Source: Desulfocurvibacter africanus subsp. africanus DSM 2603 (GTDB lineage Bacteria; Desulfobacterota; Desulfovibrionia; Desulfovibrionales; Desulfovibrionaceae). Taken from it: 64,000 nt of DNA. Under the pieces are notes generated by a model. It was not told where the DNA came from. It was given only the letters and a program-made list of their open reading frames with translations, and did not search any database. A program made the translations under genes and the position numbers. Within the stretch, counting starts at the first letter, position 1. Each line of letters begins with the position of its first letter. Positions 1-64,000 of this stretch are shown here, in pieces. The DNA is taken from the NCBI RefSeq assembly GCF_000422545.1, contig NZ_AULZ01000001.1:62001-126000 (forward strand). The letters run 5' to 3'.

Positions 1-193
1 GGCGCTGCATGGCCTTGTAGGCTACCGCCTGATAGATGGCGCTCAGCCCCACAAGGACGTACACCAGCCGGGAGAACAAGCTCATCGTCCCGAAGAGGGC
101 GGCCACCAAGTCGAACTCGAACAGACCGACCAGGCCCCAGTTGAGCCCGCCGATGATGAGCAGGATCGTGGTGATCACATCGAGCGTCCTCAT
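1..193 (-). CDS. DUF378 family small membrane protein (C-terminus outside window)
   Basis: The minus strand encodes at least 64 residues beginning MRTLDVITTILLIIGG, followed by LNWGLVGLFEFDLVAALFG. This is the typical opening of DUF378 (YuzA-like) proteins: a first membrane helix, the L-N-W-G-L-x-G motif, then a second helix (about residues 38-58, SRLVYVLVGLSAIYQAV). The ATG at 193 is preceded by a strong AAGGAGGAG ribosome-binding site. DUF378 proteins are short two-helix inner-membrane proteins of unknown function. The gene runs off the left edge, so only its last few codons should be missing. The plus-strand reading frame over the same bases is a shadow. Confidence 0.85.
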   Translation of the reverse strand, partial: MRTLDVITTILLIIGGLNWGLVGLFEFDLVAALFGTMSLFSRLVYVLVGLSAIYQAVAYKAMQR

Positions 194-378
194 GTCCTCT
201 CCTCCTTGGTTTAAATTGGCCAATTAGAATAATTAGCCCAATTTTACTACGCAGGGGGTTGTAGGCCGTCAAACTATTTATCTAGGCCGAGAGCCTAGGC
301 TCGGAAGCAAAAGCCGATTCAAGGCTTGCGATTTACTCTGATCGGCGAAAAGCTCGCGGCTTGAGATAGAAGTACAAG

Positions 379-411
379 AAAACCCCGCCAGGTCGCGCCT
401 GACGGGGTTTT
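379..411 (-). terminator. Intrinsic terminator after the 3D-domain gene
   Basis: A GC-rich stem (AAAACCCCG pairing with CGGGGTTTT, small mismatch inside) ends in a run of four Ts on the minus strand, 59 bases beyond the stop of the gene ending at 470. It is nearly symmetrical and could also stop plus-strand transcripts. Confidence 0.8.
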
Positions 412-469
412 GTCTTTGAACCGAGGAAACTCGGGCCAAGTGGATCTCGTGAGAAACGCTCCGGACAGG

Positions 470-982
470 TCAGGTGTCGAGCAGGTAGACCTCCAGCTTT
501 TGCAAGCCGAAGTCGCGCGCCTTGGCGGTTTCGAACATGAAGATATCGACCTGGTTGCGCTTGCGCGCGTGCATGAGGTCGTCGATGGTGAACACGCCCA
601 TGCCCTTGATGTAGACCTTGCGGCCGAAAACCCAGCCCTCATCGAAGAGATCCCGCGACACGGCGACGATGCCCGGCCGCACGGGACGATTCGACGCGGT
701 GGTGAACGGATCCTCGTTCGTTTCCTCCGGCCTGGGGCTGTAGGCCGTGACCGTAAGCACCTTCCGGCGCTGCATGCCCCTGATGGTCTCATGGTTGGTC
801 ATGACGAACTTGTTCAGCACGGCTATCTTAGCCCTCTCTTCCAGCAGGGACTGTTCGAGTTGGGCAATGCGTGTACAGGAAGCTTCAACGGCACCGGTGA
901 GATTCGACACGGTGCGCTGGGTCAGGATCAACACTGCGATCAGCACTAGCAGGGTAAATGAGACAGCGACTCTGGATGTCAT
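470..982 (-). CDS. 3D-domain (YuiC/MltA-C-like) membrane-anchored protein
   Basis: A 170-residue protein. Residues about 5-22 form one N-terminal membrane anchor (VAVSFTLLVLIAVLILTQ), then a coiled-coil-like stretch (about 25-65), then a double-psi beta-barrel 3D domain. The diagnostic features are VTAYSPRPEETNEDP near residue 78, PGIVAVSRDLF, and the barrel end VYIKGMGVFTIDDLMHAR containing conserved Asp residues. 3D domains occur in peptidoglycan-active lytic enzymes (MltA, RlpA relatives), so a periplasmic wall-associated role is a family-based inference. The start has a GAGGAAGG ribosome-binding site seven bases upstream. It is a single-gene unit with its own terminator. Confidence 0.75.
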   Translation of the reverse strand: MTSRVAVSFTLLVLIAVLILTQRTVSNLTGAVEASCTRIAQLEQSLLEERAKIAVLNKFVMTNHETIRGMQRRKVLTVTAYSPRPEETNEDPFTTASNRPVRPGIVAVSRDLFDEGWVFGRKVYIKGMGVFTIDDLMHARKRNQVDIFMFETAKARDFGLQKLEVYLLDT

Positions 983-1337
983 GCGTGTACCTTCCTCTTA
1001 CCAGTACCGGTTTTGGCTTCAAGCTCCTTTCAGTCTCCGCGGGTTACATCCCAACCGGCTACAAGGATGCGCGGCTTTTGAGCTTATCCATCTTAGCACA
1101 AAAAAAGCGCATGACAATAGAGTTAACTAGCTAAGATAGCTTGTTTAATTCAAAAGAGTGCTGCTTCCCATGCTATCTCAAGGGCTTGGGAGTACATTTG
1201 CAGTAGAATTATTTCAATAATCAATCCACATACCATAGATAGCTCGGTCGTCCATGCCTAAGAAACGGCCAAGGGCGCAGCTCAAATTGAGCCACGCCCT
1301 TAACTAGCTGATCTATGAAAAATAGTTTCAGGGGCGC
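983..1337. other. Intergenic region with one hairpin
   Basis: About 355 AT-richer bases between two minus-strand genes. Apart from the ribosome-binding site of the gene ending at 470 and the hairpin at 1271-1301, I see no gene or recognisable site. Confidence 0.5.
1271..1301 (-). terminator. Hairpin after the PilZ gene, probable terminator
   Basis: A nested inverted repeat: AAGGGCG pairs with CGCCCTT, and inside it GCTCAA pairs with TTGAGC. It lies 37 bases past the stop at 1338. The following minus-strand bases contain only a short T-rich stretch, so termination efficiency is uncertain. Confidence 0.5.
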
Positions 1338-1679
1338 TCACGCACCTGTCTGAGCGATGCGCTCGGCCTGCATGCGCAGCACCAGGGCTTCCACGGCACT
1401 TTGCTGGGAGGCCTGAAGCCTCAGGAAAGCGCAACCAACCACGCCCGCGCCCATGCGGGATACGATGGCATCAACACCTGATAAAATGATGCCGCTGTGT
1501 TCCAGCAGGTCCATCCTGAGTATCTGCGCAAGCCTGAACGGGTTTGCCCCGTACATGAATCCGATACCGAGGATGCTTAAATCCCAGGCCTTGAAATCGT
1601 ATTCGTATCCCGCGACACGCACGCGTAGTTCAGGTACGTAAATTCTGTAGGCCCTGCGGCGTTCCTTGCCCACGACCAT
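1338..1679 (-). CDS. Single-domain PilZ protein
   Basis: A 113-residue protein opening with KERRRAYRIYVPELRVRV and followed by DLSILGIGF. The two hallmarks of PilZ c-di-GMP-binding domains are R-x3-R and D/N-x-S-x2-G; here they appear as RRRAYR near residue 7 and DLSILG near residue 33. Almost the whole protein is one PilZ barrel, so it probably acts as a stand-alone c-di-GMP adaptor. The ATG at 1679 has GGAGG eight bases upstream. The partner is unknown. A second PilZ protein in the window (46760-47416) carries an extra Hpt domain. Confidence 0.75.
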   Translation of the reverse strand: MVVGKERRRAYRIYVPELRVRVAGYEYDFKAWDLSILGIGFMYGANPFRLAQILRMDLLEHSGIILSGVDAIVSRMGAGVVGCAFLRLQASQQSAVEALVLRMQAERIAQTGA

Positions 1680-1983
1680 TCTCGATACCTCCGTTCAATG
1701 CGATAATAGTGTCACCTTTATCAGTTCAACCATTGAGCTACAAGAGAACATCCGCAGGCCGAATAGAAAATTATGCGTGCCCTGTCTGGAGCAATGCAGG
1801 CCTGGGTGAGCAATGAGGCAATCGAACATGATACGGTACTGCGAAATAAGATTGAATTCCGAGCTCGCGCATAGGCTTATCTGCGGCCGTATCTCACTTC
1901 CAGCGCGGAGACTCGGACCCGCAACCCGAAAATTCTTGGCAGGATCGCATATGAGGCGGCCTTGCGGGAGCCATGGCCCGGTC

Positions 1984-2027
1984 TTGACATTTCACTGGAT
2001 TCCGGCAAGGAAAGTGAACCATTTCAC
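1984..2027 (+). promoter_or_regulatory. Candidate promoter/operator upstream of the 50-residue protein
   Basis: A consensus TTGACA (1984-1989) is followed by three TTCAC-type half sites: TTCACT at 1991, AGTGAA at 2013 and TTCAC at 2023, giving the inverted repeat GTGAA-N4-TTCAC at 2014-2027. No convincing -10 box is seen. The rest of the 374-base gap 1680-2053 shows nothing I can name. Confidence 0.3.
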
Positions 2028-2053
2028 GACGCAGAGCACCAGGAGGACAGGTC

Positions 2054-2206
2054 ATGATGGCGACCATTTCCGAACTGATTGAAAACGCGATGCACTCCAC
2101 CACCGCCGGCTTCGTTGGCGTGGGCCTCATCTTCATCTACATGGCCGTCATCGTGGGCACGGCCCTGGTTCGCATTTATCAGAACACTCAGGAAGAGCAC
2201 CACTAA
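2054..2206 (+). CDS. 50-residue single-helix membrane protein
   Basis: A short gene, MMATISELIENAMHSTTAGF followed by a hydrophobic helix VGVGLIFIYMAVIVGTALV (about residues 21-40) and the polar tail RIYQNTQEEHH. AGGAGG lies seven bases before the first ATG; the second ATG at 2057 is an equally possible start. Its strong ribosome-binding site, clean hydrophobic helix, His/Glu-rich cytoplasmic-type tail and following hairpin argue that it is real. I do not recognise the family. The following gene is a DUF1614 membrane protein, but a 264-base gap with inverted repeats separates them. Confidence 0.65.
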   Translation: MMATISELIENAMHSTTAGFVGVGLIFIYMAVIVGTALVRIYQNTQEEHH

Positions 2207-2219
2207 GCCAGTCCGCACC

Positions 2220-2247
2220 GCCGCACCCACCTTCAAACGGGTGCGGC
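2220..2247 (+). terminator. Hairpin after the 50-residue protein
   Basis: A perfect nine-base-pair stem, GCCGCACCC and GGGTGCGGC with a ten-base loop, begins 14 bases after the stop at 2206. A T-rich stretch follows only after about twelve bases, so it may stabilise the transcript rather than terminate it. Confidence 0.45.
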
Positions 2248-2320
2248 GTCCCTGCCTTGAATTTTGCCGATTGCCGGTCTAAGCTGGAGCGTTGAGAAGT
2301 CCCAGACTTTTCAATCATAC

Positions 2321-2345
2321 AATGTTTGAGCTTGGCTCAAACATT
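2321..2345. repeat. Perfect 11-bp inverted repeat
   Basis: AATGTTTGAGC, a three-base TTG spacer, then GCTCAAACATT. It is AT-rich compared with its surroundings and lies 125 bases upstream of the DUF1614 gene. It could be an operator for a dimeric regulator or a hairpin in the leader. No T-run follows it. Confidence 0.5.
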
Positions 2346-2469
2346 GGTCAGGAATGCCCTGCCCCCGGCGGGCCTTTCTGTCCCGCCCAGCCCGCTTCCA
2401 ACGGGCTGAGGATCGGATGACGGCTGGAGCCCTTTTTTCCCTTCGCCTCCAGAGACCCGCGAGGTCATC

Positions 2470-3174
2470 ATGTTCCAGTTCCCGTTCATACTGGCTGCCG
2501 TGATCTTCTTTTTCCTGCTGCTCATCTTCCTCTTCATCATGGTGCAGGTGGGGCTCGTCACCGTGGCCTTCGCCAAGCTCGGGCTGACCACCAGCCAAGC
2601 ATTCCTCGTGCTGCTGGCCACGCTTGCCGGCAGCGGCATGAACCTGCCAATCCTGCACTCGCGGCGCATGATAAAAGTTCCCAGTCCCAACGGCCCGCCT
2701 TTGAACAACCCTTTCTACCGCCACATGCGGCCCATGCGGCCTTTCCAGGCCATGGGCGAACTGCGCGAGCAGGTCGTGGCCGTCAATGTGGGCGGCTGCG
2801 TCATCCCGCTGCTCCTGTCGACCTACTTCGTTAGCCTCATGGGCTTCACTCCTGCCCTGCTCCTGTGCACGGCCCTGGTCACGGCGGCCTGCTTCGCCAT
2901 GGCCCGGCCCATTCCAGGCGTGGGCATCGGCATTCCCATGCTTGTGCCGCCGCTGGTCACGGCCATCATCGCCATCCTGCTGGCCCCGCCAGAGCACGCG
3001 CCCCAGATTGCCTACGTGAGCGGCACCATGGGCACCCTGCTCGGCGCGGATATCCTGCACCTGCTCAACCCGCGCACCTGGCGCAACCTGGATGCGCCCG
3101 TGCTGTCCATCGGCGGGGCAGGCACCTTCGATGGCATATTCGTCACCGGCATCCTGGCCGTACTTCTGGCTTGA
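2470..3174 (+). CDS. DUF1614 family integral membrane protein
   Basis: A 234-residue protein with several hydrophobic segments: residues 6-26 (ILAAVIFFFLLLIFLFIMVQ), about 43-58, 107-125, 130-150 and 155-180, plus a C-terminal GGAGTFDGIFVTGILAVLLA. The last motif and the central NVGGCVIP are characteristic of DUF1614. The function of the family is not known. Its stop (3172-3174) lies seven bases before the start of the DUF523 gene, so the two, and the MogA-like gene after them, are likely cotranscribed. Upstream, 2221-2469 contains two hairpins and the perfect inverted repeat at 2321-2345. Confidence 0.8.
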   Translation: MFQFPFILAAVIFFFLLLIFLFIMVQVGLVTVAFAKLGLTTSQAFLVLLATLAGSGMNLPILHSRRMIKVPSPNGPPLNNPFYRHMRPMRPFQAMGELREQVVAVNVGGCVIPLLLSTYFVSLMGFTPALLLCTALVTAACFAMARPIPGVGIGIPMLVPPLVTAIIAILLAPPEHAPQIAYVSGTMGTLLGADILHLLNPRTWRNLDAPVLSIGGAGTFDGIFVTGILAVLLA

Positions 3175-3181
3175 GGTCGCC

Positions 3182-3754
3182 ATGTCCGAAATACGTCCCG
3201 CCATCGTGGTCAGCCGTTGCCTCATGGGCGAAGCCGTGCGCTATGACGGCAGCCACAAGCACGCCCCGGAAATCATCGCCGCACTGACATCCCGCTTCGC
3301 GCTCATCCCGGTTTGCCCCGAGGTCGAAGCCGGCATGCCTACGCCCCGCGAGACCATGGATTTTCAGGGCGACCCGCGCCGGCCGGCGGTTATTGGCAAA
3401 ATCAGCCGCCGCGACTTCACGCCCCTGCTGCATGACTGGTCGAGGGCCAAGCTGGCCGCGTTGGCCGGTTTGAGCGAACTGGCCGTGTGCGGGTTCTTCC
3501 TCAAGTTCAATTCGCCCTCCTGCGCCGCTGTCACGCGCAAGCTGGTCTTCGATCTCTACGGCCGGCCCCGGGGCGAAACTTTCGGTATTTTCGCGGGCCT
3601 GGCCATGCGCGCCTTTCCCGGCGCGGCCTTCGGGGACGAGTTCAGCCTCGCCGCTCCCCAAGGTCTGGAGAATTTCATGGCCCTGGCCCAGGCCAGGATT
3701 CAGGCCAAGATTCAGAAATATCACCACCGAGCAACACAGGAGAGCGCGCCATGA
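3182..3754 (+). CDS. DUF523 (YbbK-like) family protein
   Basis: A 190-residue protein with the DUF523 signature: VVSRCLMGEAVRYDGSHK at the N-terminus, CPEVEAGMPTPRE around residue 50, and KFNSPSCA near residue 105. The start at 3182 was chosen over an upstream in-frame ATG because GAGG precedes it by five bases and the domain begins at once. The biochemical role of DUF523 is unassigned; its conserved cysteines (CLMG, CPE, SPSC) suggest metal or Fe-S binding, which is inference. Its stop overlaps the next start as ATGA, so translation is coupled to the MogA-like gene. Confidence 0.85.
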   Translation: MSEIRPAIVVSRCLMGEAVRYDGSHKHAPEIIAALTSRFALIPVCPEVEAGMPTPRETMDFQGDPRRPAVIGKISRRDFTPLLHDWSRAKLAALAGLSELAVCGFFLKFNSPSCAAVTRKLVFDLYGRPRGETFGIFAGLAMRAFPGAAFGDEFSLAAPQGLENFMALAQARIQAKIQKYHHRATQESAP

Positions 3755-4572
3755 CCTTTACCGTCTCGCTGCCCGAGCAGTTGCTTGCCCAGGGCATGAC
3801 CTGCCTGCTGGTTTCCGATGTAATGGGCGGGGCTTCTTCATTCAGCCCGCTTGACCAACCCGACCAGCCAGGCCCTGCCATGATTGTCTGTCATGCGCCC
3901 CTGCCCGACCTGCGCGCCGGCACGTTCCTCGACGGCCCGCAAGGGCCTCTGTGTCAGGTCGAGTGGTCAGGCCGCCTGCCGGGTAACGGCACGGCCACGC
4001 CCTGCCATTGGCTGCGCATGGTAGCCGCGCCGCAGGCGCAAACCGGCGCGGACCTGCAGCTCGTCGCACGCGCGGAAGGCCTGTCGCTGGCCTGGGTCAC
4101 CCTCTCGGACAAGGGCGCCCAAGGTCTACGCGAGGACACGAGCGGCCCGGCCATCGAGGAGCTCGTGGGCGCGCGCTATCCCCTAAGCCTGGCCAAGGGC
4201 TTCGTGCTGCCGGATGAGCCCCGCGCCCTGCGCGCTCTGCTCACGGACCTGGCCCTGGTGCAGGGTTTCGACCTTGTGCTGACCACCGGCGGCACGGGCC
4301 TTGCGCCACGCGACACCACGCCCGAGGCTACACTGGCCGCCATCGAGAAACGCCTGCCCGGCTTCGAACTGGCCATGACCATGTCCAGCTTGGCCAAAAC
4401 GCCCCATGGCGCGATTTCCCGCGCCGTAGCCGGCACATTGGGCAGGACCATAATTGTCAACCTGCCCGGCAGCCCCAAGGCTGTGCGTGAGAACTTGCAG
4501 GCCATCCTGCCGGCTCTGGGCCACGCAAGCGAAAAACTCAAGGGCGATCCGTCCGACTGCGCCACGGCTTAG
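3751..4572 (+). CDS. MogA/MoaB-like molybdopterin adenylyltransferase with an extra N-terminal domain
   Basis: A 273-residue protein. Residues about 115-265 form a MoaB/MogA fold: LAWVTLSDKGAQGLREDTSG, then VLTTGGTGLAPRDTTPEAT, and the late GTLGRTIIVNLPGSPKAVRE. Enzymes of this type adenylate molybdopterin before molybdenum insertion. The first ~110 residues (MTFTVSLPEQLLAQGMTCLL onward) are not part of a standalone MogA of about 160-195 residues, and I do not recognise them; they may be a degenerate MOSC-like module, but this is a guess. The start overlaps the DUF523 stop by four bases. Molybdenum enzymes at the other end of the window (aldehyde oxidoreductase, fdhD) show the cell uses this cofactor. 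Confidence 0.8.
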   Translation: MTFTVSLPEQLLAQGMTCLLVSDVMGGASSFSPLDQPDQPGPAMIVCHAPLPDLRAGTFLDGPQGPLCQVEWSGRLPGNGTATPCHWLRMVAAPQAQTGADLQLVARAEGLSLAWVTLSDKGAQGLREDTSGPAIEELVGARYPLSLAKGFVLPDEPRALRALLTDLALVQGFDLVLTTGGTGLAPRDTTPEATLAAIEKRLPGFELAMTMSSLAKTPHGAISRAVAGTLGRTIIVNLPGSPKAVRENLQAILPALGHASEKLKGDPSDCATA

Positions 4573-4592
4573 AGCCGACGCTAAAACACAGT

Positions 4593-4619
4593 GAGGAGGG
4601 TTCTGCCCTCCTCGCGTTT
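4593..4619 (+). terminator. Intrinsic terminator after the MogA-like gene
   Basis: An eight-base-pair stem (GAGGAGGG pairing with CCCTCCTC, five-base loop) followed by GCGTTT, 20 bases past the stop at 4572. The T-tract is short. Confidence 0.6.
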
Positions 4620-5060
4620 CACCCGCCCGGAAGGACGCCTCCCTGGACCCGTATAAGCCTGGACCAAACTGAATACTGGCGTCACTCACATTGAGAAGCA
4701 CTTTTCTCGGATTGTGACAGACGCATCTCTGTTCCCAGCTTAGCTTCGAAAATTCGGGATAAGCACCTCAGCGGCCTCAACGGGATCTCCTGGTGCGCCT
4801 GCAGCTTGCCCTCGTCCACGTAATTCTTCACCTCACGCTCACTGATACTCAACACGAACGCGGTCTAAACCACTCGCAACAACAGCTTGCTCTTCAGGAG
4901 CAGCAAATCACTTCCATCTCATCCGCCGTCATCACATTTTGGTGCTTGCTGCTCCAGTACTCTGCGATATACGACAATCTCTCCACTGCTGTAACAGCTC
5001 CCTAGCTACAGCCACCCTGCGCACGCCAAAGGCCACCTCGGTGGTTTTTAGCGTACTGCC
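4620..5060. other. Intergenic region, nothing identified
   Basis: About 440 bases between the terminator and the ribosome-binding site of the hybrid kinase. The small plus-strand frames here lack good ribosome-binding sites and recognisable sequence. The kinase promoter must lie here but no consensus is obvious. Confidence 0.4.
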
Positions 5061-5073
5061 GGAGAGGAACAGT

Positions 5074-7911
5074 ATGTCCGAACCAGACTTTAAAAGGATC
5101 GTCGAGAGCGCACCGGACACGATCATCGTCTTCGGCCCCGACGGACGCTACAAGTACGTCAGCCCGGCTATTCGTGAGGCCACCGGCGGGCTGCTCACTC
5201 CCGAGTGCCTTGTGGGCAAGCACCCCCGCGAAATCATCCATAATTCAAGTGATCTGCTGCGCCAGATGGAGTCTGCACAAACACGCGCTAGGGAGACTGG
5301 CAGTGATCAGGTCCTGTACTTTGACTTCGAGACTCCGATCGGCACGCGCCATTTCCAGGCCGTGATCCGTCCGGAACGGACCTGCCTGGGGCAGGTGGAG
5401 TCTTTCCTATCCATAGTTCGGGATGTGTCGGAGATGAGACGGCTGCAGGAGGAGCTTGCGGCAGCCAAGGCCAAGGCCGAGGAGCAGACAGAGGCGCTCA
5501 AGTGGTCCAACCGAGCGCTGGAGCGCCTCTACCAGGAAGTGGAGAAGCGCGTTGGGGAGCGTACGGTGGACCTGGAGACCGAGATCGAAGAGCGCAGACG
5601 GTCGGAGGAACGCCTGCGAGAGAGCGAGGAGCTGTACAGAGGCTTGTTCGAGTCGGTGTCGGAGGCCATTTTCCTCGTCCGGCAGTCCGACGGCCAGATC
5701 CTCATGGCGAACGAAACAGCATCCACGATGTATCGCTACTCCCGAGAAGAGCTGCTTCGGCTCAAGAACACGGACGTATCGGCAGAACCACATGCAACGA
5801 AGCAGGCTACCCACCACTTCAGGTCCTATATACCGGTGCGCTATCACCGCCAAAAGGACGGGATGGTCTTCCCCGTCGAGATAACCGCTTCCGAAATTGA
5901 GTTTCAAGGCGAAACCGCCCACATCATCGCCATCCGGGACATCAGCGAGCGGATGCACTCGGAAAAAAAGCTGCAGGAGGGCGAGGAGCGCTACCGGGCC
6001 GTCGTGGAAGACCTGACCGAGTTCGTCACACGGTTCACTCTCGCCGGGGTCATAACCTTCGTGAATGAAGCCGTCTGCCGGTTCCACGACACGCCCGCCG
6101 AGAATGTCCTCGGCAAAAACCTTTTCGACTTGCTTCCGTCATCCGTCAGCGACGAGTTGCGCAGACAGCTGGCATCCGCCACACCGGAACAGCCCCTCGT
6201 GTTCCTAACCCATCCCATTAATTCCCCGAGTGGCGAGGAGCGCTGGCAGGAGTGGATCAACCGAGCGTTGTTCGACGCGCACGGCAGGATCCTTGAGTAC
6301 CAGGGAGTCGGGCGCGACATTACCGAGCAGAAGCGCGCGCAGGAGGCCTTGGCCCGCAGGGAGCAGGAGTTCCGGAACCTGGCCGACAACGCTCCGGACC
6401 CCATCGTGCGCTACAATCGGGACGTCGTGCGGACCTACGCCAATGCAGCGCTGTCGCTGGCCCTCGACGTCCCTTATTCCGAACTGATCGGCCAGGGTCT
6501 ATCCGGCACGCCTATCTCCGCTGAAGCGCGCCAAGACTATGAACAGGCGGTTCGCGAAGTGTTCGATTCCGGTGAGGAAGAAATCTTCGTGCTCCAACTG
6601 AACCCAAAAAAGGGTAGCCTGCACATCCAGTATCGCCTTACCCCAGAATATTCCGAGGACGGTCAGGTGGAAAGCGTGCTGGCCATCGGCCGGGACATCA
6701 CGGACCTGCTGCGTCTCGAACAGGAGCTCCGACAGGCCAAGGAGACGGCGGAGTCCGCCAGCCGGGCCAAAAGCACGTTCCTGTCCAACATGAGCCACGA
6801 AATCCGCACGCCTCTGAACAGCATCCAGAGCGTGATCGAGCTTCTGCCCTCGCTCGACATAAGTGGAGAGGCCGCCTCTTATGTCCGGATCGCCGAGCAA
6901 TCGGCCAGCCATCTACTGCGCCTCATCAACAACCTGCTCGACTTGTCCAGGATCGAGTCCGGCAAAACCGAGCTGGCGCGCAAGCCGTTCGAGCCTCGCC
7001 ACCTGCTGCAGGCGATCCTCAGGCCCTTGGCTGTCACGGCCGGGACCAAGGGACTTGATCTCGCGGTAGCCGTCGCGGATGACGTCCCCGCGCGGCTCAT
7101 GGGCGACGAGCTGCGCCTGGGCCAGATTCTCATGAACCTGGTGGGAAACGCGATCAAGTATACGGACACGGGCCGGATCAGCATCAGCGTGAAGCGCGAT
7201 GCGGCATGCGGCCGGGGAGATGGACGCATTCGGCTCCTCTTTTCCGTGCGGGACACCGGCATCGGCATCCCTCAGGACCGGCGCGAACACCTCTTCGAGG
7301 GCTTCAGGCACGTCCTGGACTTGGACCGTCCGAGCAGCGAGAGCGCGGGCCTGGGGCTGCAGATTTCAACGCAGCTCGTGGAGCAGATGGGCGGCAGAAT
7401 ATGGGTGGAGAGCGAGCTTGGACAGGGGAGCACCTTTTGCTTCACCGTCGTGCTGGAAGTAGCGGAGGCAGGGACGTGCGAGAGCAAGCAACCAGCCCGA
7501 ACGCCCCAGTCCACGGCGCCACGCTCGCTCAGGATTCTCCTGGTCGAGGACAACCTTATCAATCAGATGCTCACTTCCGAAATCCTCAGGCGCAGGGGCC
7601 ACGACGTGGCCACGGCCTCGGGCGGCCAGGAAGCATTGGACGCGCTCGCGTGCGGCAGGTTCGACGTCGTGCTCATGGATGTGAACATGCCCGGCATGGA
7701 CGGCATTGAAACGACACGGCACATTCGGGAGGGGCGGACAGGCGATCCGGGCGTGCCCATTGTCGCCATGACGGCCTTCGGACTGGATGAGGATCGCGAA
7801 CGGTTTCTGCAGGCGGGTATGAACGAGCACATCTCCAAGCCGTTCGCCATGGCCGAGTTGGAAAAAGTGCTTGCGGGCATCAGCTCAAGGGCGAGGACCG
7901 CAACGAGCTGA
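5074..7911 (+). CDS. Hybrid sensor histidine kinase with four PAS domains and a C-terminal receiver
   Basis: A 945-residue cytosolic kinase. PAS 1 spans about 5-118, a coiled coil 120-190, PAS 2 190-310, PAS 3 312-430 and PAS 4 432-553. HisKA has the phospho-acceptor His575 in SNMSHEIRTPLN. The ATPase domain shows the N-box MNLVGNAIKYTD, G1 DTGIGIP and G2 SAGLGLQIS. The receiver domain has its acceptor Asp869 in VLMDVNMPGMDG and a KPF near the end. No membrane helix is seen, so the signal should be intracellular (redox, ligand or gas). The start at 5074 has GGAGAGG upstream; an open frame continues 45 codons further upstream without support. No Hpt or output regulator is adjacent, so it probably feeds a separate phosphorelay. 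Confidence 0.88.
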   Translation: MSEPDFKRIVESAPDTIIVFGPDGRYKYVSPAIREATGGLLTPECLVGKHPREIIHNSSDLLRQMESAQTRARETGSDQVLYFDFETPIGTRHFQAVIRPERTCLGQVESFLSIVRDVSEMRRLQEELAAAKAKAEEQTEALKWSNRALERLYQEVEKRVGERTVDLETEIEERRRSEERLRESEELYRGLFESVSEAIFLVRQSDGQILMANETASTMYRYSREELLRLKNTDVSAEPHATKQATHHFRSYIPVRYHRQKDGMVFPVEITASEIEFQGETAHIIAIRDISERMHSEKKLQEGEERYRAVVEDLTEFVTRFTLAGVITFVNEAVCRFHDTPAENVLGKNLFDLLPSSVSDELRRQLASATPEQPLVFLTHPINSPSGEERWQEWINRALFDAHGRILEYQGVGRDITEQKRAQEALARREQEFRNLADNAPDPIVRYNRDVVRTYANAALSLALDVPYSELIGQGLSGTPISAEARQDYEQAVREVFDSGEEEIFVLQLNPKKGSLHIQYRLTPEYSEDGQVESVLAIGRDITDLLRLEQELRQAKETAESASRAKSTFLSNMSHEIRTPLNSIQSVIELLPSLDISGEAASYVRIAEQSASHLLRLINNLLDLSRIESGKTELARKPFEPRHLLQAILRPLAVTAGTKGLDLAVAVADDVPARLMGDELRLGQILMNLVGNAIKYTDTGRISISVKRDAACGRGDGRIRLLFSVRDTGIGIPQDRREHLFEGFRHVLDLDRPSSESAGLGLQISTQLVEQMGGRIWVESELGQGSTFCFTVVLEVAEAGTCESKQPARTPQSTAPRSLRILLVEDNLINQMLTSEILRRRGHDVATASGGQEALDALACGRFDVVLMDVNMPGMDGIETTRHIREGRTGDPGVPIVAMTAFGLDEDRERFLQAGMNEHISKPFAMAELEKVLAGISSRARTATS

Positions 7912-7938
7912 CCGAAGCGCCGAGCGCACCAGCCCACA

Positions 7939-8071
7939 TTTTGAGCAGATTGCTTTTAAGACGCCCGCTCCGGCGTTGACGGCGCAAGTGAATTTCACCT
8001 GCGCCTACGCGGCGGCAAGCCATGCCGACGCATGGCTCGCAGAGCATTTTCAAAAGCAAAATGCTCTAAAA
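7939..8071. repeat. Multi-hairpin dispersed repeat, copy 1
   Basis: About 133 bases bounded by imperfect ~24-base terminal inverted repeats: TTTTGAGCAGATTGCTTTT at the left, and the reverse complement of the right end reads TTTTAGAGCATTTTGCTTTT. Inside are three hairpins: GGCGCA/TGCGCC, GCAAGCCATG/CATGGCtcGC and GAGCATTTT/AAAATGCTC. Copies 2 and 3 are about 90 percent alike by eye. In this copy an insertion in the first hairpin loop adds TTCAC, which pairs with the existing GTGAA and extends the stem. It lies between the convergent hybrid kinase and response regulator genes. Confidence 0.85.
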
Positions 8072-8101
8072 CAGGGCTTTTACACCCACCACTGGCGCAA
8101 C

Positions 8102-8869
8102 TCAGCGGGACTTGAGGCGCGCTCCCGCCACCCAGGCGAAACCGGCGTCCTCATCGACGCGCTCCAGGCGTCCGCCGATCTTGTCCAAACGCTCCATATA
8201 CATATAGCCCACACCGCGCACGGTGCGGATGCGCTCGCTCTCGTCTGGCTGGGGACCCAGTTTTCGGCGCAAATTGCTGATGTGCACATCCACGCTGCGG
8301 TCCAGGGGCGAGAGCTCCCTGCCGAGGGCGGCCAGGGACAGATCCTCCTTGGAGACGACTTGTCCTGCGCTACGCAGGAGCGTTTCCAAAAGGTTGAACT
8401 CGTTCTGGGTCAGGGTCAGGCGCTCCTCGCCACGCCAAGCCTGGCGCAACCGGGGCTCCAGGCGCAGGTCGCCGACTTGCAGCTCGCTATACGCCGAGCA
8501 CTTGGCCTTGGAGGTGCGGCGCAGGATGGCCCGCATGCGGGCCACGAGTTCCCTGGGCTCAAAGGGCTTGGGCAGGAAATCGTCCGCTCCCATTTCCAAG
8601 CCCACGATGCGGCTCACATCATCACCGCGGCCAGACAGGATAAACACGGGCGGGCCGTCCTGCTTGCGCAGCATGTACAGCATGGTCAGACCGTCCACGT
8701 CGGGCAGGATAAGATCCAGAAGCACCAGGTCGAAACGGCCGGAAAGCGCAAGCTCCAGGCCCTCCTTGCCCGTGGATGCGATCGTGGCTTCCAGGGCCTC
8801 GCGGGAAAGGTATTCCACCAGCAGCTCGCCCAGGGCGATGTCGTCATCTATAATAAGTATGTTCTGCAT
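8102..8869 (-). CDS. OmpR/CpxR-type response regulator
   Basis: A 255-residue regulator. The receiver domain (about 3-118) has the acidic pocket IIDDD at residues 6-10, phospho-acceptor Asp52 in VLLDLILPDVDG, a conserved Ser in FILSGRG and Lys in LPKPF. The winged-helix DNA-binding domain (about 130-230) carries LTLTQNEFNLLETLL, LSPLDRSVDVHISNLRRKLG and IRTVRGVGYMY. The LSPLDRS-VDVHISNLR wording is typical of CpxR-like proteins. No histidine kinase is adjacent, so it is an orphan here. It is divergent from the ECF sigma gene; GTAAA repeats and an inverted repeat in the intergenic region could be its own sites. Confidence 0.88.
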   Translation of the reverse strand: MQNILIIDDDIALGELLVEYLSREALEATIASTGKEGLELALSGRFDLVLLDLILPDVDGLTMLYMLRKQDGPPVFILSGRGDDVSRIVGLEMGADDFLPKPFEPRELVARMRAILRRTSKAKCSAYSELQVGDLRLEPRLRQAWRGEERLTLTQNEFNLLETLLRSAGQVVSKEDLSLAALGRELSPLDRSVDVHISNLRRKLGPQPDESERIRTVRGVGYMYMERLDKIGGRLERVDEDAGFAWVAGARLKSR

Positions 8870-8959
8870 AGGTTGTGCGCTGTTGCCCTGTTTTTGAATC
8901 GCATCTTCGGGATGGCCGTCGCATTGTCCTTATCACATGAGACATGCAAGCTTAGGGCT

Positions 8960-8991
8960 GTAAAGAGTTAGGAAAACGTAAAAAATACGTT
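8960..8991 (-). promoter_or_regulatory. Candidate response-regulator binding region
   Basis: Two GTAAA direct repeats (8960-8964 and 8978-8982) and the perfect inverted repeat AACGTA-N5-TACGTT (8975-8991) lie about 90-120 bases upstream of the CpxR-like gene. E. coli CpxR boxes are GTAAA-N5-GTAAA; the spacing here is 13, so the match is partial. The rest of the gap 8870-9231 shows only the sigma gene ribosome-binding site. Confidence 0.25.
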
Positions 8992-9231
8992 AAGCCGAAA
9001 TCTCCCTACATATTACAGCCACTCAACGTTAGAATTTCCTACATAGCCTATACATTTATTTACCCATCCTTGACCTTGGGCAGCCTGACCCTTGCAGATT
9101 GTCCGCATGTGGGCATCGCTTGGGGCGTTTCTTTCCGTCATACGGACCCGCAAGGCTCCCGCCGGGTTCCGCTGAACCTGGCAGGATTTGAAACCGGGAA
9201 AAAAATGCCGCCCATCCCACGAGGAGGAAAA

Positions 9232-9819
9232 ATGTTCCAGGACATCATGACCGAACACAGCCAGACAACGCGCGACATGGATATCGATCTCGGTCGCCTG
9301 TGCAGCGGTGACAAGCGTTCGTGGGACGCCTTTGTCGAGGCCAATGCCCGGGTAATCTACTGGACCGCGGCCTCGGTGCTGCGCAAACGCAATCCGCACG
9401 CATCCGAAGATGCGGTGCGTGATGTCGCCCAGGAGGTCTTCCTCAAACTCGTGCAGCACGATTATCGCCTGCTGCGCTCCTTCGATCCGGCCAAAAGTTC
9501 CCTACGAACCTGGCTTGCGGTGGTCGCCCGCTCCACCACCTTGGACCACTTGCGCAAGGAAGTCCGGGCCACGCGGGATATGATCGAGGCCGAGTTGGAT
9601 GAAATTCCTGCCGAGCCCGAAGCCGGCGACTCCTGCCCGGATATCCCGTTCGAGGCACTCAGCTCGCGGCAGCGCATGGTGCTACGGATGCTCTACGAGC
9701 TGGACATGGACGTGCGGGACGTGGCCAAGAACCTGGAGATCACCGAACAGACCGTGCGCAGCATCCGCCACCAGGCCCTGGCCAGGGTTCGCGCGCACAT
9801 GCTGCGCGGCGAAGCCTAA
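9232..9819 (+). CDS. ECF-type RNA polymerase sigma factor
   Basis: A 195-residue protein. Region 2 spans about 20-95: SWDAFVEANARVIYWTAA, DVAQEVFLKLV and SSLRTWLAVVARSTTLDHLR. Region 4 spans about 140-190: LSSRQRMVLRMLYELDMDV and then EITEQTVRSIRHQALARVR. The start at 9232 is chosen because GAGGAGG precedes it closely; the frame is open 54 codons upstream but that part is not sigma-like. There is no adjacent anti-sigma gene, which is unusual for ECF factors. The gene lies divergent from the CpxR-like regulator and upstream of a permease, with about 100 bases between. Confidence 0.85.
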   Translation: MFQDIMTEHSQTTRDMDIDLGRLCSGDKRSWDAFVEANARVIYWTAASVLRKRNPHASEDAVRDVAQEVFLKLVQHDYRLLRSFDPAKSSLRTWLAVVARSTTLDHLRKEVRATRDMIEAELDEIPAEPEAGDSCPDIPFEALSSRQRMVLRMLYELDMDVRDVAKNLEITEQTVRSIRHQALARVRAHMLRGEA

Positions 9820-9920
9820 GGCATTCCGCTCTCTCCAGCCCACGCAGCCAGTATTGCTTTCCGCCCGGCGTGGGCCTAAGACCTGCCGATCCTTCCATCC
9901 ATATGAGGGTTGGCGCAGCA

Positions 9921-11171
9921 ATGCATAGTTTGGTCCTTGCCGTCTTCGTCGTGGTCTATCTGGGCATGGCCCTTGGCCGCCTGCCTTGGCTGGCTCTGGA
10001 TCGCACGGGCGTGGCCGTGCTCGGAGCCATAGCGCTCATGGCCGGCGGCGCGCTCACCGCGCGCGAAGCCTGGCTGTCCGTGGACGTGCCGACCATGGCC
10101 ATGCTCTTCGGACTCATGGTCGTCTCGGCTCAGCTTCGCCTGGGCGGCTTCTACACGCGCGTGACGCGCGCCATCGCCGCGGCCGACCTGCCGCCGCAAG
10201 GCCTGCTGGGCTTGGTCATCGCGGCCTCGGCCCTGCTCTCGGCCCTGCTGGCCAACGACATCATCTGCCTGGCCATGACGCCCATCCTGGTGGAAGGCTG
10301 CCGCGAACGAAACCTCAAGCCCATGCCTTTCCTGCTGGCCCTGGCCTGCGCCTCCAACATAGGCTCGGCGGCCACGCTTATCGGCAATCCCCAGAACATG
10401 CTCATCGGCCAGATCACGGGCCTGTCCTTCACGGCCTACCTGCTGGACGCGGCCGTGCCTGTCGCCGCAAGCCTTGCGGCCTTGTGGGTCATCGTCTGCC
10501 TGGTTTTCCGGGACGATTGGGACGAGTCATGGCATGAGGGTGCTGCCGGAGTCGGAACACCCACGCAGGCCCCGGCCTTCAATGCCTGGCAGACCGGCAA
10601 AGGGTTGTTCTTTCTGGGCATCCTCATGGCTGTTTTCCTGGCCGGCGTTCCGCCGCGCGAGGTCGCGGCCCTTGGCTGCGCCGGCGTGCTTCTATTAAGC
10701 CGCAAGCTCGCCTCGCGGGACAAGTTCGCCCTGGTGGACTGGCCGCTCCTGCTGCTCTTCCTCGGCCTGTTCGTGGTCAACCACGCCCTGTCCGCCACGG
10801 GCATCCTCGATTTTGTCTATGCTTCGGCCGAGCGGGCGGGCATCGACCTGAACCACGGCGGTTGGCTGTTCGCGGCCACGGCCGTGCTGTCCAACATCGT
10901 GTCCAACGTGCCCGCGGTCATGCTCCTGCTGCCCAAGGCCATGGCTCCCGAATCCGCCCTTGTGCTGGCCCTGTCTAGTACGCTGGCCGGCAACCTGCTC
11001 CTGGTGGGCTCCATCGCCAACCTCATCGTGGCCGATCAGGCCGAGCGTTTCGGCGTGCGCGTGACCTGGGGCGCGCATCTGCGCGTGGGCCTGCCCGTGA
11101 CGTTGGCGTCCTTCGCGCTCACCGGTCTGTGGCTCTGGCTGCGCTGGGGAGAGCACTTCGTGGGGCAATAA
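9921..11171 (+). CDS. ArsB/NhaD-superfamily (SLC13/CitM-like) membrane permease
   Basis: A 416-residue protein with about 11 hydrophobic segments. Ion-transporter superfamily motifs are visible: LLANDIICLAMTPILVEGC (about residue 111) and ASNIGSAATLIGNPQNMLIG (about residue 142), with a matching second-half VLSNIVSNVPAVMLLLPK and TLAGNLLLVGSIANLIVADQ. The duplicated re-entrant N-P/N-V-P loops are the substrate site of this fold. The substrate could be an anion (dicarboxylate, sulfate-like) or arsenite; the sequence does not decide. GAGGG precedes the ATG by eleven bases; an ATG at 9903 is an alternative. Confidence 0.8.
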   Translation: MHSLVLAVFVVVYLGMALGRLPWLALDRTGVAVLGAIALMAGGALTAREAWLSVDVPTMAMLFGLMVVSAQLRLGGFYTRVTRAIAAADLPPQGLLGLVIAASALLSALLANDIICLAMTPILVEGCRERNLKPMPFLLALACASNIGSAATLIGNPQNMLIGQITGLSFTAYLLDAAVPVAASLAALWVIVCLVFRDDWDESWHEGAAGVGTPTQAPAFNAWQTGKGLFFLGILMAVFLAGVPPREVAALGCAGVLLLSRKLASRDKFALVDWPLLLLFLGLFVVNHALSATGILDFVYASAERAGIDLNHGGWLFAATAVLSNIVSNVPAVMLLLPKAMAPESALVLALSSTLAGNLLLVGSIANLIVADQAERFGVRVTWGAHLRVGLPVTLASFALTGLWLWLRWGEHFVGQ

Positions 11172-11208
11172 GCCGAAGAAAACGCTATCCGCCTGGCGAC
11201 CGCCCGCG

Positions 11209-13731
11209 TCAGCCGCCTGACTTCCTGCATTTGTCCGCGTCCTGAACCTTCGCAAGCACCTTGTCCAGTTCTTCCAGATCAAGGGGTTTGGCGATGTAGT
11301 CATCCATGCCCGCGGCGAGAAACCGCTCCCGATCCCCCTTCAGGGCATAGGCCGTCAGGGCGATGATCGGTATATTCTTGTCCACTCCCGGCGGTGTGGA
11401 CTCCCGGATGATCCTGGTCGCTTCCTCGCCGTCCATCTCCGGCATCCTGGCGTCCATGAGCACAAGATCGAAGCACTCCCGCTGAAGGGCCTCGATGGCC
11501 TCCCTGCCGTTCTCCACGGCCGTCACCTTGTGGCCTCTTCGTTCAAGAAGGCTCATGGCCAGGATCTGGTTGATCTGATCATCCTCGGCCAGGAGAATTT
11601 TGCGCGGCTCGAGACTTGGCCGGGGAACAGCCTGGACTTGCGGCTCGGGCTCCGGCCGGGCCGCCTCCGCCGGTTTAAGCATCACCGCGAATGTGAACGT
11701 GCTGCCCTTGCCGGGTTCGCTCTCGACCCAGAGCTTCCCGCCCATCAGCTCCACAAGCCGCTTGCTGATGGACAAGCCCAACCCTGTTCCGCCGAATTTG
11801 AGGTGCGCGTGGCCTCCGACCTGCGCGAAGCTCTCGAAGATTCTTCCGATCTGGTCCGCGGGAATGCCTATCCCGGTGTCGCTGACGGAGGCGAAAAGGC
11901 AGACCGCTGCCGGGTCCGGGCAGGATTCCAGCAAACCAAGGCTAACCGGGTCCGCCACCAGCACCTTGACGGCTATCCCGCCCTCCAGGGTGAACTTGAC
12001 GGCGTTTCCAATAAGATTGGTGAAAACCTGCAGCAAGCGCCTCTCGTCTCCCTTCAGGCGAGCCGGCACGTTCGCATCGATGCGGGCGTCGAAGCGCAGC
12101 CCCTTTCTTTCCGCGTCCAGGGCCATTGTCGCAAAAAGGGCTTCCAGCGAGGCTCGCGCATCGAATGCATACTCTTCGATCTCGACCTTGCCCGACTCGA
12201 TCTTGGCCAGGTCCAGGATGTCATTGATGATGCCGAGGAGGTTCCGCGCGGATTTTCTGGCCATGCCGAGATATGTGCCGCAGTCGACATTGGCGCAGCT
12301 TGCGAGAGCCAGTTCGGTCATGCCGATGATGCCGTTCATGGGAGTCCTGATCTCATGGCTCATGTTGGCCAGGAACTGGCTTTTGGTCCGATTGGCTTCC
12401 TCGGCGGCCTCCTTGGCTGCTTTCAGCTCGGACTCCATCTGTTTGAGGTCCGTGATATCCCTGGAGATGATTAAGGCGGACTCCACATCGCCATGCTTGT
12501 CACGCTCGGGAACGATACGGGCTTGGAAGATCCTCGACCCCGTGAGTGACGAAGACAATTCATACTCAAAGGTCTCCTCCTTGCCCGTGGAGAAGAGCCG
12601 TGCGACCCTTTTCTCGGCCCTTTTACTGAATTCATGCGTATATCCCAGTTGATAGACGGTCTTGCCTATTATGTGCGCTGGCGGAGCCCCTCGTATCCGC
12701 CCTCCGGCGGGATTGATGTACAGGTAACGCATGTCTCTGCCTATCCTGGCAATGATGTCGGGAGAATTCTCAGCCAGGTTTCTGTACTCCTGCTCTCTCC
12801 GAAGCAGGAGTTCCTCCGCCTTTCTGCGCTGCGAAATATCGACCTTGACGGAGATAACGTAATCCGGCTCGCCCGACGGCTTGCGCACCACGGATGCGGT
12901 GACTTCCGTCCAGACGATGGTTTTGTTCTTCCGGTAACATCGCCGCGCCAGCGAATAGGCCGGGATGTCTCCATCAAGCAGCCGCTGGATCAGGACGCGT
13001 TCCTCTTCGAGATCCTCGGGGTAGATGACGTCATAAATCGAAAGATTGGCAAGCTCCTCGCTTGAGTAGCCGAGCATTTCGCAATATTTGGTATTGACCC
13101 GGAGGAAGCGGCCGTCGGGAGCGGTTTGAGCCATGCCCACCGCGGCCTGGTCGAATATGGCCCTGAAGCGTTCTTCGCTCTCCCTAAAGCTGTCCCGCAA
13201 CTGCTTCTGCGTGGTGATGTCCACCCAAAAGAGCATTCCGCCCCTGATGTTGCCGGCCTCGTCACGGATCGGTCCGGCATTGCAGAGGATCGGCACCTGG
13301 CTGCCGTCCGGGCGCAGGATGACGAGCTCCTCTTCCTCAACCACTTCCCCTGTGGCGATGGTGCGCACGAGCGGCCATTCCTCTCTCTTTACGGGTGTGA
13401 CGCCGTCCGCCTTCAAGACTGCCACCCTCCGCAGGAGATTCTGATATGAACACCCTTGCATGTCCTCAAGCGATTTGCCGAAAGTCTCACGGCCGTAGCG
13501 GCTGACCATGCTCATGGTGGCATCAGGCCCCTCGGCGATGGCCAAACCCTCCGGAATGAACTCCAGGATCGCCTGCAGCATCCTCAGCCCATCTCCGGCG
13601 GTCTCCCCCCACCAGCCCTTCCCGGCGCGCCCGCGCTCGCTTTCGCGCAGCTCGCATTCGGCGAGCCGCCTTCCGAGATCATCGATCAGCCGGTCCTTGC
13701 GCTCCAATTCCTTTTTCAATTCTTCGGACAT
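11209..13731 (-). CDS. Hybrid sensor histidine kinase with three PAS domains and a C-terminal receiver
   Basis: An 840-residue cytosolic protein. A short N-terminal coiled coil (KKELERKDRLIDDLGRRL) leads into PAS/PAC units at about 55-185, 186-315 and 316-435. HisKA has phospho-acceptor His459 in ANMSHEIRTPMNG. The ATPase domain shows NLIGNAVKFT, SDTGIGIPADQ and GTGLGLSISKRL. The receiver domain, starting KILLAEDDQINQ, has acceptor Asp760 in VLMDARMPEMDG and a KPL near the end. The ATG at 13731 has GAGGGAG upstream; a GTG two codons earlier is possible. It converges on the permease gene with 37 bases between stops. No cognate regulator is adjacent. Confidence 0.88.
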   Translation of the reverse strand: MSEELKKELERKDRLIDDLGRRLAECELRESERGRAGKGWWGETAGDGLRMLQAILEFIPEGLAIAEGPDATMSMVSRYGRETFGKSLEDMQGCSYQNLLRRVAVLKADGVTPVKREEWPLVRTIATGEVVEEEELVILRPDGSQVPILCNAGPIRDEAGNIRGGMLFWVDITTQKQLRDSFRESEERFRAIFDQAAVGMAQTAPDGRFLRVNTKYCEMLGYSSEELANLSIYDVIYPEDLEEERVLIQRLLDGDIPAYSLARRCYRKNKTIVWTEVTASVVRKPSGEPDYVISVKVDISQRRKAEELLLRREQEYRNLAENSPDIIARIGRDMRYLYINPAGGRIRGAPPAHIIGKTVYQLGYTHEFSKRAEKRVARLFSTGKEETFEYELSSSLTGSRIFQARIVPERDKHGDVESALIISRDITDLKQMESELKAAKEAAEEANRTKSQFLANMSHEIRTPMNGIIGMTELALASCANVDCGTYLGMARKSARNLLGIINDILDLAKIESGKVEIEEYAFDARASLEALFATMALDAERKGLRFDARIDANVPARLKGDERRLLQVFTNLIGNAVKFTLEGGIAVKVLVADPVSLGLLESCPDPAAVCLFASVSDTGIGIPADQIGRIFESFAQVGGHAHLKFGGTGLGLSISKRLVELMGGKLWVESEPGKGSTFTFAVMLKPAEAARPEPEPQVQAVPRPSLEPRKILLAEDDQINQILAMSLLERRGHKVTAVENGREAIEALQRECFDLVLMDARMPEMDGEEATRIIRESTPPGVDKNIPIIALTAYALKGDRERFLAAGMDDYIAKPLDLEELDKVLAKVQDADKCRKSGG

Positions 13732-13870
13732 ACACACGCTCCCTCAACCGTATCGGCTTCTCACCATACCACGATGAGCGAAAAGCGACAGGCCGGGCTT
13801 GGACGTCTATGGGCTGCGCGAGACCAGAGCAGGCTTTAACGAGCCTTATCCAAAGATGAAGGACGCGGCC

Positions 13871-14227
13871 TTAGAGCCCTGGGCTTGCATCGCTGCCCAT
13901 CCTCCAGGGCAGACGGCCGTTGATCTCGATTTCGAGGGCGAAGGACAGGAAGGTGCGAATGATCACGAGCAGGCCCAGCACTCCCAGGTCCCGAAAGCTG
14001 GGCTGCACCGAGACCGTGTTGATGATGTCCGCTGCCACCAGAAATTCCAGGCCCAGCAGGATGACCCGGCCCAGGTTGCGGCGCAGGAGATGGTATGCAT
14101 GGCTGGCCGGAACGCCGCGCAGGATTCCCGTGGCGTAGCGCCAGATAAGGGTCAGCGCGCCCAGGACGATGACGGCGATGCCGCTGGCCTCGAGGGCGAT
14201 GACGATCATTTCGACGAAATGCTTCAT
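13871..14227 (-). CDS. DUF1622 family membrane protein
   Basis: About 118 residues with three hydrophobic segments and the DUF1622 core: GRVILLGLEFLVAADIINTV, then LGVLGLLVIIRTFLSFALE followed by IEINGRLPW. The family is found widely in bacteria and has no assigned function. The start is uncertain. The ATG at 14227 is eleven bases from GGAGG, while a GTG at 14233 lies five bases from the same site and may be the real start. It is a monocistronic minus-strand gene between the hybrid kinase and a divergent VOC gene. Confidence 0.8.
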   Translation of the reverse strand: MKHFVEMIVIALEASGIAVIVLGALTLIWRYATGILRGVPASHAYHLLRRNLGRVILLGLEFLVAADIINTVSVQPSFRDLGVLGLLVIIRTFLSFALEIEINGRLPWRMGSDASPGL

Positions 14228-14425
14228 ATCCACGCTGGCCTCCTGGGCAACGCGGCCAATGCGGCTCGGTGCCAATCCCCTCAATGTATGGTCAAAAAGC
14301 CCCGAAGAGGCAAGTGCAGCGAGCGGTAATGAAAACCTTGACGTAAGGCCGGCCTTCGCCCATCAGTGGTTGAAGGATCCGCGATCACTCGACAAGCGCG
14401 TTCGGAGCACAAAGGAGCGGACACA

Positions 14426-14803
14426 ATGACCGTCAGCGAGCAACCCGTGGTCTGGTTCTCCATTCCGGTCCTGGACCTGGGCCGGGCCATGGATTTCTAT
14501 GCCGCCATGCTGGACATCACGCTCAAGCCCATGGGCATGGATGGCCAGAACATGGCCTTCTTTCCCGCGGCCAAGGGTCAGCCCTCGGGAGCCCTGGTAG
14601 CCGATCCCGGCAACCATCCCAGCGTGGCCGGCACGCGCGTATACCTGAACGGCGGCGAAGACCTGCAGGCCTGTCTGGACCGCGCCACCAAGGCGGGCGG
14701 CAAGGTGGTCATTCCCAAAACAGAGATAGGCGAAGGCATGGGCCACTTCGCCCACGTGCTGGATTCGGAAGGCAACGTGGTCGGCCTGTACAGCCCCAAG
14801 TAG
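14426..14803 (+). CDS. VOC (glyoxalase/bleomycin-resistance fold) family protein
   Basis: A 125-residue single VOC module: VVWFSIPVLDLGRAMDFYAA at the start, the central GGEDLQACLDRATKAGGKVV, and the metal-ligand-type end MGHFAHVLDSEGNVVGLYSP. It resembles small YP_-type VOC proteins with a predicted intracellular enzymatic or binding role. The substrate cannot be told. AAAGGAG lies eight bases before the ATG. It is followed by a good terminator, so it forms a single-gene unit. Confidence 0.8.
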   Translation: MTVSEQPVVWFSIPVLDLGRAMDFYAAMLDITLKPMGMDGQNMAFFPAAKGQPSGALVADPGNHPSVAGTRVYLNGGEDLQACLDRATKAGGKVVIPKTEIGEGMGHFAHVLDSEGNVVGLYSPK

Positions 14804-14858
14804 CCACAAGCGGGACCTCGTTCCCGCATTTACTCCGTCATTGCCGTGGGCCGATTAG

Positions 14859-14896
14859 AGCCGGGCAGCGTACAGCTGGCCGGCTTTAGTTTTTTC
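14859..14896 (+). terminator. Intrinsic terminator after the VOC gene
   Basis: A stem AGCCGGgCAGC / GCTGgCCGGCT closed by a five-base loop, followed by TTTAGTTTTTT. It is 56 bases beyond the stop. The following bases to 15140 contain no gene; the promoter of the sigma-like/flagellar operon must lie there but no sigma-28 or sigma-54 consensus is evident. Confidence 0.75.
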
Positions 14897-15157
14897 CGGC
14901 GAGCCACACCGCCGGCCCAGCCACGACCCCGTCAGTTCCCAATAGTTTTCTCCTTCATACCTGATTTCGCACCCGACTCCGCGCCTAACCCGCGCTCGCC
15001 CTCTTGCGGTTGCTCGCCGCGAAGCTCGTGCAAACTATTTTTCCGAGGGCCATGGATGTTCTCACTCCCCTCCTACGTATAAAGAAGTGAAGATGGAGAA
15101 CTGCATGTTCATGCTGGTTCGCCAAGCACTTCAGGTTATCAAGGAGGATAATGAATC

Positions 15158-15721
15158 ATGGAATCCCTGCTCCCTTCCCTGAAAGCATTCAAAGTGCCGT
15201 GTGAACCGCACAAAAGCGATGCCCTGGCGCAAGCTTTCATGCCTTACATATACGCGTCAGTATATAGAGTGCTTGTTTCCAGGCGCTGCGGAAACATACG
15301 GCATCTCGCCAAAGCAATAAGTCTTGGCATCTACACCAAGCTTACCATGGACGACTGCAAGGCTCTCAACAGCTTTGACGGGCGCAAGTGCAGTTTTGAG
15401 ACATGGCTTTCTTTATACGCCGAAAAGGCGGCCCTCAACCACATCAGGCAGTCCCTTTACCCGACCTCCCAGCTTTCGACGATCTTCGCCGCCATGGGCG
15501 TGGACGTGGCGGGCAAGGAGGAGGCCATCGACCGCCAGGGCGACATCCTGGAGCCCACGCACAAATTCGTCCTGCGGCTCCTCTACGACGAGAGCCTGAG
15601 CTTCGAGGAGGCCGCGAACGTTCTGGGCGTTGCCCCTCAAGTGGTGCGCAGCCTTGAAGGCGAGGCCTGGGGGCGCATCCGCATGGCCTGCCGGCCGGCG
15701 ATCTGCGAGCTGGCCCAATAG
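15158..15721 (+). CDS. Sigma-70-like (ECF-type) protein heading the flagellar hook operon
   Basis: A 187-residue protein. The C-terminal third has a sigma region-4 layout: PTHKFVLRLLYDESLSFEEA, ANVLGVAPQVVRSLEGEAWG, RIRMA. A region-2-like part is visible as KCSFETWLSLYAEKAALNHI near residue 75, equivalent to SSLRTWLAVVARSTTLDHLR in the ECF sigma factor at 9232. Region 2 is otherwise weak, so promoter recognition may be limited. AAGGAGG lies ten bases before the ATG. It is directly followed by a zinc-finger anti-sigma-like gene (nine-base gap) and then by flgD, so it probably tunes hook/cap gene expression; that is inference. Confidence 0.7.
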   Translation: MESLLPSLKAFKVPCEPHKSDALAQAFMPYIYASVYRVLVSRRCGNIRHLAKAISLGIYTKLTMDDCKALNSFDGRKCSFETWLSLYAEKAALNHIRQSLYPTSQLSTIFAAMGVDVAGKEEAIDRQGDILEPTHKFVLRLLYDESLSFEEAANVLGVAPQVVRSLEGEAWGRIRMACRPAICELAQ

Positions 15722-15730
15722 GAGGACGCC

Positions 15731-16045
15731 ATGACTCCACTGTTGAAAAAGGTTCTCTCCAGGCTCGCCGCCAAGCGCCTGCTGGACGGCATCCCGGGCC
15801 TGGAAACCTCCTGCCCGCCCCTGGTCGAGCTGGCCGCCTACCTGGACGGCCGACTGCGTGGCAGGGAGAGGCGGGAGGTCGAAGGTCACCTGGCCGGCTG
15901 CGCGGGTTGCCGGGCCGGGATCATCGAGTTGCGCCACATCCTGGGAGCCCTGGCGATCGAAACTCCCGGGACGCCCGAGGAGGTCCTCCAGGCGGCCAGG
16001 AACATCGTCAAAGACCAGTGCGCCAGGCAGGCCTGCGCGCGCTGA
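15731..16045 (+). CDS. Putative zinc-finger (zf-HC2) anti-sigma factor
   Basis: A 104-residue soluble protein. The zf-HC2 core has SCPPLVELAAYLDGRL at about 31-46 and then GHLAGCAGC at about 55-63, giving the H-x3-C-x2-C zinc ligands of ZAS-type anti-sigma domains. There is no membrane helix, unlike many RsiW/RseA types, so it should act in the cytoplasm. AGGAGG overlaps the end of the preceding sigma-like gene, so the two are coupled. A paralogue with the same AAYLDGRL and HL-x2-CA-x-CR motifs lies at 23828-24073, on the far side of the flagellar genes. Confidence 0.75.
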   Translation: MTPLLKKVLSRLAAKRLLDGIPGLETSCPPLVELAAYLDGRLRGRERREVEGHLAGCAGCRAGIIELRHILGALAIETPGTPEEVLQAARNIVKDQCARQACAR

Positions 16046-16073
16046 ACCGACATATTTCCAAGGAGAACGAGCC

Positions 16074-16772
16074 ATGTACATCGACGTTACGTCCTACCTG
16101 AACAGCACCATGCCCGAGGCCGATGCCGAACCGTCCTCCTCCCTGGACCAGGACGACTTCCTCCAGATCCTCGTCGCCCAACTGGAGCAGCAGGACCCGA
16201 CCGAACCCACGGACAACGCCCAGATGGTGGACCAGATGACGAGCTACGCCCAGCTTGAGCAGCTCACGAACATCTCCACGGCCATGGACACGCTCATCGC
16301 CGGCATGGCCAGCCTTGGTGCGACGCAGGCCGCGGGCTACATCGGCATGGGTGTCGAGGCCGGCGGCTACACCGTGGCCAAGGACGGCGAGAGCATCTCC
16401 CCCATGACCTACACCTTGGGCTCGGACGCGGAATCGGTCTCGGCCTACATCTACGACGAGAACGGCGACATCGTGGATACGGTCATTCTGGGTTCAGCCC
16501 AGGCGGGCGCCCACGATTTCCAGTGGGACGGCCTCGACTACAACGGGAAAGAGGTGCCCGACGGCACGTACTCCGTCGGCTTTTCGGCCGAAGCCGAGAA
16601 CGGCGACGCCGTTTCCGTCTCCACCAGCGTCACGGGCACGGTGAAGGCCGTGTTCACCCAGGACGGCACCATCTACCTGAAGCTGGATGACGGCCGCACC
16701 GTGAACCTCGACAACGTGACCAGCATCACCCGGGGCATCCAAAACGACCAAGACGACCAGGCCGACGCGTAG
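16074..16772 (+). CDS. flgD: Flagellar hook assembly (hook cap) protein FlgD
   Basis: A 232-residue protein. The N-terminal FlgD signature is complete: LDQDDFLQILVAQLEQQDPT, then PTDNAQMVDQMTSYAQLEQL. The C-terminal half holds the FlgD Ig-like/Tudor part: AGAHDFQWDGLDYNGKEVPD, GTYSVGFSAEA. FlgD caps the growing hook outside the cell and is exported by the flagellar type III apparatus. AAGGAG precedes the ATG at 16074. It is followed after 31 bases by flgE. The C-terminal tail is short and acidic. Confidence 0.93.
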   Translation: MYIDVTSYLNSTMPEADAEPSSSLDQDDFLQILVAQLEQQDPTEPTDNAQMVDQMTSYAQLEQLTNISTAMDTLIAGMASLGATQAAGYIGMGVEAGGYTVAKDGESISPMTYTLGSDAESVSAYIYDENGDIVDTVILGSAQAGAHDFQWDGLDYNGKEVPDGTYSVGFSAEAENGDAVSVSTSVTGTVKAVFTQDGTIYLKLDDGRTVNLDNVTSITRGIQNDQDDQADA

Positions 16773-16803
16773 CGCTCGCCCGGCTTAATAAAGGAGAACC
16801 AGC

Positions 16804-18402
16804 ATGGGTCTTTCCAATTCCATGTGGACCGCCATATCGGGCCTGACGTCCCACAGCGAGTCCATGTCCGTCATCGGCAACAACCTGGCCAACGCCAACA
16901 CTTTGGGCTTCAAGAGCGGCACGGTGCACTTCGAGGACATGTTCTACTCGCAGCTGTCCACGGCCAGCGGTTTCGACCAGGTCGGCCACGGCTCGCGCGT
17001 GAGCACCATCTACACCAACTACACCCAGGGCCCGCACGAAGCCTCCTCCGAATCGACGCACGTGGCCCTGGGCGGCAAGGGAATGTTCGTGGTCACCAAC
17101 AAGACCAGCGGCTCGACCTACTATACCCGCGCCGGCAACTTCACCTTCAACCAGAACGGCTATCTGACCGACCCCAACGGCTACGTGGTCCAGGGCTGGA
17201 AGGCCGCCGACGGCTCGTCCGACGGCAAGGTCACCACCGTGGGCTCCCTGAAAGACATCCGCCTGGAAAGCTACCAGTCGCCGCCCAAGGCCACCGAAAA
17301 AGTACGCTTGGCCAGCAACCTGGACCTGAACAGCGACGACAACTCCGTGGACCCGACCAATCCGTTCTTCTCGCTCTTCACGAACTGGGACGGCACGGCC
17401 GAGACACCCCTGGGCGACGATCGTTACGCCTACCAGACGACCATCAAGGTCTACGACGAGGGCGGCACGGCTCACGACTTGACCGTCTACTTCGATCCCG
17501 TGGACGCGGCGTCCATGGCTGCGGACCCGAACGGCAAGCGCGTCTTCGAGTACGTAGTCACCTGTGATCCAGCGCAGGACGGCCGGACTCTTGCCGACGG
17601 CACGCAGCTCAACACGACTTCGTCCGCGGGCATGCTCATGACCGGCACCATCACCTTCGACGGCTCGGGCAACATGGTCGGCATGAACGCCTTCACGCTC
17701 GATTCCGCCGCAACAGGCTCCACCGTTTCGGCTCTGTCCAGCTGGGTGCCAGCCGAGCTGTCGGACAATGGCATGCCGACCCTGACGGCCAACTTCACTG
17801 GTCAGCCGAACGCCAGCTTCACCACGGATGCCGACGCACTGCCCATCGAGATCGATTTCGGCCTGTCCGATAAAACCAACGTAGGCTGGAATATTCCTGC
17901 CGGCGTGACCAGCGCCGCTAACGTGGGCACCGACTTCACCCTGCTGCCCAACTACGACACGCCCGACCGTTCGGCCACGGCCTTCACCAGCTACGACGAG
18001 TCCTCCACTTCGACAGTGCAGACCCAGGACGGCTACGCGCCGGGCTTCCTGCAGGATATCTCGGTCAACGACGACGGCGTGGTCTCGGGCCAGTACTCCA
18101 ACGGCCAGATCATCGACCTGTTCGTGCTGGCCGTGGCGGATTTCGACAACTACCAAGGCCTCAAGCAGGAAGGCGGCAACCTCTTCTCCGAGACCACCGA
18201 GTCGGGCATGGCCCGCACGGGCACGGCCAACGTCGGTGGCCGCGGAGACATCGCCTCGGCCACCCTGGAGCAGTCCAACGTGGACATGTCCACGGAGATG
18301 GTGCGCCTGATCACCATCCAGCGCGGCTTCCAGGCCAACGGCAAGGTCATCACCACCACGGACACGCTCATGGGCGAGGTCATCAACCTCAAGCGCTCGT
18401 AG
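16804..18402 (+). CDS. flgE: Flagellar hook protein FlgE
   Basis: A 532-residue axial protein. The N-terminal rod/hook signature is SMWTAISGLTSHSESMSVIGN then NLANANTLGFKSGT; the C-terminal signature is ASATLEQSNVDMSTEMVRLI then FQANGKVITTTDTL. The middle (about 150-400) is the variable surface domain, here rich in Asp, Thr and Ser. FlgE polymerises into the hook outside the cell. AAGGAG lies upstream of the ATG. It is in the same operon as flgD. A GC hairpin follows the stop. Confidence 0.95.
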   Translation: MGLSNSMWTAISGLTSHSESMSVIGNNLANANTLGFKSGTVHFEDMFYSQLSTASGFDQVGHGSRVSTIYTNYTQGPHEASSESTHVALGGKGMFVVTNKTSGSTYYTRAGNFTFNQNGYLTDPNGYVVQGWKAADGSSDGKVTTVGSLKDIRLESYQSPPKATEKVRLASNLDLNSDDNSVDPTNPFFSLFTNWDGTAETPLGDDRYAYQTTIKVYDEGGTAHDLTVYFDPVDAASMAADPNGKRVFEYVVTCDPAQDGRTLADGTQLNTTSSAGMLMTGTITFDGSGNMVGMNAFTLDSAATGSTVSALSSWVPAELSDNGMPTLTANFTGQPNASFTTDADALPIEIDFGLSDKTNVGWNIPAGVTSAANVGTDFTLLPNYDTPDRSATAFTSYDESSTSTVQTQDGYAPGFLQDISVNDDGVVSGQYSNGQIIDLFVLAVADFDNYQGLKQEGGNLFSETTESGMARTGTANVGGRGDIASATLEQSNVDMSTEMVRLITIQRGFQANGKVITTTDTLMGEVINLKRS

Positions 18403-18410
18403 CGGTTAGG

Positions 18411-18436
18411 GCGGGAGCGCCTGACGGCGCTCCCGC
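18411..18436 (+). promoter_or_regulatory. Intercistronic GC hairpin between flgE and flgK
   Basis: A perfect ten-base-pair stem, GCGGGAGCGC / GCGCTCCCGC, with a six-base loop and no T-tract. It may protect the upstream hook mRNA from exonucleases or partly uncouple flgK levels from flgE levels. Confidence 0.6.
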
Positions 18437-18459
18437 ATCGAGCCACGGAGGCCCAAGCC

Positions 18460-20550
18460 ATGATATCGAATCTGTACTACATAGGCGCCAACGCGCTGCT
18501 CAACTACCAGACAGCCATCAACGTCACCGGCAACAACATGGCCAACGCCGAGGTGGCGGGCTACTCGCGCCGCACCGTGGACTTCGCCACGCGCACCACC
18601 ACCGACAAATACTATGGCCAGGTGGGCAACGGCTCCATCATCCAGGCCATCCGGCGCAACTACGACAGCTACCTCGAAGACCAATACCTGGGCCAGTCCG
18701 CCGACAGCACCTACTGGTCTACGGTGACATCCAACTGTACGGCCATCGAATCACTGTTCGTACAGGTGGAGGACGACGGGCTGTCCGCGGTGCTGGACTC
18801 GCTGTGGACCGGCTTCGAGGCCCTGCCCTCGGACCCGGGCGGCACGGCCAACCGCACCGAACTGCTCGGCACGGCCGAGAGCCTGACCGGCATGCTCAAC
18901 GACCTGTACGCTGACATGCGCAGAGAAGAAGAGCGCATGAATGCCGAGATCCGCGATCAGGTCAATGAGGTCAACGACATCCTGGGGCAGCTCGCCGAGG
19001 TCAACAAAGGCCTAGTGGCCCATCCCGAAAACGCGGGACTGCAGGATAAGCGCTCCACCTTGCTGACCGATCTGGCCGAATACGTGGACATCCGCACCAT
19101 CGAACAGGAGGACGGTCAGATCACGGTTCAAACCCTGGAGGGCCAGACCCTGGTGGACGGCTCCAAGGCCTACTCCTTCACGGTGCAGGGCCCCCGGGCC
19201 ACGGCCTCGCTCACTACGACCTCGGGCTTCGACGGAGCCGTCTATTTCGAGGGCTCGTCGAGCAACGAGCTGCGGATCGAGTTCCTTACCTCGGGCGATA
19301 CGTCGGGCGGGGCTGGAGCCGCGACCTTCAAGGTCTCCACGGACGGCGGCAAGACCTGGCTCAGCAACGATGACGGCAGCGTGCAGACCTTCACGGCCGG
19401 TGATATCGACCATCAGGTGGAGGTCGACGGCCTGTCCATCTGGTTCGGAGACTCCTCGGACTCCAGCATTCCAGCCACAACGAACATCGAGGCGGGCGAC
19501 CGCTTCAACGTGGTGCCCAAGACCGGCGTATACTGGGTCAAGACGACCTCGAACATGGTCAACGTCACCCCCCTGGAGGACGCGTCCAACCGTCTGTCAG
19601 GCGGCAGCCTGGCCGGTTTGCTGGCCTCGCGCGACGAATACCTGGGCGAGGCCCAGGAGCGCATGGACGCCCTGGCCGCCTCGCTTATCTGGGAGGTCAA
19701 TTACGCCCACAGCCAGGGCGCGGGCCTGTCTCACCACCAATCCCTGCTCGGCACCTACGAGGCCGAGTACACGGACCGGGCCCTGAGCGAAAGCGGTCTG
19801 TCCTTCGCCGACCGGCTGACCGGCGGCAGCCTGTCCTTCGCGCTCTACGACGAAGACACGGGCGAGGCCCTGGGCATCACCAGCGTGGACTTCAGCGGCG
19901 TGACCGCCACGGACGGCAACACCTACTCCACCTTCGACCCGAGCGTGCATAGCCTGGAAAACGTGCGCGACGCCATCGACGACACCTTCCCCGGCCAGCT
20001 CACGGCCAGCATCACCGACGGCAGACTCATGCTCGCGGCCGAGGACGGCTACGAATTCGAGTCCGCCGGAGACTCCACAGGGCTGTTGGCGGGCCTGGGG
20101 CTGAACACGTTCTTCACGGGCGACGACCTGGAGTCCATCGCCGTCAACCCCGAGCTGCTGGCCAATCCCGGCCGCGTGAACTCGGCCCACGTCAACGGCG
20201 CGGGCGAGGTCAACCAGGGCGACGGCACCACGGCCCTTGCTCTGGCCGCCTTGCGCGACACGGAGATAACCCTGAGCACGACCGACTGGTCCATGCAGGG
20301 CTCCCTGAGCGAATGCCTGGCCACCCTGGTATCCAAGGTGGGCGGCGACAAGGCCATGGCCAAGACCAACTTCGAGGTATCCTTCGCCCTGGCCCAGGAT
20401 CTCTACGAACGCCAGCAGTCGGTGGCGGGGGTCAACGTCAACGAGGAAGTGGTGAACCTGACGAGATTGCAGGACGCCTACGACGCCGCGGCCAAGCTCA
20501 TCACCACCGCCAACGAGATGTTCGAGACCGTGCTCTCGCTCAAGGATTAG
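18460..20550 (+). CDS. flgK: Flagellar hook-associated protein 1, FlgK
   Basis: A 696-residue protein, longer than the E. coli protein of about 550. The N-terminal signature is GANALLNYQTAINVTGNNMA then NAEVAGYSRRTVDF; coiled segments follow (EVNDILGQLAEVNKGL). The C-terminal signature is GVNVNEEVVNLTRLQDAYDA then AAKLITTANEMFETVLSL. FlgK forms the junction between hook and filament together with FlgL. The extra length lies in the Asp/Thr/Ser-rich middle domain. It ends 12 bases before flgL. Confidence 0.95.
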   Translation: MISNLYYIGANALLNYQTAINVTGNNMANAEVAGYSRRTVDFATRTTTDKYYGQVGNGSIIQAIRRNYDSYLEDQYLGQSADSTYWSTVTSNCTAIESLFVQVEDDGLSAVLDSLWTGFEALPSDPGGTANRTELLGTAESLTGMLNDLYADMRREEERMNAEIRDQVNEVNDILGQLAEVNKGLVAHPENAGLQDKRSTLLTDLAEYVDIRTIEQEDGQITVQTLEGQTLVDGSKAYSFTVQGPRATASLTTTSGFDGAVYFEGSSSNELRIEFLTSGDTSGGAGAATFKVSTDGGKTWLSNDDGSVQTFTAGDIDHQVEVDGLSIWFGDSSDSSIPATTNIEAGDRFNVVPKTGVYWVKTTSNMVNVTPLEDASNRLSGGSLAGLLASRDEYLGEAQERMDALAASLIWEVNYAHSQGAGLSHHQSLLGTYEAEYTDRALSESGLSFADRLTGGSLSFALYDEDTGEALGITSVDFSGVTATDGNTYSTFDPSVHSLENVRDAIDDTFPGQLTASITDGRLMLAAEDGYEFESAGDSTGLLAGLGLNTFFTGDDLESIAVNPELLANPGRVNSAHVNGAGEVNQGDGTTALALAALRDTEITLSTTDWSMQGSLSECLATLVSKVGGDKAMAKTNFEVSFALAQDLYERQQSVAGVNVNEEVVNLTRLQDAYDAAAKLITTANEMFETVLSLKD

Positions 20551-20562
20551 GAGGATAATCTC

Positions 20563-22041
20563 ATGCGCATCTCGACCTCCATGATCTACGACAACGCCAT
20601 CCTCAACATGAACAAGTCCCTGGCGGACTATGTCGGCCTGAGCGAGCAGAACGCCTCGAAAAAGCGCATCAACCGCCCCTCGGACGACCCGTCCGGCATG
20701 CGCAACGTGCTGACCTCGCGCACGCTGCTCAGCGAGATCGCGCAGCGCCAGGAGAACCTGGACACGGCCAAGGGCTGGCTGTCCGCCGTGGACGACGCCA
20801 TCGAGAGTTCCAGCACGCTGGTCACGCGCCTGGAGGAGCTGGCTCAGCAGGCCTCCACCGGGACTCTTTCGGCCGAGCAGCGCAGCATGATCGCCCTGGA
20901 AGCCCGCGAGATCTACGAGGAGCTGGTGCGTCTGGCCAACACGGAATTCAATGGCGATCACGTGCTTGCCGGGCACAAGACCGACAGCCCAGCCTTTGAA
21001 ACCTGCCTGTGGGCCACGGTGGACGATGACACTCTGGGCCAGGACGCCGTGGTATCCGTCAGCGGATCGTCGGCCATGAGCATCAAGGTCCAGTTCACCT
21101 CCGCGGGCACGGTCGGCACCGACGCTCTGACCTACCGCTACTCCATGGACGGCGGCAACACCTGGATCGACGCCACGCTGGCCGCGGGCGATACGGAGCT
21201 GGACCTGGGCGGCGTTCAGGTGGGGCTGGCCGCCGGTTCCGTGGTCTCGGCCAACACGGGTGTCGACGACGACACGAGCGGAACCATCCTGTTCGTGCGG
21301 CCTGCGGCGCAGTACCTTGGCGACGACAACGACACATCCCCGGTGAGTCTGTCCGGCACGTCGCAGGTGAGCGCCACGGCCCAAGGCTACTTCTCCGGCG
21401 ACGTGCTCGTGCGTTTCGACAGCGACGCCAACATCTCCGGCACGCTGGACTACTCCTACAGCACCGACGGCGGCCACTCCTGGGTCACGGCCCAGACCGC
21501 CACGGGCGGGGTGCTGGCCGTGCCCGGCGGATACGTGGAACTCACGGCCGCTCCCTCGGGCGACGTGTATTCGGGGGATATTCTTTCCGTCCGTCCGCAT
21601 GAGGCCGATATAAAGCTGCCCATCTCGGACACATCCTCGGTGACCGTCAACGCCGTGGGCAAGGACATCTTCGGAGGCCTGTACAACGGCGAGGCCGCCG
21701 GCGACCCGGACAGCAACCTGCTGGAGATCGCGGGCGAGCTCATCGGCTACATGGAGTTCAACCAGCGCGACGCCATCGGCGACTCGCTGGAAAAGCTGAA
21801 GTCGGCCCATGAGCAGTTGACCAGCGCCGCCGGAGAGATCGGCGGCAGGATCAACCGCGTCGAACTGGCCCAGACCTCCCTGACCCTGGAGAAGGATCGC
21901 GCCGAAACCTTCCTGAGCGCCGTGGAGGACGTGAACGAGATCCAGCTCAGCGTGGATCTGGCCCGTAGCGAGTATATTTACCAGTCGGTGCTCAGCACCT
22001 CTTCGAAAATCCTGAAGTTGAGCCTGCTCGACTACATGTAG
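20563..22041 (+). CDS. flgL: Flagellar hook-associated protein 3, FlgL
   Basis: A 492-residue flagellin-like protein. The N-terminal helix pair reads MRISTSMIYDNAILNMNKSL, KKRINRPSDDPSGMRNVLTS and then ARTL-like coils. The C-terminal helix reads LARSEYIYQSVLSTSSKILK then LSLLDYM. The N-terminal RPSDDPSG is shared with flagellins, but position after flgK and the C-terminus fit FlgL. The central region has two visible internal repeats of a YSMDGGNTWIDA / YSTDGGHSWVTA type, expanding it beyond the usual ~300 residues. AGGAGG lies before the ATG. Confidence 0.92.
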   Translation: MRISTSMIYDNAILNMNKSLADYVGLSEQNASKKRINRPSDDPSGMRNVLTSRTLLSEIAQRQENLDTAKGWLSAVDDAIESSSTLVTRLEELAQQASTGTLSAEQRSMIALEAREIYEELVRLANTEFNGDHVLAGHKTDSPAFETCLWATVDDDTLGQDAVVSVSGSSAMSIKVQFTSAGTVGTDALTYRYSMDGGNTWIDATLAAGDTELDLGGVQVGLAAGSVVSANTGVDDDTSGTILFVRPAAQYLGDDNDTSPVSLSGTSQVSATAQGYFSGDVLVRFDSDANISGTLDYSYSTDGGHSWVTAQTATGGVLAVPGGYVELTAAPSGDVYSGDILSVRPHEADIKLPISDTSSVTVNAVGKDIFGGLYNGEAAGDPDSNLLEIAGELIGYMEFNQRDAIGDSLEKLKSAHEQLTSAAGEIGGRINRVELAQTSLTLEKDRAETFLSAVEDVNEIQLSVDLARSEYIYQSVLSTSSKILKLSLLDYM

Positions 22042-22060
22042 ACCGCGCAAGGAGCACGCC

Positions 22061-23806
22061 ATGGCAGAATACACTTCCGGCAGCATCAACATCAGCGGGC
22101 TTGGCAGCGAGACCGACTGGGATACCATCATCGAGGCGCAGCTCACGGCGGCCAGCTACCGCTACAACCAGATGGATGACTGGAAGTCGGAATGGGAGGA
22201 AAAGGCCGAAGCACTGCGCGACCTCAACAGCCTGCTGCTGGCTTATAAGACCGCCTTGTCCGATTTCGACACCTCCACTAAATTCCTGACCAAGGCAGCC
22301 ACAAGTTCGGATGCGAGCCTGGTGGGCGTGGACGTCGACAGCGATGCGGACTCCGGTTCACACAATGTCGTTGTCGACCAGCTGGCCACCAACGACATCT
22401 GGGTGACCGGGACCGGCTTCACGGATACGGCCGAGGCCCTCACCGACACGAACACAACCTTGACCTTCGAGTACGCGGGAGAGGAATACACCCTGGAGGT
22501 CGCCGCCGGCACGACCGTGTCCGAGTTCGTGACCCAGTTCAACAGCAATCCGGAAACCAAGGATATGGTGCGGGCCACGCTCATCTCCAACGGCGGCGAA
22601 TACTACATCCAGTTCAAGGGCATGGACCTGGGCGCTGACAATACGCTGGATTTCAAGGATACGGGCAGCCTGGACTTCACCGCCGCGGACATGGAGCAGA
22701 CCCAGACCGCCGGCAACGCCAAGCTCAAGGTGGACGGCTGGCCCACGGGCGCGGACGAGTGGATCGAACGGGACACGAACCACATCTCCGATATCGTCGA
22801 AGGCCTCACCCTGCATCTGTACGACACGACGTCCGCCGACGGCATAGAGGTGAACATCAAGGTGGACACCGATACCATGAAGGAGAACATCCTGGCGTTC
22901 GTGGACTATACCAACCAGGTGCGCGCGGCCATCTCGGAACTGGACGCCTACGACGACTCGACAAGCTCCAGCGACGACGATGATGAGGAGGAGGAGGACA
23001 GCTCCGTAGACGTCAGCGGATCGAAAACTGGCCGCGTCCTGAGCGGCAACTACGGCATCGAGATCGTGGAGCAGAACCTCAAGAATCTCGTGTCGTCCAC
23101 GGCTCCGGGCTTCGCCTATTACGACTCGGAAACCGGTTTGGGCGACAAGTACAGTTCCCTGGCCCAGATCGGCATCACCACCTGCACCGATCAGAACAGC
23201 GACAGCTTCGGCCTGCTGGAGGTGGACGAGGATGTGCTGCAGAAAGCGTTGGAAGCCTATCCCGAGGCCGTGGCCGAATTGTTCGCAGCCAACGGCTCCG
23301 GCACGACCGATACCAACGAGGTGTCTTTCGTCTCCGCCATCGAGGGCATCACCAGCCCGGGCGAATACGACATCGAATACGAGATCGATAGTGGCACCGG
23401 CGAGCTCGTCTCGGCCACCATCAACGGCAACGCGGCCACGATCAGCGGCTGGTCGATCATCGGAGCCGCGGGCACTCCCGAGGCCGGCCTGTCGTTGCGG
23501 GTCAACACGCATATCGCCGGCACGCATGAGGCCAGCGCACACGTGAAGCAAGGCCTGATCCCAGCCCTGAGCGCCGAGGTGGCCGAACTCACGAGCACCG
23601 AAAACGGCGTGCTAACCATCATCGCGGACAACTACGATGAGATCATCGCCAATACTGAAAAGAAGATGGAGCAGGAACAGAACCGCCTGGATAGGCTGGA
23701 ACGTGATTTGACAAACCGCTACGCCAAACTGGAAGCCCTTCTCGCTGAACTCGAGGGCGTCCAGGACAATCTTGACGACCTGGTTTCGCAGCTGAGCTCG
23801 GATTGA
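22061..23806 (+). CDS. fliD: Flagellar filament cap protein FliD
   Basis: A 581-residue protein. FliD_N shows INISGLGSETDWDTIIEAQL then EKAEALRDLNSLLLAYKTAL. FliD_C shows YDSETGLGDKYSSLAQIGI, SFGLLEVDEDVLQKALEAYP and a terminal coiled coil (about 540-575). FliD sits at the filament tip and folds flagellin as it emerges. A striking acidic low-complexity stretch, DDSTSSSDDDDEEEEDSS, lies at about residues 299-316 between the two domains. fliD directly follows flgL in the same transcription unit, which differs from organisms where fliD is grouped with fliS. Confidence 0.92.
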   Translation: MAEYTSGSINISGLGSETDWDTIIEAQLTAASYRYNQMDDWKSEWEEKAEALRDLNSLLLAYKTALSDFDTSTKFLTKAATSSDASLVGVDVDSDADSGSHNVVVDQLATNDIWVTGTGFTDTAEALTDTNTTLTFEYAGEEYTLEVAAGTTVSEFVTQFNSNPETKDMVRATLISNGGEYYIQFKGMDLGADNTLDFKDTGSLDFTAADMEQTQTAGNAKLKVDGWPTGADEWIERDTNHISDIVEGLTLHLYDTTSADGIEVNIKVDTDTMKENILAFVDYTNQVRAAISELDAYDDSTSSSDDDDEEEEDSSVDVSGSKTGRVLSGNYGIEIVEQNLKNLVSSTAPGFAYYDSETGLGDKYSSLAQIGITTCTDQNSDSFGLLEVDEDVLQKALEAYPEAVAELFAANGSGTTDTNEVSFVSAIEGITSPGEYDIEYEIDSGTGELVSATINGNAATISGWSIIGAAGTPEAGLSLRVNTHIAGTHEASAHVKQGLIPALSAEVAELTSTENGVLTIIADNYDEIIANTEKKMEQEQNRLDRLERDLTNRYAKLEALLAELEGVQDNLDDLVSQLSSD

Positions 23807-23827
23807 TCGGGCGGCGGGGAGCCGCTC

Positions 23828-24073
23828 TCAGGAATTACGCAGTCTTTTGGCCCTGCCCTTCACCTCGTCGGGCGCGTCGGGCAGGTCGACGCCGAGCAGA
23901 GCGCCAAGTTCGGCCACGGCTTCCCTGCAGGCCGCGCATTGGTCCAGGTGGGCTTTGAACCGGTCGCGCTCCTCGGGCGGAAGCCGACCGTCGAGATAGG
24001 CCGCTAGGTCCTGCTCATCAGGGCATGCGGCCTGGCTTGCGCCTGGGGTGTGCATCACGCTGTCCTTGCTCAA
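23828..24073 (-). CDS. Second zf-HC2 anti-sigma-like protein
   Basis: An 81-residue protein. ACPDEQDLAAYLDGRL at about 16-31 is followed by HLDQCAACR at about 41-49, giving the H-x3-C-x2-C zinc-binding core. It is clearly related to the protein at 15731-16045, sharing AAYLDGRL, HL-x2-CA-x-CR and a P-x-EV tail. No membrane helix is seen. A TTG start at 24073 is preferred because GAGGAG lies five bases upstream; an ATG at 24055 is the alternative. It converges on fliD with 21 bases between the stops. It has no sigma gene next to it, while the ECF sigma at 9232 has no anti-sigma next to it. Confidence 0.72.
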   Translation of the reverse strand: MSKDSVMHTPGASQAACPDEQDLAAYLDGRLPPEERDRFKAHLDQCAACREAVAELGALLGVDLPDAPDEVKGRAKRLRNS

Positions 24074-24318
24074 GACATCTCCTCTCCTGACCAGGCGCCG
24101 GCATGGGCCTGAACTCGTAACCTAACCCGCAGAGGTCGCGGCTGGCAAGGCATGCGCCCTTGCGCCCCGCGACGCTGGGGCAGGCGCACAAAGCCCGCAC
24201 AATTGCCATTCCCTGACTTGATCGTGGCATGCCGTGACGCGCAACCATTGACCTGCGCCGTAAAGCATTGCACAATTCCGCGGATATACGAAACAGCGAA
24301 CCTTGGGCGGAGATCATC

Positions 24319-27300
24319 ATGGACCGTCAGTTCCGGGCCGACCTGCACGTGCACTCCCGACATTCGCGGGCCACGAGCAAGAGCCTGACCCCACGCCAGC
24401 TGGCCGCCTGGGCCCAGGTCAAGGGCCTGACCCTGCTTGGCACGGGCGATTTCACCCATCCCGGCTGGCTGGCCGAGTTGGAGGAAATACTGGAGGAAGA
24501 CGGCAGCGGGCTGCTTCGTCTGCGCGATCATGCTTGCCTTGAAAGCGAGATACCCTGGATCTCCGGCTTTCGCTACGGCGGACAGACGCGTTTCATGCTC
24601 CAGGCCGAGATCAGCTCCATTTACAAGAAGGGCGGCAAGGTCCGCAAGGTGCACAACCTGGTCTACATGCCGGGTCTGGAGCAGGCCAAGCGCCTCAACC
24701 GGCGGCTGGCAGAGATCGGCAATCTGGTCTCGGACGGACGGCCCATTCTGGGCCTGGATTCGCGCCACCTGCTGGAGATGGTCCTGGAGACCGATCCACA
24801 GGCCTTCCTGGTGCCGGCCCATGTCTGGACGCCCTGGTTCTCCCTGTTCGGCTCCAAATCCGGCTTCGATTCCCTGGAGGAATGCTTCGGGGACCTCGCC
24901 GGAGAAATCTTCGCCCTGGAGACGGGCCTATCCTCGGACCCGGAGATGAACTGGCACATCTCGGCCCTGGACCGCCTGCGCATGATCTCCAACTCTGACG
25001 CCCATTCAGGTGAAAAGCTGGGCCGCGAGGCCAACCTGTTCTCGGGCGAGCTGGAATACGCCAGCGTCTACCGGGCCCTCAAGGGCGAGGGACTGGGCTC
25101 GCGCTTCCTGGGCACGCTCGAATTCTTCCCCGAGGAAGGCAAGTATCACCTGGACGGTCACCGCAACTGCAACGTGGTCCTGGAACCCTCGGAAACTCGC
25201 GCGCGCGGCGGGCTGTGCCCCGTGTGCGGCAAACCGCTGACCGTGGGCGTGCTCTCGCGGGTCATGGAGCTGGCCGACAGGCCCCAGGCGCAACAGCCTG
25301 CGCGCCAGCCCGGCTTCACGTCCCTGATCCCCCTGGCCGAGATCCTCTCGGAAATCCTGGGCAGCGGACCGTCCACGAAAAAAGTCAGGGCCGCCTATGC
25401 CGCCTGCGTGGCCAGCTTCGGCTCGGAGCTTGGCCTGTTGCAGGACGCGCCTGTCGAGGAACTGGAGCGCTGCCAACCGCTGCTGGGCCAGGCCGTGGAG
25501 CGCATGCGGCGCGGCGCGGTCATCCGCCAGCCCGGTTACGATGGCGAGTTCGGCGTCATCCGCGTCTTCAGTCCGCGCGAGCTGAGCCAACTGCGCAAAG
25601 GCACGTTCCTGGCCGGCCTGGAGCCGAGCGGACAAGGCGAGCCCGCCGGGGACGATGCTCCGGTCGAAAATTTTGGCCCCAATGGTGCGTCCAGGACGCA
25701 GGACTCGCCCAAGCCCCTGGAGTTCAACCCCTCACAAAAGAAGGCCCTGCAGGCCGGTCCTGGGCCCGTGCTCGTGCTGGCCGGACCGGGCACGGGTAAG
25801 ACCCAGACGCTCATGGGCCGCGTGCGCCGTCTGCTGGACGCTGGCGAGCGGCCAGAGCAGATACTGGCCGTGACCTTCACACGCCGTGCCGCCGGCGAGC
25901 TGCGCGAAAGACTGGCGGCCCTGAAGCCCGGGGGCGGCGAGCTGCCCCGCGCGGACACGCTGCACGCCCTGGCCTTCGACCGCTGGCGCGAGGCATGGGG
26001 CGAATCGCCGGTGCTCATGGACGAGGAATCGGCCTTGCGCCTGTTCGCCGAGGTCAATCCTGAACTTTACGGCGGCCGACTGCGCCGGGCCTGGCAGGCC
26101 GTGAGCGTGGCCCGCGAGCGCATGGAGCAGCCTTCGGCCGAGTTGGCCGAGGCCCTGGCGCTCTACGGCAAACAGAAGGAATCCTGGAACCTTGTCGATT
26201 ACACGGACCTGATCTTCTTCATGGTCGAGCAGATCGAAGCCGCCATCTATGCGCCGCCTTACGCGCACGTGCTGGTGGACGAGGTGCAGGACCTGACGCC
26301 GCTGCAATTGCGGCTCGTCACGGCCCTGGCTCCCGAGGGCGGCCGCGGCTTCTTCGCCATCGGCGACCCCAACCAGTCCATCTACGCCTTCCGCGGGGCC
26401 GCGCCCGACGCTCGGGCCGCCCTCAAGGCCAAGTGGCCCAAGCTTTCGGTGCTGGCCCTGGAAGAGAACTACCGATCCTGCGCCGAACTGGTGCAACTGG
26501 CCGCCCCGCTTTTCCCCGATGCGCCCAGGCTCACCCCGCGCGCTCCCGGCCAGGCCGAGGTACGCCTGTTCGCCGCGCCAACGGCGGCCAGCGAGCTGTC
26601 CTGGATCGGTGAACGCGTGCGCGCGCTCATCGGCCCGTCCAGCCACAGCTTGGCCGATGCATCCGAATGCGGCGAACTCTCGCCCGGCCAAGTCGCCGTG
26701 CTGGTGCGCTTCCGGCAACTGGCCGAGCCCGTGCGCCGCGTCCTGGACCGCCTGGGCATCCCGGCCTCCGTGCCCGAAACCGAAGCCTTCTGGCGCGAGC
26801 CGCGCGTGGCGCTCATCTTGGCCGAGGCCTGCCGTTTCCTGGGCATGGCCTCACCCGGACCGAATCAGGTTTTCCCGGAGGAACAGGACGAGCAGACTGG
26901 AAAAATTCCTGAGCTGCCCGAGAAAATTCTTTTCCAAGGCCCACTGGCCCTGTCGGCCTATCTTCAGGAATCCGGCCCGTTCGATCGCTTCTTCTGGAAA
27001 AGCAAAGCTTTCCGTGAACTGAGCAAGCAATGGGAGCGCAACGGCGGCTGGATCGGGCTGGTCAACTGGGTGCATCTGCAGTCGGACCTGGAAATGGTGC
27101 GCGGCCGGGCCGAGAGCGTTCAAATCATGACTCTGCACGCGGCCAAAGGACTGGAGTTCGAGGCCGTGTTCCTGCCCTGCCTGGAGGATGGCATCCTGCC
27201 CTTCGCGGGCTCGGACTTCCTGGCCGGCAAGGCCACGCAGGGCGGTCAGAGCGGGACCAACGGGATGGACGAGGCTGAGGAACGGCGGCTGTTCTATGTA

Positions 27301-27480
27301 GGACTCACGCGCGCCCGGCGCATGCTGCACCTGAGCCACTCCGGCCGCAGGGATCTGTACGGCAAGGAGCTGCGCCTGCCGGTATCGCGCTTCCTGGCGC
27401 ATCTGCCCGACGAACTCCTGTGCAAGTCCAGGCTCGTGGCAAACACGGTGAGCCAGGCCGAGCAGCTCAGTCTATTGTAA
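24319..27480 (+). CDS. Fusion of an EndoQ-like PHP nuclease and a UvrD/Rep superfamily 1 helicase
   Basis: A 1053-residue protein. Residues 1 to about 340 form a PHP-type domain: ADLHVHSRHSRATSKSLTP, LTLLGTGDFTHPGW, FLVPAHVWTPWFSLFG and MISNSDAHSG supply the metal-binding His/Asp set. A zinc-knuckle CPVCGKPLTVGVLSRV follows; this arrangement matches the endonuclease Q (TIGR00375-like) family, which nicks at deaminated bases in archaea. Residues about 470-1053 are a helicase: Walker A AGPGTGKTQT, VDEVQDLTPLQ, GDPNQSIYAFRGA, LEENYRS, MTLHAAKGLEFEAVFLP and FYVGLTRARR. A repair role coupling lesion nicking and strand unwinding is inferred. The start at 24319 follows GGAG by six bases. Confidence 0.85.
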   Translation: MDRQFRADLHVHSRHSRATSKSLTPRQLAAWAQVKGLTLLGTGDFTHPGWLAELEEILEEDGSGLLRLRDHACLESEIPWISGFRYGGQTRFMLQAEISSIYKKGGKVRKVHNLVYMPGLEQAKRLNRRLAEIGNLVSDGRPILGLDSRHLLEMVLETDPQAFLVPAHVWTPWFSLFGSKSGFDSLEECFGDLAGEIFALETGLSSDPEMNWHISALDRLRMISNSDAHSGEKLGREANLFSGELEYASVYRALKGEGLGSRFLGTLEFFPEEGKYHLDGHRNCNVVLEPSETRARGGLCPVCGKPLTVGVLSRVMELADRPQAQQPARQPGFTSLIPLAEILSEILGSGPSTKKVRAAYAACVASFGSELGLLQDAPVEELERCQPLLGQAVERMRRGAVIRQPGYDGEFGVIRVFSPRELSQLRKGTFLAGLEPSGQGEPAGDDAPVENFGPNGASRTQDSPKPLEFNPSQKKALQAGPGPVLVLAGPGTGKTQTLMGRVRRLLDAGERPEQILAVTFTRRAAGELRERLAALKPGGGELPRADTLHALAFDRWREAWGESPVLMDEESALRLFAEVNPELYGGRLRRAWQAVSVARERMEQPSAELAEALALYGKQKESWNLVDYTDLIFFMVEQIEAAIYAPPYAHVLVDEVQDLTPLQLRLVTALAPEGGRGFFAIGDPNQSIYAFRGAAPDARAALKAKWPKLSVLALEENYRSCAELVQLAAPLFPDAPRLTPRAPGQAEVRLFAAPTAASELSWIGERVRALIGPSSHSLADASECGELSPGQVAVLVRFRQLAEPVRRVLDRLGIPASVPETEAFWREPRVALILAEACRFLGMASPGPNQVFPEEQDEQTGKIPELPEKILFQGPLALSAYLQESGPFDRFFWKSKAFRELSKQWERNGGWIGLVNWVHLQSDLEMVRGRAESVQIMTLHAAKGLEFEAVFLPCLEDGILPFAGSDFLAGKATQGGQSGTNGMDEAEERRLFYVGLTRARRMLHLSHSGRRDLYGKELRLPVSRFLAHLPDELLCKSRLVANTVSQAEQLSLL

Positions 27481-27781
27481 CCGTCTGTTACGTTTCTTGG
27501 AATATAATGATGCAGGATGGACGGCGCCTTGTCGTAGTCCGGCTTCGGACAGGCGAGTAACGCCGCGGCCGACTAAAGGGCGCGCGTCAGGATGAGATTA
27601 TAGAACCAGCGCTCGTACAAACGACATACGCGCATGGCCGTAGGGCCACGAACGCCAGCATCGCGCAGGCGACAAAACACATGCAATGGATTGAACACAT
27701 GGCGCACCGCAAGTCGCAATCTAGCCATACATCACCCTTCCCCGGAGATGTTCTCCGCAATACAAACCTAGCGCGACCGGA
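27481..27781. other. Intergenic region upstream of the cobamide genes
   Basis: About 300 bases. I looked for a cobalamin riboswitch and did not find a B12-box-like core. No terminator for the helicase gene and no other gene is evident. Confidence 0.4.
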
Positions 27782-28609
27782 ATGCACATGCCTTTAATCA
27801 ATTTCCTAAAAAAAATAAATAGCCCACGCGCATGCTCGGATGCCGGAGCGGCTTGGCGTCTGGCCGCGCCTTCCGCCGTGTGGCCGGAAGCACTGCCCGG
27901 CAACTGCAAGAAGCTGGCCGCCCTTCCAGGACGCCCCGTGGCCGAAGTCGGCCTGTGCCTGTTCGAAACCAAAGCCTGCCTTGAATATGACTTGGACGAC
28001 CTGCCCGCATGGCTGGCGGAGCTGGGGCTGAGCTTCCACATCCACCTGCCCCTGGACCTGCCCTGGCAGGCCGGCATGCACGAAGTTTCCACGGCCATAC
28101 GCGGGCTTATAGACAAGGTCGGCTACCTCTCGCCGCGCTGCTTCGTGCTCCATCCGCCCGGCCCGGACCTGCTGCCGGAGGTGGCCGCGCTGTTCCGCGA
28201 TCTGGACATTGATCCCGCGCGGGTGCTGCTGGAGAACGTGGACGGCCAGGACCTGACAGAGCTGGCTCCCGTCATCGCGTCGGCAGGTTTTTCCATCTGC
28301 CTGGACCTGGGCCACATGCTGGCCTTTGGTCAACGGCACATTCTGGACGATCCGCGCCTGACCGGCCGGGTGGCCATGATCCACGCCTACGCTCCCGGCC
28401 CGCGCGGGGAGCACAAAAGCCTGGCCCTATTGGACGCCGAAGGATTGGCCGTGCTGGCCCAGTGCCTTACGCTGCTGCCGCCGGACGGGACGCTCATGGT
28501 CGAGTGCTTCCGGCCATCGGACCTGCTTTCCTCCCTGCAAGCCCTGGGAGAAATCCTGCCGGAGCTGCTGGACACGAGCACCGCATGCCCCGGGAAGGCG
28601 GCGACATGA
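27782..28609 (+). CDS. cbiR: CbiR-type cobamide-remodelling phosphodiesterase (TIM barrel)
   Basis: A 275-residue protein with an AP-endonuclease-2-like TIM barrel: VAEVGLCLFETKACLEYDLD, SFHIHLPLDLPW, RCFVLHPPGPDL, VLLENVDGQDLTEL, ICLDLGHMLAFG and MIHAYAPGP, each ending a strand with potential metal ligands (His, Glu, Asp). This layout and the translationally coupled cobU next door point to CbiR, which hydrolyses the nucleotide loop of cobamides so the lower ligand can be replaced. Its stop overlaps the cobU start as ATGA. The first ~40 residues are poorly defined; ATGs at 27782 and 27788 have only weak ribosome-binding sites. Another isomerase/AP-endonuclease-like function is the alternative. 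Confidence 0.72.
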   Translation: MHMPLINFLKKINSPRACSDAGAAWRLAAPSAVWPEALPGNCKKLAALPGRPVAEVGLCLFETKACLEYDLDDLPAWLAELGLSFHIHLPLDLPWQAGMHEVSTAIRGLIDKVGYLSPRCFVLHPPGPDLLPEVAALFRDLDIDPARVLLENVDGQDLTELAPVIASAGFSICLDLGHMLAFGQRHILDDPRLTGRVAMIHAYAPGPRGEHKSLALLDAEGLAVLAQCLTLLPPDGTLMVECFRPSDLLSSLQALGEILPELLDTSTACPGKAAT

Positions 28610-29109
28610 TCGCCCTGATCCTTGGCGGCGAAAAGTCGGGCAAGTCGGACTTCGCCCTGGAGCATCTGCTCGCCGCGCAGGAGCCGAGGCTATTCGTGGC
28701 CACGGGCAAGGCCCTGGACCCGGCCTTTCGCGCGCAGATACAACGCCACAGGCAGGAAAGGCCCACGGACATCCCCGTGGCCGAGGCGGGCACGGACCTG
28801 GCCGGCGTACTGTCCGCCGCCAAGGGCCGCTACGCCTGCGTGCTGGTGGACGCCCTGGATTTCTGGCTCTTCGCCTGCCGCCAGTCGCCGGACCCGGACG
28901 GCCATGTCCGCGCGCTGCTGGCTTGCCTTGATTCCTGGGGGGAAAGTGACATATTCTTGGTCTCTGCGGAGATTGGCCTCGGCCCCATTGCCGCCACGAG
29001 CGAGACGCGGGCCTTCGTGAGAGCCTTGGGCGAATTGAACCGGGCCGTGGCCAAACGGGCCGACAAAGCCTGGCTGGTGGCCGCCGGGCTTCCGCTGCAA
29101 CTTAAATAG
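28606..29109 (+). CDS. cobU: Adenosylcobinamide kinase / guanylyltransferase CobU
   Basis: A 167-residue protein. The P-loop is LILGGEKSGKS at residues 4-14, the guanylylated histidine motif is QRHRQERP near residue 46, and the end has VSAEIGLGPIAATSETRAF and ALGELNRAVAKRADKAWLV, which matches the CobU VSNEVG...FRD-GLNQ region. CobU phosphorylates adenosylcobinamide and activates it with GMP before lower-ligand attachment. The pairing with CbiR fits salvage and remodelling of external cobamides. It is followed after 22 bases by the DHH gene, probably in the same transcript. Confidence 0.85.
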   Translation: MIALILGGEKSGKSDFALEHLLAAQEPRLFVATGKALDPAFRAQIQRHRQERPTDIPVAEAGTDLAGVLSAAKGRYACVLVDALDFWLFACRQSPDPDGHVRALLACLDSWGESDIFLVSAEIGLGPIAATSETRAFVRALGELNRAVAKRADKAWLVAAGLPLQLK

Positions 29110-29131
29110 GCCGAGCGGCCCAAAGGGTGCG

Positions 29132-30145
29132 ATGTCCTACTTCCGAAAACTCGGCGACAAGCTCCCGCGCATGCTCGCGCTGCTCAAGAAGGACGAGCGC
29201 TGGCTCATCATGATCAACGCCGACCCGGACGCCATGGCCTCTGCCATGGCGCTGAAGCGCATCATCTCGCGACGGGTCAAATCCGTGGCCATTGGCCAGA
29301 TCAACACCATCTCGCGGCCGGACAACCTGGCCATGATCAAGTACCTGCGCATCCCGACCCACGAGATCAGCCGCGAGCAGGCCGAAGGCTTCGACCGCTA
29401 CGCCATCGTGGACTCGCAGCCTTCGCACAACCCCGAGTTCGAGGGTTTCCATTTTTCCATCGTCATCGACCACCACCCCGTGCCGGAAGGCCGCCCCAAC
29501 GAGGCGGACTACGTGGAGATCAAGCCCGAGTACGGGGCCACGGCCAGCATGCTTACCGAGTACCTGTACAACCTCAAGATCAAGCCCAGCCGCCTGCTGG
29601 CCACGGCGTTGCTCTACGGCATCAAGTCCGACACCCAGGATTTCGAGCGCGAGTTCATCGACGCCGACATCAAGGCTTTCCGCTATCTGAACAAGTTCGC
29701 CGACCACGCCATCCTGCGCAAGATCGTGCGCAGCGAGTATCACCTGTCCTGGCTCAAGTACTTCAACTGGGCCTTCCGCAACCTGGTGATGCTGCCCAAC
29801 GGCATCCACGTGCACATGCACTCCGTGACCAATCCCGACATCCTGGTCATCCTGGCCGACTTCTTCCTGCGCGTGCACGAGGTGACCTGGACGGCCATTT
29901 CCGGCGTCTATGACGGCAAGCTGGTGATCATCTTTCGCGGCGACGGTCTGGGCAAGGACGTGGGCAAGGTCGCCAAGGGTCTGTTCGGCGATGTCGGCTC
30001 GGCCGGCGGGCACAGGGCCGCGGCCAGGGCCGAGATTCCCCTGAAGGCCCTGAACGGCGCGCAAGCCGACGACTTCGTGCTGGGGCGCATCGACCCGGGC
30101 CACAGACGACGCGGCCTGCCGCACCGCCTGACGCACGCCTGCTGA
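29132..30145 (+). CDS. DHH/DHHA1 family phosphoesterase
   Basis: A 337-residue cytosolic protein. The DHH domain shows MINADPDAMASAMALK (about 28-43), the AIVDSQPSHN strand, and DHHPVPEG (about 112). The DHHA1 part ends with VGSAGGHRAAARAEIPL near residue 290, which binds the nucleic acid end. These features fit NrnA-like nanoRNase / pAp phosphatase relatives, which would be useful in a sulfate reducer, but sulfate reducers reduce APS, not PAPS, so short RNA turnover is the likelier role. The stop lies about 157 bases before polA. Confidence 0.8.
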   Translation: MSYFRKLGDKLPRMLALLKKDERWLIMINADPDAMASAMALKRIISRRVKSVAIGQINTISRPDNLAMIKYLRIPTHEISREQAEGFDRYAIVDSQPSHNPEFEGFHFSIVIDHHPVPEGRPNEADYVEIKPEYGATASMLTEYLYNLKIKPSRLLATALLYGIKSDTQDFEREFIDADIKAFRYLNKFADHAILRKIVRSEYHLSWLKYFNWAFRNLVMLPNGIHVHMHSVTNPDILVILADFFLRVHEVTWTAISGVYDGKLVIIFRGDGLGKDVGKVAKGLFGDVGSAGGHRAAARAEIPLKALNGAQADDFVLGRIDPGHRRRGLPHRLTHAC

Positions 30146-30302
30146 GACTGCTCGCAAAAGAGTCGGGATGGTCTTGCCTTGTCCGCCCCATCCGTCAGGG
30201 GCATACGCTACCTGAGTCCGCGCGGCTCATCGCCCGCGCAGCTCGTCGATAGATAGGCTTTTTTTCGTCCATAGCCCTAAGACAATAAGGATCACGACGC
30301 CC

Positions 30303-32951
30303 ATGAGCCTCAAGGAACGCCTCAAGCTCGACCAGGAGCCTGTATATCTCATCGACGGCAGCGCCTTTTTCTATCGCGGTTTCTACGCCTTCCGGGACAT
30401 GAGCCGCTCGGACGGCTTTCCGACCAATGCGCTGTTCGTGGTGCTGCGCCTGCTCATCAAGCTGTTGCGCGAGGAGCGGCCGAAACACCTGGCTTTCGTG
30501 CTGGACGGGCCGGGCAAGAACTTCCGCCACGATTTGTTCAAGCCCTACAAGGCCCAGCGTTCGGCCACGCCCGAGGATCTCCTGAAGCAGAACGCGCCCC
30601 TGCGCCGGGGCGTGGAGCTGCTGGGCATCCCGCTCATCGTGTCCGAGGGCGGCGAGGCCGACGACTGCATCGCCAGCCTTGTGACCAGGCTCAAGGCCGA
30701 GCGGCCCGTGGTCATCATGGGCGCGGATAAGGACCTCAATCAGTGCCTGGACGAGCGCGTGTTCATCTGGGACCCGGCGCTCAAGAGCGAAAAGCTCGCC
30801 ACTCTGGAGTCCTTCCGCCAGGAACAGGGCATGGAGCCCGGCCATTGGCCCGACTACCAGGCCCTGATCGGCGATTCCAGCGACAACATCCCCGGCGTGC
30901 CGGGCATCGGCCCCAAGACCGCGACCAAGATCATGGCCGAACACCGCACGCTGGAGGAGATCGAGGCCCACCTGGACGAACTGCCCAAAACCTTGCAGGC
31001 CAAGCTGCGCGAGCACATCAAGGACGCCTACACCTACCGCCAGCTGACCCGCCTGCGCACGGACTTCTGCGCCACTCTCGGCCTCAATGAGCTGACCTGG
31101 CGCGAGCCGGACTGGAAGCAGGTCCAGGACTTCCTGGCCGAGTACGAGTTCCGCTCCCTGCCGCGCGAACTGCCCCAACCCACGCGCGCCGAACCGGCCG
31201 TGGCCGCGCCAGCCGCGCCCACCGAACCCATCAACGCGCAGCTCTCCCTGTTCAGCCCCAGCGCGAATGCCGCCATCGCCCCAGCCGAAGCCGAAACCCC
31301 TGCCGCGCCGCCCCTGCCCGTGCGCGAGGCGGATCAGGCCTTCCTGCTGCCTGGACGCCAGGGCCGCGACGTAGGCTTGGTGATGATCGACGGCGCGATC
31401 CTGCTGGGCATCGGTCACGAGGAGCTGCGCTGGACCGGCAACGTCCGCGACCTGTGCGAGGCCCTGCGCGAGGCCGCATCCGTGGCCACGCCGTCCCTGA
31501 AGGATCTGCTGCATGCCTCGGAGGACTGGTTCTGCCTGCCCCTGGACCGATGGTTCGACCTGGGGCTGGCAGCCTACCTGCTGAATCCCGAGGAGCGCAG
31601 CTACGACTGGCAGCGGTTGCGCGACAGCCTGGCCCTGGACCCCGACGCCGAGGCCGTGCACCCGCAGGCTAACGGACTGGCCGCCAAGGCCCTGCACGAC
31701 GTGCTGGCCAAGCGGCTGGCCGCCGCGAACCTGACCGAGCTCCTGCGCGACCTGGAGATGCCGCTCGTCCCGGTGCTGGTGGCCATGGAGCAGGCCGGCA
31801 TCGCCATCGACAAGGCCGCCTTCGAATCATTCCTGTCCGAGGTCAACGCGCAGATCGGCGAGCTGACCACGCGCATCCACGCAGTGGCCGAGATGCCTTT
31901 CAACATCCGCTCGAACCAGCAGCTCGCCCAGCTCCTGTTCGACCGCCTGGGCCTGAAGGCCAAGGGCAAGACGCCCGGCGGCGCGCAGTCCACGGCCAAC
32001 CCGGTGCTGGAAAAGCTGCGCAACGAGCATCCGGTGGTGGCGGACATCCTGGAATTCCGCATGCTGGAGAAGCTGCGCTCCACCTATCTGGAGCCGCTGC
32101 CCAAACTGGCCGACGAGCAGGGACGCATCCACACGACCTTCAATCAATTGGCCACGGCCACGGGCCGTTTGTCCTCCAGCGCGCCCAACCTGCAGAACAT
32201 CCCCATACGCGGGCCGCAGGGCACGCGCATGCGCGCCTGCTTCACGGCCGGGCCTGGCTGCCTGCTGGCGGCGGCCGACTACTCGCAGATCGAGCTGCGC
32301 GTACTGGCGCACATGTCCCAGGACCCCACGCTGCTGGAAGCCTTCCGCCACGGCCAGGACATCCACGCGCGAACGGCCGGGCTCATCTTCGACAAGGACG
32401 CGGGACAGGTCGCGCCCGACGAACGCCGCTCGGCCAAAACCATCAACTTCGGCCTGCTCTACGGAATGGGTCCGCAAAAGCTTGCGGCCGAGCTGGGCAT
32501 CGCCCTGGCCCAGGCCAAGGAGTTCATCGAACGCTATTTCGTGGGTCTGAGTAAACTCAAGGAGTTCTACGACTCCATCGTGAAGGAAGCCGAACAAAAC
32601 GGCTCCGTGGTGACCATGCTCGGCCGCAGGCGGCTGCTGCCCGACATCCACTCACGCAACGACAACCTGAAAGCCCAGGCCGTGCGACAGGCCATCAACA
32701 CGCGCATCCAGGGCAGCGCGGCGGATATTATTAAGCTAGCCATGATCCGCGCGCATGCGGACGAGAGGATACGAGAGCTGGGCGGACGGCTGATATTGCA
32801 GGTGCATGACGAACTGCTGCTGGAAACTCCGGAAGCGACGGCGCAGGAGGCCGGAGCTAGGATGAAAGAGATCATGGCCGGGATCGTGGAATTGAGTGTG
32901 CCGTTGGTGGTGGATATGGGAGTGGGGAGGAATTGGGCGGAGGCGCATTAA
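30303..32951 (+). CDS. polA: DNA polymerase I
   Basis: An 882-residue family A polymerase. The 5'-3' nuclease domain is residues about 1-290 (YLIDGSAFFYRGFYAF, MGADKDLNQCLD, GVPGIGPKTATK). A central region (about 340-480) is in the place of the 3'-5' exonuclease. The polymerase domain covers about 500-882: motif A AADYSQIELRVLAHMSQD, the O-helix RRSAKTINFGLLYGMG and motif C LQVHDELLLE. In the exonuclease region the usual FDTET metal-binding segment reads VGLVMIDGAI, so proofreading looks lost, as in Taq polymerase. A Pro/Ala-rich linker separates the first two parts. AAGGA lies twelve bases before the ATG. Confidence 0.95.
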   Translation: MSLKERLKLDQEPVYLIDGSAFFYRGFYAFRDMSRSDGFPTNALFVVLRLLIKLLREERPKHLAFVLDGPGKNFRHDLFKPYKAQRSATPEDLLKQNAPLRRGVELLGIPLIVSEGGEADDCIASLVTRLKAERPVVIMGADKDLNQCLDERVFIWDPALKSEKLATLESFRQEQGMEPGHWPDYQALIGDSSDNIPGVPGIGPKTATKIMAEHRTLEEIEAHLDELPKTLQAKLREHIKDAYTYRQLTRLRTDFCATLGLNELTWREPDWKQVQDFLAEYEFRSLPRELPQPTRAEPAVAAPAAPTEPINAQLSLFSPSANAAIAPAEAETPAAPPLPVREADQAFLLPGRQGRDVGLVMIDGAILLGIGHEELRWTGNVRDLCEALREAASVATPSLKDLLHASEDWFCLPLDRWFDLGLAAYLLNPEERSYDWQRLRDSLALDPDAEAVHPQANGLAAKALHDVLAKRLAAANLTELLRDLEMPLVPVLVAMEQAGIAIDKAAFESFLSEVNAQIGELTTRIHAVAEMPFNIRSNQQLAQLLFDRLGLKAKGKTPGGAQSTANPVLEKLRNEHPVVADILEFRMLEKLRSTYLEPLPKLADEQGRIHTTFNQLATATGRLSSSAPNLQNIPIRGPQGTRMRACFTAGPGCLLAAADYSQIELRVLAHMSQDPTLLEAFRHGQDIHARTAGLIFDKDAGQVAPDERRSAKTINFGLLYGMGPQKLAAELGIALAQAKEFIERYFVGLSKLKEFYDSIVKEAEQNGSVVTMLGRRRLLPDIHSRNDNLKAQAVRQAINTRIQGSAADIIKLAMIRAHADERIRELGGRLILQVHDELLLETPEATAQEAGARMKEIMAGIVELSVPLVVDMGVGRNWAEAH

Positions 32952-33162
32952 TATAGTCTGCTCGCCACGCTCTTTCAGAGCAAATACCTGGATTGTCGTT
33001 ATGCCGACGCTGTGCTTGATCCTCGACCGAAGACCTCGGGGACAAGCACGGCCCTCCCTCTCCCAGCAAAAATCATAAGACAAACCCAATTGACTACTTA
33101 GCCTTACAGCCACATGCCTTTCCGACCCTTCGCCCACTCTAGAAACGCAACGCAGCCCAAAT

Positions 33163-33627
33163 CTACTTACACTGGACCAGCCTTCCATCAAATTCGAACC
33201 GCACAGCCTCTCCTGCTGCGACTATGGCATACGCTTCATGCTCCGGGTTCAGCAGATAGTTCATTTCGATCGGCACGACAGCGCTCGGCACCTCCAGCAC
33301 CGCTGTCCTGCCTTCCGCCAGCCAGCGGTCGCCGACGTCCTTCAGGCATGGATGCTGGGGCGTGCGCCAGTCCTCTGGCAATTCCTCGATTGAGACTCGG
33401 CCGACGATCTCCTCGGGGAAATCCAGCGAGCAGTAGCAATAGCCGTCTCTTTGCAGCGTGACGTAATCGACATTGGCCATGATCTCCAGCACAGCCAGCG
33501 AGAGATTGCCCGCAGCGTAAACAACCGGTCTGCCAGGGGAGTTCCAGCGGCCGCCCACGATCTCCTCACCCAGGCCGGTCAGTGCCGAGTCTGCCTCGAC
33601 CATCCTGAACAAACGCCAGACGCGCAT
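33163..33627 (-). CDS. RES-domain toxin (NAD+-degrading family)
   Basis: A 154-residue RES protein: MRVWRLFRMVEADSALTGLG, then GGRWNSPGRPVVYAAGNLSL and AVLEIMANVD carry the conserved Arg, Tyr and Glu of the pocket. RES toxins of the RES-Xre and MbcT-MbcA type deplete NAD+ by phosphorolysis or hydrolysis. The late VPSAVVPIEMNYLLNPEH is also typical of the family. The ATG at 33627 lies seven bases after GGAG, two bases past the stop of the upstream short gene, which should be its antitoxin. The operon stands alone between convergent polA and the split-Soret cytochrome terminator. Confidence 0.85.
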   Translation of the reverse strand: MRVWRLFRMVEADSALTGLGEEIVGGRWNSPGRPVVYAAGNLSLAVLEIMANVDYVTLQRDGYCYCSLDFPEEIVGRVSIEELPEDWRTPQHPCLKDVGDRWLAEGRTAVLEVPSAVVPIEMNYLLNPEHEAYAIVAAGEAVRFEFDGRLVQCK

Positions 33628-33629
33628 GA

Positions 33630-33839
33630 TCAAACTCCATGCTCGATTGGGGTTACAGGCCGGCGCATCGCCATGCCGGGCAACGCTCTCCGACTGACTG
33701 TAAGCCGCTCGATCCGCTCAAGGCATGCAGCCGCCATCTCCCGCCTGGGAGCCTTGATAAAGGCCGGGGCCTGAGACGAGGTGATATCGAAGGGGTAAAC
33801 GGAGTCCGCTTGCCGGAAATCGGCAATGTTCCCGCGCAT
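33630..33839 (-). CDS. Short putative antitoxin partner of the RES toxin
   Basis: A 69-residue protein, MRGNIADFRQADSVYPFDIT followed by a basic helix-rich part AFIKAPRREMAAACLERIER and the tail PVTPIEHGV. GGAGG lies six bases before the ATG. Usual RES antitoxins are 110-160 residues with an Xre-like N-terminus and a DUF2384 C-terminus; neither is visible here. It could be a truncated form, with only the end IEHGV resembling a DUF2384 end, or an unrelated antitoxin. Position and spacing are the only support for its role. Confidence 0.6.
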   Translation of the reverse strand: MRGNIADFRQADSVYPFDITSSQAPAFIKAPRREMAAACLERIERLTVSRRALPGMAMRRPVTPIEHGV

Positions 33840-33885
33840 GGCTGACCTCCTGCTATGCCTGCTGGCATTATACACTTACCAAGCG

Positions 33886-33927
33886 GCAAAAAGCAAAGGC
33901 CCGGAAACGCATGTGCGCTTCCGGGCC
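33886..33927 (-). terminator. Intrinsic terminator after the split-Soret cytochrome gene
   Basis: A perfect nine-base-pair stem GGCCCGGAA / TTCCGGGCC with an inner GCGC segment, followed on the minus strand by CTTTGCTTTTTG. It is 34 bases past the stop at 33961 and separates the cytochrome from the RES module. Confidence 0.85.
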
Positions 33928-33960
33928 AAGGGTGAGGCTGGGCAGAGGCTTATCTGGGAA

Positions 33961-34764
33961 CTAGGGATGGTCCTTGAACTTGTTCGTGGAGTGCTCGCTG
34001 CCGGAGTGACAGGGCGTGCAGTCCATCTTGGTCTTGTTGTAAGCCGCTTCCTTGCCCTTGCCGTGGCATTCCACGCAGGACTTCTCAGCGTCGGTCGAGC
34101 CGTAGAGGGCAGCGAACTTGCCGTCGATCTTGGCGTTCATGATCTCGATGGCCTTCGCGGTCACGTCGGCGGTGAGGCGGGCGCAACGCTCGCCGCGCTC
34201 CTTGCTGCCTGCCTCGATCTTGGTCTCGTAGCACCACTTGCTAACGGAAATGTGGCACAGCGGGGAGCCGCTGACCGAGGTGGGGATCGGGCCCTTCACG
34301 CCCTTGGGGTTCGTGGCTTCGCTCGGCTCGAAAATGGGGAAGGCGGCCTGCTGGTACCAGCGGAAGAGCTCCGTGACCATCGGATCACGTTCCTCGCGGC
34401 CCCAGAACAGGGCGAAGGCGCTGGCCGCGCCGAGCAGCGCGCCGCAGATGGTGCCCCACTCGGAGATGCCGCTCTTGCCCACTTCCATCATGCTGAAGGG
34501 GAACTGGCTATAGGGCGCTCCATAACGCTCGCCCATGATTCCTACAATGCCATAGAAAGCGCCGTAGCAGCATCCGAGGCCTTTGTAGTAATAACCATTG
34601 TAGCCAACCAGAGCGCTTTCAGCCGGGTCCAGCTTATGCGGCGTCCAGGAAAACTCCTTGTCCTTCTGCGTGAATGCCAAGCTGGTGCCCATCGTTGCGG
34701 CCATGGTGCCACCTACAACAGTGCATCCAACGATTCCCAAAGCCTTACGTCTAGAGATTTTCAT
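33961..34764 (-). CDS. Split-Soret cytochrome c
   Basis: A 267-residue exported cytochrome. The signal peptide MKISRRKALGIVGCTVVGGT has an S-R-R-K Tat-like start and is followed by a hydrophobic core. The mature part contains GLGCCYGAFYGIVGIMGERYG (a C-GCAxxG-C-C-like fold) and two haem-binding sites at the end: CVECH and CTPCH. This combination is the split-Soret cytochrome c of Desulfovibrio, a periplasmic di-haem protein forming a dimer with stacked haems. The start at 34764 was chosen over an upstream ATG because GGGAGG lies eight bases before it and the signal peptide starts there. A sigma-54-like promoter is seen upstream. Confidence 0.88.
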   Translation of the reverse strand: MKISRRKALGIVGCTVVGGTMAATMGTSLAFTQKDKEFSWTPHKLDPAESALVGYNGYYYKGLGCCYGAFYGIVGIMGERYGAPYSQFPFSMMEVGKSGISEWGTICGALLGAASAFALFWGREERDPMVTELFRWYQQAAFPIFEPSEATNPKGVKGPIPTSVSGSPLCHISVSKWCYETKIEAGSKERGERCARLTADVTAKAIEIMNAKIDGKFAALYGSTDAEKSCVECHGKGKEAAYNKTKMDCTPCHSGSEHSTNKFKDHP

Positions 34765-35205
34765 CCTCTTTACCTCCCAGATTATATTCAACAAAATGCA
34801 TATGTTTGATTTTTATTGGTAAGCAGACATCATGCCAAGCTTACAATAACCATAGTGGACGCGGCCCGGCGCTGACTAATCGTTTAATATGTTGGCCCTT
34901 CGTCAACCCACGTATGCAGGCGAACGAAGCTAGATTTGGTGGCAAACGGATGAAAATCCTGTTTAACCAACATGCAAGCCCATAAACTGCTTGGACATGG
35001 CTTTATGTGAATGTGATAACTTTCATTAACAACATGGAAACTTGAGTTTGCATTTTCTGTGTGCAGCCCGAAGTGGACCATCGACGGCATGGAGGTGATC
35101 GTGCTCGCTCAGACTTCCGACAACGCGCCGTCCCGATCATTACCCATCTTGCCCGTGGCAAGAACGAGTGATATTTTCATTTTTTGACGAACAATCGAGG
35201 AAACC
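34765..35205. other. Divergent intergenic region
   Basis: About 440 bases, AT-richer than the genes, between the divergent cytochrome and aminotransferase genes. It holds the -24/-12 element at 34823-34837. I see no further gene. Confidence 0.4.
34823..34837 (-). promoter_or_regulatory. Candidate sigma-54 promoter of the split-Soret cytochrome gene
   Basis: The minus strand reads TGGCAT-N5-CTGC, against the -24/-12 consensus TGGCAC-N5-TTGC. The GG and GC doublets are exactly ten bases apart. Transcription would begin about 45-50 bases before the ATG at 34764. No enhancer site was identified. Confidence 0.45.
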
Positions 35206-36390
35206 ATGAATCCCATGCTGAATAGATTGCGACTGCTCACGCCCGGCCCCACGCCCATGCCCGAGGAAGTCCGCCTGGCCATGGCCCGTGACATGATCCA
35301 CCACCGCAAGCCGGCCTTCAAAGAAATCATGGCCCGCGTGCAGGAGGGCCTGCGCGTGCTGTTCGGCACGCAGCAGCCGGTGCTGTCCCTGTCCTGCTCG
35401 GGTTCCGGGGCCATGGCCGCGGCCGTGTCTAACCTCTTTTCGCCCGGCGAGCGGGTCATCGTGGCCGAGGCCGGCAAGTTCGGCGAGCGCTGGGTGGAGA
35501 TAGCCGAGCATCGCGGCCTGCAGGTCACGCGCATGTCCTTCGAGTGGGGCACTGCCGTGGACCCGGCGCGCGTGGCCGAAGAGTTGGCCGCAGGCAAGGC
35601 TAAGGGCGGCTACGCGGGCTTGCTCGTGCAGGTCTCCGAGACCTCCACGGGCGTGCTGCACCCGCTGCGCGAACTGGCCAAGCTCACGCGCGACACGGAC
35701 ACCCTGCTGCTGGCCGACGGCATCTCGGCCGTGGGCGTGTCGCCCTGCCCGCTGGACGAATGGGGCATGGACTGCCTGGTGACAGGCTCGCAAAAGGGAC
35801 TCATGCTCCCGCCTGGCCTGGCCTTCGCCGCCCTGTCCGAAAAAGCCTGGCGCAAGGCCGAAAACGTCACGCCGGGTTGTTATTATTTCGATCTCAAGGA
35901 GGAGCGCGCGGCCTGCGACAAGCAGCAGACGCGCTTCACATCGGCCGTCGGCCTCATGGTCGGACTGGATGTGGCCCTGGAGCTGCTCTTGACGCCTGGA
36001 TTGGCGGCCCTATATCGCAAGCAGTGGGCGCTGACCCGCATGGCGCGGGTCGGCATCGCAGCCATGGGCCTGCCGCTCTACGCGGCCGAGCACTACACCT
36101 GGGGCCTGACCGCCCTGGCCATGCCCAAGGGCGTGGACAGCTCCAAGGTGCTGGCCGCCGCGGCCAAGGAGCACAACGTGATCATGGCCGGCGGGCAGGG
36201 GCACATGAAGAACTACATGGTCCGCGTGGGCCACATGGGCTACGTGGACTTCGGAGATCTGGCCGCCGGGCTCTTCGCCTTGGCCAGCGCGTTGCAGGCC
36301 CAGGGTGTGCGCATGGCCGCGCCCGATTATCTGGAGCAGGCCCTGGCCGCCTACACCAAGGGCCTTACGGAAGAGCCGCCGCTTCCATAA
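35206..36390 (+). CDS. Class V PLP-dependent aminotransferase (alanine-glyoxylate / serine-pyruvate type)
   Basis: A 394-residue enzyme. It opens with RLLTPGPTPMPEEV, the class V N-terminal motif. The cofactor phosphate loop is SCSGSGAMAAAVSN (about 63-76), VSETSTGVLHPL lies near 144, and the Schiff-base lysine is Lys197 in VTGSQKGLMLPPG. The sequence groups with small-molecule aminotransferases such as serine-glyoxylate or archaeal-type phosphoserine enzymes; the substrate is not set by sequence. Because many deltaproteobacteria use such an enzyme for serine synthesis or for 2-oxoacid transamination, both are possible. GAGGA precedes the ATG. Confidence 0.85.
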   Translation: MNPMLNRLRLLTPGPTPMPEEVRLAMARDMIHHRKPAFKEIMARVQEGLRVLFGTQQPVLSLSCSGSGAMAAAVSNLFSPGERVIVAEAGKFGERWVEIAEHRGLQVTRMSFEWGTAVDPARVAEELAAGKAKGGYAGLLVQVSETSTGVLHPLRELAKLTRDTDTLLLADGISAVGVSPCPLDEWGMDCLVTGSQKGLMLPPGLAFAALSEKAWRKAENVTPGCYYFDLKEERAACDKQQTRFTSAVGLMVGLDVALELLLTPGLAALYRKQWALTRMARVGIAAMGLPLYAAEHYTWGLTALAMPKGVDSSKVLAAAAKEHNVIMAGGQGHMKNYMVRVGHMGYVDFGDLAAGLFALASALQAQGVRMAAPDYLEQALAAYTKGLTEEPPLP

Positions 36391-36400
36391 TGGAAGACGC

Positions 36401-36445
36401 GCGGTTGTCGTGACGCAAACGGCGGACAGCACCGCCGACAACCGC
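36401..36445 (+). repeat. Long-range inverted repeat between the aminotransferase and DUF1844 genes
   Basis: GCGGTTGTCG (36401-36410) is perfectly complementary to CGACAACCGC (36436-36445), with an inner GGCGG/CCGCC that competes. There is no T-run. It may be a processing or attenuation structure in the leader of the DUF1844 gene. Confidence 0.5.
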
Positions 36446-36482
36446 CGGCTCGGCCGGCACCGGAACACGCCAAGGAGTTTCC

Positions 36483-36785
36483 ATGGCCAGCGAAACCACC
36501 TCCAGTTGCACGTGCGGCAAGCAGGGCTCTCACGTGCACATGCCGCAAGTGACCTTCTCCACGTTCATTCTCTCCCTGTGCTCGTCGGGGCTCGTGCAGT
36601 TGGGCGAGGTGCCGGACCCGGAATCGGGCCGCACGGTCGAGAATCTGGACATGGCCAAGCATACCATCGACATATTGGCCATGCTGAAAGATAAGACATC
36701 CAAGTGCCTGGAGCCCGAGGAAGAACGGCTTTTGGCCGACATCCTCTACGAGCTGCGCGTGAAGTACTGCGCCAAGCGCAAGTAG
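36483..36785 (+). CDS. DUF1844 family protein
   Basis: A 100-residue soluble protein. The conserved core is MPQVTFSTFILSLCSSGLVQ, LGEVPDPESGRTVENLDMA and KHTIDILAMLKDKTSKCLEPEE, then LLADILYELRVKYC. This matches DUF1844 throughout. The short Cys-bearing N-terminal lead (CTCGKQGSHVHM) looks lineage-specific. The function of the family is unknown. An excellent terminator follows, so it ends its transcript before argC. Confidence 0.85.
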   Translation: MASETTSSCTCGKQGSHVHMPQVTFSTFILSLCSSGLVQLGEVPDPESGRTVENLDMAKHTIDILAMLKDKTSKCLEPEEERLLADILYELRVKYCAKRK

Positions 36786-36827
36786 TCGGCGCAGCGCCGT
36801 ATCGGGCGAGCTTTAACGGACGCCATG

Positions 36828-36860
36828 CGCCGCCCGCAAGCGGGCGGCGTTTTCCTTTTC
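36828..36860 (+). terminator. Strong intrinsic terminator between DUF1844 and argC
   Basis: A ten-base-pair stem CGCCGCCCGC / GCGGGCGGCG with a two-base loop, followed by TTTTCCTTTTC. It lies only about 25-50 bases before the argC start, so argC needs its own promoter or relies on read-through. Confidence 0.85.
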
Positions 36861-36882
36861 AATTTCACCAGCGGAGCGAGAC

Positions 36883-37938
36883 ATGAACGCGACGAAACGG
36901 GCCGGCCTCGTGGGCGTGACCGGCTACACGGGCATGGAATTGACCCGGCTCCTGGCCGGGCACGAGGGCATCGAACTGGTGCGGGCCACCTCCCGTTCCG
37001 AGGCTGGCAAGCCCCTGTCCGCCATCTATCCCTTCCTGCAGGGCACAAAGCTCGCTGGTTTGACCATTACCCAGCCCGACATCGCGGACCTGCGCGAGAA
37101 CTGCGACATCGTCTTCCTGGCCGTGCCGCACGCGACCGCCATGGACATGGCCGGTCAGCTCCTGGACGCCGGCGCGCGCGTGGTGGACCTGTCCGCCGAT
37201 TTCCGCCTGCGCGATCCGGCCGTGTACCAGACCTGGTACAAGCACGAGCACTCGCGCACGGACATCCTGCCCCAGGCGGTCTACGGCCTCGTGGAGCTGT
37301 ACCGCGAGGACGTGCGCAAGGCGCGGCTGGTTGCCAACCCAGGCTGTTACCCAACCTCGTCCATCCTGGCCCTGTACCCGGCCCTGGCCGAAGGTCTGGT
37401 CGAGACGGACGACATCGTCATCGACGCCAAGTCCGGAGCTACGGGCGCGGGCCGCAAAGCCAGCCTGGGCTCGCTGTTCTGCGAGGTGTCCGACACCTTC
37501 AGGGCTTACAACCTGGGCAAGCACCGCCACACGCCCGAGATCGAGCAGGAAGTCTCGCGCATCGCAGGCCAGGACATCCTGCTGTCCTTCAACACGCACC
37601 TGCTGCCCATCAACCGGGGCATCCTGTCCACGATCTACACGCGGCTCAAGAAGGGCGTGGACCCGGCCGCCGTACGCGCGGCCTATGAGAAGCACTACGC
37701 GGGCGAAGCCTGGGTGCGCCTGCTGCCGGCCGGCGCATTGCCCGAGACCCGTTTCGTGCGCGGAACCATGTTCTGCGACATCGGCCTGGTGACCGACCCG
37801 CGCACCGGACGGCTGATCATCCTCTCGGCCATCGACAACCTCTGCCGCGGCGCGTCCGGCCAAGCCCTGGCCAACGCCAATCTCATGCTCGGCCTGCCCG
37901 AGAACATGGGGCTGAATCTAGCGCCGATGGTGCCGTAA
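36883..37938 (+). CDS. argC: N-acetyl-gamma-glutamyl-phosphate reductase
   Basis: A 351-residue enzyme of arginine synthesis that reduces N-acetylglutamyl phosphate with NADPH. The Rossmann start is AGLVGVTGYTGMELTRLL, the catalytic cysteine is Cys155 in VANPGCYPTSSILAL, and substrate-binding features include GATGAGRKAS, KHRHTPEIEQ and HLLPINRGILSTIY. The ending NLCRGASGQALANANLMLG is also typical. The length is normal for the long-type ArgC. Other arg genes are not in the window. Confidence 0.95.
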   Translation: MNATKRAGLVGVTGYTGMELTRLLAGHEGIELVRATSRSEAGKPLSAIYPFLQGTKLAGLTITQPDIADLRENCDIVFLAVPHATAMDMAGQLLDAGARVVDLSADFRLRDPAVYQTWYKHEHSRTDILPQAVYGLVELYREDVRKARLVANPGCYPTSSILALYPALAEGLVETDDIVIDAKSGATGAGRKASLGSLFCEVSDTFRAYNLGKHRHTPEIEQEVSRIAGQDILLSFNTHLLPINRGILSTIYTRLKKGVDPAAVRAAYEKHYAGEAWVRLLPAGALPETRFVRGTMFCDIGLVTDPRTGRLIILSAIDNLCRGASGQALANANLMLGLPENMGLNLAPMVP

Positions 37939-37952
37939 GGATCACAACGAAT

Positions 37953-37983
37953 AAGGGAGGGCGATGCCCTCCCTTGCTTTTTA
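37953..37983 (+). terminator. Intrinsic terminator after argC
   Basis: A ten-base-pair stem AAGGGAGGGC / GCCCTCCCTT with a three-base loop, then TGCTTTTT. It also separates argC from the convergent permease gene ending at 37994. Confidence 0.85.
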
Positions 37984-37993
37984 CCTGCCTGCC

Positions 37994-39112
37994 CTACTCC
38001 AGCCTTCTCCGGAAAAACCACGCCGCTCCGGCCATGTTGGCCACGGCGATCACCGCCATGGGCCAGGTCTGCTCCCAAACCATATGCACGGGCATGGCCT
38101 TGAGGAACACGCCCTTCACGACAACCAGGAAGTAGCGCAGCGGGTTGCCCAGGGACAGGTATTGCAACCACTCGGGCATGTTCTCCACGGGCGTGGCGAA
38201 GCCCGACAGGGCCACGGCCGGCACCAGGAAAGTGAACGCGCCGAGAATGGCCTGCTGCTGCGTCTTGGCCACGGATGAGATGAACAGCCCAACGCCGACG
38301 ATGGAGGACAGGAACACGGCCATGCTCATGTACAGGGCCAACAGCGACCCGTGCAGGGGAATGCGGAAGCCCACCACGGCCACGGTGACGATGAGCGTGC
38401 CTTCGAGTAGGGCCAGGATGAGCGCCGGGATGGTCTTGCCGGCCAGAATCTCGCGGGTGGAAAGCGGAGTTACCAGCAACTGGTCGAAAGTGCCCAGCTC
38501 ACGCTCGCGGGCCACGGACAGCGAGGTGACCACCAGGCCGATGACCGTGCTCAGGATGCCCACCAGGTTGGGCACCGTGAACCAGGTGTTGTTCAGATTG
38601 GGGTTGAACCAGTTGCGCACGACCAGGGTGGACGGCGGTTCGGGCAGGCCGTAGCGCACGGCCACGTCGCGATTGAAGCTGTCCAGGATGCGCGCGATGT
38701 AGCCCTGGACGATCTGAGCCGAGTTGGAGCGGCGGCCGTCCAGGATGACCTGCACCTCTCCGGTGCGGCCCGCGGCGATGTCGCGCGAGAAATCCTGGGG
38801 GATATGCAACACGACCAGAACCTCGCGGCTGTCCATGACCTCGACGATCTCCTGCTGGCCGCGCAGAAAGCGCAGGTCGTCGAAGGTTCTGGAGCCGGCG
38901 AAGCGCTGCACCAGCTCCGTGGACCAGGCTCCCGTGTCCTGGTTGAGCACGGCCAGGCTCACGTTGCGCACCTCCAGCGAGGCCGCGAAGGAGAAGACCA
39001 GCAGTTGGATGGTCGGCGGGGCGATGAGCACGATGCGGCTGCGCTTGTCGCGCACCAGGGCCAGGATCTCCTTGATGATGAGCGCGCGCACGCGATGCAG
39101 GGACGCCAGCAT
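37994..39112 (-). CDS. ybhR: ABC-2 type permease, YbhR-like
   Basis: A 372-residue permease. It has one N-terminal helix (about 25-47), a large periplasmic part with SREVLVVLHIPQDFSRDIAAG, and a C-terminal bundle of five helices including ARERELGTFDQLLVTPLS, the ABC-2 coupling motif. It is the last gene of a five-gene minus-strand operon. Gene order and lengths (350, 579, 382, 372 residues after the TetR regulator) match the E. coli ybhGFSR efflux system regulated by CecR. The ATG at 39112 lies two bases past the stop of the preceding permease. The open frame continuing upstream through that gene is a GC-rich shadow, not a fusion. Confidence 0.82.
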   Translation of the reverse strand: MLASLHRVRALIIKEILALVRDKRSRIVLIAPPTIQLLVFSFAASLEVRNVSLAVLNQDTGAWSTELVQRFAGSRTFDDLRFLRGQQEIVEVMDSREVLVVLHIPQDFSRDIAAGRTGEVQVILDGRRSNSAQIVQGYIARILDSFNRDVAVRYGLPEPPSTLVVRNWFNPNLNNTWFTVPNLVGILSTVIGLVVTSLSVARERELGTFDQLLVTPLSTREILAGKTIPALILALLEGTLIVTVAVVGFRIPLHGSLLALYMSMAVFLSSIVGVGLFISSVAKTQQQAILGAFTFLVPAVALSGFATPVENMPEWLQYLSLGNPLRYFLVVVKGVFLKAMPVHMVWEQTWPMAVIAVANMAGAAWFFRRRLE

Positions 39113-39114
39113 GG

Positions 39115-40263
39115 TCAGTCGAGCCTCTTCACGGTCTTGCGCAGGGTTATGAACAGCAGTACGGCCGCGATGATGGCCATGCCGGCCATGTTCGGCAACA
39201 GAACCTCCCACACGTCGCCCACCAGGAAGAGCGTCTGCAGGCAGGGCACGAAATAGCTCGCCGATACCGCGTAAGTCAGGATGCGGATGGGCGTGGGCAT
39301 GCTGGCGATCTCGAACACGAAGCCCGAGAGCAGGAAGGCGGGCAGGTAGCCGGCCAGCAGCGCGGCCTGCGAGGCCACGAACTGGTTGCGCGACACGGTA
39401 GAGATGAACAACCCCAGGGCCAGGGCCGAGACGAGGAAGACCGAGGAGACCAGATACAGGGCCGCGAGCGAGCCGCGAAACGGCACACCGAACAGGGTCA
39501 CGGTGATGACCCAGCAGAAGGTCAGCGAGCCCAGCCCCAGCAGGTAATAGGGCAGCAGCTTGCCCAGCAGCAGCTCCAGGCGGCCCACGGGCGTGGCCAT
39601 CATGGCCTCCATGGTGCCGCGCTCCCACTCGCGGGCCACCACCAGGGCCGTGAGCAGCGTGCCTATGAGCGTGAGCACCGTGCCGATGGTGCCGGGCACC
39701 AGGAAATAGCGGCTGATCAGCTCCTCGTTGTACCACATACGCGGCACGAGCCGCGTCGGCTCGGACAACGGCTGACCCTGATCCCTGGCCCACTGGGTCA
39801 GCCAATTGGCCCACAGCCCCTGCACGTAGTTCTGCACGAAGTTGGCAGTGTTGGGCTCGCTGCCGTCGGTGATGACCTGCACAGGGGCGGCCTGGGTGGC
39901 CTGGGCCAGATCCTGGGCAAAGGTCTCCGGCACTATGATCAAGCCGCGCAGGCTGCCGCGCAGGAGATCGTCCTCCAACTCGCGGCGGTCCTTGGCCATG
40001 TGCACCTCGAAGAAGCGCGAGGCGCGGAAGGCGTCGGCGAAGTCGCGCGCCTCGGGCGAATCGTCCTCCAGCACCAGCCCCACGCGCAGCTGCTCCACAT
40101 CCAGGGACAGGGCGAAGCCGTTGAGGAAGAGCAGGATGGGCGGCAGCACGAAGGCGATGAGGATGCTGCTCGGATCGCGCACGATCTGCAGGGACTCCTT
40201 GATCATGAGCGCACGCAGCCTGCGCAGAGCGCCCGGCTGTGCCGTACTCATTCGCGAACCCAT
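39115..40263 (-). CDS. ybhS: ABC-2 type permease, YbhS-like
   Basis: A 382-residue permease with an N-terminal helix SILIAFVLPPILLFLNGFAL, a periplasmic domain (LRGLIIVPETFAQDL), and a C-terminal helix bundle starting after AREWERGTMEAMMATPVGRL, the same coupling motif seen in its partner. It pairs with YbhR to form the heteromeric membrane part of the exporter. Its start overlaps the stop of the ATPase gene by one base (ATGA type), indicating coupling. Substrates of the E. coli relative include some drugs and cations; nothing here defines the substrate. Confidence 0.82.
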   Translation of the reverse strand: MGSRMSTAQPGALRRLRALMIKESLQIVRDPSSILIAFVLPPILLFLNGFALSLDVEQLRVGLVLEDDSPEARDFADAFRASRFFEVHMAKDRRELEDDLLRGSLRGLIIVPETFAQDLAQATQAAPVQVITDGSEPNTANFVQNYVQGLWANWLTQWARDQGQPLSEPTRLVPRMWYNEELISRYFLVPGTIGTVLTLIGTLLTALVVAREWERGTMEAMMATPVGRLELLLGKLLPYYLLGLGSLTFCWVITVTLFGVPFRGSLAALYLVSSVFLVSALALGLFISTVSRNQFVASQAALLAGYLPAFLLSGFVFEIASMPTPIRILTYAVSASYFVPCLQTLFLVGDVWEVLLPNMAGMAIIAAVLLFITLRKTVKRLD

Positions 40264-42002
40264 CAGGCCGCCTCCTCCCGCATGTCGTGCGACTGCACCA
40301 GGGCGATGAAGGCGTCCTCCATGGCCGGGTCGGGCAGTTCCTCGGAACGCACCGAGGTCTTGAGCTCGTCGGGCGAGCCCGTAGCGATGACCTGCCCGCG
40401 ATAGACCAGTCCGATGCGGTCGCAGTACTCGGCCTCGTCCATGAAGTGCGTGGTGACCATGACCGTGACGCCCTTCTCCACGATGCCGTTGATGTGCGTC
40501 CAGAACTCGCGGCGCGTGAGCGGGTCGACGCCCGAGGTAGGCTCATCCAGGAAGAGCACCACGGGCTCGTGCATCACGGCGCATGACAGAGCCAGGCGCT
40601 GCTTGAAACCCAGGGGCAGCTCGTCGGCCGATGTCGCCAGGTGAGGCTTCAGGCCGAAGATGCCGATCATGCGCTCCACGACCTCGCGCTGGCGGCCGCC
40701 CGCCAGGCCATAGACCCCTGAGAAAAAGTCCAGGTTCTGGCGCACGCTCAGGTTGCCGTAAAGGGAAAACTTCTGGGCCATGTAGCCGATGCGCGCGCGG
40801 GCCTCGCCGGGCGCGGCCTGCAGGTCCAGGCCGTCCACCAGGGCCTGGCCGCGCGTTGGCTTGAGCAGACCGCACATCATCTTGAAGGTCGTGGACTTGC
40901 CCGCGCCGTTGGGACCCAGCAGGCCGAAAATTTCTCCGCGCCGGATGGCGAAGCTCACATCCTTGGCAGCCGCGAAATCCCCGAACATCTTTGTCAGGCC
41001 CTTGGCCTCGATGACGGCCCGGCCGTCGCCCTGCACCAGGGACATGCTCTCGGCCAGGGAGGAAACCCCGCCGGGCACGCCGCCCAGGATGTCCAGGAAG
41101 GCGTCCTCGAAACGTGGGCGCACCTCATCCAGCCGGCTGGACCCGCCCGCGCCGAACCCTTGCGGATCGGGCCGCCGCGCGCCTTCGGCAAGCACGACGC
41201 GCACGCTCTCGCCCTGGATCACGCCGTCGATGACGCCCTGCTGCTCCAGGGCCGCCCGCAGCACCTGCCTGCGCCGGCCCTCGATGCCGCGCACCTGGAA
41301 GACCCGGCCGGCCACCCGGCCCGTTAGCTCATGCGGCTCGCCGGAGAAGAGCAGCTTGCCTTCGTTGAGCAGCAACACGAGGTCGCAGGCCTCGGCTTCG
41401 TCCAGGTATGACGTGGACCAGACCACGCCGATGCCGTCGGCCTTGAGATCCTGGACCATGCGCCACAGCTCGCGGCGCGAGATGGGGTCCACACCCACGC
41501 TGGGCTCGTCCAGGAGCAGCAGGGCGGGCTTGCGGATCATGGCGCAGGCCAGGCCGAGCTTCTGCTTCATGCCGCCCGACAGCCGCCCGGCCAGGCGCGA
41601 GGTGAAGCGGGCCAGGTCCGTAAAGGACAAAAGCCGCTCGAAGGTCCCGGCGCGCTCGGTTTTGGGCAGCCCACGCAGGTCGGCGTACAAACGCAGGTTC
41701 TCCATGACCGACAGGTCCTCGTACAGGCCGAACTTCTGGGGCATGTAGCCGATGCGCGCGTGCACGGCTTCGGGCTCACGGCTGGTGTCGAAGCCCAGGG
41801 CCATGACGCTGCCCTTGTCGGGCCGCAGCAGGCCGGCCATGAGCCGCAGCAGCGTGGTCTTGCCCGCGCCGTCCGGCCCGACCAGGCCCACGATCATGCC
41901 GGGCGGCACCTCGGCCGAGACATGATCCAGGGCCGGCCGGCTTGGCCCGAAGCGCTTGAGCACGCCGTCGGCGCGGGCCAGCGGTTCGTCACTGCGCGCC
42001 AC
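40263..42002 (-). CDS. ybhF: Tandem ABC ATPase, YbhF-like
   Basis: A 579-residue protein with two complete nucleotide-binding domains in one chain. Domain 1 (about 10-240) has Walker A GPDGAGKTTL, signature LSGGMKQKLGLA and Walker B LLLLDEPSVGVDP. Domain 2 (about 330-570) has GPNGAGKSTT, the degenerate signature ELPLGFKQRLALS and VLFLDEPTSGVDP. The degenerate LPLGFKQ in domain 2 matches other YbhF/RbbA-type tandem ATPases. A linker of about 80 residues between the domains is Gly/Arg-rich. It energises the YbhS/YbhR permease pair. Confidence 0.86.
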   Translation of the reverse strand: MARSDEPLARADGVLKRFGPSRPALDHVSAEVPPGMIVGLVGPDGAGKTTLLRLMAGLLRPDKGSVMALGFDTSREPEAVHARIGYMPQKFGLYEDLSVMENLRLYADLRGLPKTERAGTFERLLSFTDLARFTSRLAGRLSGGMKQKLGLACAMIRKPALLLLDEPSVGVDPISRRELWRMVQDLKADGIGVVWSTSYLDEAEACDLVLLLNEGKLLFSGEPHELTGRVAGRVFQVRGIEGRRRQVLRAALEQQGVIDGVIQGESVRVVLAEGARRPDPQGFGAGGSSRLDEVRPRFEDAFLDILGGVPGGVSSLAESMSLVQGDGRAVIEAKGLTKMFGDFAAAKDVSFAIRRGEIFGLLGPNGAGKSTTFKMMCGLLKPTRGQALVDGLDLQAAPGEARARIGYMAQKFSLYGNLSVRQNLDFFSGVYGLAGGRQREVVERMIGIFGLKPHLATSADELPLGFKQRLALSCAVMHEPVVLFLDEPTSGVDPLTRREFWTHINGIVEKGVTVMVTTHFMDEAEYCDRIGLVYRGQVIATGSPDELKTSVRSEELPDPAMEDAFIALVQSHDMREEAA

Positions 42003-42005
42003 GCC

Positions 42006-43058
42006 CTATTCCTCGCTCTTCCGGGCGTTGGCCTGCACTTGCTCCTGCCCCTTATCCTGTTTTCCATCCTGAGCGGGGCGCGCCACGACAGTCACGGGCA
42101 TGCCCTGCCGCAAGCCTTTGTCCGGATTCGCCACGATCACGCGGATCCTGTACACGAGGTCCGTGCGCAGACTGGTTGTCTCCACGGACTTGGGCGTGAA
42201 CTCGGCCTGGGGCGAGACGAAGCCGACCTGGCCTTCGTAGGGAGTGTTTGGGCTGGTGTCGGTGTACACCTGCACGGGTAGGCCAGGATAAACCCGGCCG
42301 AGTTGCGGCTCGGGCACATAGGCGCGCACCCAGACCGGCTCGTGAAGCGAGAGCGTGTAGGCGATGGAGCCGGCGGCGACCACGGTACCCGGCTCGCGAA
42401 CGCGGGTCAGAATCACGCCGTCCGACGGCGCGTACAGATCCGCGTCGTCCAGGCGCGTGAGGGCTTCGGCCAGCCGGGCCTTGGCCGCGCGCAGATTGGC
42501 CCTGCCCTGCAGCACATCCTCCTCGCGAAACCCCTCCTGAGCCAGGCGCAACCCCTCGCGGGCGGACTGCAGCCTTGCTTTGGCCTCGTTGCGGCGAGCC
42601 ATTGCGTCGTCATAGGCTTGTTTGGACACGGCTCCGGTATCGTGCAGATCCTTCTGGCGCTGGAAGTAGCGTTCGGCGTTACGCAGGGTGGTCTCGCGCT
42701 CCTCCACCTGCGCCTGGGCCTGGGCGATTTCCTGGGGCCGCGTGCCGGTCTCCAGCTTGAGCAGCTCGGCCTCGGCCACCTCCACCTGGGCCCTGGCCAA
42801 CCGAACCTCGTCCTCCAGGGGCCTCTTGTTAAGCACGGCCAGGAGGTCGCCCGCGCGCACCTCGTCGCCTTCCTCATAGCGCATGGTCTCGATGCGGCCG
42901 GAGACGCGGAAACCCAGATCCACCTGGCGGATGTCCACGTTGCCGTAGAGCGTGATTTCGCCGTTCTGGTTCGCCTCGCCGCGCAGCAAGAAGTACCAGG
43001 CCAGGCTGCCAGCCACGAGCAGCAGGATGAGCAGGATGATCAGCCGCTTCTTGTTCAT
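42006..43058 (-). CDS. ybhG: HlyD/YbhG-family periplasmic adaptor
   Basis: A 350-residue membrane-fusion protein. It has an N-terminal anchor (residues 5-25, RLIILLILLLVAGSLAWYFL), a biotinyl-lipoyl half VDIRQVDLGFRVSGRIETM, a long antiparallel coiled coil (about 80-205) and the barrel parts LYAPSDGVILTRVREPGTVV and VRAYVPEPQLGRVYPG. The adaptor links the inner-membrane exporter to an outer-membrane channel. The tail is Gln/Lys-rich. Its start overlaps the regulator stop as ATGA. Confidence 0.85.
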   Translation of the reverse strand: MNKKRLIILLILLLVAGSLAWYFLLRGEANQNGEITLYGNVDIRQVDLGFRVSGRIETMRYEEGDEVRAGDLLAVLNKRPLEDEVRLARAQVEVAEAELLKLETGTRPQEIAQAQAQVEERETTLRNAERYFQRQKDLHDTGAVSKQAYDDAMARRNEAKARLQSAREGLRLAQEGFREEDVLQGRANLRAAKARLAEALTRLDDADLYAPSDGVILTRVREPGTVVAAGSIAYTLSLHEPVWVRAYVPEPQLGRVYPGLPVQVYTDTSPNTPYEGQVGFVSPQAEFTPKSVETTSLRTDLVYRIRVIVANPDKGLRQGMPVTVVARPAQDGKQDKGQEQVQANARKSEE

Positions 43059-43762
43059 GGCTTCGCCTTCCCCTTCTGTCCTGCCGCCATGCCGATGGCG
43101 TTGCGTGTGATGGCTTCCACATTGACCGCTATGAGCCCTGCCAGCTTGGACACCTGCCCGGGCGTCAGCTGTTCGCGGTCCAACCTGCGCAGCAATGCGG
43201 TTTCACCGATGCGGAAAATGAGCACTTGGCCGAGGATGGCCTGGGCCAGGAAAATCAATTCCTCGCTTTCAGCGGACAGGCGCGTGAGTCGGGACAGCAG
43301 TGTGCCGCATGCGCCGAGCATGCGCTTGAAAAACCCCTGAAACAGGATTTCAAAGGCTTCACTGGGCTTGATCTGTTCCTGCAGGACGATGCGCGCCCAG
43401 CGTTTGGCCTCGGGCGAGCCGATTATCGTGAGGGCCATGGCCGTAAGCAGCCGCTGCAGTTCGGCTATCAATTCGCCCTCGGTGGCGTCCTCGCGCATGG
43501 CCAAGTCATTGGCAGAGGCGATCTCCGGGGCCAGTCGCTCGCGCACGCGCTGCACGATCTCCTCGACCACGGCTTTGTACAGGCCTTCCTTGCTGCCGTA
43601 ATAGTATGGAATAGCCGCGATGTTCACGCCAGCCTCGGCCGCCAGCCTGCGCGTGCTCGCGCCCTCGAACCCATGCTGCCCGAAGACGTCGATGCCGGCC
43701 TCGATGAGCCGCTCGCGGGCATCGGCCTCCTTACGATCCGTTTTGCCGGTCTTATGTGTCAT
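43055..43762 (-). CDS. cecR: TetR family regulator, CecR-like
   Basis: A 235-residue repressor. The N-terminal TetR helix-turn-helix shows ARERLIEAGIDVFGQHGFEG, ASTRRLAAEAGVNIAAIPYY, YGSKEGLYKAV; the C-terminal domain resembles the DUF1956 part of CecR (YbiH). It is the first gene of the efflux operon and should repress it in the absence of an inducer. The promoter must lie in the divergent gap 43763-44030 shared with the PRC-barrel gene, where an AATC-N4-GATT palindrome is a candidate operator. Confidence 0.82.
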   Translation of the reverse strand: MTHKTGKTDRKEADARERLIEAGIDVFGQHGFEGASTRRLAAEAGVNIAAIPYYYGSKEGLYKAVVEEIVQRVRERLAPEIASANDLAMREDATEGELIAELQRLLTAMALTIIGSPEAKRWARIVLQEQIKPSEAFEILFQGFFKRMLGACGTLLSRLTRLSAESEELIFLAQAILGQVLIFRIGETALLRRLDREQLTPGQVSKLAGLIAVNVEAITRNAIGMAAGQKGKAKP

Positions 43763-43879
43763 GGCTATCCCTTTCGACCGCTCTGATCATTTTGTTCCTA
43801 ATCCATTTCGGCGGGTTGCCGCCACAACCGTTCGCTGTCGCACTATCCATACTCATTAAAGCAGCCAATTCGATTAGTC

Positions 43880-43891
43880 AATCGCATGATT
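43880..43891. promoter_or_regulatory. Candidate operator of the efflux operon
   Basis: AATCGCATGATT, a short palindrome with AATC/GATT arms in an AT-rich part about 120 bases upstream of the TetR-family gene. The arms extend only partly. It could serve either of the two divergent genes. Confidence 0.25.
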
Positions 43892-44030
43892 AAGTCATTC
43901 GCATGCATTTATTTTAGTTCTCACTTCTCTTTTCCATGTTCCCTAAGCTCCGGTATGGGCTAACATCAGCCGAACAGCCAACAGGGGGCGCGGTGTTTCC
44001 TGTAACAAGACGGGGGCAAGGAGGTACGCC

Positions 44031-44879
44031 ATGCGCGCTGTCTTCCTGTTCATCTCTGCGGTGATGCTTCTCGCATACGCAAGAGACCCGCTCGCAGCCC
44101 AGGGCCAGCAAACCGAGATATTGCCCGAGCTCCTCGTGCAGGGCCAGGCCGTGCTAAACCGCGCGGTCAGCATTCCATCCAAGGACCGCACCGGTGAAAT
44201 CGTGGATCTCATGGTCGACCCGGCCACGGGCCACATCGGCTTCGTTTTGCTCTCCTTCAGTGGCTTCATGGGTCTTGTGGAGAAGAACGTCATCGCGCCC
44301 ATCCCCTGGGCCAGGGTCGAATTCGAGCCCAAGCAGAAGACTTTCGTGGCCAGGGGCATCGGTTCGGACGAGGGCGGCGATATCGTGGAGTACGATGAAG
44401 ACAAGTGGCAGGTGTTCGACGAAGCGGAACTCGCATCCCTGTACGAATCCTATGCCCTGCCGAACCACGCGCAGGAGACCCGCAAGGCGTACTCGGAGGT
44501 TGCCGGGACGGACAAGGACGCCGGCGAGCGGTTGAGCATGCTCCAGCTCACGCGCCTTATCAACACGCCGGTCATGTCCCGGAAGGGGGCGCTCCTGGGC
44601 TATGTCGATAAACTATACCTGGACCTGACAGGCGGCCTCATCAGGCTCGTAGACGTGCGATCTCCTGGAGATCGGCTTGAGCAGCCGGCCCACCTCGTGC
44701 CCTATCCGCTCCTCGACTATGAATGGGGTGTGGGCCGCTTTACGCTCGATGTCAGCCGCAAGGACCAGGCTCGACTCGAAGACTTCCCCATCCACGCCGG
44801 GATGTATGTCCAGGCCAAGACAATGCGGCAGATCTACCGGAATATGGGACTTACGGAGTATTTGCGCGTCGGCGGCTAG
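44031..44879 (+). CDS. Exported protein with two PRC-barrel domains
   Basis: A 282-residue protein. The signal peptide is MRAVFLFISAVMLLAYARDP with a likely cut after LAAQG. Two PRC-barrel units follow: RAVSIPSKDRTGEIVDLMVD at about 45-64 with IGFVLLSF, and NTPVMSRKGALLGYVDKLYL at about 182-201 with IRLVDVRSP. PRC barrels occur in photosynthetic reaction centre H subunits and in RimM and mediate contacts; in exported proteins of this type the role is unknown. AAGGAGG lies seven bases before the ATG. It is monocistronic and divergent from the efflux operon. Confidence 0.75.
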   Translation: MRAVFLFISAVMLLAYARDPLAAQGQQTEILPELLVQGQAVLNRAVSIPSKDRTGEIVDLMVDPATGHIGFVLLSFSGFMGLVEKNVIAPIPWARVEFEPKQKTFVARGIGSDEGGDIVEYDEDKWQVFDEAELASLYESYALPNHAQETRKAYSEVAGTDKDAGERLSMLQLTRLINTPVMSRKGALLGYVDKLYLDLTGGLIRLVDVRSPGDRLEQPAHLVPYPLLDYEWGVGRFTLDVSRKDQARLEDFPIHAGMYVQAKTMRQIYRNMGLTEYLRVGG

Positions 44880-45186
44880 ACTTGCGCATTCGACTTGCGT
44901 CCCTCGCCTCGGCCAGCCGCTACGTATCAAGATTTGGCTTGCTGTTTACCAATAGCAGCACCCTGGCCTGGATTCTGCGGCGGCCTGTCATAACCCTTGC
45001 CTAGGCCGCCTCACGTTGAGAAATCCAACGCGTTTCAGGTGGGCTGGAAGATCTTGATCCATGAAGGCCATAATGCGCGGGTATTGTCCTTGCCCGCCGC
45101 ATGCCGTATCGTGCGCCGTCGCATCCATGTCCCTATTGCTTTACCGATCATCCGGCGCTTCCATGCGCCGCGCGCGGAGCAGATCA
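44880..45186. other. Intergenic region, nothing identified
   Basis: About 307 bases between the PRC-barrel gene and the ligase. The frame of the ligase is open upstream from 45061, but that part is Arg/Cys-rich and unlike the family; GGAG before 45187 marks the likely start. Confidence 0.4.
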
Positions 45187-46479
45187 ATGGCGAAACAAGC
45201 CTTCATCCCGAACATCTCGGCCGACGAACTGGCCGCGCGGCAGCTCGACGGCCTGCGCTGGACTCTGGAGCACGCCTTCCGGGGCAGCGAGGCCTACCAT
45301 GCGCGCCTGCGCGAAGTGGGCTTCGAGCCCGGTGATCTGAAAAGCCTGGACGACCTGCGGCGACTGCCCTTCTGCTCCGTGGAGGATCTGCGCGACGGCT
45401 ATCCCCTGCCGCTTCTGTCCGTGCCCGAGGAACGGGTCGTGCGCATCCATGGCTCCAGCGGCACCACGGGCAAGCGCAAGATCCTGGCCTATACTCAAAA
45501 GGATATCGACGACTGGAAGGACATGATGGCCCGCTGCTTCGAGCTGGCCGGCTGCACGCCCATGGACCGCGTGCAGATCTGCGTGGGTTACGGCCTGTGG
45601 ACGGCTGGGGCGGGCTTCCAGCTCGGCTGCGAGCATTTCGGGGCCATGGCCGTGCCCGTGGGTCCAGGCCTGATGGACATCCAGTTGCAGCTGCTCACGG
45701 ATCTCAGGCCCTCGACCATCTGCAGCACCGCCTCCATGGCCCTGCTATTGGCCGAGGAAGTCGAGCGCCGCGGCCTGCGCGACAAGATCGGCCTGAAGCG
45801 GGCCATCTTCGGGGCCGAAGCCCACTCGCCCAAGATGCGCGCCCGCTTCGAGGAGCTGCTCGGCCTCGACGGCAGCTTCGACATCAGCGGCATGACCGAG
45901 CTGTACGGTCCCGGCGCGGGCCTGGAATGCTCCGCGCACCAGGGCATCCATTACTGGGCCGACTACTATATTCTGGAGATTCTGGACCCCGAGACCATGG
46001 AGCCGGTCGCGCCCGGCGAGATCGGCGAGATGGTCGTGACCACCCTGCGCAAGGAGGCCGCACCGCTCATCCGCTACCGCACGCACGACCTGACCCGGCT
46101 CATCCCCGGCCAGTGTCCCTGCGGCTGCAGTTTGCCGCGCCATGACCACATCCTGGGCCGCTCGGACGACATGATCATCGTGCGCGGAGTCAACATCTAT
46201 CCCGGCCAGATCGCCGAGATCCTGGGCATGTTCCCGCAGATGGGCAGCGAGTATCAGATCCTGCTCACGCGCAAGGAAGGCCGCGACTTCATGAGCCTCA
46301 AGGCCGAGCGCGCCGAAGGCGTGCAGGCCGACGATTGCGGCCGGCTGGCCTCGGCCGTGGCCGACGCCCTGCACCGGCACCTGCTGGTCAGCGCGCAGGT
46401 GGAAGTGCTGGCGCCCGGCAGCCTGCCGCGCACCTTCGCCAAGACCCGCCGCGTCGTTGACGAGCGCGACGCCTCGTAG
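45187..46479 (+). CDS. Phenylacetate-CoA ligase family (PaaK-like) AMP-forming enzyme
   Basis: A 430-residue adenylating enzyme. The A3 phosphate motif is RIHGSSGTTGKRK (about 90-102), the A5-type motif is ISGMTELYGPG (about 238), and the C-terminal domain shows IRYRTHDLTRLIPGQCPCG, ILGRSDDMIIVRGVNIYP and a final SLPRTFAKTRRVVD. These are all standard in PaaK, which makes aryl-CoA from an aryl acid, ATP and CoA. In Desulfovibrio several paralogues exist, for indole-3-acetate or phenylacetate; the substrate is not defined. A second, more distant member lies at 51909-53276. A terminator follows. Confidence 0.85.
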   Translation: MAKQAFIPNISADELAARQLDGLRWTLEHAFRGSEAYHARLREVGFEPGDLKSLDDLRRLPFCSVEDLRDGYPLPLLSVPEERVVRIHGSSGTTGKRKILAYTQKDIDDWKDMMARCFELAGCTPMDRVQICVGYGLWTAGAGFQLGCEHFGAMAVPVGPGLMDIQLQLLTDLRPSTICSTASMALLLAEEVERRGLRDKIGLKRAIFGAEAHSPKMRARFEELLGLDGSFDISGMTELYGPGAGLECSAHQGIHYWADYYILEILDPETMEPVAPGEIGEMVVTTLRKEAAPLIRYRTHDLTRLIPGQCPCGCSLPRHDHILGRSDDMIIVRGVNIYPGQIAEILGMFPQMGSEYQILLTRKEGRDFMSLKAERAEGVQADDCGRLASAVADALHRHLLVSAQVEVLAPGSLPRTFAKTRRVVDERDAS

Positions 46480-46490
46480 TCCGTAATAAA

Positions 46491-46523
46491 AAGCGGGAGA
46501 GGGTTGCAACCGCTCTCCCGCTT
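46491..46523 (+). terminator. Hairpin terminator after the PaaK-like gene
   Basis: An 11-base-pair stem AAGCGGGAGAG / CTCTCCCGCTT enclosing a small inner hairpin GGTT/AACC. It lies 12 bases past the stop. T-content after it is modest (CTTACG). Confidence 0.7.
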
Positions 46524-46594
46524 ACGACAACTCGCATATACTCCGCGAAGCGCTCTGCCCTCCCCGACCCGGATCAAATTGGCGGATGCGCCTG

Positions 46595-46722
46595 TTAGAT
46601 CAGATTGCCTTTAAGACGCCCGCTCCGGCGTTGACGGCGCAAGTGAATTGCGCCTACGCCTACGCGGCGGCAAGCCATGCCGACGCACGGCTTGCAGAGC
46701 ATTTTCAAAAGTAAAATGCTCC
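46595..46722. repeat. Multi-hairpin dispersed repeat, copy 2
   Basis: The same element as at 7939-8071 and 51043-51175. It has the internal hairpin GGCGCAA-GTGAA-TTGCGCC, the hairpin GCAAGCCATG/CAcGGCTTGC with one mismatch, and the end hairpin GAGCATTTT/AAAATGCTC. The left terminal repeat is decayed (TTAGATCAGATTGCCTTT). It lies between the convergent PaaK-like and PilZ-Hpt genes. Confidence 0.85.
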
Positions 46723-46759
46723 AAGCGGTTTCCCGCCTAACGGCATCTGCAAACAGCCC

Positions 46760-47416
46760 TCAAGATTTGCTGTACTTGTCCATGTACTCGGCCAGTTCGG
46801 CGTTGGCTTGCTCCACTTCTTCCTCGATATCCTGAATATAGAGCCTGGCCTCCTCGATGTTGCCGGACTTGAGTTGCTGCTCCAGCTGTAGCGCGCTTTG
46901 CCTGAGCTTGAGCGCGCCCAGCGTGGCGGCGCTGCCCGCCAGGCTGTGAGCCACGGCCGAGGCGCGCTTGTAGTCCTCGGTCGCCATGGCCTCGCGGATC
47001 TGGTCGCGCTTGCTGGATGAATCCTGGGTAAAGAGATTCACGAGACGGACGAGCAGATCGGGCGTCTTGGCGTAGCGGCTCTCGAAATAGTCCAGATCGA
47101 TGGAACGCTCCCGCTTGGTCATGAGCCGTTCCAGTTCGTCCGCAGTAGCCGGATCGAGATTGACGAAAGCCAAGCCGACGCTGCTCCGGCCCACGTAGAC
47201 CACGCGCGCGGCGACATCCCGGGCCAGCGGCCGCGCGCCCACGACAAGGTCCACGTGCTCGGTAATGCCCGGCTCGGTATCGGGTATGGAGCCGATGAGG
47301 CCCACGCCCTCGATGCTTATATCCTTGGCCTCCAGGCGCTTGTGGGCGCCACGCACCACCACGTCGAGCTCGCGTGCGGGCACGCGGGAGGCCTTGCGGC
47401 GTTCTTGAGTCGGCAT
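46760..47416 (-). CDS. PilZ-Hpt fusion protein
   Basis: A 218-residue protein. Residues about 5-100 form a PilZ domain: ERRKASRVPARELDVVV, KDISIEGVGLIG. Residues about 115-205 form an Hpt domain with the phospho-accepting His157 in SAVAHSLAGSAATLGALKLR. The C-terminal 30 residues are coiled coil. A PilZ domain would bind c-di-GMP and an Hpt domain relays phosphate between receiver domains, so the protein could link second-messenger level to a phosphorelay; this is inferred from domains. GAGGAG lies six bases before the ATG at 47416. The hybrid kinases at 5074 and 11209 both need an Hpt partner. Confidence 0.8.
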   Translation of the reverse strand: MPTQERRKASRVPARELDVVVRGAHKRLEAKDISIEGVGLIGSIPDTEPGITEHVDLVVGARPLARDVAARVVYVGRSSVGLAFVNLDPATADELERLMTKRERSIDLDYFESRYAKTPDLLVRLVNLFTQDSSSKRDQIREAMATEDYKRASAVAHSLAGSAATLGALKLRQSALQLEQQLKSGNIEEARLYIQDIEEEVEQANAELAEYMDKYSKS

Positions 47417-47984
47417 ATGGATCTCCTCAGAACCCACCAAGCCAGATGCATGTGGTGGGGTCAATGAGATTTGCGCCGCTTCTGTCTACAAGGAGTCCGC
47501 AATGGATTGGATGTAGAATGAACCTTCACGCTGGCCTGTCCCTGAGGCTAGCCGGGTGCGCCCTCAAGGACATGCTGGTCCGATAAGTTTGCACGTGCGA
47601 TTTCGGAGGTTCCCGCACCGGAGCCGCGCATGCCGTGATCGGCATTATCGGTAGACCCCATGCACACGCAGGCGTGCTGGCGCTCGGGACTCATGGGCAC
47701 CGCCGGAACACCCCGGCCCACGCTCAAGTCAGGCCAGTTGCATGCCCGTCATGCACGTAACCGGCATACAATACAGGAGCGAGATCATTTCCGGCGTACA
47801 TGCCTGCGCTCTTTCATTGCCACCTGTTCATCGGGTGGCAATGCCTCGGGCAGACTCGGAAGAAGCTTGTTGCGTCAGCCCGGCTGCGGACAAATTGAGA
47901 CGCATGGGCCGTGGTGGGTCCTACCTCGCGGCAGCGAGGTAGCATCGCCACCAGCGGCCGCTCCTTCCGTCCGGCATCCAAGCC
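47417..47984. other. Long intergenic region with two hairpins, possible structured RNA
   Basis: 568 bases without a convincing gene; the small frames lack family features. It contains a ten-base-pair hairpin CATTGCCACC / GGTGGCAATG at 47815-47843 and a seven-base-pair hairpin TACCTCG / CGAGGTA at 47922-47941. Neither has a T-tract. The gap lies between two minus-strand genes (stop of the 82-residue gene and start of PilZ-Hpt), so part of it is the PilZ-Hpt promoter. Confidence 0.4.
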
Positions 47985-48233
47985 TTAGGCCCGGCCGTTG
48001 CTCTCGGCCTCCCGCTGGCGCAAGCCCGCCAAATCCGGGGCCAGGTTGCGCATGATGTTCTGGCGCTTAACATCCCAGTTGGCCTTGACCCAAGGGTTGG
48101 GCCAAGCCTGCATGATGCCGGGAGCCTCGCCGCGATCGGCGTTGATCTTTTCCTTCCAGGCCTCCAGGCCGCGGCTGTCCACCCAGTCGTCGATCTCGTC
48201 CTTGCTCATCTCCCAGAAACGCTTATCGGCCAT
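47985..48233 (-). CDS. 82-residue hypothetical protein
   Basis: A small soluble protein beginning MADKRFWEMSKDEIDDWVDS and continuing RGLEAWKEKINADRGE, with a Trp-rich middle (AWPNPWVKANWDVKRQNIM). Four Trp-centred segments and charged helices suggest a compact helical domain. GAGGAG lies six bases before the ATG. I do not recognise the family. It stands alone, downstream of the hsp20 terminator. Confidence 0.65.
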   Translation of the reverse strand: MADKRFWEMSKDEIDDWVDSRGLEAWKEKINADRGEAPGIMQAWPNPWVKANWDVKRQNIMRNLAPDLAGLRQREAESNGRA

Positions 48234-48347
48234 GGTCCGCTCCTCGTATTCACGTGTGTCGTCTGACGAAAATTGGACATAGCACGACTAGGCACGAAAC
48301 AGCCACCGCACCCGCCCGGGCGGCGCGGCGAGTCCGCCCGCCCGCGC

Positions 48348-48378
48348 CAAAAGTAAGGCCGGAGCCACGGTTCCGGCC
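48348..48378 (-). terminator. Intrinsic terminator after hsp20
   Basis: On the minus strand a seven-base-pair stem GGCCGGA / TCCGGCC is followed by TTACTTTTGG. It lies about 110 bases past the stop at 48491. Confidence 0.55.
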
Positions 48379-48490
48379 TGATGATCCTCTTTGCGCGCCT
48401 TTGGAGATGTGCCCATGCAATGCGCCAACCAAGGGAGCAGCCTTGCCCGCAGGCCCTCCTGGTCCGCGCAGCCCGTTTTTCACTGGGTTG

Positions 48491-48943
48491 CTAAGCCTCG
48501 ATCTCGATCTTGCGGCTCTTGGCGGCCTCGTCCTTGGGCAAGGTGATGCGCAGCACGCCCTTGTCGAACTTGGCCTTTATGCCCTCCTGCTTGACCTTGA
48601 TCGGCATGGGCACGGAGCGGAAGAAGGAGCCGTAACTGCGCTCGATGCGGTGGTAATTCTCCTTCTTCTCCTCTTCCTCGAACTTCTTCTCACCTCTGAT
48701 GATGAGTTGATTATTCTCAAGGCTGATGTCCACGTCCTTGGCCTCAAGGCCCGGCAGCTCGGCCTTGACCATGACCTCGTTCTCGCTCTCGCTCACGTCC
48801 ACCGATGGGAACTCGGCCTTCTCGAGCATCGAAAATCCGCCAAAGGGGCTGCGCCAGAGATCCTCCATGAGGTCGGACATGCTGGCGGGGAGGCCGGACT
48901 CCGCGGTGCGACGGCGCATGGCCGGGAGAAGATTCCTGAACAT
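48491..48943 (-). CDS. Small heat-shock protein, Hsp20/alpha-crystallin family
   Basis: A 150-residue chaperone. The alpha-crystallin domain spans about 45-145: FPSVDVSESENEVMVKAELP, GLEAKDVDISLENNQLIIRG, and the hallmark GVLRITLPK at the end. The short N-terminal arm contains DLMEDLWRSPFGGF. There is no usual C-terminal I-x-I beyond KIEIEA, which serves that role. AAGGAGGTG lies upstream of the ATG at 48943, so the apparent upstream start at 48970 is unlikely. A consensus-like promoter is found upstream. Confidence 0.92.
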   Translation of the reverse strand: MFRNLLPAMRRRTAESGLPASMSDLMEDLWRSPFGGFSMLEKAEFPSVDVSESENEVMVKAELPGLEAKDVDISLENNQLIIRGEKKFEEEEKKENYHRIERSYGSFFRSVPMPIKVKQEGIKAKFDKGVLRITLPKDEAAKSRKIEIEA

Positions 48944-48987
48944 GTTTTCCACCTCCTTGAAATTGTGCACTTTCTAATAATCCATCC

Positions 48988-49018
48988 ATTATAGTAGCCC
49001 GACGGGAATGCGTGTCAA
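48988..49018 (-). promoter_or_regulatory. Vegetative-type promoter of hsp20
   Basis: TTGACA (49013-49018) and TATAAT (48988-48993), both perfect consensus hexamers on the minus strand, are separated by 19 bases. The start of transcription would fall about 38 bases before the ATG. No CIRCE element is seen. Confidence 0.6.
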
Positions 49019-49099
49019 TGACGGTTTTCGATCAGGGCGATACAGCATCCACATGCCAGCAGGGCTTTTCAAGGGCCGGCGAGCCGGGTATGGAAAGCC

Positions 49100-50014
49100 A
49101 TGCGTGAACCCCTGACAATTCCCGCGCGGCAGGAACGCGTGCGCGCCTTTCTGGACCGCCTGGGCGCGACTCCGCCGCAAGTCCTGCTCCTGGAGGGCGG
49201 CCACGATCCCGAGCGCGAGGCTCTGGCCCTGTATTGGGCCTGTCGCCTCAACTGCGCGCGCTCCCTGGCTTGCAAGTCGGATCAGCCGGTCCAAACCGCG
49301 CTGCTCGCTCCGGCTGGTCAGCCCAAGGTCGAACCTTGTGGCGCATGCCCCGAGTGCGTGCAGATCCTGGAGCAGGTCCACCGCGATCTCGTGTTCATCG
49401 ACGGCCGGACCGAGAGCATCAAGATAGACATGGTCCGCGAGCTGCGCTCGCTCATGGGCGAGCCGCCCAGGGGCCAGGGCAAGCGGGTCATAGTGCTTTT
49501 CGAAGCTCAGGCCCTGCAGCCCGAGGCAGCCAACTTCCTGCTCAAGTCCATGGAGGAGCCCAGGCCGGGCAACGTGTTCGTGCTTACCGCGCCGCAACGC
49601 GAGCGACTGCTGCCCACGCTCGTCTCGCGCAGCTTTGTGCTGACCCTGGCCTGGCCCGAGGTCTGGGAAGCCGAACCCGTGGCCGGCGAAGGCGAGAACG
49701 CGTCCGAATGGGCAGGCGCCATGGGCGAGTTCTGGCGCACTGGACGCGGCTGGTTCGAGCGTACCTCTGACAAGGGCCGTCTGGATGCCCCTCTTGCCGC
49801 CCGCGTGCTCGTGGAGTGCCAGCGCGCCTTGGCCGGCGCATTGTCGGGCCGTGAAGAATTCGGCCAAAGCCTGCGGGGTCTTGGCCCCGAGTCCCTGCGC
49901 CGGCTCGATGCCGCCTTGGACATGGCCCAGGAATGCCTGGAATACAGGGTCAATCCGGCTCTGACCCTAGACTGGCTGGCCGTAACCGGCTTCTCCCTGA
50001 CGCGAGGGCAATAA
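49100..50014 (+). CDS. holB: DNA polymerase III delta-prime subunit
   Basis: A 304-residue clamp-loader subunit. The N-terminus has the degenerate P-loop VLLLEGGHDPEREALA, typical of delta-prime, which does not hydrolyse ATP. A zinc module includes CGACPEC (about 80-86). The SRC-like arm reads LPTLVSRSF near residue 175, preceded by NFLLKSMEEPRPGNVFVLTA. It is part of the complex that opens the beta clamp. It ends five bases before the DUF1848 gene, so both are likely on one transcript. Confidence 0.85.
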   Translation: MREPLTIPARQERVRAFLDRLGATPPQVLLLEGGHDPEREALALYWACRLNCARSLACKSDQPVQTALLAPAGQPKVEPCGACPECVQILEQVHRDLVFIDGRTESIKIDMVRELRSLMGEPPRGQGKRVIVLFEAQALQPEAANFLLKSMEEPRPGNVFVLTAPQRERLLPTLVSRSFVLTLAWPEVWEAEPVAGEGENASEWAGAMGEFWRTGRGWFERTSDKGRLDAPLAARVLVECQRALAGALSGREEFGQSLRGLGPESLRRLDAALDMAQECLEYRVNPALTLDWLAVTGFSLTRGQ

Positions 50015-50019
50015 GGCCC

Positions 50020-51042
50020 ATGCGCTGGCCGCGCGTAGACATCGACACGCCGCACGGCCCACGTCAGGCCATCGCCCCGGCCGTGATAACGGCAAGCCGC
50101 GCCACGGACATACCGGCGTTCCATTCAGGCTGGATGCTCAACCGGCTGGCGGTTGGCTGGTGCCGTTGGGACAACCCCTTCGGCGGCCCGGCGCAATACG
50201 TATCCTTCGCGCGCCTGCGGGCCGTGGTCCTGTTCACCAAGAATCCCCGACCCGGCCTGGGCCTGCTGCGCGAACTGGAGCGCCGAAGCCTGCCTTTCTA
50301 CATCCACGTCACGCTAAACGACTACGAAACGGAAGGCTGGGAGTCCGGCCTGCCCAGCCTGGACCAGCGAGTGCAGAATTTCGCGGAGCTGTCGCACCAG
50401 TTGGGCCGCGAGCGCGTGATCTGGCGTTTCGACCCTCTGCTGTGCAGCGAAGCCACGCCTCCGCCCGAGCTGCTGCGCAGGCTGGAATCCCTGTGCGAGC
50501 GGCTGCACGCGCACACCGAACGTCTCGTGTTCAGCTTCGCGCACCTGGAGCGCTACGCCAAGGTGCGCCGCAATCTGACAGCGGCCGGAGTGCGGGCGCG
50601 CTCGTTCACCACGGCCGAGATGCGCGACATGGCCGGTCGCATCGCGGACCTCTGCCGCGTATGGGGCCTAGCGCCCACCGCCTGCGGAGAAGAGCTTGAT
50701 TTCACGGATTGCGGGATAGAGCGCGGTCGCTGCGTAGACCCGGCGCTTCTCCTGCGCCTGGCTCCGGACGATGCGGAACTTGCCCGGCTGTATGGACCGC
50801 GCCGCACAGGACAAGGCTTGCTGCCCGGCGCGCCGGGTCCGGCAGGCAGCCCCAAGGATGCAGGCCAGCGCAAGGCCTGCGGCTGCGCGCCGGCTAAGGA
50901 CATCGGAGGCTACACTACCTGCGGCCACGGCTGCGTGTACTGCTATGCCAACAGCTCACCAGATGCCGGGAGGCGCAACGCCGCGCGAGTCGATGCGCAT
51001 TCCGAGGCGCTGAAGCCCGGCGGTGCGGAATCGATGGGCTAA
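50020..51042 (+). CDS. DUF1848 family protein with C-terminal cysteine cluster
   Basis: A 340-residue protein. It opens with AVITASRATDIPAFHSGWML and has VVLFTKNPRP, VTLNDYETEGWESGLPSL and VIWRFDPLLC, all DUF1848 features. The end shows KACGCAPAKDIGGYTTCGHG followed by CVYCYAN, a C-x3-C-x2-C pattern like that of radical SAM proteins, but at the C-terminus, plus an earlier CGC. DUF1848 has no established function; a Fe-S enzyme fold with circularly placed cluster ligands is inferred. The start at 50020 lies eight bases after the holB stop. Repeat copy 3 starts at its stop codon. Confidence 0.8.
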   Translation: MRWPRVDIDTPHGPRQAIAPAVITASRATDIPAFHSGWMLNRLAVGWCRWDNPFGGPAQYVSFARLRAVVLFTKNPRPGLGLLRELERRSLPFYIHVTLNDYETEGWESGLPSLDQRVQNFAELSHQLGRERVIWRFDPLLCSEATPPPELLRRLESLCERLHAHTERLVFSFAHLERYAKVRRNLTAAGVRARSFTTAEMRDMAGRIADLCRVWGLAPTACGEELDFTDCGIERGRCVDPALLLRLAPDDAELARLYGPRRTGQGLLPGAPGPAGSPKDAGQRKACGCAPAKDIGGYTTCGHGCVYCYANSSPDAGRRNAARVDAHSEALKPGGAESMG

Positions 51043-51175
51043 TTTAGAGCAGGTTGCTTTTAAGACGCACTCTCCGGCGTTGACGGCGCAAGTGAATTGC
51101 GCCTACGCCGAAGCTAGCGGCAAGCCATGCCGACGCATGGCTTGCAGGGCATTTTCAAAAGCAAAAGGCCCTAAT
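51043..51175. repeat. Multi-hairpin dispersed repeat, copy 3
   Basis: The third copy begins immediately after the DUF1848 stop (TTTAGAGCAGGTTGCTTTT). Internal hairpins: CGGCGT ... ACGCCG enclosing GGCGCAA-GTGAA-TTGCGCC, then the perfect GCAAGCCATG-CCGACG-CATGGCTTGC, and the end hairpin GGGCaTTTT/AAAAgGCCC. Relative to copies 1 and 2 the end stem has changed on both sides (GAGC/GCTC to GGGC/GCCC), keeping pairing. It lies between convergent genes. Confidence 0.85.
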
Positions 51176-51232
51176 ACAGCAATGCGTAGGCCGTTAACTG
51201 GCCAGCAGAGCCTACGCATTTGCCAGCTGTAT
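51174..51232. terminator. Long hairpin next to repeat copy 3, possible bidirectional terminator
   Basis: ATACAGC plus AATGCGTAGGC (51174-51191) pair with GCCTACGCATT (51210-51220) and GCTGTAT (51226-51232), with a five-base bulge; the loop itself contains GGCC/GGCC. It separates the convergent DUF1848 and HEAT genes. T-runs are short on both sides. Confidence 0.5.
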
Positions 51233-51265
51233 ATGGCCCCGCTCCAATAAAAATTATCTCAAGGC

Positions 51266-51919
51266 CTACTTGTGACGTTTGAGATGCCTTACAGACCAAG
51301 CCGCCATGGAACGTACCCACTCACTGCGATCCTCCAACGCGTTTGCGATCACTATCTCCAAGTCCAGGTCTCTTTGAGTGCCGAGAATGCCCAAGCCGTT
51401 GATTGCCGCGCCTCGAACGAGCGGGTGCGGGTCCTGAGCCATGCTGGCCACGATAAAGCGCAGTTGCGGCTGGCGTAGGTCACATAAAGCGAAAACGGCC
51501 TCGCGGCGGATTTCCCAGAATGGATCCTCCAAGGCGTCGAGAAAACAGGACTGATCACTGCATAGCCCGCGTAAACCGCGGAGGACGGCCAGCCGCTCCT
51601 GATCCCCGCCACGGTTCAGGGCGCGGCGCAGCACGGGCACGGATCGCTTGTCGCCCAGCCGGTTGAGCACGTGAACGGCCTCCATTTGCCGCCGGTCCCA
51701 GGTCTGCTGTTTCAGGAGTTCATGCAGCAAGGGAACGCAAGCCAAGCCAAGACGAATAAGGCCCGATGCGGCACTATAACGGATAGCCATTTCGTGGCTG
51801 CCGAGTCGTTCCACAAGGCGCTGCATCTCTTCCTTTTGGCTAGGATCGTGCGGAGGAGCCTCTGGATTGTGCCGTTGAAAAGCGGGAGCGGCAAATAGCA
51901 ACGGGGGTTTAGCGATCAA
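51266..51919 (-). CDS. HEAT-repeat protein closing the mop accessory operon
   Basis: A 217-residue protein. From about residue 32 it is made of HEAT/PBS-lyase-like helix pairs: AIRYSAASGLIRLGLACVPL, RQMEAVHVLNRLGDKRSVPV, ERLAVLRGLRGL, WEIRREAVFALCDL, HPLVRGAAINGLGILG and EWVRSMAAWSVRHL. Such repeats bind protein partners. A TTG start at 51919 overlaps the ligase stop by 11 bases with GGAG upstream; an ATG at 51826 with AGGA is the alternative and would remove a Pro-rich leader. It may serve as a scaffold for the enzymes of the operon. Confidence 0.72.
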   Translation of the reverse strand: MIAKPPLLFAAPAFQRHNPEAPPHDPSQKEEMQRLVERLGSHEMAIRYSAASGLIRLGLACVPLLHELLKQQTWDRRQMEAVHVLNRLGDKRSVPVLRRALNRGGDQERLAVLRGLRGLCSDQSCFLDALEDPFWEIRREAVFALCDLRQPQLRFIVASMAQDPHPLVRGAAINGLGILGTQRDLDLEIVIANALEDRSEWVRSMAAWSVRHLKRHK

Positions 51920-53276
51920 TGGCTATACTCCATACGGCGTTTGGCAGGTAGGATGTTTCCTCGCGCTGTCGCAGGTCACGGATACGTCGCTTGCCCGGAG
52001 GAGGCAGGCATGAAGCGTCCTCCGACATGCCCAGCTCCAGGCGCAGACTGTTGTCTTCAATGGCCTCGCGCAGGCCGGGCGTTTGTTTGATTCGCGAACG
52101 CGCCTCGTCCAACAGGCGCTGGTGATGCGCAGGCTGCGTGGGCGACCAGAGCGTCACGCGCAGAATGTCGGTCCCATCCTGATCCGTCAGCAGGGCCTCG
52201 TGAAAGGACAGATCCTCCAAGGGCCACAGCGCTTCGTCGAGGGCAGCGGATTGAAGACCGTGCACGCCCGTATCGCCCCGGCCACGCACCATGAGACGCG
52301 GGAGGCTGGTGCCGCAGGGACATGGTTCGGACAGCAGGCGGCCCAGATCGCCGGTGCGGTAGCGCAGCAAGGGCATGCCGCGCCGGCGGAGAGTCGTCAG
52401 CACCACCTCGCCTTCCTGCCCGACGGGCAGGGGTTGGCCGCTGACCGGATCGACGGTCTCCACGTACAGGTCCGCCTCGCGCAAGTGTGCTCCGGCCTGG
52501 GCGCGGCATTCCACGCCGCCGCCGAGACCTGTCTCGGTCAGTCCATAATGCACGAAGACCTCGCAGCCCAGGGCCTGGGCGATGGCCTCGCGTAACGCAG
52601 GTGTGACCGGATCGCCCGAGAGCAGTACCGAGCCGACATCGCCAGGCCTGAGCATGCCCGTCAGCCTGCCATGGCGCGCCACGGCCAGGACTTGGGAAGG
52701 AATGCCGACCAGGCCGTCGCTGCCGTGGGCCGCGACTGCGCGCACGGCTTCGTCCAGATTCTGCACGAAGCCGTGGCAATGGCAGGTCGCGCCGACGCGC
52801 CGCAGGCCGCGCGCGAGCAGGTCGCCCACGCTTCCCGGCCGTTGGCCCGGCATGAACAGGAGCACTCTGCCCCCGGAGCCGATCATGGTTGTCATGCCAT
52901 GCGCGAAAAAATCGATGGTGTGCTCCAGGTCGTCATGGGTAAAGAAAAGCCGCTTGGGCCGGCCAGTTGTGCCCGAGGTGTCCATAGTCACCACGCGTTC
53001 GATTTCGCCCTGGGAGACGCACAGCAGCCGGAGCGGATCGCGCCGCAGATCTTCGGGAGCCGTGAAAGGCAGCCGCGCCAGATCATCCAGGCAGCACAAG
53101 TCGTCGCCCCGTATGCGCAGCCGCTCGCCGTAAAAGGGGCTGTTGGTGACCGCATGATCCAGGGTGCGGCGCAGCGCTTCGAGTTGCCAAGCGCGCACAT
53201 GCTCCAGACTTAAGGCTTCGGGCCCAACTCCCACGAGTTGGGCGATCCAGGCGTGCAGGGGCGTGCGCGGGATCAT
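51909..53276 (-). CDS. AMP-dependent CoA ligase, DVU_1553-like family
   Basis: A 455-residue PaaK-type adenylating enzyme. The A3 motif is VTMDTSGTTGRPKR (about 95-108), A5 is HYGLTETGLGGG (about 237), and LLRYRTGDLGRLLSEPCPCG (about 304) leads into a C-terminal domain. It differs from the ligase at 45187 in having VLLFMPGQRPGSVGDLL and a longer tail, and in lacking the usual lysine-containing end of PaaK. It matches the family I recall as DVU_1553 in D. vulgaris, always placed with the radical SAM and methyltransferase genes. It overlaps the radical SAM gene by four bases. Confidence 0.82.
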   Translation of the reverse strand: MIPRTPLHAWIAQLVGVGPEALSLEHVRAWQLEALRRTLDHAVTNSPFYGERLRIRGDDLCCLDDLARLPFTAPEDLRRDPLRLLCVSQGEIERVVTMDTSGTTGRPKRLFFTHDDLEHTIDFFAHGMTTMIGSGGRVLLFMPGQRPGSVGDLLARGLRRVGATCHCHGFVQNLDEAVRAVAAHGSDGLVGIPSQVLAVARHGRLTGMLRPGDVGSVLLSGDPVTPALREAIAQALGCEVFVHYGLTETGLGGGVECRAQAGAHLREADLYVETVDPVSGQPLPVGQEGEVVLTTLRRRGMPLLRYRTGDLGRLLSEPCPCGTSLPRLMVRGRGDTGVHGLQSAALDEALWPLEDLSFHEALLTDQDGTDILRVTLWSPTQPAHHQRLLDEARSRIKQTPGLREAIEDNSLRLELGMSEDASCLPPPGKRRIRDLRQREETSYLPNAVWSIAIDR

Positions 53277-54691
53277 CCCCGCCCCCGATGCAGCGGCGTG
53301 CCGTCGGCAGCGGTCAGGTTCCAGGCGCAGAACGGGACCAGCCGCCCGTCCGGCGAAACGACATGGATGCAGCAGCCTTGCAGCCGCTCCAGATCCAGGG
53401 TCCAGGCATCCTGGAAGGCCATGGCCGAAACAGTGAAGGTGGATCGCGCCTGATCCAGGAAGAGATCGAAATCGCCCTTGGCACGGCTAGCGGTATTGTC
53501 CGGCGACGTGTCCAAGGGCTTGGGCGCTACCCATTCCCTGGCCACCCGCGCCACGGCGCGGCGAGAGCCTTCCTCGGCCGGAATGGGATCTGTCTTGGGA
53601 CCGCAGCAACCGCCGGTTTTCAGCGGCTTGAGTTTGCCGTCCAGCGTGCGCACGTACGTGGCGTGGAACGAACAGAGGGCGTGTTCGCAGCCCGGCGGTT
53701 CGAAGTGCGCGGCGCACAGCATGCCGTCGGTCTGCGCTTCGAGCAGACGCATGATTTCCGGCAGGGTGATGCGCTCGCCGTCGGGCGCGCCCGGAAAGCG
53801 GCCAAAGCGGCTCATGGGCTGGATGTGCACGCCGCGTACGCCGATGCCCATGCTCAGGGCGTACTCGACGATCGGGCCAAGGGCCTGCTCGTTGACGCCC
53901 GGCGCGAGCGTGGGCACCAGCACCACGCCCAGACCCAATTCCAGGCAGCGCTCCACCGCGAGCAGTTTGCGATGCAGGAGCGGCCGACCGCGCAGGACGC
54001 GGTACGTTTCGTCGTCCATGGCGTCGAACTGCAGGAAGACAGAGGCCAGGCCCGCATTACGCAAGGTCTGGGCATAGACCGCGTCCTGGGCCAGGCGCAG
54101 GCCGTTGGTGTTGAGCTGGATGAAGGAAAAGCCGCGTTCGCGGCCCAGGGCCACGATCTCGGGCAGATCGTCGCGCACGGTCGGCTCGCCGCCCGAGAGT
54201 TGGATGTTGCACGGCCCGGAGGCGGCCATGACCCGCTCGTACCAGAAACCGATGCGCGCCAGGTCCGGATCTCCGGCCGGGTCAGTCCCTCCCGCCGAGG
54301 CAAAGCAGACCGGGCAGGCCAGGTTGCAGCGCGCGGTGACCTCAAGCAGGGCCGTGCAGGTGTGCTGGCCGTGCTCCTCGCACAGGCCGCAGTCGTGCGG
54401 GCAGCCCTTTTCGCGGCAGGTGAGGCTCAGGCGCGGCGCGGACGGAAGCTTGGGCCGTTTCCAGGCCTCGAAATCCGGCGCGCCGCGCCATATAGGCGCG
54501 CTGAAGCGCCCGTGTTCCGGGCAATCCTTGATCAGCCAGGTCGTATCTCCCTGGCCGACACGACGCGCGTCCACGCTGCGCAGGCAGATCGGGCAGACGC
54601 TGCGGGTTGCGCCGTGATCGCGCGAAGTTTCCTTGGTCTGTTTCCATGCGCCCCGTCCGTCTGTGGGCGGTATGTGCGGTTTACCAGTCAT
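53273..54691 (-). CDS. Radical SAM protein, TrsS/DVU_1554-like
   Basis: A 472-residue enzyme. Before the radical SAM domain there is a cysteine-rich front part: SVCPICLRSVDARR, KDCPEHGRF, CREKGCPHDCGLCEEHG. The radical SAM motif is ARCNLACPVCFASAGG (about 123), with GGEP-type QLSGGEPTVRDDLP. C-terminal cysteines (GCEHALC, KTGGCCGP, GCCIHVV) suggest additional Fe-S clusters. The general layout resembles the MJ0619-type enzymes of C1 metabolism. In the DVU_155x set it is named TrsS in public annotation, as I recall. The ATG at 54691 is preferred over a GTG at 54700. It overlaps the C-GCAxxG gene by 11 bases. Confidence 0.82.
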   Translation of the reverse strand: MTGKPHIPPTDGRGAWKQTKETSRDHGATRSVCPICLRSVDARRVGQGDTTWLIKDCPEHGRFSAPIWRGAPDFEAWKRPKLPSAPRLSLTCREKGCPHDCGLCEEHGQHTCTALLEVTARCNLACPVCFASAGGTDPAGDPDLARIGFWYERVMAASGPCNIQLSGGEPTVRDDLPEIVALGRERGFSFIQLNTNGLRLAQDAVYAQTLRNAGLASVFLQFDAMDDETYRVLRGRPLLHRKLLAVERCLELGLGVVLVPTLAPGVNEQALGPIVEYALSMGIGVRGVHIQPMSRFGRFPGAPDGERITLPEIMRLLEAQTDGMLCAAHFEPPGCEHALCSFHATYVRTLDGKLKPLKTGGCCGPKTDPIPAEEGSRRAVARVAREWVAPKPLDTSPDNTASRAKGDFDLFLDQARSTFTVSAMAFQDAWTLDLERLQGCCIHVVSPDGRLVPFCAWNLTAADGTPLHRGRG

Positions 54692-55148
54692 GATGCTCAC
54701 CCGGCGGCAGCGTGGGGTCGATGCCGCTCTCCTGCAGGAGTTCCAGGGATTTGCTCCAAGCCGAGGCGATCAGACCGCCGCAGCGGCCGGGGTCCGGCCT
54801 TCCCGCGGAGCCCTCACCCAGGATATCGGCGCAACGTATGCCCGCACAGCCGGCGCAGGCCTGCGTGCCGAACCACTCGACCAGTTCCGTAATCATGAGC
54901 GGCAGCCGGTCGTGCGCGGTCTCGTCGTCCGCGCCCTTGCCCGCGTAATAGGAGATCAGGCAGGCCGAGCCAGTGAGCACGCCGCACAACTCGCCGCAGC
55001 CGCCCAGCCCGTTGCCCAGCCCGCCCACGGCGCGCACCAGGTCCGGGTTCTCGCGGCCGGTCATCTCCAGGGCCAGGAGCAGCAGGATCTGACTGCAGTT
55101 GTAGCCCTTGCCGTGCAGCCGCATGAGCGTCAGGTCCAGATCATCCAT
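54681..55148 (-). CDS. C-GCAxxG-C-C family protein, DVU_1555-like
   Basis: A 155-residue protein. The family motif appears as KGYNCSQILLLL (Cys near residue 18), then GLGGCGELCGVLTGSACLIS and CAGCAGIRC. These cysteines probably hold a cluster, as in the family often paired with redox proteins. Its core is also used in the split-Soret cytochrome at 33961. GGAG lies seven bases before the ATG at 55148, and the start overlaps the methyltransferase stop. Its place between radical SAM and methyltransferase genes is the conserved DVU order. Confidence 0.82.
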   Translation of the reverse strand: MDDLDLTLMRLHGKGYNCSQILLLLALEMTGRENPDLVRAVGGLGNGLGGCGELCGVLTGSACLISYYAGKGADDETAHDRLPLMITELVEWFGTQACAGCAGIRCADILGEGSAGRPDPGRCGGLIASAWSKSLELLQESGIDPTLPPGEHHDW

Positions 55149-55983
55149 GTCGAGACTCCATTTTGCGGGCCACGAGCAGATAGTAACCGGCGCGGGGCCG
55201 TCGAGCGTTCGAACCGTGGCCGCAACGGCACCCCTGGTCCGACCTTGCATCGCCGGTACGGCCGAGGAACGTCTCCAGCGGAATGCCCGCGAAGACCAGC
55301 TCGGCCGCGAAGCGTTTGAGCAGCGGCGTGTGGTCCTCCACGAGCAAAGGCTCGAATCCGGCCGCGCGCACCAGTTCGAGCACGTTTTCCAGAGGCAGCG
55401 CGCCGTCCAGACACGATGCGGGACAAGGCGCATTGTGCAGCGGCTCGCGGCGATCCAGGGCATACAGGTCGCTCAGCGCCAGCATCCCGCCGGGCCTGAG
55501 CACGCGGTGCCATTCGCCAAGCGCCTGGCCGGGGTCCGGCAACAGCGAGAGGACACATTCGCTGAGAATGCCGTCCAGACATCCGTCGCCAAACGGCAAC
55601 TGCTGGGCCTGGCCGCGTAAAACGGGCAGCTCGGGCCGTGCGCGGCAGCGCGCAAGCTGGTCCAGAGATCGGTCGATGCCCAGGGGAACGAGGCCCATGC
55701 CGCACATGAACTCCAGGCTGTCGCCAGCGCCGCAGCCCGCGTCCAGCACGCGCGCGCCGGGCGGCAAGGCACAGATCTCCAGAGCCCGTGCCGTGAGCGT
55801 CAGTCCGCCGGGCCGCAGCATGCGGCCTTCGAAGCCGGTCGGCGCTTCCAGCTTGCCGGAATGATCTGAAGGAGGCGCAAGCTGACCGGCACGCAGCAAG
55901 GCGAGCCGCTCCCATGGCTCATCCACTCCGCCACGACTGGCCCCACATTCATGGATGCCGGCGTGGCGCATTGCCTCGCTCAC
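55141..55983 (-). CDS. SAM-dependent methyltransferase, TrsM/DVU_1556-like
   Basis: A 280-residue class I methyltransferase. Motif I is ARVLDAGCGAGDSLEFMCGM (about 77-96), followed by PLGIDRSLDQLARC, the acidic post-motif LDGILSECVLSLLPDPGQAL, and the motif III area VLRPGGMLALSDLYAL. The GTG start at 55983 overlaps the stop of the zinc-ribbon gene and has GGAGG four bases upstream; a downstream ATG (55971) is possible. The open frame further upstream runs antisense-like through the neighbour and is a shadow. The methyl acceptor is unknown. Confidence 0.82.
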   Translation of the reverse strand: MSEAMRHAGIHECGASRGGVDEPWERLALLRAGQLAPPSDHSGKLEAPTGFEGRMLRPGGLTLTARALEICALPPGARVLDAGCGAGDSLEFMCGMGLVPLGIDRSLDQLARCRARPELPVLRGQAQQLPFGDGCLDGILSECVLSLLPDPGQALGEWHRVLRPGGMLALSDLYALDRREPLHNAPCPASCLDGALPLENVLELVRAAGFEPLLVEDHTPLLKRFAAELVFAGIPLETFLGRTGDARSDQGCRCGHGSNARRPRAGYYLLVARKMESRHG

Positions 55984-56195
55984 TTGTCCTCCAGGATCTG
56001 CTCCACCTCGTGCATCTTGCCCAAGGCCAGCTCCTCGGGCACCAGCACCTGGCCGCAGGTCTTGCAGACCGGCAGCTCCACCACGAACTCGTTGCCCATG
56101 TATTCGAGCGCGACAGGGCCGGGTGTCATTTCCTCGCCGCAGGCCGCGCAACGCCAGCCGCGATACTTTTCCATCAACTCCGGGAATCGTTGCAT
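55980..56195 (-). CDS. Small zinc-ribbon redox protein, DVU_1557-like
   Basis: A 71-residue protein with two paired cysteine motifs: RCAACGEEM (about 15-23) and VCKTCGQVLV (about 43-52), which suit a zinc ribbon or rubredoxin-like site. The family is annotated in public databases as a DVU_1557 family redox protein, as I recall. It lies three bases after the large redox protein and overlaps the methyltransferase start. Confidence 0.8.
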   Translation of the reverse strand: MQRFPELMEKYRGWRCAACGEEMTPGPVALEYMGNEFVVELPVCKTCGQVLVPEELALGKMHEVEQILEDK

Positions 56196-56198
56196 GGC

Positions 56199-58547
56199 TT
56201 ACCCCTTTATGCCCAGCACGCGCATGCGGTGGCACCAGGCGCGATGCACTCGGAAGCGCTCGCCGCCAAGTGGCTCGTACTCCACCCAGTAGGTCACGGC
56301 CGCCGGACGGTGCGAGGCCATGAGCCGATTGCCACCCTCCTGGGCCAGCGCCCGGCCGCTGGCCTGCACCGCATGGATGGTCTGCTTCACGTCCTCGGCC
56401 AGGATGCGCCGCTGGTCCACGGCCAGGCGCACCTCGGGCTCCATCTCCAGTTCAAGTGTTTCCCAGGGTTCCATCTGCGGAGTCTCCTTGCCGGCCTGAG
56501 CCAACAGCGCTCGCTTGAGCCGGGCGCGGTTCTCGTGGCGGTCGGCCGTGCCGGGCCCCTTGCGCACGTAGGGCTCGGGACTAGCGGGTTGCACTGCGTC
56601 CGGCGATTCCGGAAAGATCAGGTCGAGCAGGTGTGTGACCCGTTTGCCGCTGCGCGAGAGGCTGTCGCGGCACATGGCGCAATAGGCCAGATAGTCGCGC
56701 TCGCTCTGCTTTGCTCGGCGCAAAGCGAACTCGCGGCCCATGTCCGGGTTGGCCGCTTCCATGAGCCCGCCGTAGCCGCAGCACAGGGTCCGCTCGCGCG
56801 AGAGCGCCAGCTCCTCGATGGGCGCGGCCAGCCGCGTGAGCAGTTCGCGCACGGAATCAAGGAACCTGGGCTGGTCGCGCGCCGTGCATGGGTCGTGCAG
56901 CGCATGGACCGCATCCGGCGCGGCCGCGCCCTCGGGCAGGCTGGTTTTCAGCAGAACTTCCCATAACGGGACTGTCTCCACTCCGGGCAGATGGTCGCGG
57001 AAGGTCGCTCCGCAGGTCGGACAGGCCAGGATCAGCTTGGGCTTGCCGAGTTTTTCCCAGGCCGCGTGCACGCGCGCCAGTTGAGGCTGCAGCATGTCCT
57101 CCCGCGCGGCCCACTGCGCGGGCGCGCCGCAACAGTGCAGCATGATGCCCACGCCGGTCAGCTTTTCCCGCAGGTGCGCCAGGGTGCGTTGCACGTGGTC
57201 AGGCGACGCGCCCGAGAGCTGGCAACCGGGGAAGAAGAGGTATGCGCATGCGCCGAGTTCGCCGGATTCGTCCGTTCCCCGCGCATCAAGCAATAGTGAA
57301 GCAGCCTCCGAGGTGTTGAACTCCAGGTCGCGCAGAGCGAAATCGTGCGCCGAGAGCGGCATCTTCTTCGTCTTGACCATCTCGGCGCGAGCCTGGGCGC
57401 AAAGGTCGGCCATAAAGAAGTCGTTGGGGCAGACGGTCTCGCACAGCCCGCAGTAGCTGCAGGAGTTGATGAGCTTGTTGGCCTGGCGCAGACCGTGGAT
57501 CACGGAGAGATTGTTGTAGATCTCGCGCGCGTATTTGCGCGGATAGCCCTTGTAGCGCTCCAGGTAGGCGCAGACCTTGACGCACTCCATGCACTCGCAC
57601 TGCAGGCAGCGCGACGCCTCGGCCGCGGCCTCCTCGGGCAGGTAGCCTCCGGGCTCGGCCGTGGGCACGGCGGGTTTGCGTTCCACCCCCTCGATGGAGG
57701 TGAACAGCCGCGTCGCGCACGGACCCTCCTTCTCGCGCGAGGCAGTCATGGAGACCACCTGCACGAGGCGGTCCATGGATACGGCGGCCTTGCGGCCCTG
57801 CGCGGCCAGGCCGATGGGCGAAAGCGGCCCAAGCGGCTGCACGCCGCCCGCGAACACGCCCGGCATGGACGTCGCCAAACTCAGCGGCTCCAGCTTCGGC
57901 GTTCCGTCCCGCTCGGTCTCCAAGCCCAGCTTGGCGGCGTCCGGCGGGGTGCGCTCGTCGAAGCCCACGTAGACCGCGTCATGCTCATCGGCCAGCCGCT
58001 TCAGGGTGGCGGCTTCCAGGGGCAGGCCGGGATGCAGGGTCACGCGCAGCATTTTCAGCCGTTCCAGCTCGGCCGAGAGCGCCGCGCGAGGCAACCGTTC
58101 CTCGGGCAGGTCGAGCAGCGTGCCGCCCGGTTCATCGCTGAAGAGCGAAACCGCATAGCCCTTCCTGCCCATGTCCCAGGCCACGGTCAGGGCGCTCAGG
58201 CCGCCACCGACCACGGCCACTCGCTTGCCGCGCGGCGGCAGAGGAAGCAGGCGGCCCCTGGCCTTGGTGTTGAGCGTGCAGGCGCGCTCCAGTTCACCGA
58301 TGTGGATGGACTCTTCCACGTCGCCCCTGCGGCAGCTCGCCTCGCAGGGATGATCGCAGATGAGGCCCAGCACGCCCGGCAGTGGCATGGTGCGTTCGAG
58401 CACCGCCCGCGCGCCAGCCATGTCGCTAGCCGCCAGAAAACGAGTCAGCGCCCGCACGTCCACATGGATGGGACAAGCGGCCTGACAAAACGGCGGCTCT
58501 TCCTGGATGCAGCGGTGTTCCCAGTCGCGAAGCTCCTGCTGTTCCAT
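56199..58547 (-). CDS. FAD/NAD-linked Fe-S oxidoreductase with CCG domains, DVU_1558-like
   Basis: A 782-residue redox protein. The N-terminus is GltD-like with cluster cysteines (FCQAACPIHVDV, CDHPCEASCRRGDV). The dinucleotide fold is RVAVVGGGLSALTVAWDMGR (about 106-125), though the second half of the NAD-binding part seems short. Two ferredoxin-type clusters follow: CLQCECMECVKVC (about 317) and CSYCGLCETVC (about 361). Two CCG domains as in HdrB/GlpC follow: FFPGCQLSG with LHCCGAPA, and TLCCGYGG with YCAMC. The C-terminal ~110 residues are unique. It probably takes electrons from the aldehyde oxidoreductase. GGAGG lies seven bases before the ATG at 58547. Confidence 0.84.
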   Translation of the reverse strand: MEQQELRDWEHRCIQEEPPFCQAACPIHVDVRALTRFLAASDMAGARAVLERTMPLPGVLGLICDHPCEASCRRGDVEESIHIGELERACTLNTKARGRLLPLPPRGKRVAVVGGGLSALTVAWDMGRKGYAVSLFSDEPGGTLLDLPEERLPRAALSAELERLKMLRVTLHPGLPLEAATLKRLADEHDAVYVGFDERTPPDAAKLGLETERDGTPKLEPLSLATSMPGVFAGGVQPLGPLSPIGLAAQGRKAAVSMDRLVQVVSMTASREKEGPCATRLFTSIEGVERKPAVPTAEPGGYLPEEAAAEASRCLQCECMECVKVCAYLERYKGYPRKYAREIYNNLSVIHGLRQANKLINSCSYCGLCETVCPNDFFMADLCAQARAEMVKTKKMPLSAHDFALRDLEFNTSEAASLLLDARGTDESGELGACAYLFFPGCQLSGASPDHVQRTLAHLREKLTGVGIMLHCCGAPAQWAAREDMLQPQLARVHAAWEKLGKPKLILACPTCGATFRDHLPGVETVPLWEVLLKTSLPEGAAAPDAVHALHDPCTARDQPRFLDSVRELLTRLAAPIEELALSRERTLCCGYGGLMEAANPDMGREFALRRAKQSERDYLAYCAMCRDSLSRSGKRVTHLLDLIFPESPDAVQPASPEPYVRKGPGTADRHENRARLKRALLAQAGKETPQMEPWETLELEMEPEVRLAVDQRRILAEDVKQTIHAVQASGRALAQEGGNRLMASHRPAAVTYWVEYEPLGGERFRVHRAWCHRMRVLGIKG

Positions 58548-58596
58548 GGATAAACCTCCGGGTTGCATCGCCTGCCGTGATTGCATTCGCGGCGGC

Positions 58597-58634
58597 AAAG
58601 AAAGTCCCCGGAGCGGACGAGCCGCTCCGGGGAC
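58597..58634 (-). terminator. Strong intrinsic terminator/attenuator just after mop
   Basis: A perfect 13-base-pair stem GTCCCCGGAGCGG / CCGCTCCGGGGAC with a five-base loop, followed on the minus strand by TTTCTTT. It lies 12 bases past the mop stop and about 50 bases before the next start. It should stop most transcripts, leaving mop more abundant than the accessory genes. Confidence 0.88.
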
Positions 58635-58646
58635 GAGTCCGACGGA

Positions 58647-61373
58647 CTAAGCCTTAGCCTGCAAACCAGCGAGAACCTTCTCGGGGTACGCGGGCATGTG
58701 CGTGATGCGCACGCCGCAGGCATTGTAGATGGCGTTGATGATGGCCGCATGCGGGCTGGTCAGAGGCAGTTCGCCTGCGCCGGCCGCGCCGTGGGGGCCG
58801 TGCTTGCGCTGGGATTCCACGTAGATCAGTTCCATGTCGTCCGGAATGTCCTTTATGTAGGGCAGGCCGGCTCCAGCCATGGTGGAGTGCTTCTGGATGT
58901 CCTCGAAGTCCTCGGACAGCGCCAGGCCGATGCCTTGGGCCAGACCGCCCCACATCTGGCCATCCGCGGCCAGCTTGTTGGCGATCTTGCCGATATCGGC
59001 AACCATGGTCATCTTGTCCACGCTGGTCTTGCCCGTAGCCGTTTCCACGCTGACCTGAGCCATGAACACGCCGTACATGTATACGACAAATGGGCAGCCC
59101 TGGCCGTTGGCGTCGCAGTGCGTGCCTTCGTTGGCCGTGAACTTGCCAGCGTATCTGGTCTCCTTGCCGGCGGCCTTCATCTCCGCATAGGTCATGTAGC
59201 CTCCGCCGGGCTTCTTTGCGCCCTGCAGGAGCTTTTCGCAGGCATCCTTGATGGCGTTGCCCACCATGACCTGAGAGCGAGAGCCGCCGGCCGGACCGGA
59301 GTTGGGATTCTGGGTGCTGGCCCAGGTGAACTTCAGCTTGCCCGGCTCCACGCCCATGGGCCGCAGGGCTTCGTGGGCGGTGCTTACGGCGCCGATGTCC
59401 GCGCCCTGGCCGTGATCCTCCCAGGCGCTGATAACGGTGATGGTGCCGTCGGCATTCAGCTCCACGTCGGCTTCGGCGGAGTCCGGGCCGTCCAGGCCGC
59501 AGCCGTACACGCCGACAGCGACGCCCACGCCCTTCTTGACCGCAGCCGTGGATTCGGCCTTGGCTTTTTTCTTGGCCGCTTCATACTTGGGCCGCAGGAT
59601 ATCGATCATCTCCGGCAGGCTGTAGACCTCCGGAGCCTGTCCCGTGGGATTGGTGGAACCCTCGCGGTAGGCGTTCTTGTAGCGCAGCTCCAGCGGATCC
59701 ATGCCCAGCTTCTCGGCCAGTATGTCCATGAGCGACTCCGAGGCGAAGAAACTCTGCGGCGAGCCGTAGCCGCGGAAGGCCGAACCCCAGGCGTGGTTGG
59801 TGCACACGGTGCGGCCCAGGCCACGGATGTTGGGGATATGGTAGCCCGCACCGATAAACTGCACTCCGCGCAGGGTCAGCAGGTCGCCGAACTCCGAGTA
59901 GGGACCGTGGTCCACGGAATAGTCGTGTTCCATGGCCTTGAGTGTGCCGTCCTTGTCCGCCGCCAATTTAAGATTGATGAACCAGGGCGAGCGTTTGCCG
60001 GTGTACTGTTGCTGCTGCTGATAATTGTAGCGCAGGTGCACCGGCCGACCGGTGGCCAGGGCGGCCACGCCGACCAGGGCCTCCATGGTGGGGCTGAACT
60101 TGTAGCCGAAGGTGCCGCCCATGGGGTTGGCCACGAGCACCAGCTTCTCGGGCTCCACGCCCAGGCCAGGAGCGATCATATACAGGTGCAGATGCACGCC
60201 GATGGACTTGGAGTGGATGTAGAGCTTGCCGTCCTCGCCCTTGTAGGCGAAGCCGACGTCGGGCTCCATGGGCATGTGCGGCTGACGCTGCAGGTAGAAG
60301 TCGCCTTCCACCGTGACGTGGCCGTCGCCGTTGAAGAACGGCGCGGTGTCCCCGCCCTTGGCCAGCTTCTGCTCGAAGTAGACGTTGGGCGTGCCGGGGT
60401 GGATCTCGATGGCGTCCTCGGCCATGGCCGCCGGAGCGCTCATGTAGGCCGGCAGCTCCTCAAGGTCCACCTTGACCTTCTCGGCCGCCTTGCGGGCGTT
60501 GCACTCGGAATCGGCGCAGACGATGGCGATGGCGTCACCGTACTGGAAGACCTTTTCGTCGCACAGGATGGGGCGGTCCCAGCCGTCGCCCTTGTTGGTG
60601 GGGAAGGTGATCAGGCCGGTGATGCGGTTCTTGCCCTTTACGTCCTTGTGCGTGAGCACCGAGTGCACGCCGGGCATTTTGAGGGCCTCGGAAGTGTCAA
60701 TGCCCTTAATGTTGGCGTGGGAAACCTTGGCCTGGACCAGGGCCATGTGCAGCGTGTCCTTGGGCATCTTCACGCCCAGGTCCGCGCCGTAGTCCAGCGT
60801 GCCGGTGACCTTGGCCACGGCCGTGGGGCGGGGGTACTTGGAGCCCCAGATACGTTGGTCGTCGGGCATCTTGAAGGCCAGGTCATCCATGCTCATCTCG
60901 CCGCGCACGACCTTGGCCGCGTCCATGACCGCGTCCACCAGGGGCTTGTAGCCGGTGCAGCGGCAGGCGTTGCGGTGCTTCTGGAACCAGTCGCGCACGT
61001 CCTGGCGGGACGGATTCTGGTTGGATTCCAGCAGGCCCACGGCCGAGACGATGAAGCCTGGCGAGCAGAAGCCGCACTGGGCCGCGCCGTGCGCGATCCA
61101 GGCCTGCTGCACGGGATGCAGCTTGTCCGGCGTGCCTATGCCCTCGATGGTGGTGACCTTGGCGCCATCTGCGATGCGCTTCATCTTCATGGCGCACGAG
61201 CGCACGACCTTGCCGTCCAGGATCACGCTGCACGCGCCGCATTGGCCCTGGTCGCAGCCGACCTTGGTGCCGGTCAGGCCCAGCTGCTCGCGCAGCACGG
61301 TTGCCAGACTGGCCTCCGGATCGACGATGACGTTGTGTTCCACTTCGTTGACGCTGAATACTTTTTGAATCAT
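58647..61373 (-). CDS. mop: Aldehyde oxidoreductase, molybdenum hydroxylase of the xanthine oxidase family
   Basis: A 908-residue single-chain enzyme oxidising aldehydes to acids. Cluster II ligands are C40, C45, C48 and C60 (VGCDQGQCGACSVILDG); cluster I ligands are C100, C103, C137 and C139 (QCGFCSPGF, RNACRCTGY). The residue numbers equal those of the D. gigas MOP enzyme (907 residues). The molybdenum domain has GGTFGYKFSP, AWGSAFRGYGSPQ and near the end AAGAGELPLTSPHA, with the catalytic Glu at residue 868. It binds molybdopterin cytosine dinucleotide. It has no FAD domain, so electrons must leave via a partner, probably the large redox protein downstream. AAGGAG lies ten bases before the ATG. 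Confidence 0.95.
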   Translation of the reverse strand: MIQKVFSVNEVEHNVIVDPEASLATVLREQLGLTGTKVGCDQGQCGACSVILDGKVVRSCAMKMKRIADGAKVTTIEGIGTPDKLHPVQQAWIAHGAAQCGFCSPGFIVSAVGLLESNQNPSRQDVRDWFQKHRNACRCTGYKPLVDAVMDAAKVVRGEMSMDDLAFKMPDDQRIWGSKYPRPTAVAKVTGTLDYGADLGVKMPKDTLHMALVQAKVSHANIKGIDTSEALKMPGVHSVLTHKDVKGKNRITGLITFPTNKGDGWDRPILCDEKVFQYGDAIAIVCADSECNARKAAEKVKVDLEELPAYMSAPAAMAEDAIEIHPGTPNVYFEQKLAKGGDTAPFFNGDGHVTVEGDFYLQRQPHMPMEPDVGFAYKGEDGKLYIHSKSIGVHLHLYMIAPGLGVEPEKLVLVANPMGGTFGYKFSPTMEALVGVAALATGRPVHLRYNYQQQQQYTGKRSPWFINLKLAADKDGTLKAMEHDYSVDHGPYSEFGDLLTLRGVQFIGAGYHIPNIRGLGRTVCTNHAWGSAFRGYGSPQSFFASESLMDILAEKLGMDPLELRYKNAYREGSTNPTGQAPEVYSLPEMIDILRPKYEAAKKKAKAESTAAVKKGVGVAVGVYGCGLDGPDSAEADVELNADGTITVISAWEDHGQGADIGAVSTAHEALRPMGVEPGKLKFTWASTQNPNSGPAGGSRSQVMVGNAIKDACEKLLQGAKKPGGGYMTYAEMKAAGKETRYAGKFTANEGTHCDANGQGCPFVVYMYGVFMAQVSVETATGKTSVDKMTMVADIGKIANKLAADGQMWGGLAQGIGLALSEDFEDIQKHSTMAGAGLPYIKDIPDDMELIYVESQRKHGPHGAAGAGELPLTSPHAAIINAIYNACGVRITHMPAYPEKVLAGLQAKA

Positions 61374-61512
61374 GCTGACATCGCTCCTTTCCGTACGGTT
61401 CAAGGGAGCGGGAAGCCCCGGCCGCGGCCGACTCGGCTCGCCAAAGACGGCGGCCCGGTCCGGGTCCTTGCCCGCGTATCGCGTCCCCCATGGGGGGTCA
61501 CTCCTTTTGTGA

Positions 61513-62538
61513 TCAGCCGCCTTTGCCGAAACCGCAGACCGGATAACGGCACTCGGCGCAGCCCGCGCAGTAGCCTCCGTGGCCCAGGGCCACGATGTCC
61601 TCGCGCTCGATGCTCTCGCCCGCCACGATGCGCGGCACAACCAGATCGAAGATGCTTGCGCCCGCGTACATGACGCAGCCCGGCAGCCCCACCACCGGCA
61701 CGTCGCCGATGTTGGCCAGCATGAACATGGCCCCGGGGAAGGTCGGCGCGCCGTAGGTAACCACCTGGCCACCAGCGGCGCGGATGCCGGCGGGAGTCTG
61801 GTCGTCGGGGTCCACGGACATGCCGCCGGTCACGGCGATGAGCTCGGCGCCCATGGTCAGCAGCGCGCGGATCGCCTCCACGGTCATCTCCACCTTGTCC
61901 GGCACGAACATCTGCTCGATCACGGTGCAGCCCAACTCACTGAACTTGCGCCGCAGCACGGGACCGAACTTGTCCTTGATGCGGCCGTGGTAGACCTCGC
62001 TACCCGTGGTCACGATGCCCACGCCCAGGCGGCGGAAGGGCCGCACCTCGATAAGGGGAGCATGTTCGCGGCAGATGGCCTCCACCGTCTCGATGCTTTC
62101 GTTGTCGATGACCAGCGGCACGACTCGTGTGCCGGCCACGGCGCGGCCTCTGACCACGCGTTGATTCGTGTGGATGGTGGACAGGACGACCTGCTCGACG
62201 GAATTGACTTCCCGGAGAGCGCCGGTGCGAATTTTTAGCAGCCCGTCATGGGTCGCGTGGAAGTTTATGCGCCCTTCACAGGGTTGGCCCAGTGTCAGGC
62301 CGGGACCAGCCGCGGCCCTGGCGATGCGCAGGGCTGCGTCGTCCTCGTGCACCTGCCCTTCATGCAGATCGAAGACGTAGATGTGCTCCTTGCCCAGGTC
62401 GAGCAGCGTGGGCACGTCTTCCTCGCGGATCACGTGGCCGCGCTTGAAGGCCCTGCCCTTGAACTCGCCGGGGATGATGCGGGTGATGTCGTGGCAGAGC
62501 ACGCTGCCCACGGCCTGCCGCACGGGAATGCTTTTCAT
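61513..62538 (-). CDS. Molybdopterin-binding (MoeA-like) protein heading the mop operon
   Basis: A 341-residue protein. It starts with VRQAVGSVLCHDITRIIPGE, a MoeA-N type segment, and its middle is a MoCF-like domain: LGVGIVTTGSEVYHGRIKDK, AELIAVTGGMSVDPDDQTP, and VVGLPGCVMYAGAS. The C-terminal tail YCAGCAECRYPVCGFGKGG is Cys-rich and not part of MoeA. It lacks the full MoeA fold (about 400 residues). It could insert molybdenum or hold the cofactor for delivery to Mop; the Cys tail suggests a metal or sulfur role. GAGGA lies nine bases before the ATG. mop follows after 139 bases. Confidence 0.82.
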   Translation of the reverse strand: MKSIPVRQAVGSVLCHDITRIIPGEFKGRAFKRGHVIREEDVPTLLDLGKEHIYVFDLHEGQVHEDDAALRIARAAAGPGLTLGQPCEGRINFHATHDGLLKIRTGALREVNSVEQVVLSTIHTNQRVVRGRAVAGTRVVPLVIDNESIETVEAICREHAPLIEVRPFRRLGVGIVTTGSEVYHGRIKDKFGPVLRRKFSELGCTVIEQMFVPDKVEMTVEAIRALLTMGAELIAVTGGMSVDPDDQTPAGIRAAGGQVVTYGAPTFPGAMFMLANIGDVPVVGLPGCVMYAGASIFDLVVPRIVAGESIEREDIVALGHGGYCAGCAECRYPVCGFGKGG

Positions 62539-62583
62539 GCGTCAAAGTCCTCGTGACATTTGGTCCATGCGGATTCCTTCAGA

Positions 62584-62608
62584 GCGCGACATGGTCGCGA
62601 TGTCGCGC
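62584..62608. promoter_or_regulatory. Perfect inverted repeat in the mop-operon leader
   Basis: GCGCGACAT (62584-62592), a seven-base spacer, then ATGTCGCGC (62600-62608). It is about 45 bases upstream of the first gene of the operon and 135 bases from the divergent transposase-like gene. It could be an operator or a leader hairpin. No Moco riboswitch fold was recognised in the gap 62539-62742. Confidence 0.4.
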
Positions 62609-62742
62609 CGAGGCAGACCTCGCCAAGGGCGATGCCCTCCGCGACAATACTTATGTCTTTCTTGACACAAAAGGCTGAAGCAGGGAAACCCATCAAGACA
62701 AGTTTGCGGATCATTTGAGCTGAAAGAACGGACGGCTGGGAT

Positions 62743-63408
62743 ATGAGCAAGAACAAATACGTGCGCAAATCACGCATGTCCGAAGATGAGTTCAAAAAAC
62801 TGGTCAATCTCTTCGCCCTGGACATGGACGCCGCGAGTATCGCCGAGGCGCTGGGTTTTTCGCGCAACACCGTCAACGCCTACCTGCACCGCATCCGTCG
62901 ACGCATCGCCGAGCACTCGATGCAGTTCTCCCTGGAACTGCAGACCCTGGGCGAGCGTTTCTTTGTGTTGCGTCAGGCTGGACGTAGGCACGAGCCGGCC
63001 GGTCCGGTGGTCATCTACGGTGCGATCCAGCGCAACCGCACAATCTACGTGGACGTGCATGCCGAGCGGCTGCGCGAAGCGCTCGATACCATCTTTAGCG
63101 GCAGAATGTACGTGGAGGGCACGCTGGACCCCATGACCGGGGAGCGCTTCAGCACCTATGTGGATCTGGATTTCGGCGAGGAAGGCGTATTCGAGCCCAA
63201 ACAAGGCTTCGTCGTGCAGCGCCACAGCCCGGCCGAGGAACTGCCGCGTTTCCTGCTCTTCACCAGAAGCCGCATCCACAGGCTGCGCGGCATTCGCGCC
63301 GAGGTATTCCCCCTGCACCTCAAAGAGACCGAATTCCGCTTCAATTTTAGCGGAGTAAGCATTTACTCCATGCTCATGCGTCTGTTCACCGAGCGCAGGT
63401 TGGAATGA
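62743..63408 (+). CDS. IS1595/ISXO2-transposase-like DNA-binding protein, probable domesticated regulator
   Basis: A 221-residue protein. The N-terminus has a helix-turn-helix: MSEDEFKKLVNLFALDMDAA, SIAEALGFSRNTVNAYLHRI. A middle part GPVVIYGAIQRNRTIYVDVH resembles the RNase-H-fold strand pair of IS1595 transposases (the pattern V-F-G-L-x-K-R-x-G-x-V-Y). The usual N-terminal zinc ribbon and the D-E-x-Y-F catalytic segment are not seen, and there are no flanking terminal repeats or target duplications. So it is more likely a transposase-derived regulator than an active element. It is divergent from the mop operon with a 204-base shared gap. Confidence 0.6.
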   Translation: MSKNKYVRKSRMSEDEFKKLVNLFALDMDAASIAEALGFSRNTVNAYLHRIRRRIAEHSMQFSLELQTLGERFFVLRQAGRRHEPAGPVVIYGAIQRNRTIYVDVHAERLREALDTIFSGRMYVEGTLDPMTGERFSTYVDLDFGEEGVFEPKQGFVVQRHSPAEELPRFLLFTRSRIHRLRGIRAEVFPLHLKETEFRFNFSGVSIYSMLMRLFTERRLE

Positions 63409-63518
63409 GTGAGGCCCATGCGGCTTCCGATGGTGGCAGCCGCCTCGGGACCGTGGCCACAGGGGCACGCGCGAAACAAGGCCGCGCAGTCTTGGAGGAT
63501 TATCCAGCCCTTATACGG

Positions 63519-64000
63519 TCATGTCGCGTGATTATCCACGAGAGCCGTAAGCAGCTCCTCCTGCAGGACAAGGTTAGGCAGCTTTTCGTCCGAAATGATG
63601 CGCTCGCCGCCGGTGTAGACATTCATTCGCGTGGCCCGCAAATGACCTATCAGCGTAATGCCCAGATTCTCCGCCATCTCCACGGCCAGGCTTGTGGCCA
63701 CGGACAGCCCTGCGAGCATCTCGAGGCCGAGGGCTCCGGCCTTCTGGACCATCTCGAAACTCAAGCGGGACGATACGATGCCCAGATAGGCGAGATCCCT
63801 GGCGTCGGCGGCGAGCACCGCGCCTATGGCCTTGTCCAGGGCGTTGTGGCGGCCGATGTCCTCGGCAAAGGCGAGCAGCTCGTGGCGGGCGTCGAAGATG
63901 GCGGCGAAATGGGTGGCCCCGGTCTGGTGAAACAGCCCTTGCCGCTTTTCAATGCTGCTCTTCAAGCCCAGGAGAGTGTTGCGGTTGATCGCATGAACCG
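63519..64000 (-). CDS. fdhD: FdhD, sulfur carrier for formate dehydrogenase maturation (N-terminus outside window)
   Basis: The C-terminal 160 residues are present, with the frame open to the window edge. Visible features are KRQGLFHQTGATHFAAIFDA, FAEDIGRHNALDKAIGAVL, GIVSSRLSFEMVQKAG and TLIGHLRATRMNVYTGGERI, all characteristic of FdhD. FdhD carries sulfur from IscS to the molybdenum or tungsten bis-MGD cofactor of formate dehydrogenase. The catalytic cysteine pair lies in the missing N-terminal part. It is convergent with the transposase-like gene and separated by 110 bases with no clear terminator. Confidence 0.88.
   Translation of the reverse strand, partial: VHAINRNTLLGLKSSIEKRQGLFHQTGATHFAAIFDARHELLAFAEDIGRHNALDKAIGAVLAADARDLAYLGIVSSRLSFEMVQKAGALGLEMLAGLSVATSLAVEMAENLGITLIGHLRATRMNVYTGGERIISDEKLPNLVLQEELLTALVDNHAT

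Follow-up and report, generated by a model that had tools for sequence, protein, structure and literature searches.

One of the closest described relatives of this locus is centered on the aldehyde oxidoreductase of D. gigas (Mop; 1sij and related entries), whose crystal structure was reportedly the first of any mononuclear molybdenum enzyme. In the portions of the literature consulted here, it is described as holding two [2Fe-2S] clusters and, as its pyranopterin, the ordinary cytosine dinucleotide form, with a broad substrate range and a likely role in energy supply or a possible one in detoxification. The same sources handle it as a stand-alone enzyme whose proposed acceptor is flavodoxin, a proposal tested in vitro and by docking. 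The word 'operon' occurs 0 times in a 2023 history of D. gigas Mop.

A second described arrangement is that of the selenium-dependent molybdenum hydroxylase sets with YgfK, which likewise pair an enzyme resembling xanthine dehydrogenase with a GltD-like neighbor. The families TIGR03311 and TIGR03315 presumably occur together in these sets, and we know of no radical SAM module there. Both models stay below cut-off at the present locus (433 vs. 830 bits and 94 vs. 835 bits, respectively). Lastly, the NCBIfam models of the TrsS neighborhood (NF045645, NF045646 and NF045663-NF045669) name a series of protein families, but not a function. Literature searches yielded no paper explaining what the gene set does; Haft & Tolstoy 2025, which lay outside these searches, may describe the TrsS neighborhood and is cited behind the TrsS entry, a single table row, in the consulted part of PMC13188914. 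In the parts of PMC10920352 and PMC11784015 consulted, DVU1559 is only listed in proteome tables, and the corresponding part of PMC10102598 ties chlorate toxicity to a different aldehyde oxidoreductase, DVU1179.

The window, i.e. the whole stretch of 64,000 nucleotides that was analyzed, contains nine contiguous genes on the minus strand, all of which are intact ORFs (scores are those of the models named):

61513..62538, minus strand: MoeA-like molybdopterin-binding protein with a Cys-rich tail, 341 aa (PF00994, 86.6 bits, above cut-off)
58647..61373, minus strand: Mop, molybdopterin-dependent aldehyde oxidoreductase, 908 aa (NF045668, 1694 bits, cut-off 1100)
56199..58547, minus strand: redox protein with an Nfn/GltD-like half, a 4Fe-4S dicluster and two CCG domains, 782 aa (NF045663, 1014 bits, cut-off 530)
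55980..56195, minus strand: DVU_1557-family zinc-ribbon/rubredoxin-like protein with two CxxC, 71 aa (NF045645, 102 bits, cut-off 60; PF24292, DUF7479)
55141..55983, minus strand: DVU_1556-family SAM methyltransferase, 280 aa (NF045667, 232 bits, cut-off 155)
54681..55148, minus strand: DVU_1555-family C-GCAxxG-C-C protein, 155 aa (NF045669, 175 bits, cut-off 103)
53273..54691, minus strand: TrsS radical SAM protein, 472 aa (NF045646, 652 bits, cut-off 490)
51909..53276, minus strand: DVU_1553-family AMP-dependent (PaaK-like) ligase, 455 aa (NF045666, 447 bits, cut-off 300)
51266..51919, minus strand: HEAT-repeat protein, accessory and outside the conserved core, 217 aa (PF13646)

With the starts as called, Mop is preceded by 139 intergenic bases and followed by 99. 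From the redox protein on, the junctions measure +3, -4, -8, -11, -4 and -11 bases, in agreement with the overlaps or three-base gaps noted earlier at every junction downstream of this gene. An identical gene order was found in records of Thermodesulfobacteriota, Bacillota, Chloroflexota, Pseudomonadota and Acidobacteriota, and because the same order recurs in five phyla, it lies far beyond chance. Seven of the window proteins (Mop, the dicluster redox protein, the DVU_1557, DVU_1556, DVU_1555 and DVU_1553 family members, and TrsS) exceed the cut-offs of the TrsS neighborhood models, the redox and radical SAM proteins each having a dedicated one. The labels DVU_1553, 1555, 1556 and 1557, given in the first-pass annotation, are borne out by these matches. 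That annotation had suggested a new biochemical system, but NCBI has already named the families; the gene set is another copy of one catalogued by the NCBIfam curators, with no function assigned there. Two other models of the series, for XdhC (NF045664) and DVU_1551 (NF045665), are matched above cut-off elsewhere in this genome.

The window Mop matches NF045668 over its full length (positions 2-905 of 905) and shows 77% identity with that of D. gigas from end to end. It carries two [2Fe-2S] domains and the Moco domains (PF00111, PF01799, PF01315, PF02738 and PF20256), with no FAD domain among the listed matches, in keeping with the earlier statement that Mop lacks a flavin domain. The D. gigas enzyme has the same domains and the same downstream gene set; thus, the genome that gave the crystallized Mop carries the set as well. 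The MoeA-like protein reaches the cut-off of none of the 12 listed NCBIfam models, with only PF00994 passing, and the MoeA molybdotransferase models NF007960 and NF045515 give 24.8 vs. 440 bits and 20.3 vs. 475 bits, respectively. Its previously noted Cys tail, C-x2-C-x2-C-x4-C-x-FG, is present in 12 of the 12 rows listed, the window's included.

Mop and the set also occur together beyond this locus, as the first-pass annotation had anticipated. In the Clostridia sample, Mop and TrsS exceeded cut-off in the identical 17 of 393 genomes, and in the phylum sample TrsS was found in 22 of the 23 Mop genomes, some pairs being unlinked; the Fisher statistics on these counts ignore relatedness, the samples include the centre genomes G000 and G247 precisely because these have the set, and the phylum, class and family labels of the samples were deduced from two members, G665 (D. 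gigas) and G247 (L038, Oscillibacter valericigenes). A genome-wide Mop search covered 13 of the 29 loci with no Mop in view, and all 10 bacterial genomes searched for this reason proved to carry Mop, in one case just below cut-off at a contig end and in another (L058) just past the stretch. Exceptions were of several kinds. G209 has Mop and five partners with TrsS absent; G705 has Mop beside MoeA alone, the redox model matching at only 22-23 bits within about 59 kb; G685 has an apparently shortened redox gene, with the remaining set absent up to the contig end; and G348 lacks TrsS, with only half of a Mop (793 bits, below cut-off).

Conversely, 7 of the 29 TrsS genomes of the phylum sample were initially counted as lacking Mop above cut-off. 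One of these (G092) has Mop pieces at two contig ends and in another (G201) the contig stops inside the redox gene; the TrsS of both lies within the Mop clade. In the other five, TrsS falls outside the Mop-associated clade of a quick tree with SH-aLRT support only and long outgroup branches, from which G036 (TrsS in two frames, below cut-off) was excluded. Sets without any molybdenum hydroxylase, named in the first-pass annotation as evidence against a tie to Mop, do exist in four genomes; the TrsS of three of them lies outside the Mop-associated clade, and the fourth is G036. Judging from the tree, molybdenum enzymes were probably not what the radical SAM core evolved to serve.

At two of the Mop-free loci (L099 and L098, in G036 and G096, respectively) the C-terminal domain of the redox protein was flagged, with a DsrK-like protein in addition at L098, and a search of both for a relative of the dicluster/CCG part flagged none. 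No alternative partner common to Mop-free sets recurs widely among the database loci, and therefore no function could be read from such partners. The candidates set aside as not recurrent were HgdB-like proteins with an activase (L096), a corrinoid activase (L100 and L101; a RACo domain is found in the archaeal L070 and relatives lie beside the Mop loci L083 and L084), an MtaA-like protein in four archaeal loci, and the DsrMK-like pair of L098. A tungsten AOR/HdrA cluster adjoining the Trs module of Desulforhabdus was rejected as a replacement for Mop, since that genome has Mop elsewhere; none of the other database loci has AOR or HdrA.

The 782-residue redox protein consists of an Nfn/GltD-like Fe-S and FAD half, a 4Fe-4S dicluster, two CCG domains and a C-terminal domain of about 90 aa. 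Its Fe-S and FAD half matches the Nfn/Stn transhydrogenases, GltD and dihydropyrimidine dehydrogenase (Z 23-33), but unlike them it has no NAD(P)H domain and continues into a dicluster and a pair of CCG domains resembling those of LutA/EtfD. Residues 195-207 (12 residues) span positions 284-443 of the 9bov chain (159 residues) in the alignment, i.e. the NAD(P)H Rossmann domain is deleted; consistent with this deletion, 305 residues of the model (pLDDT 91) align over a 519-residue span of the chain, in a fold search with good coverage of residues 15-299 and hardly any of the C-terminal 130. Because of this deletion, the NCBI name 'pyridine nucleotide-disulfide oxidoreductase' (NF045663) does not fit the protein.

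Twenty-five Cys of the redox protein are each kept in at least 57 of the 58 rows of the alignment, and the two complete CCG motifs (Cys 442, 472, 473, 509 and 512, and Cys 554, 589, 590, 623 and 626) in 58 of 58. The first FAD motif, GxGxxG, keeps its first two Gly in 57 and 54 of the 58 rows. Flavin binding is uncertain because the second motif (GGD) is not conserved, its Asp varying in the same alignment. In the phylum sample, 23 of the 23 genomes with Mop have the redox protein above cut-off, as does one genome with Mop pieces at contig ends. In four Mop-free sets the relatives of this protein start at the dicluster, without the flavoprotein half. Both observations support the earlier proposal that the CCG protein takes electrons from Mop, and it is probably the Mop acceptor.

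By its predicted structure, TrsS has the tetraether-synthase (Tes) fold: the model matches Tes (7tom) with Z 47.8 and 2.0 Å over 397 residues, the next fold reaching Z 22.4. TrsS and Tes (GDGT-MAS, 7tol/7tom) further share an N-terminal zinc-ribbon-like part and a C-terminal CCIH...PFCxxN stretch. However, TrsS reaches only 322 bits with the Tes model NF045702 (cut-off 450), it stands with a ligase and a methyltransferase, unlike Tes, and its Cys112 is replaced by Ile in the aligned Tes sequence. TrsS may thus work in a Tes-like manner without being a Tes. The CxxxCxxC motif (Cys122, 126 and 129) and Cys112 are present in 75 of 75 rows, and the TrsS of L081 has an in-frame TGA aligned with Cys112, a position that we infer to be the Cys-or-Sec site meant by NCBI. 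The other TGAs listed fall off any inner Cys of the window protein, leaving L081 as the only credible selenocysteine case.

TrsS and the ligase are fused in one ORF in L033 and again in L034; other fusion-like frames containing TGA were excluded, only L033, L034 and L091 having been checked as single ORFs. The ligase aligns with the PaaK structure 4r1l, and scores 139 bits with the phenylacetate-CoA ligase model TIGR02155, below its cut-off of 646. The methyltransferase has only general matches in the PDB, where a sequence search at E 0.1 returned no relative of the C-GCAxxG-C-C protein.

We give an even chance to an explanation in which two modules are joined, Mop with its own acceptor serving a TrsS radical-SAM pathway that handles an aldehyde or carboxylic acid. 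In the first module, Mop would hydroxylate an aldehyde to the acid and pass the electrons from its two [2Fe-2S] clusters to the redox protein, which would substitute for the flavin domain absent from Mop and, for want of an NAD(P)H domain, relay them through the 4Fe-4S dicluster to two HdrB-like CCG clusters. Mop would be matured by the MoeA-like protein, XdhC, MocA-HD and a phosphatase; XdhC and MocA-HD lie outside this locus in this genome. The second module (zinc ribbon, methyltransferase, C-GCAxxG-C-C protein, TrsS and ligase) would be an older pathway that Mop joined later. There, TrsS would attack an unactivated carbon in a small molecule by radical chemistry of the Tes kind; the methyltransferase would methylate this molecule and the ligase would activate its carboxylate. 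An aldehyde of this pathway would be the natural substrate of Mop. In favor of this explanation are the co-occurrence of Mop with TrsS and the redox protein, the division of the Desulforhabdus operon between the two modules, the missing NAD(P)H domain, the redox relatives that start at the dicluster in Mop-free sets, the TrsS-ligase fusions, the Tes fold and the outlying position of Mop-free TrsS in the tree. Against it stand the published case for flavodoxin as acceptor, the unconserved GGD motif, the exceptional genomes G209, G705, G685 and G348, and the lack of a common alternative partner in Mop-free sets.

A different role for the Trs proteins, the making, repair or insertion of some part of Mop (a modified pterin, a cluster or a protein modification) without which Mop would be inoperative, appears rather unlikely. 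The near-strict dependence of Mop on the set is what such a role would predict, and radical SAM proteins include known maturases: TrsS is weakly related to MoaA and to a tungsten-enzyme maturase (NCBIfam) and shares its zinc ribbon with PF23545, a family that modifies pterins. The maturation genes for XdhC and MocA-HD also lie in the same operon elsewhere, as counted, together with the phosphatase, with profiles built for this analysis (in L091, MocA-HD and the phosphatase form a single ORF). Against this, Mop of D. gigas is reported with its ordinary cofactor and clusters in the sources consulted although the genome has the set, G705 has a Mop with none of the set nearby, and a CoA-type ligase fused to TrsS fits metabolism better. 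The related core is, moreover, kept in genomes without any molybdenum hydroxylase. The first-pass annotation had offered the building or modification of a cofactor as one option; it is weakened because the D. gigas cofactor is ordinary and some Mop-free genomes keep an outlying core. Of the first-pass interpretation as a whole, the link to Mop and the CCG acceptor are supported.

Mop could also be the reductase of the pathway, the electrons of any aldehyde flowing by way of the redox protein and the DVU_1557 protein, which resembles rubredoxin, to TrsS and its auxiliary clusters, with the aldehyde as fuel rather than metabolite. Radical SAM enzymes require a low-potential electron, and the operon of Desulforhabdus, split in two pieces (MoeA-Mop-redox-zinc ribbon-XdhC-MocA-phosphatase and C-terminal domain-zinc ribbon-methyltransferase-C-GCAxxG-C-C-TrsS-ligase), has the redox C-terminal domain and the DVU_1557 protein in both halves, as would be expected of a link; the broad substrate range reported for Mop points the same way. 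We nevertheless judge this improbable: organisms without Mop keep TrsS and the ligase, and radical SAM enzymes elsewhere use a general flavodoxin or ferredoxin as donor.

Least probable of all is a mere neighborhood, an aldehyde-detoxifying Mop spreading together with an unrelated anaerobic pathway under common regulation: operons do travel as units and the two genes are mostly linked (40 of 49 long loci, and 37 of 40 family genomes hand-picked from 146 with Mop above cut-off, one from each of 25 genera and 15 more), but Mop and TrsS co-occur unlinked in G254 and G255, where TrsS is not in the Mop operon but on another contig, and in 4 of the 17 Clostridia genomes, on other contigs or 22 kb apart.

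Returning to the two joined modules, we tentatively propose, with somewhat less than even confidence, that Mop naturally acts on an intermediate of an anaerobic pathway not described so far. In this pathway, a radical SAM (seleno)enzyme of the Tes fold would construct or rearrange a carbon skeleton beside a carboxylate activated by a dedicated ligase. The acceptor would be not flavodoxin but the NAD(P)H-domain-deleted flavo-iron-sulfur CCG protein, whose flavoprotein half would have been added to an older core upon recruitment of Mop. The gene set makes the natural partner and substrate of the textbook Desulfovibrio Mop directly testable. Should Mop indeed be tied to an acceptor of its own and to a radical SAM pathway with a Tes-fold enzyme, its acceptor and role could be tested directly in sulfate reducers amenable to genetics, and a pathway found across several bacterial phyla would gain a first handle.

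The HEAT-repeat gene lies just beyond the interval first annotated (51909-62538). In the 115-locus database its relatives are confined to L045 and the window's own stretch, and one is also found downstream of the D. gigas set.

The first-pass annotation had described nine minus-strand genes in series, and this was borne out: all the open reading frames are intact, with junctions as it described. Seven of the proteins exceed curated NCBIfam cut-offs, and the gene set is therefore one already catalogued, as named families rather than by function.

Window proteins above NCBIfam cut-offs (bits found/cut-off)
Mop, aldehyde oxidoreductase: 1694/1100
Redox protein: 1014/530
Zinc-ribbon protein (DVU_1557): 102/60
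Methyltransferase: 232/155
C-GCAxxG-C-C protein: 175/103
TrsS, radical SAM protein: 652/490
AMP-dependent ligase: 447/300

Among NCBIfam and Pfam models, the MoeA-like protein passed only the Pfam MoCF domain. The HEAT protein is an accessory gene, matched in a single locus (L045) of the 115 database loci beyond the window's own stretch; a relative lies downstream of the D. gigas set. A simple scan gave no sigma-70-like promoter. The flanking genes are as follows (window positions).

63519-63965 (-): FdhD/NarQ protein, on the upstream side of the operon
62743-63408 (+): HTH protein with a weak Sigma70_r4_2 match, immediately upstream of the MoeA-like gene and divergent from it; possibly a regulator or transposase-type protein
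49933-51042 (+): DUF1848 protein whose C-terminal part has a CxxxCxxC stretch, adjoining the operon end
45208-46377 (+): a further PaaK-like AMP ligase, carrying a C-terminal domain (PF00501, PF14535) and lying about 5 kb past the operon end

Of 80 TrsS loci kept, 49 extend at least 8 kb before and at least 5 kb after TrsS; these contain the ligase (47/49), zinc ribbon (44/49), redox protein (43/49), methyltransferase (43/49), C-GCAxxG-C-C protein (40/49) and Mop (40/49). Whole genomes were searched for Mop where 13 loci had none in view. All 10 bacterial genomes carry it, nine above the cut-off (one of these only with its neighbours in frame); the Mop of genome G260, at 1079.8 bits, is cut by a contig end, and in locus L058 the gene lies just past the stretch, as a contig of equal length has it adjoining the redox gene. 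The three archaeal genomes gave no Mop at E 1e-80. Within the family sample, 146 of 192 genomes had Mop above the cut-off, and TrsS was present in 37 of 40 loci from 40 Mop genomes. As for the three without it, the contig stops 0.4 kb after Mop in L154; in L150 the redox gene is seemingly cut short and the remaining set is missing from the 4 kb left before the contig stops; and about 59 kb of L157 hold only MoeA and 22-23-bit matches to the redox model, a second genome of the genus carrying the whole set. A DUF5714 protein adjoins TrsS in L108 (6477-7295) and L109 (15301-16116), both from genomes with two Mop-like genes.

The coupling of the set with Mop, which the first-pass annotation had proposed to check by co-occurrence, is strengthened by the evidence here, the phylum and class samples included. 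Among 247 phylum genomes at least 90% complete, including the window's own, 23 had Mop above the cut-off, 29 TrsS, 24 the redox protein and 28 the ligase. TrsS was found in 22 of the 23 Mop genomes, the redox protein in all 23 and the ligase in 20, the other three scoring 275-289 bits, under 300. The 24th redox-protein genome (G092) has Mop pieces at two contig ends. Only 2 of 20 genomes with a sub-cut-off Mop relative alone had TrsS (G092, G201), and TrsS therefore tracks the Mop family, not neighbouring families. Among 393 class genomes around Oscillibacter valericigenes (centre counted), the same 17 exceeded both the Mop and TrsS cut-offs; in four (G415, G419, G432, G470) the two genes lie on separate contigs or 22 kb apart. 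The cases that speak against the pattern all score below the cut-offs: in G348, half of Mop (793 bits, positions 400-905) occurs without TrsS, and three genomes lacking Mop (G263, G453, G518) have TrsS-like matches of 341-353 bits. In genome G209, TrsS is missing from the operon between the C-GCAxxG-C-C and ligase genes, with no match better than E 5.7e-16 genome-wide.

The operon divides into two modules, here called Mop and Trs, separable yet co-resident in the genome. One Desulforhabdus (G252) locus reads MoeA-Mop-redox-zinc ribbon-XdhC-MocA-PGM, and at a second locus a free-standing copy of the redox protein's C-terminal domain accompanies the zinc ribbon, methyltransferase, C-GCAxxG-C-C protein, TrsS and ligase. 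In G254 and G255, TrsS is absent from the Mop operon and lies on another contig, as do XdhC and MocA-HD, together, in the window's genome. These split operons show that the modules can part within one genome. Divergent from the Trs module in Desulforhabdus locus L024 (831-7676) are a tungsten-type aldehyde oxidoreductase and HdrA-/TfrB-like genes; in Acetobacterium bakii (L091, 9445-11178), MocA-HD and an alpha-ribazole-phosphatase-like protein form one open reading frame.

In a TrsS tree that included Tes-like outgroups, the 83 rows taken from Mop genomes or short contigs (Mop in the locus for 59, in the genome for 10, short contigs for 14) all group together (SH-aLRT 99). Five phylum-sample rows without Mop (SH-aLRT 98) and five archaeal rows (SH-aLRT 100) fall outside this group, three of the latter from genomes searched for Mop. 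The first-pass annotation had counted a set without any molybdenum hydroxylase against its proposal; four such genomes exist (G036, G070, G096, G115; no MoCoBD domain match), and the three with a tree row lie outside the Mop group. Mop is lacking in G109 and G132, which carry molybdenum hydroxylases of other kinds. The CCG protein of L096, L100, L101 and L102 starts at profile position 301-311, without the Nfn/GltD-like half; none was flagged in L098 or L099. Since Mop-free TrsS proteins lie outside the Mop group and Mop-free CCG proteins lack this half, we infer that the Trs core predates its association with Mop, the flavoprotein half being added along with Mop. Archaeal TrsS (L070, L071, L078, L094) has two neighbours, one MtaA-like and the other an uncharacterized protein of about 190 residues, and is followed by the ligase in the first three loci; L094 stops inside TrsS. 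In L096 (109-3890), an activase and a pair of HgdB-like proteins come immediately before the Mop-free Trs set.

The redox protein aligns through residues 18-195 and from 207 onward to two sides of Nfn/GltD-type subunits, the intervening 147-157 residues with the NAD(P)H Rossmann domain being missing. Its model (pLDDT 91) superposes on NfnABC (Z 32.8, 305 residues spanning 519 of the chain) and, at residues 434-647, on LutA (Z 18.5). Its 25 conserved cysteines include two full CCG motifs; of its FAD motifs the second is degenerate, which makes flavin binding uncertain. Flavodoxin was previously proposed as Mop's partner, the published grounds including in vitro work and docking. The redox protein, already favoured in the first-pass annotation, is the best candidate for Mop's acceptor, because it accompanies Mop throughout the phylum sample and its Nfn/GltD-like half is missing from Mop-free sets.

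The window Mop can be aligned end to end with its D. gigas counterpart (1638 bits), two C-terminal stretches of which are 100% identical in L141 among the fetched relatives. The order at L141, identified as D. gigas, is MoeA-Mop-redox-zinc ribbon-methyltransferase-C-GCAxxG-C-C-TrsS-ligase-XdhC-PGM, with no MocA-HD in the stretch examined; identity to the window is 77% for Mop, 53% for TrsS, 50% for the redox protein and 42% for the ligase. In published descriptions, D. gigas Mop has no flavin; it carries a pair of [2Fe-2S] clusters and the standard pyranopterin cytosine dinucleotide, with an oxo where a sulfido ligand is expected. Since this genome has the set and yet a usual Mop cofactor, a stable, visible modification of Mop by the Trs proteins is unlikely, which weakens the earlier proposal that they build or modify a cofactor; a transient or repair role on Mop could still fall to them.

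The TrsS model (pLDDT 87) is closest to tetraether lipid synthase, Tes (Z 47.8, 2.0 Å over 397 residues, identity 38%), followed by MoaA (Z 22.4). By analogy with the reactions of Tes and the related pterin methyltransferase, we would expect TrsS to carry out C-C or C-methyl chemistry at unactivated carbon. Cys112, just ahead of the CxxxCxxC motif, is present in 75 of 75 rows, and a TGA aligns with it in L081. TrsS and the ligase form one uninterrupted open reading frame in L033 (935-3739) and L034 (10007-12670), which suggests that they act in successive steps on one molecule.
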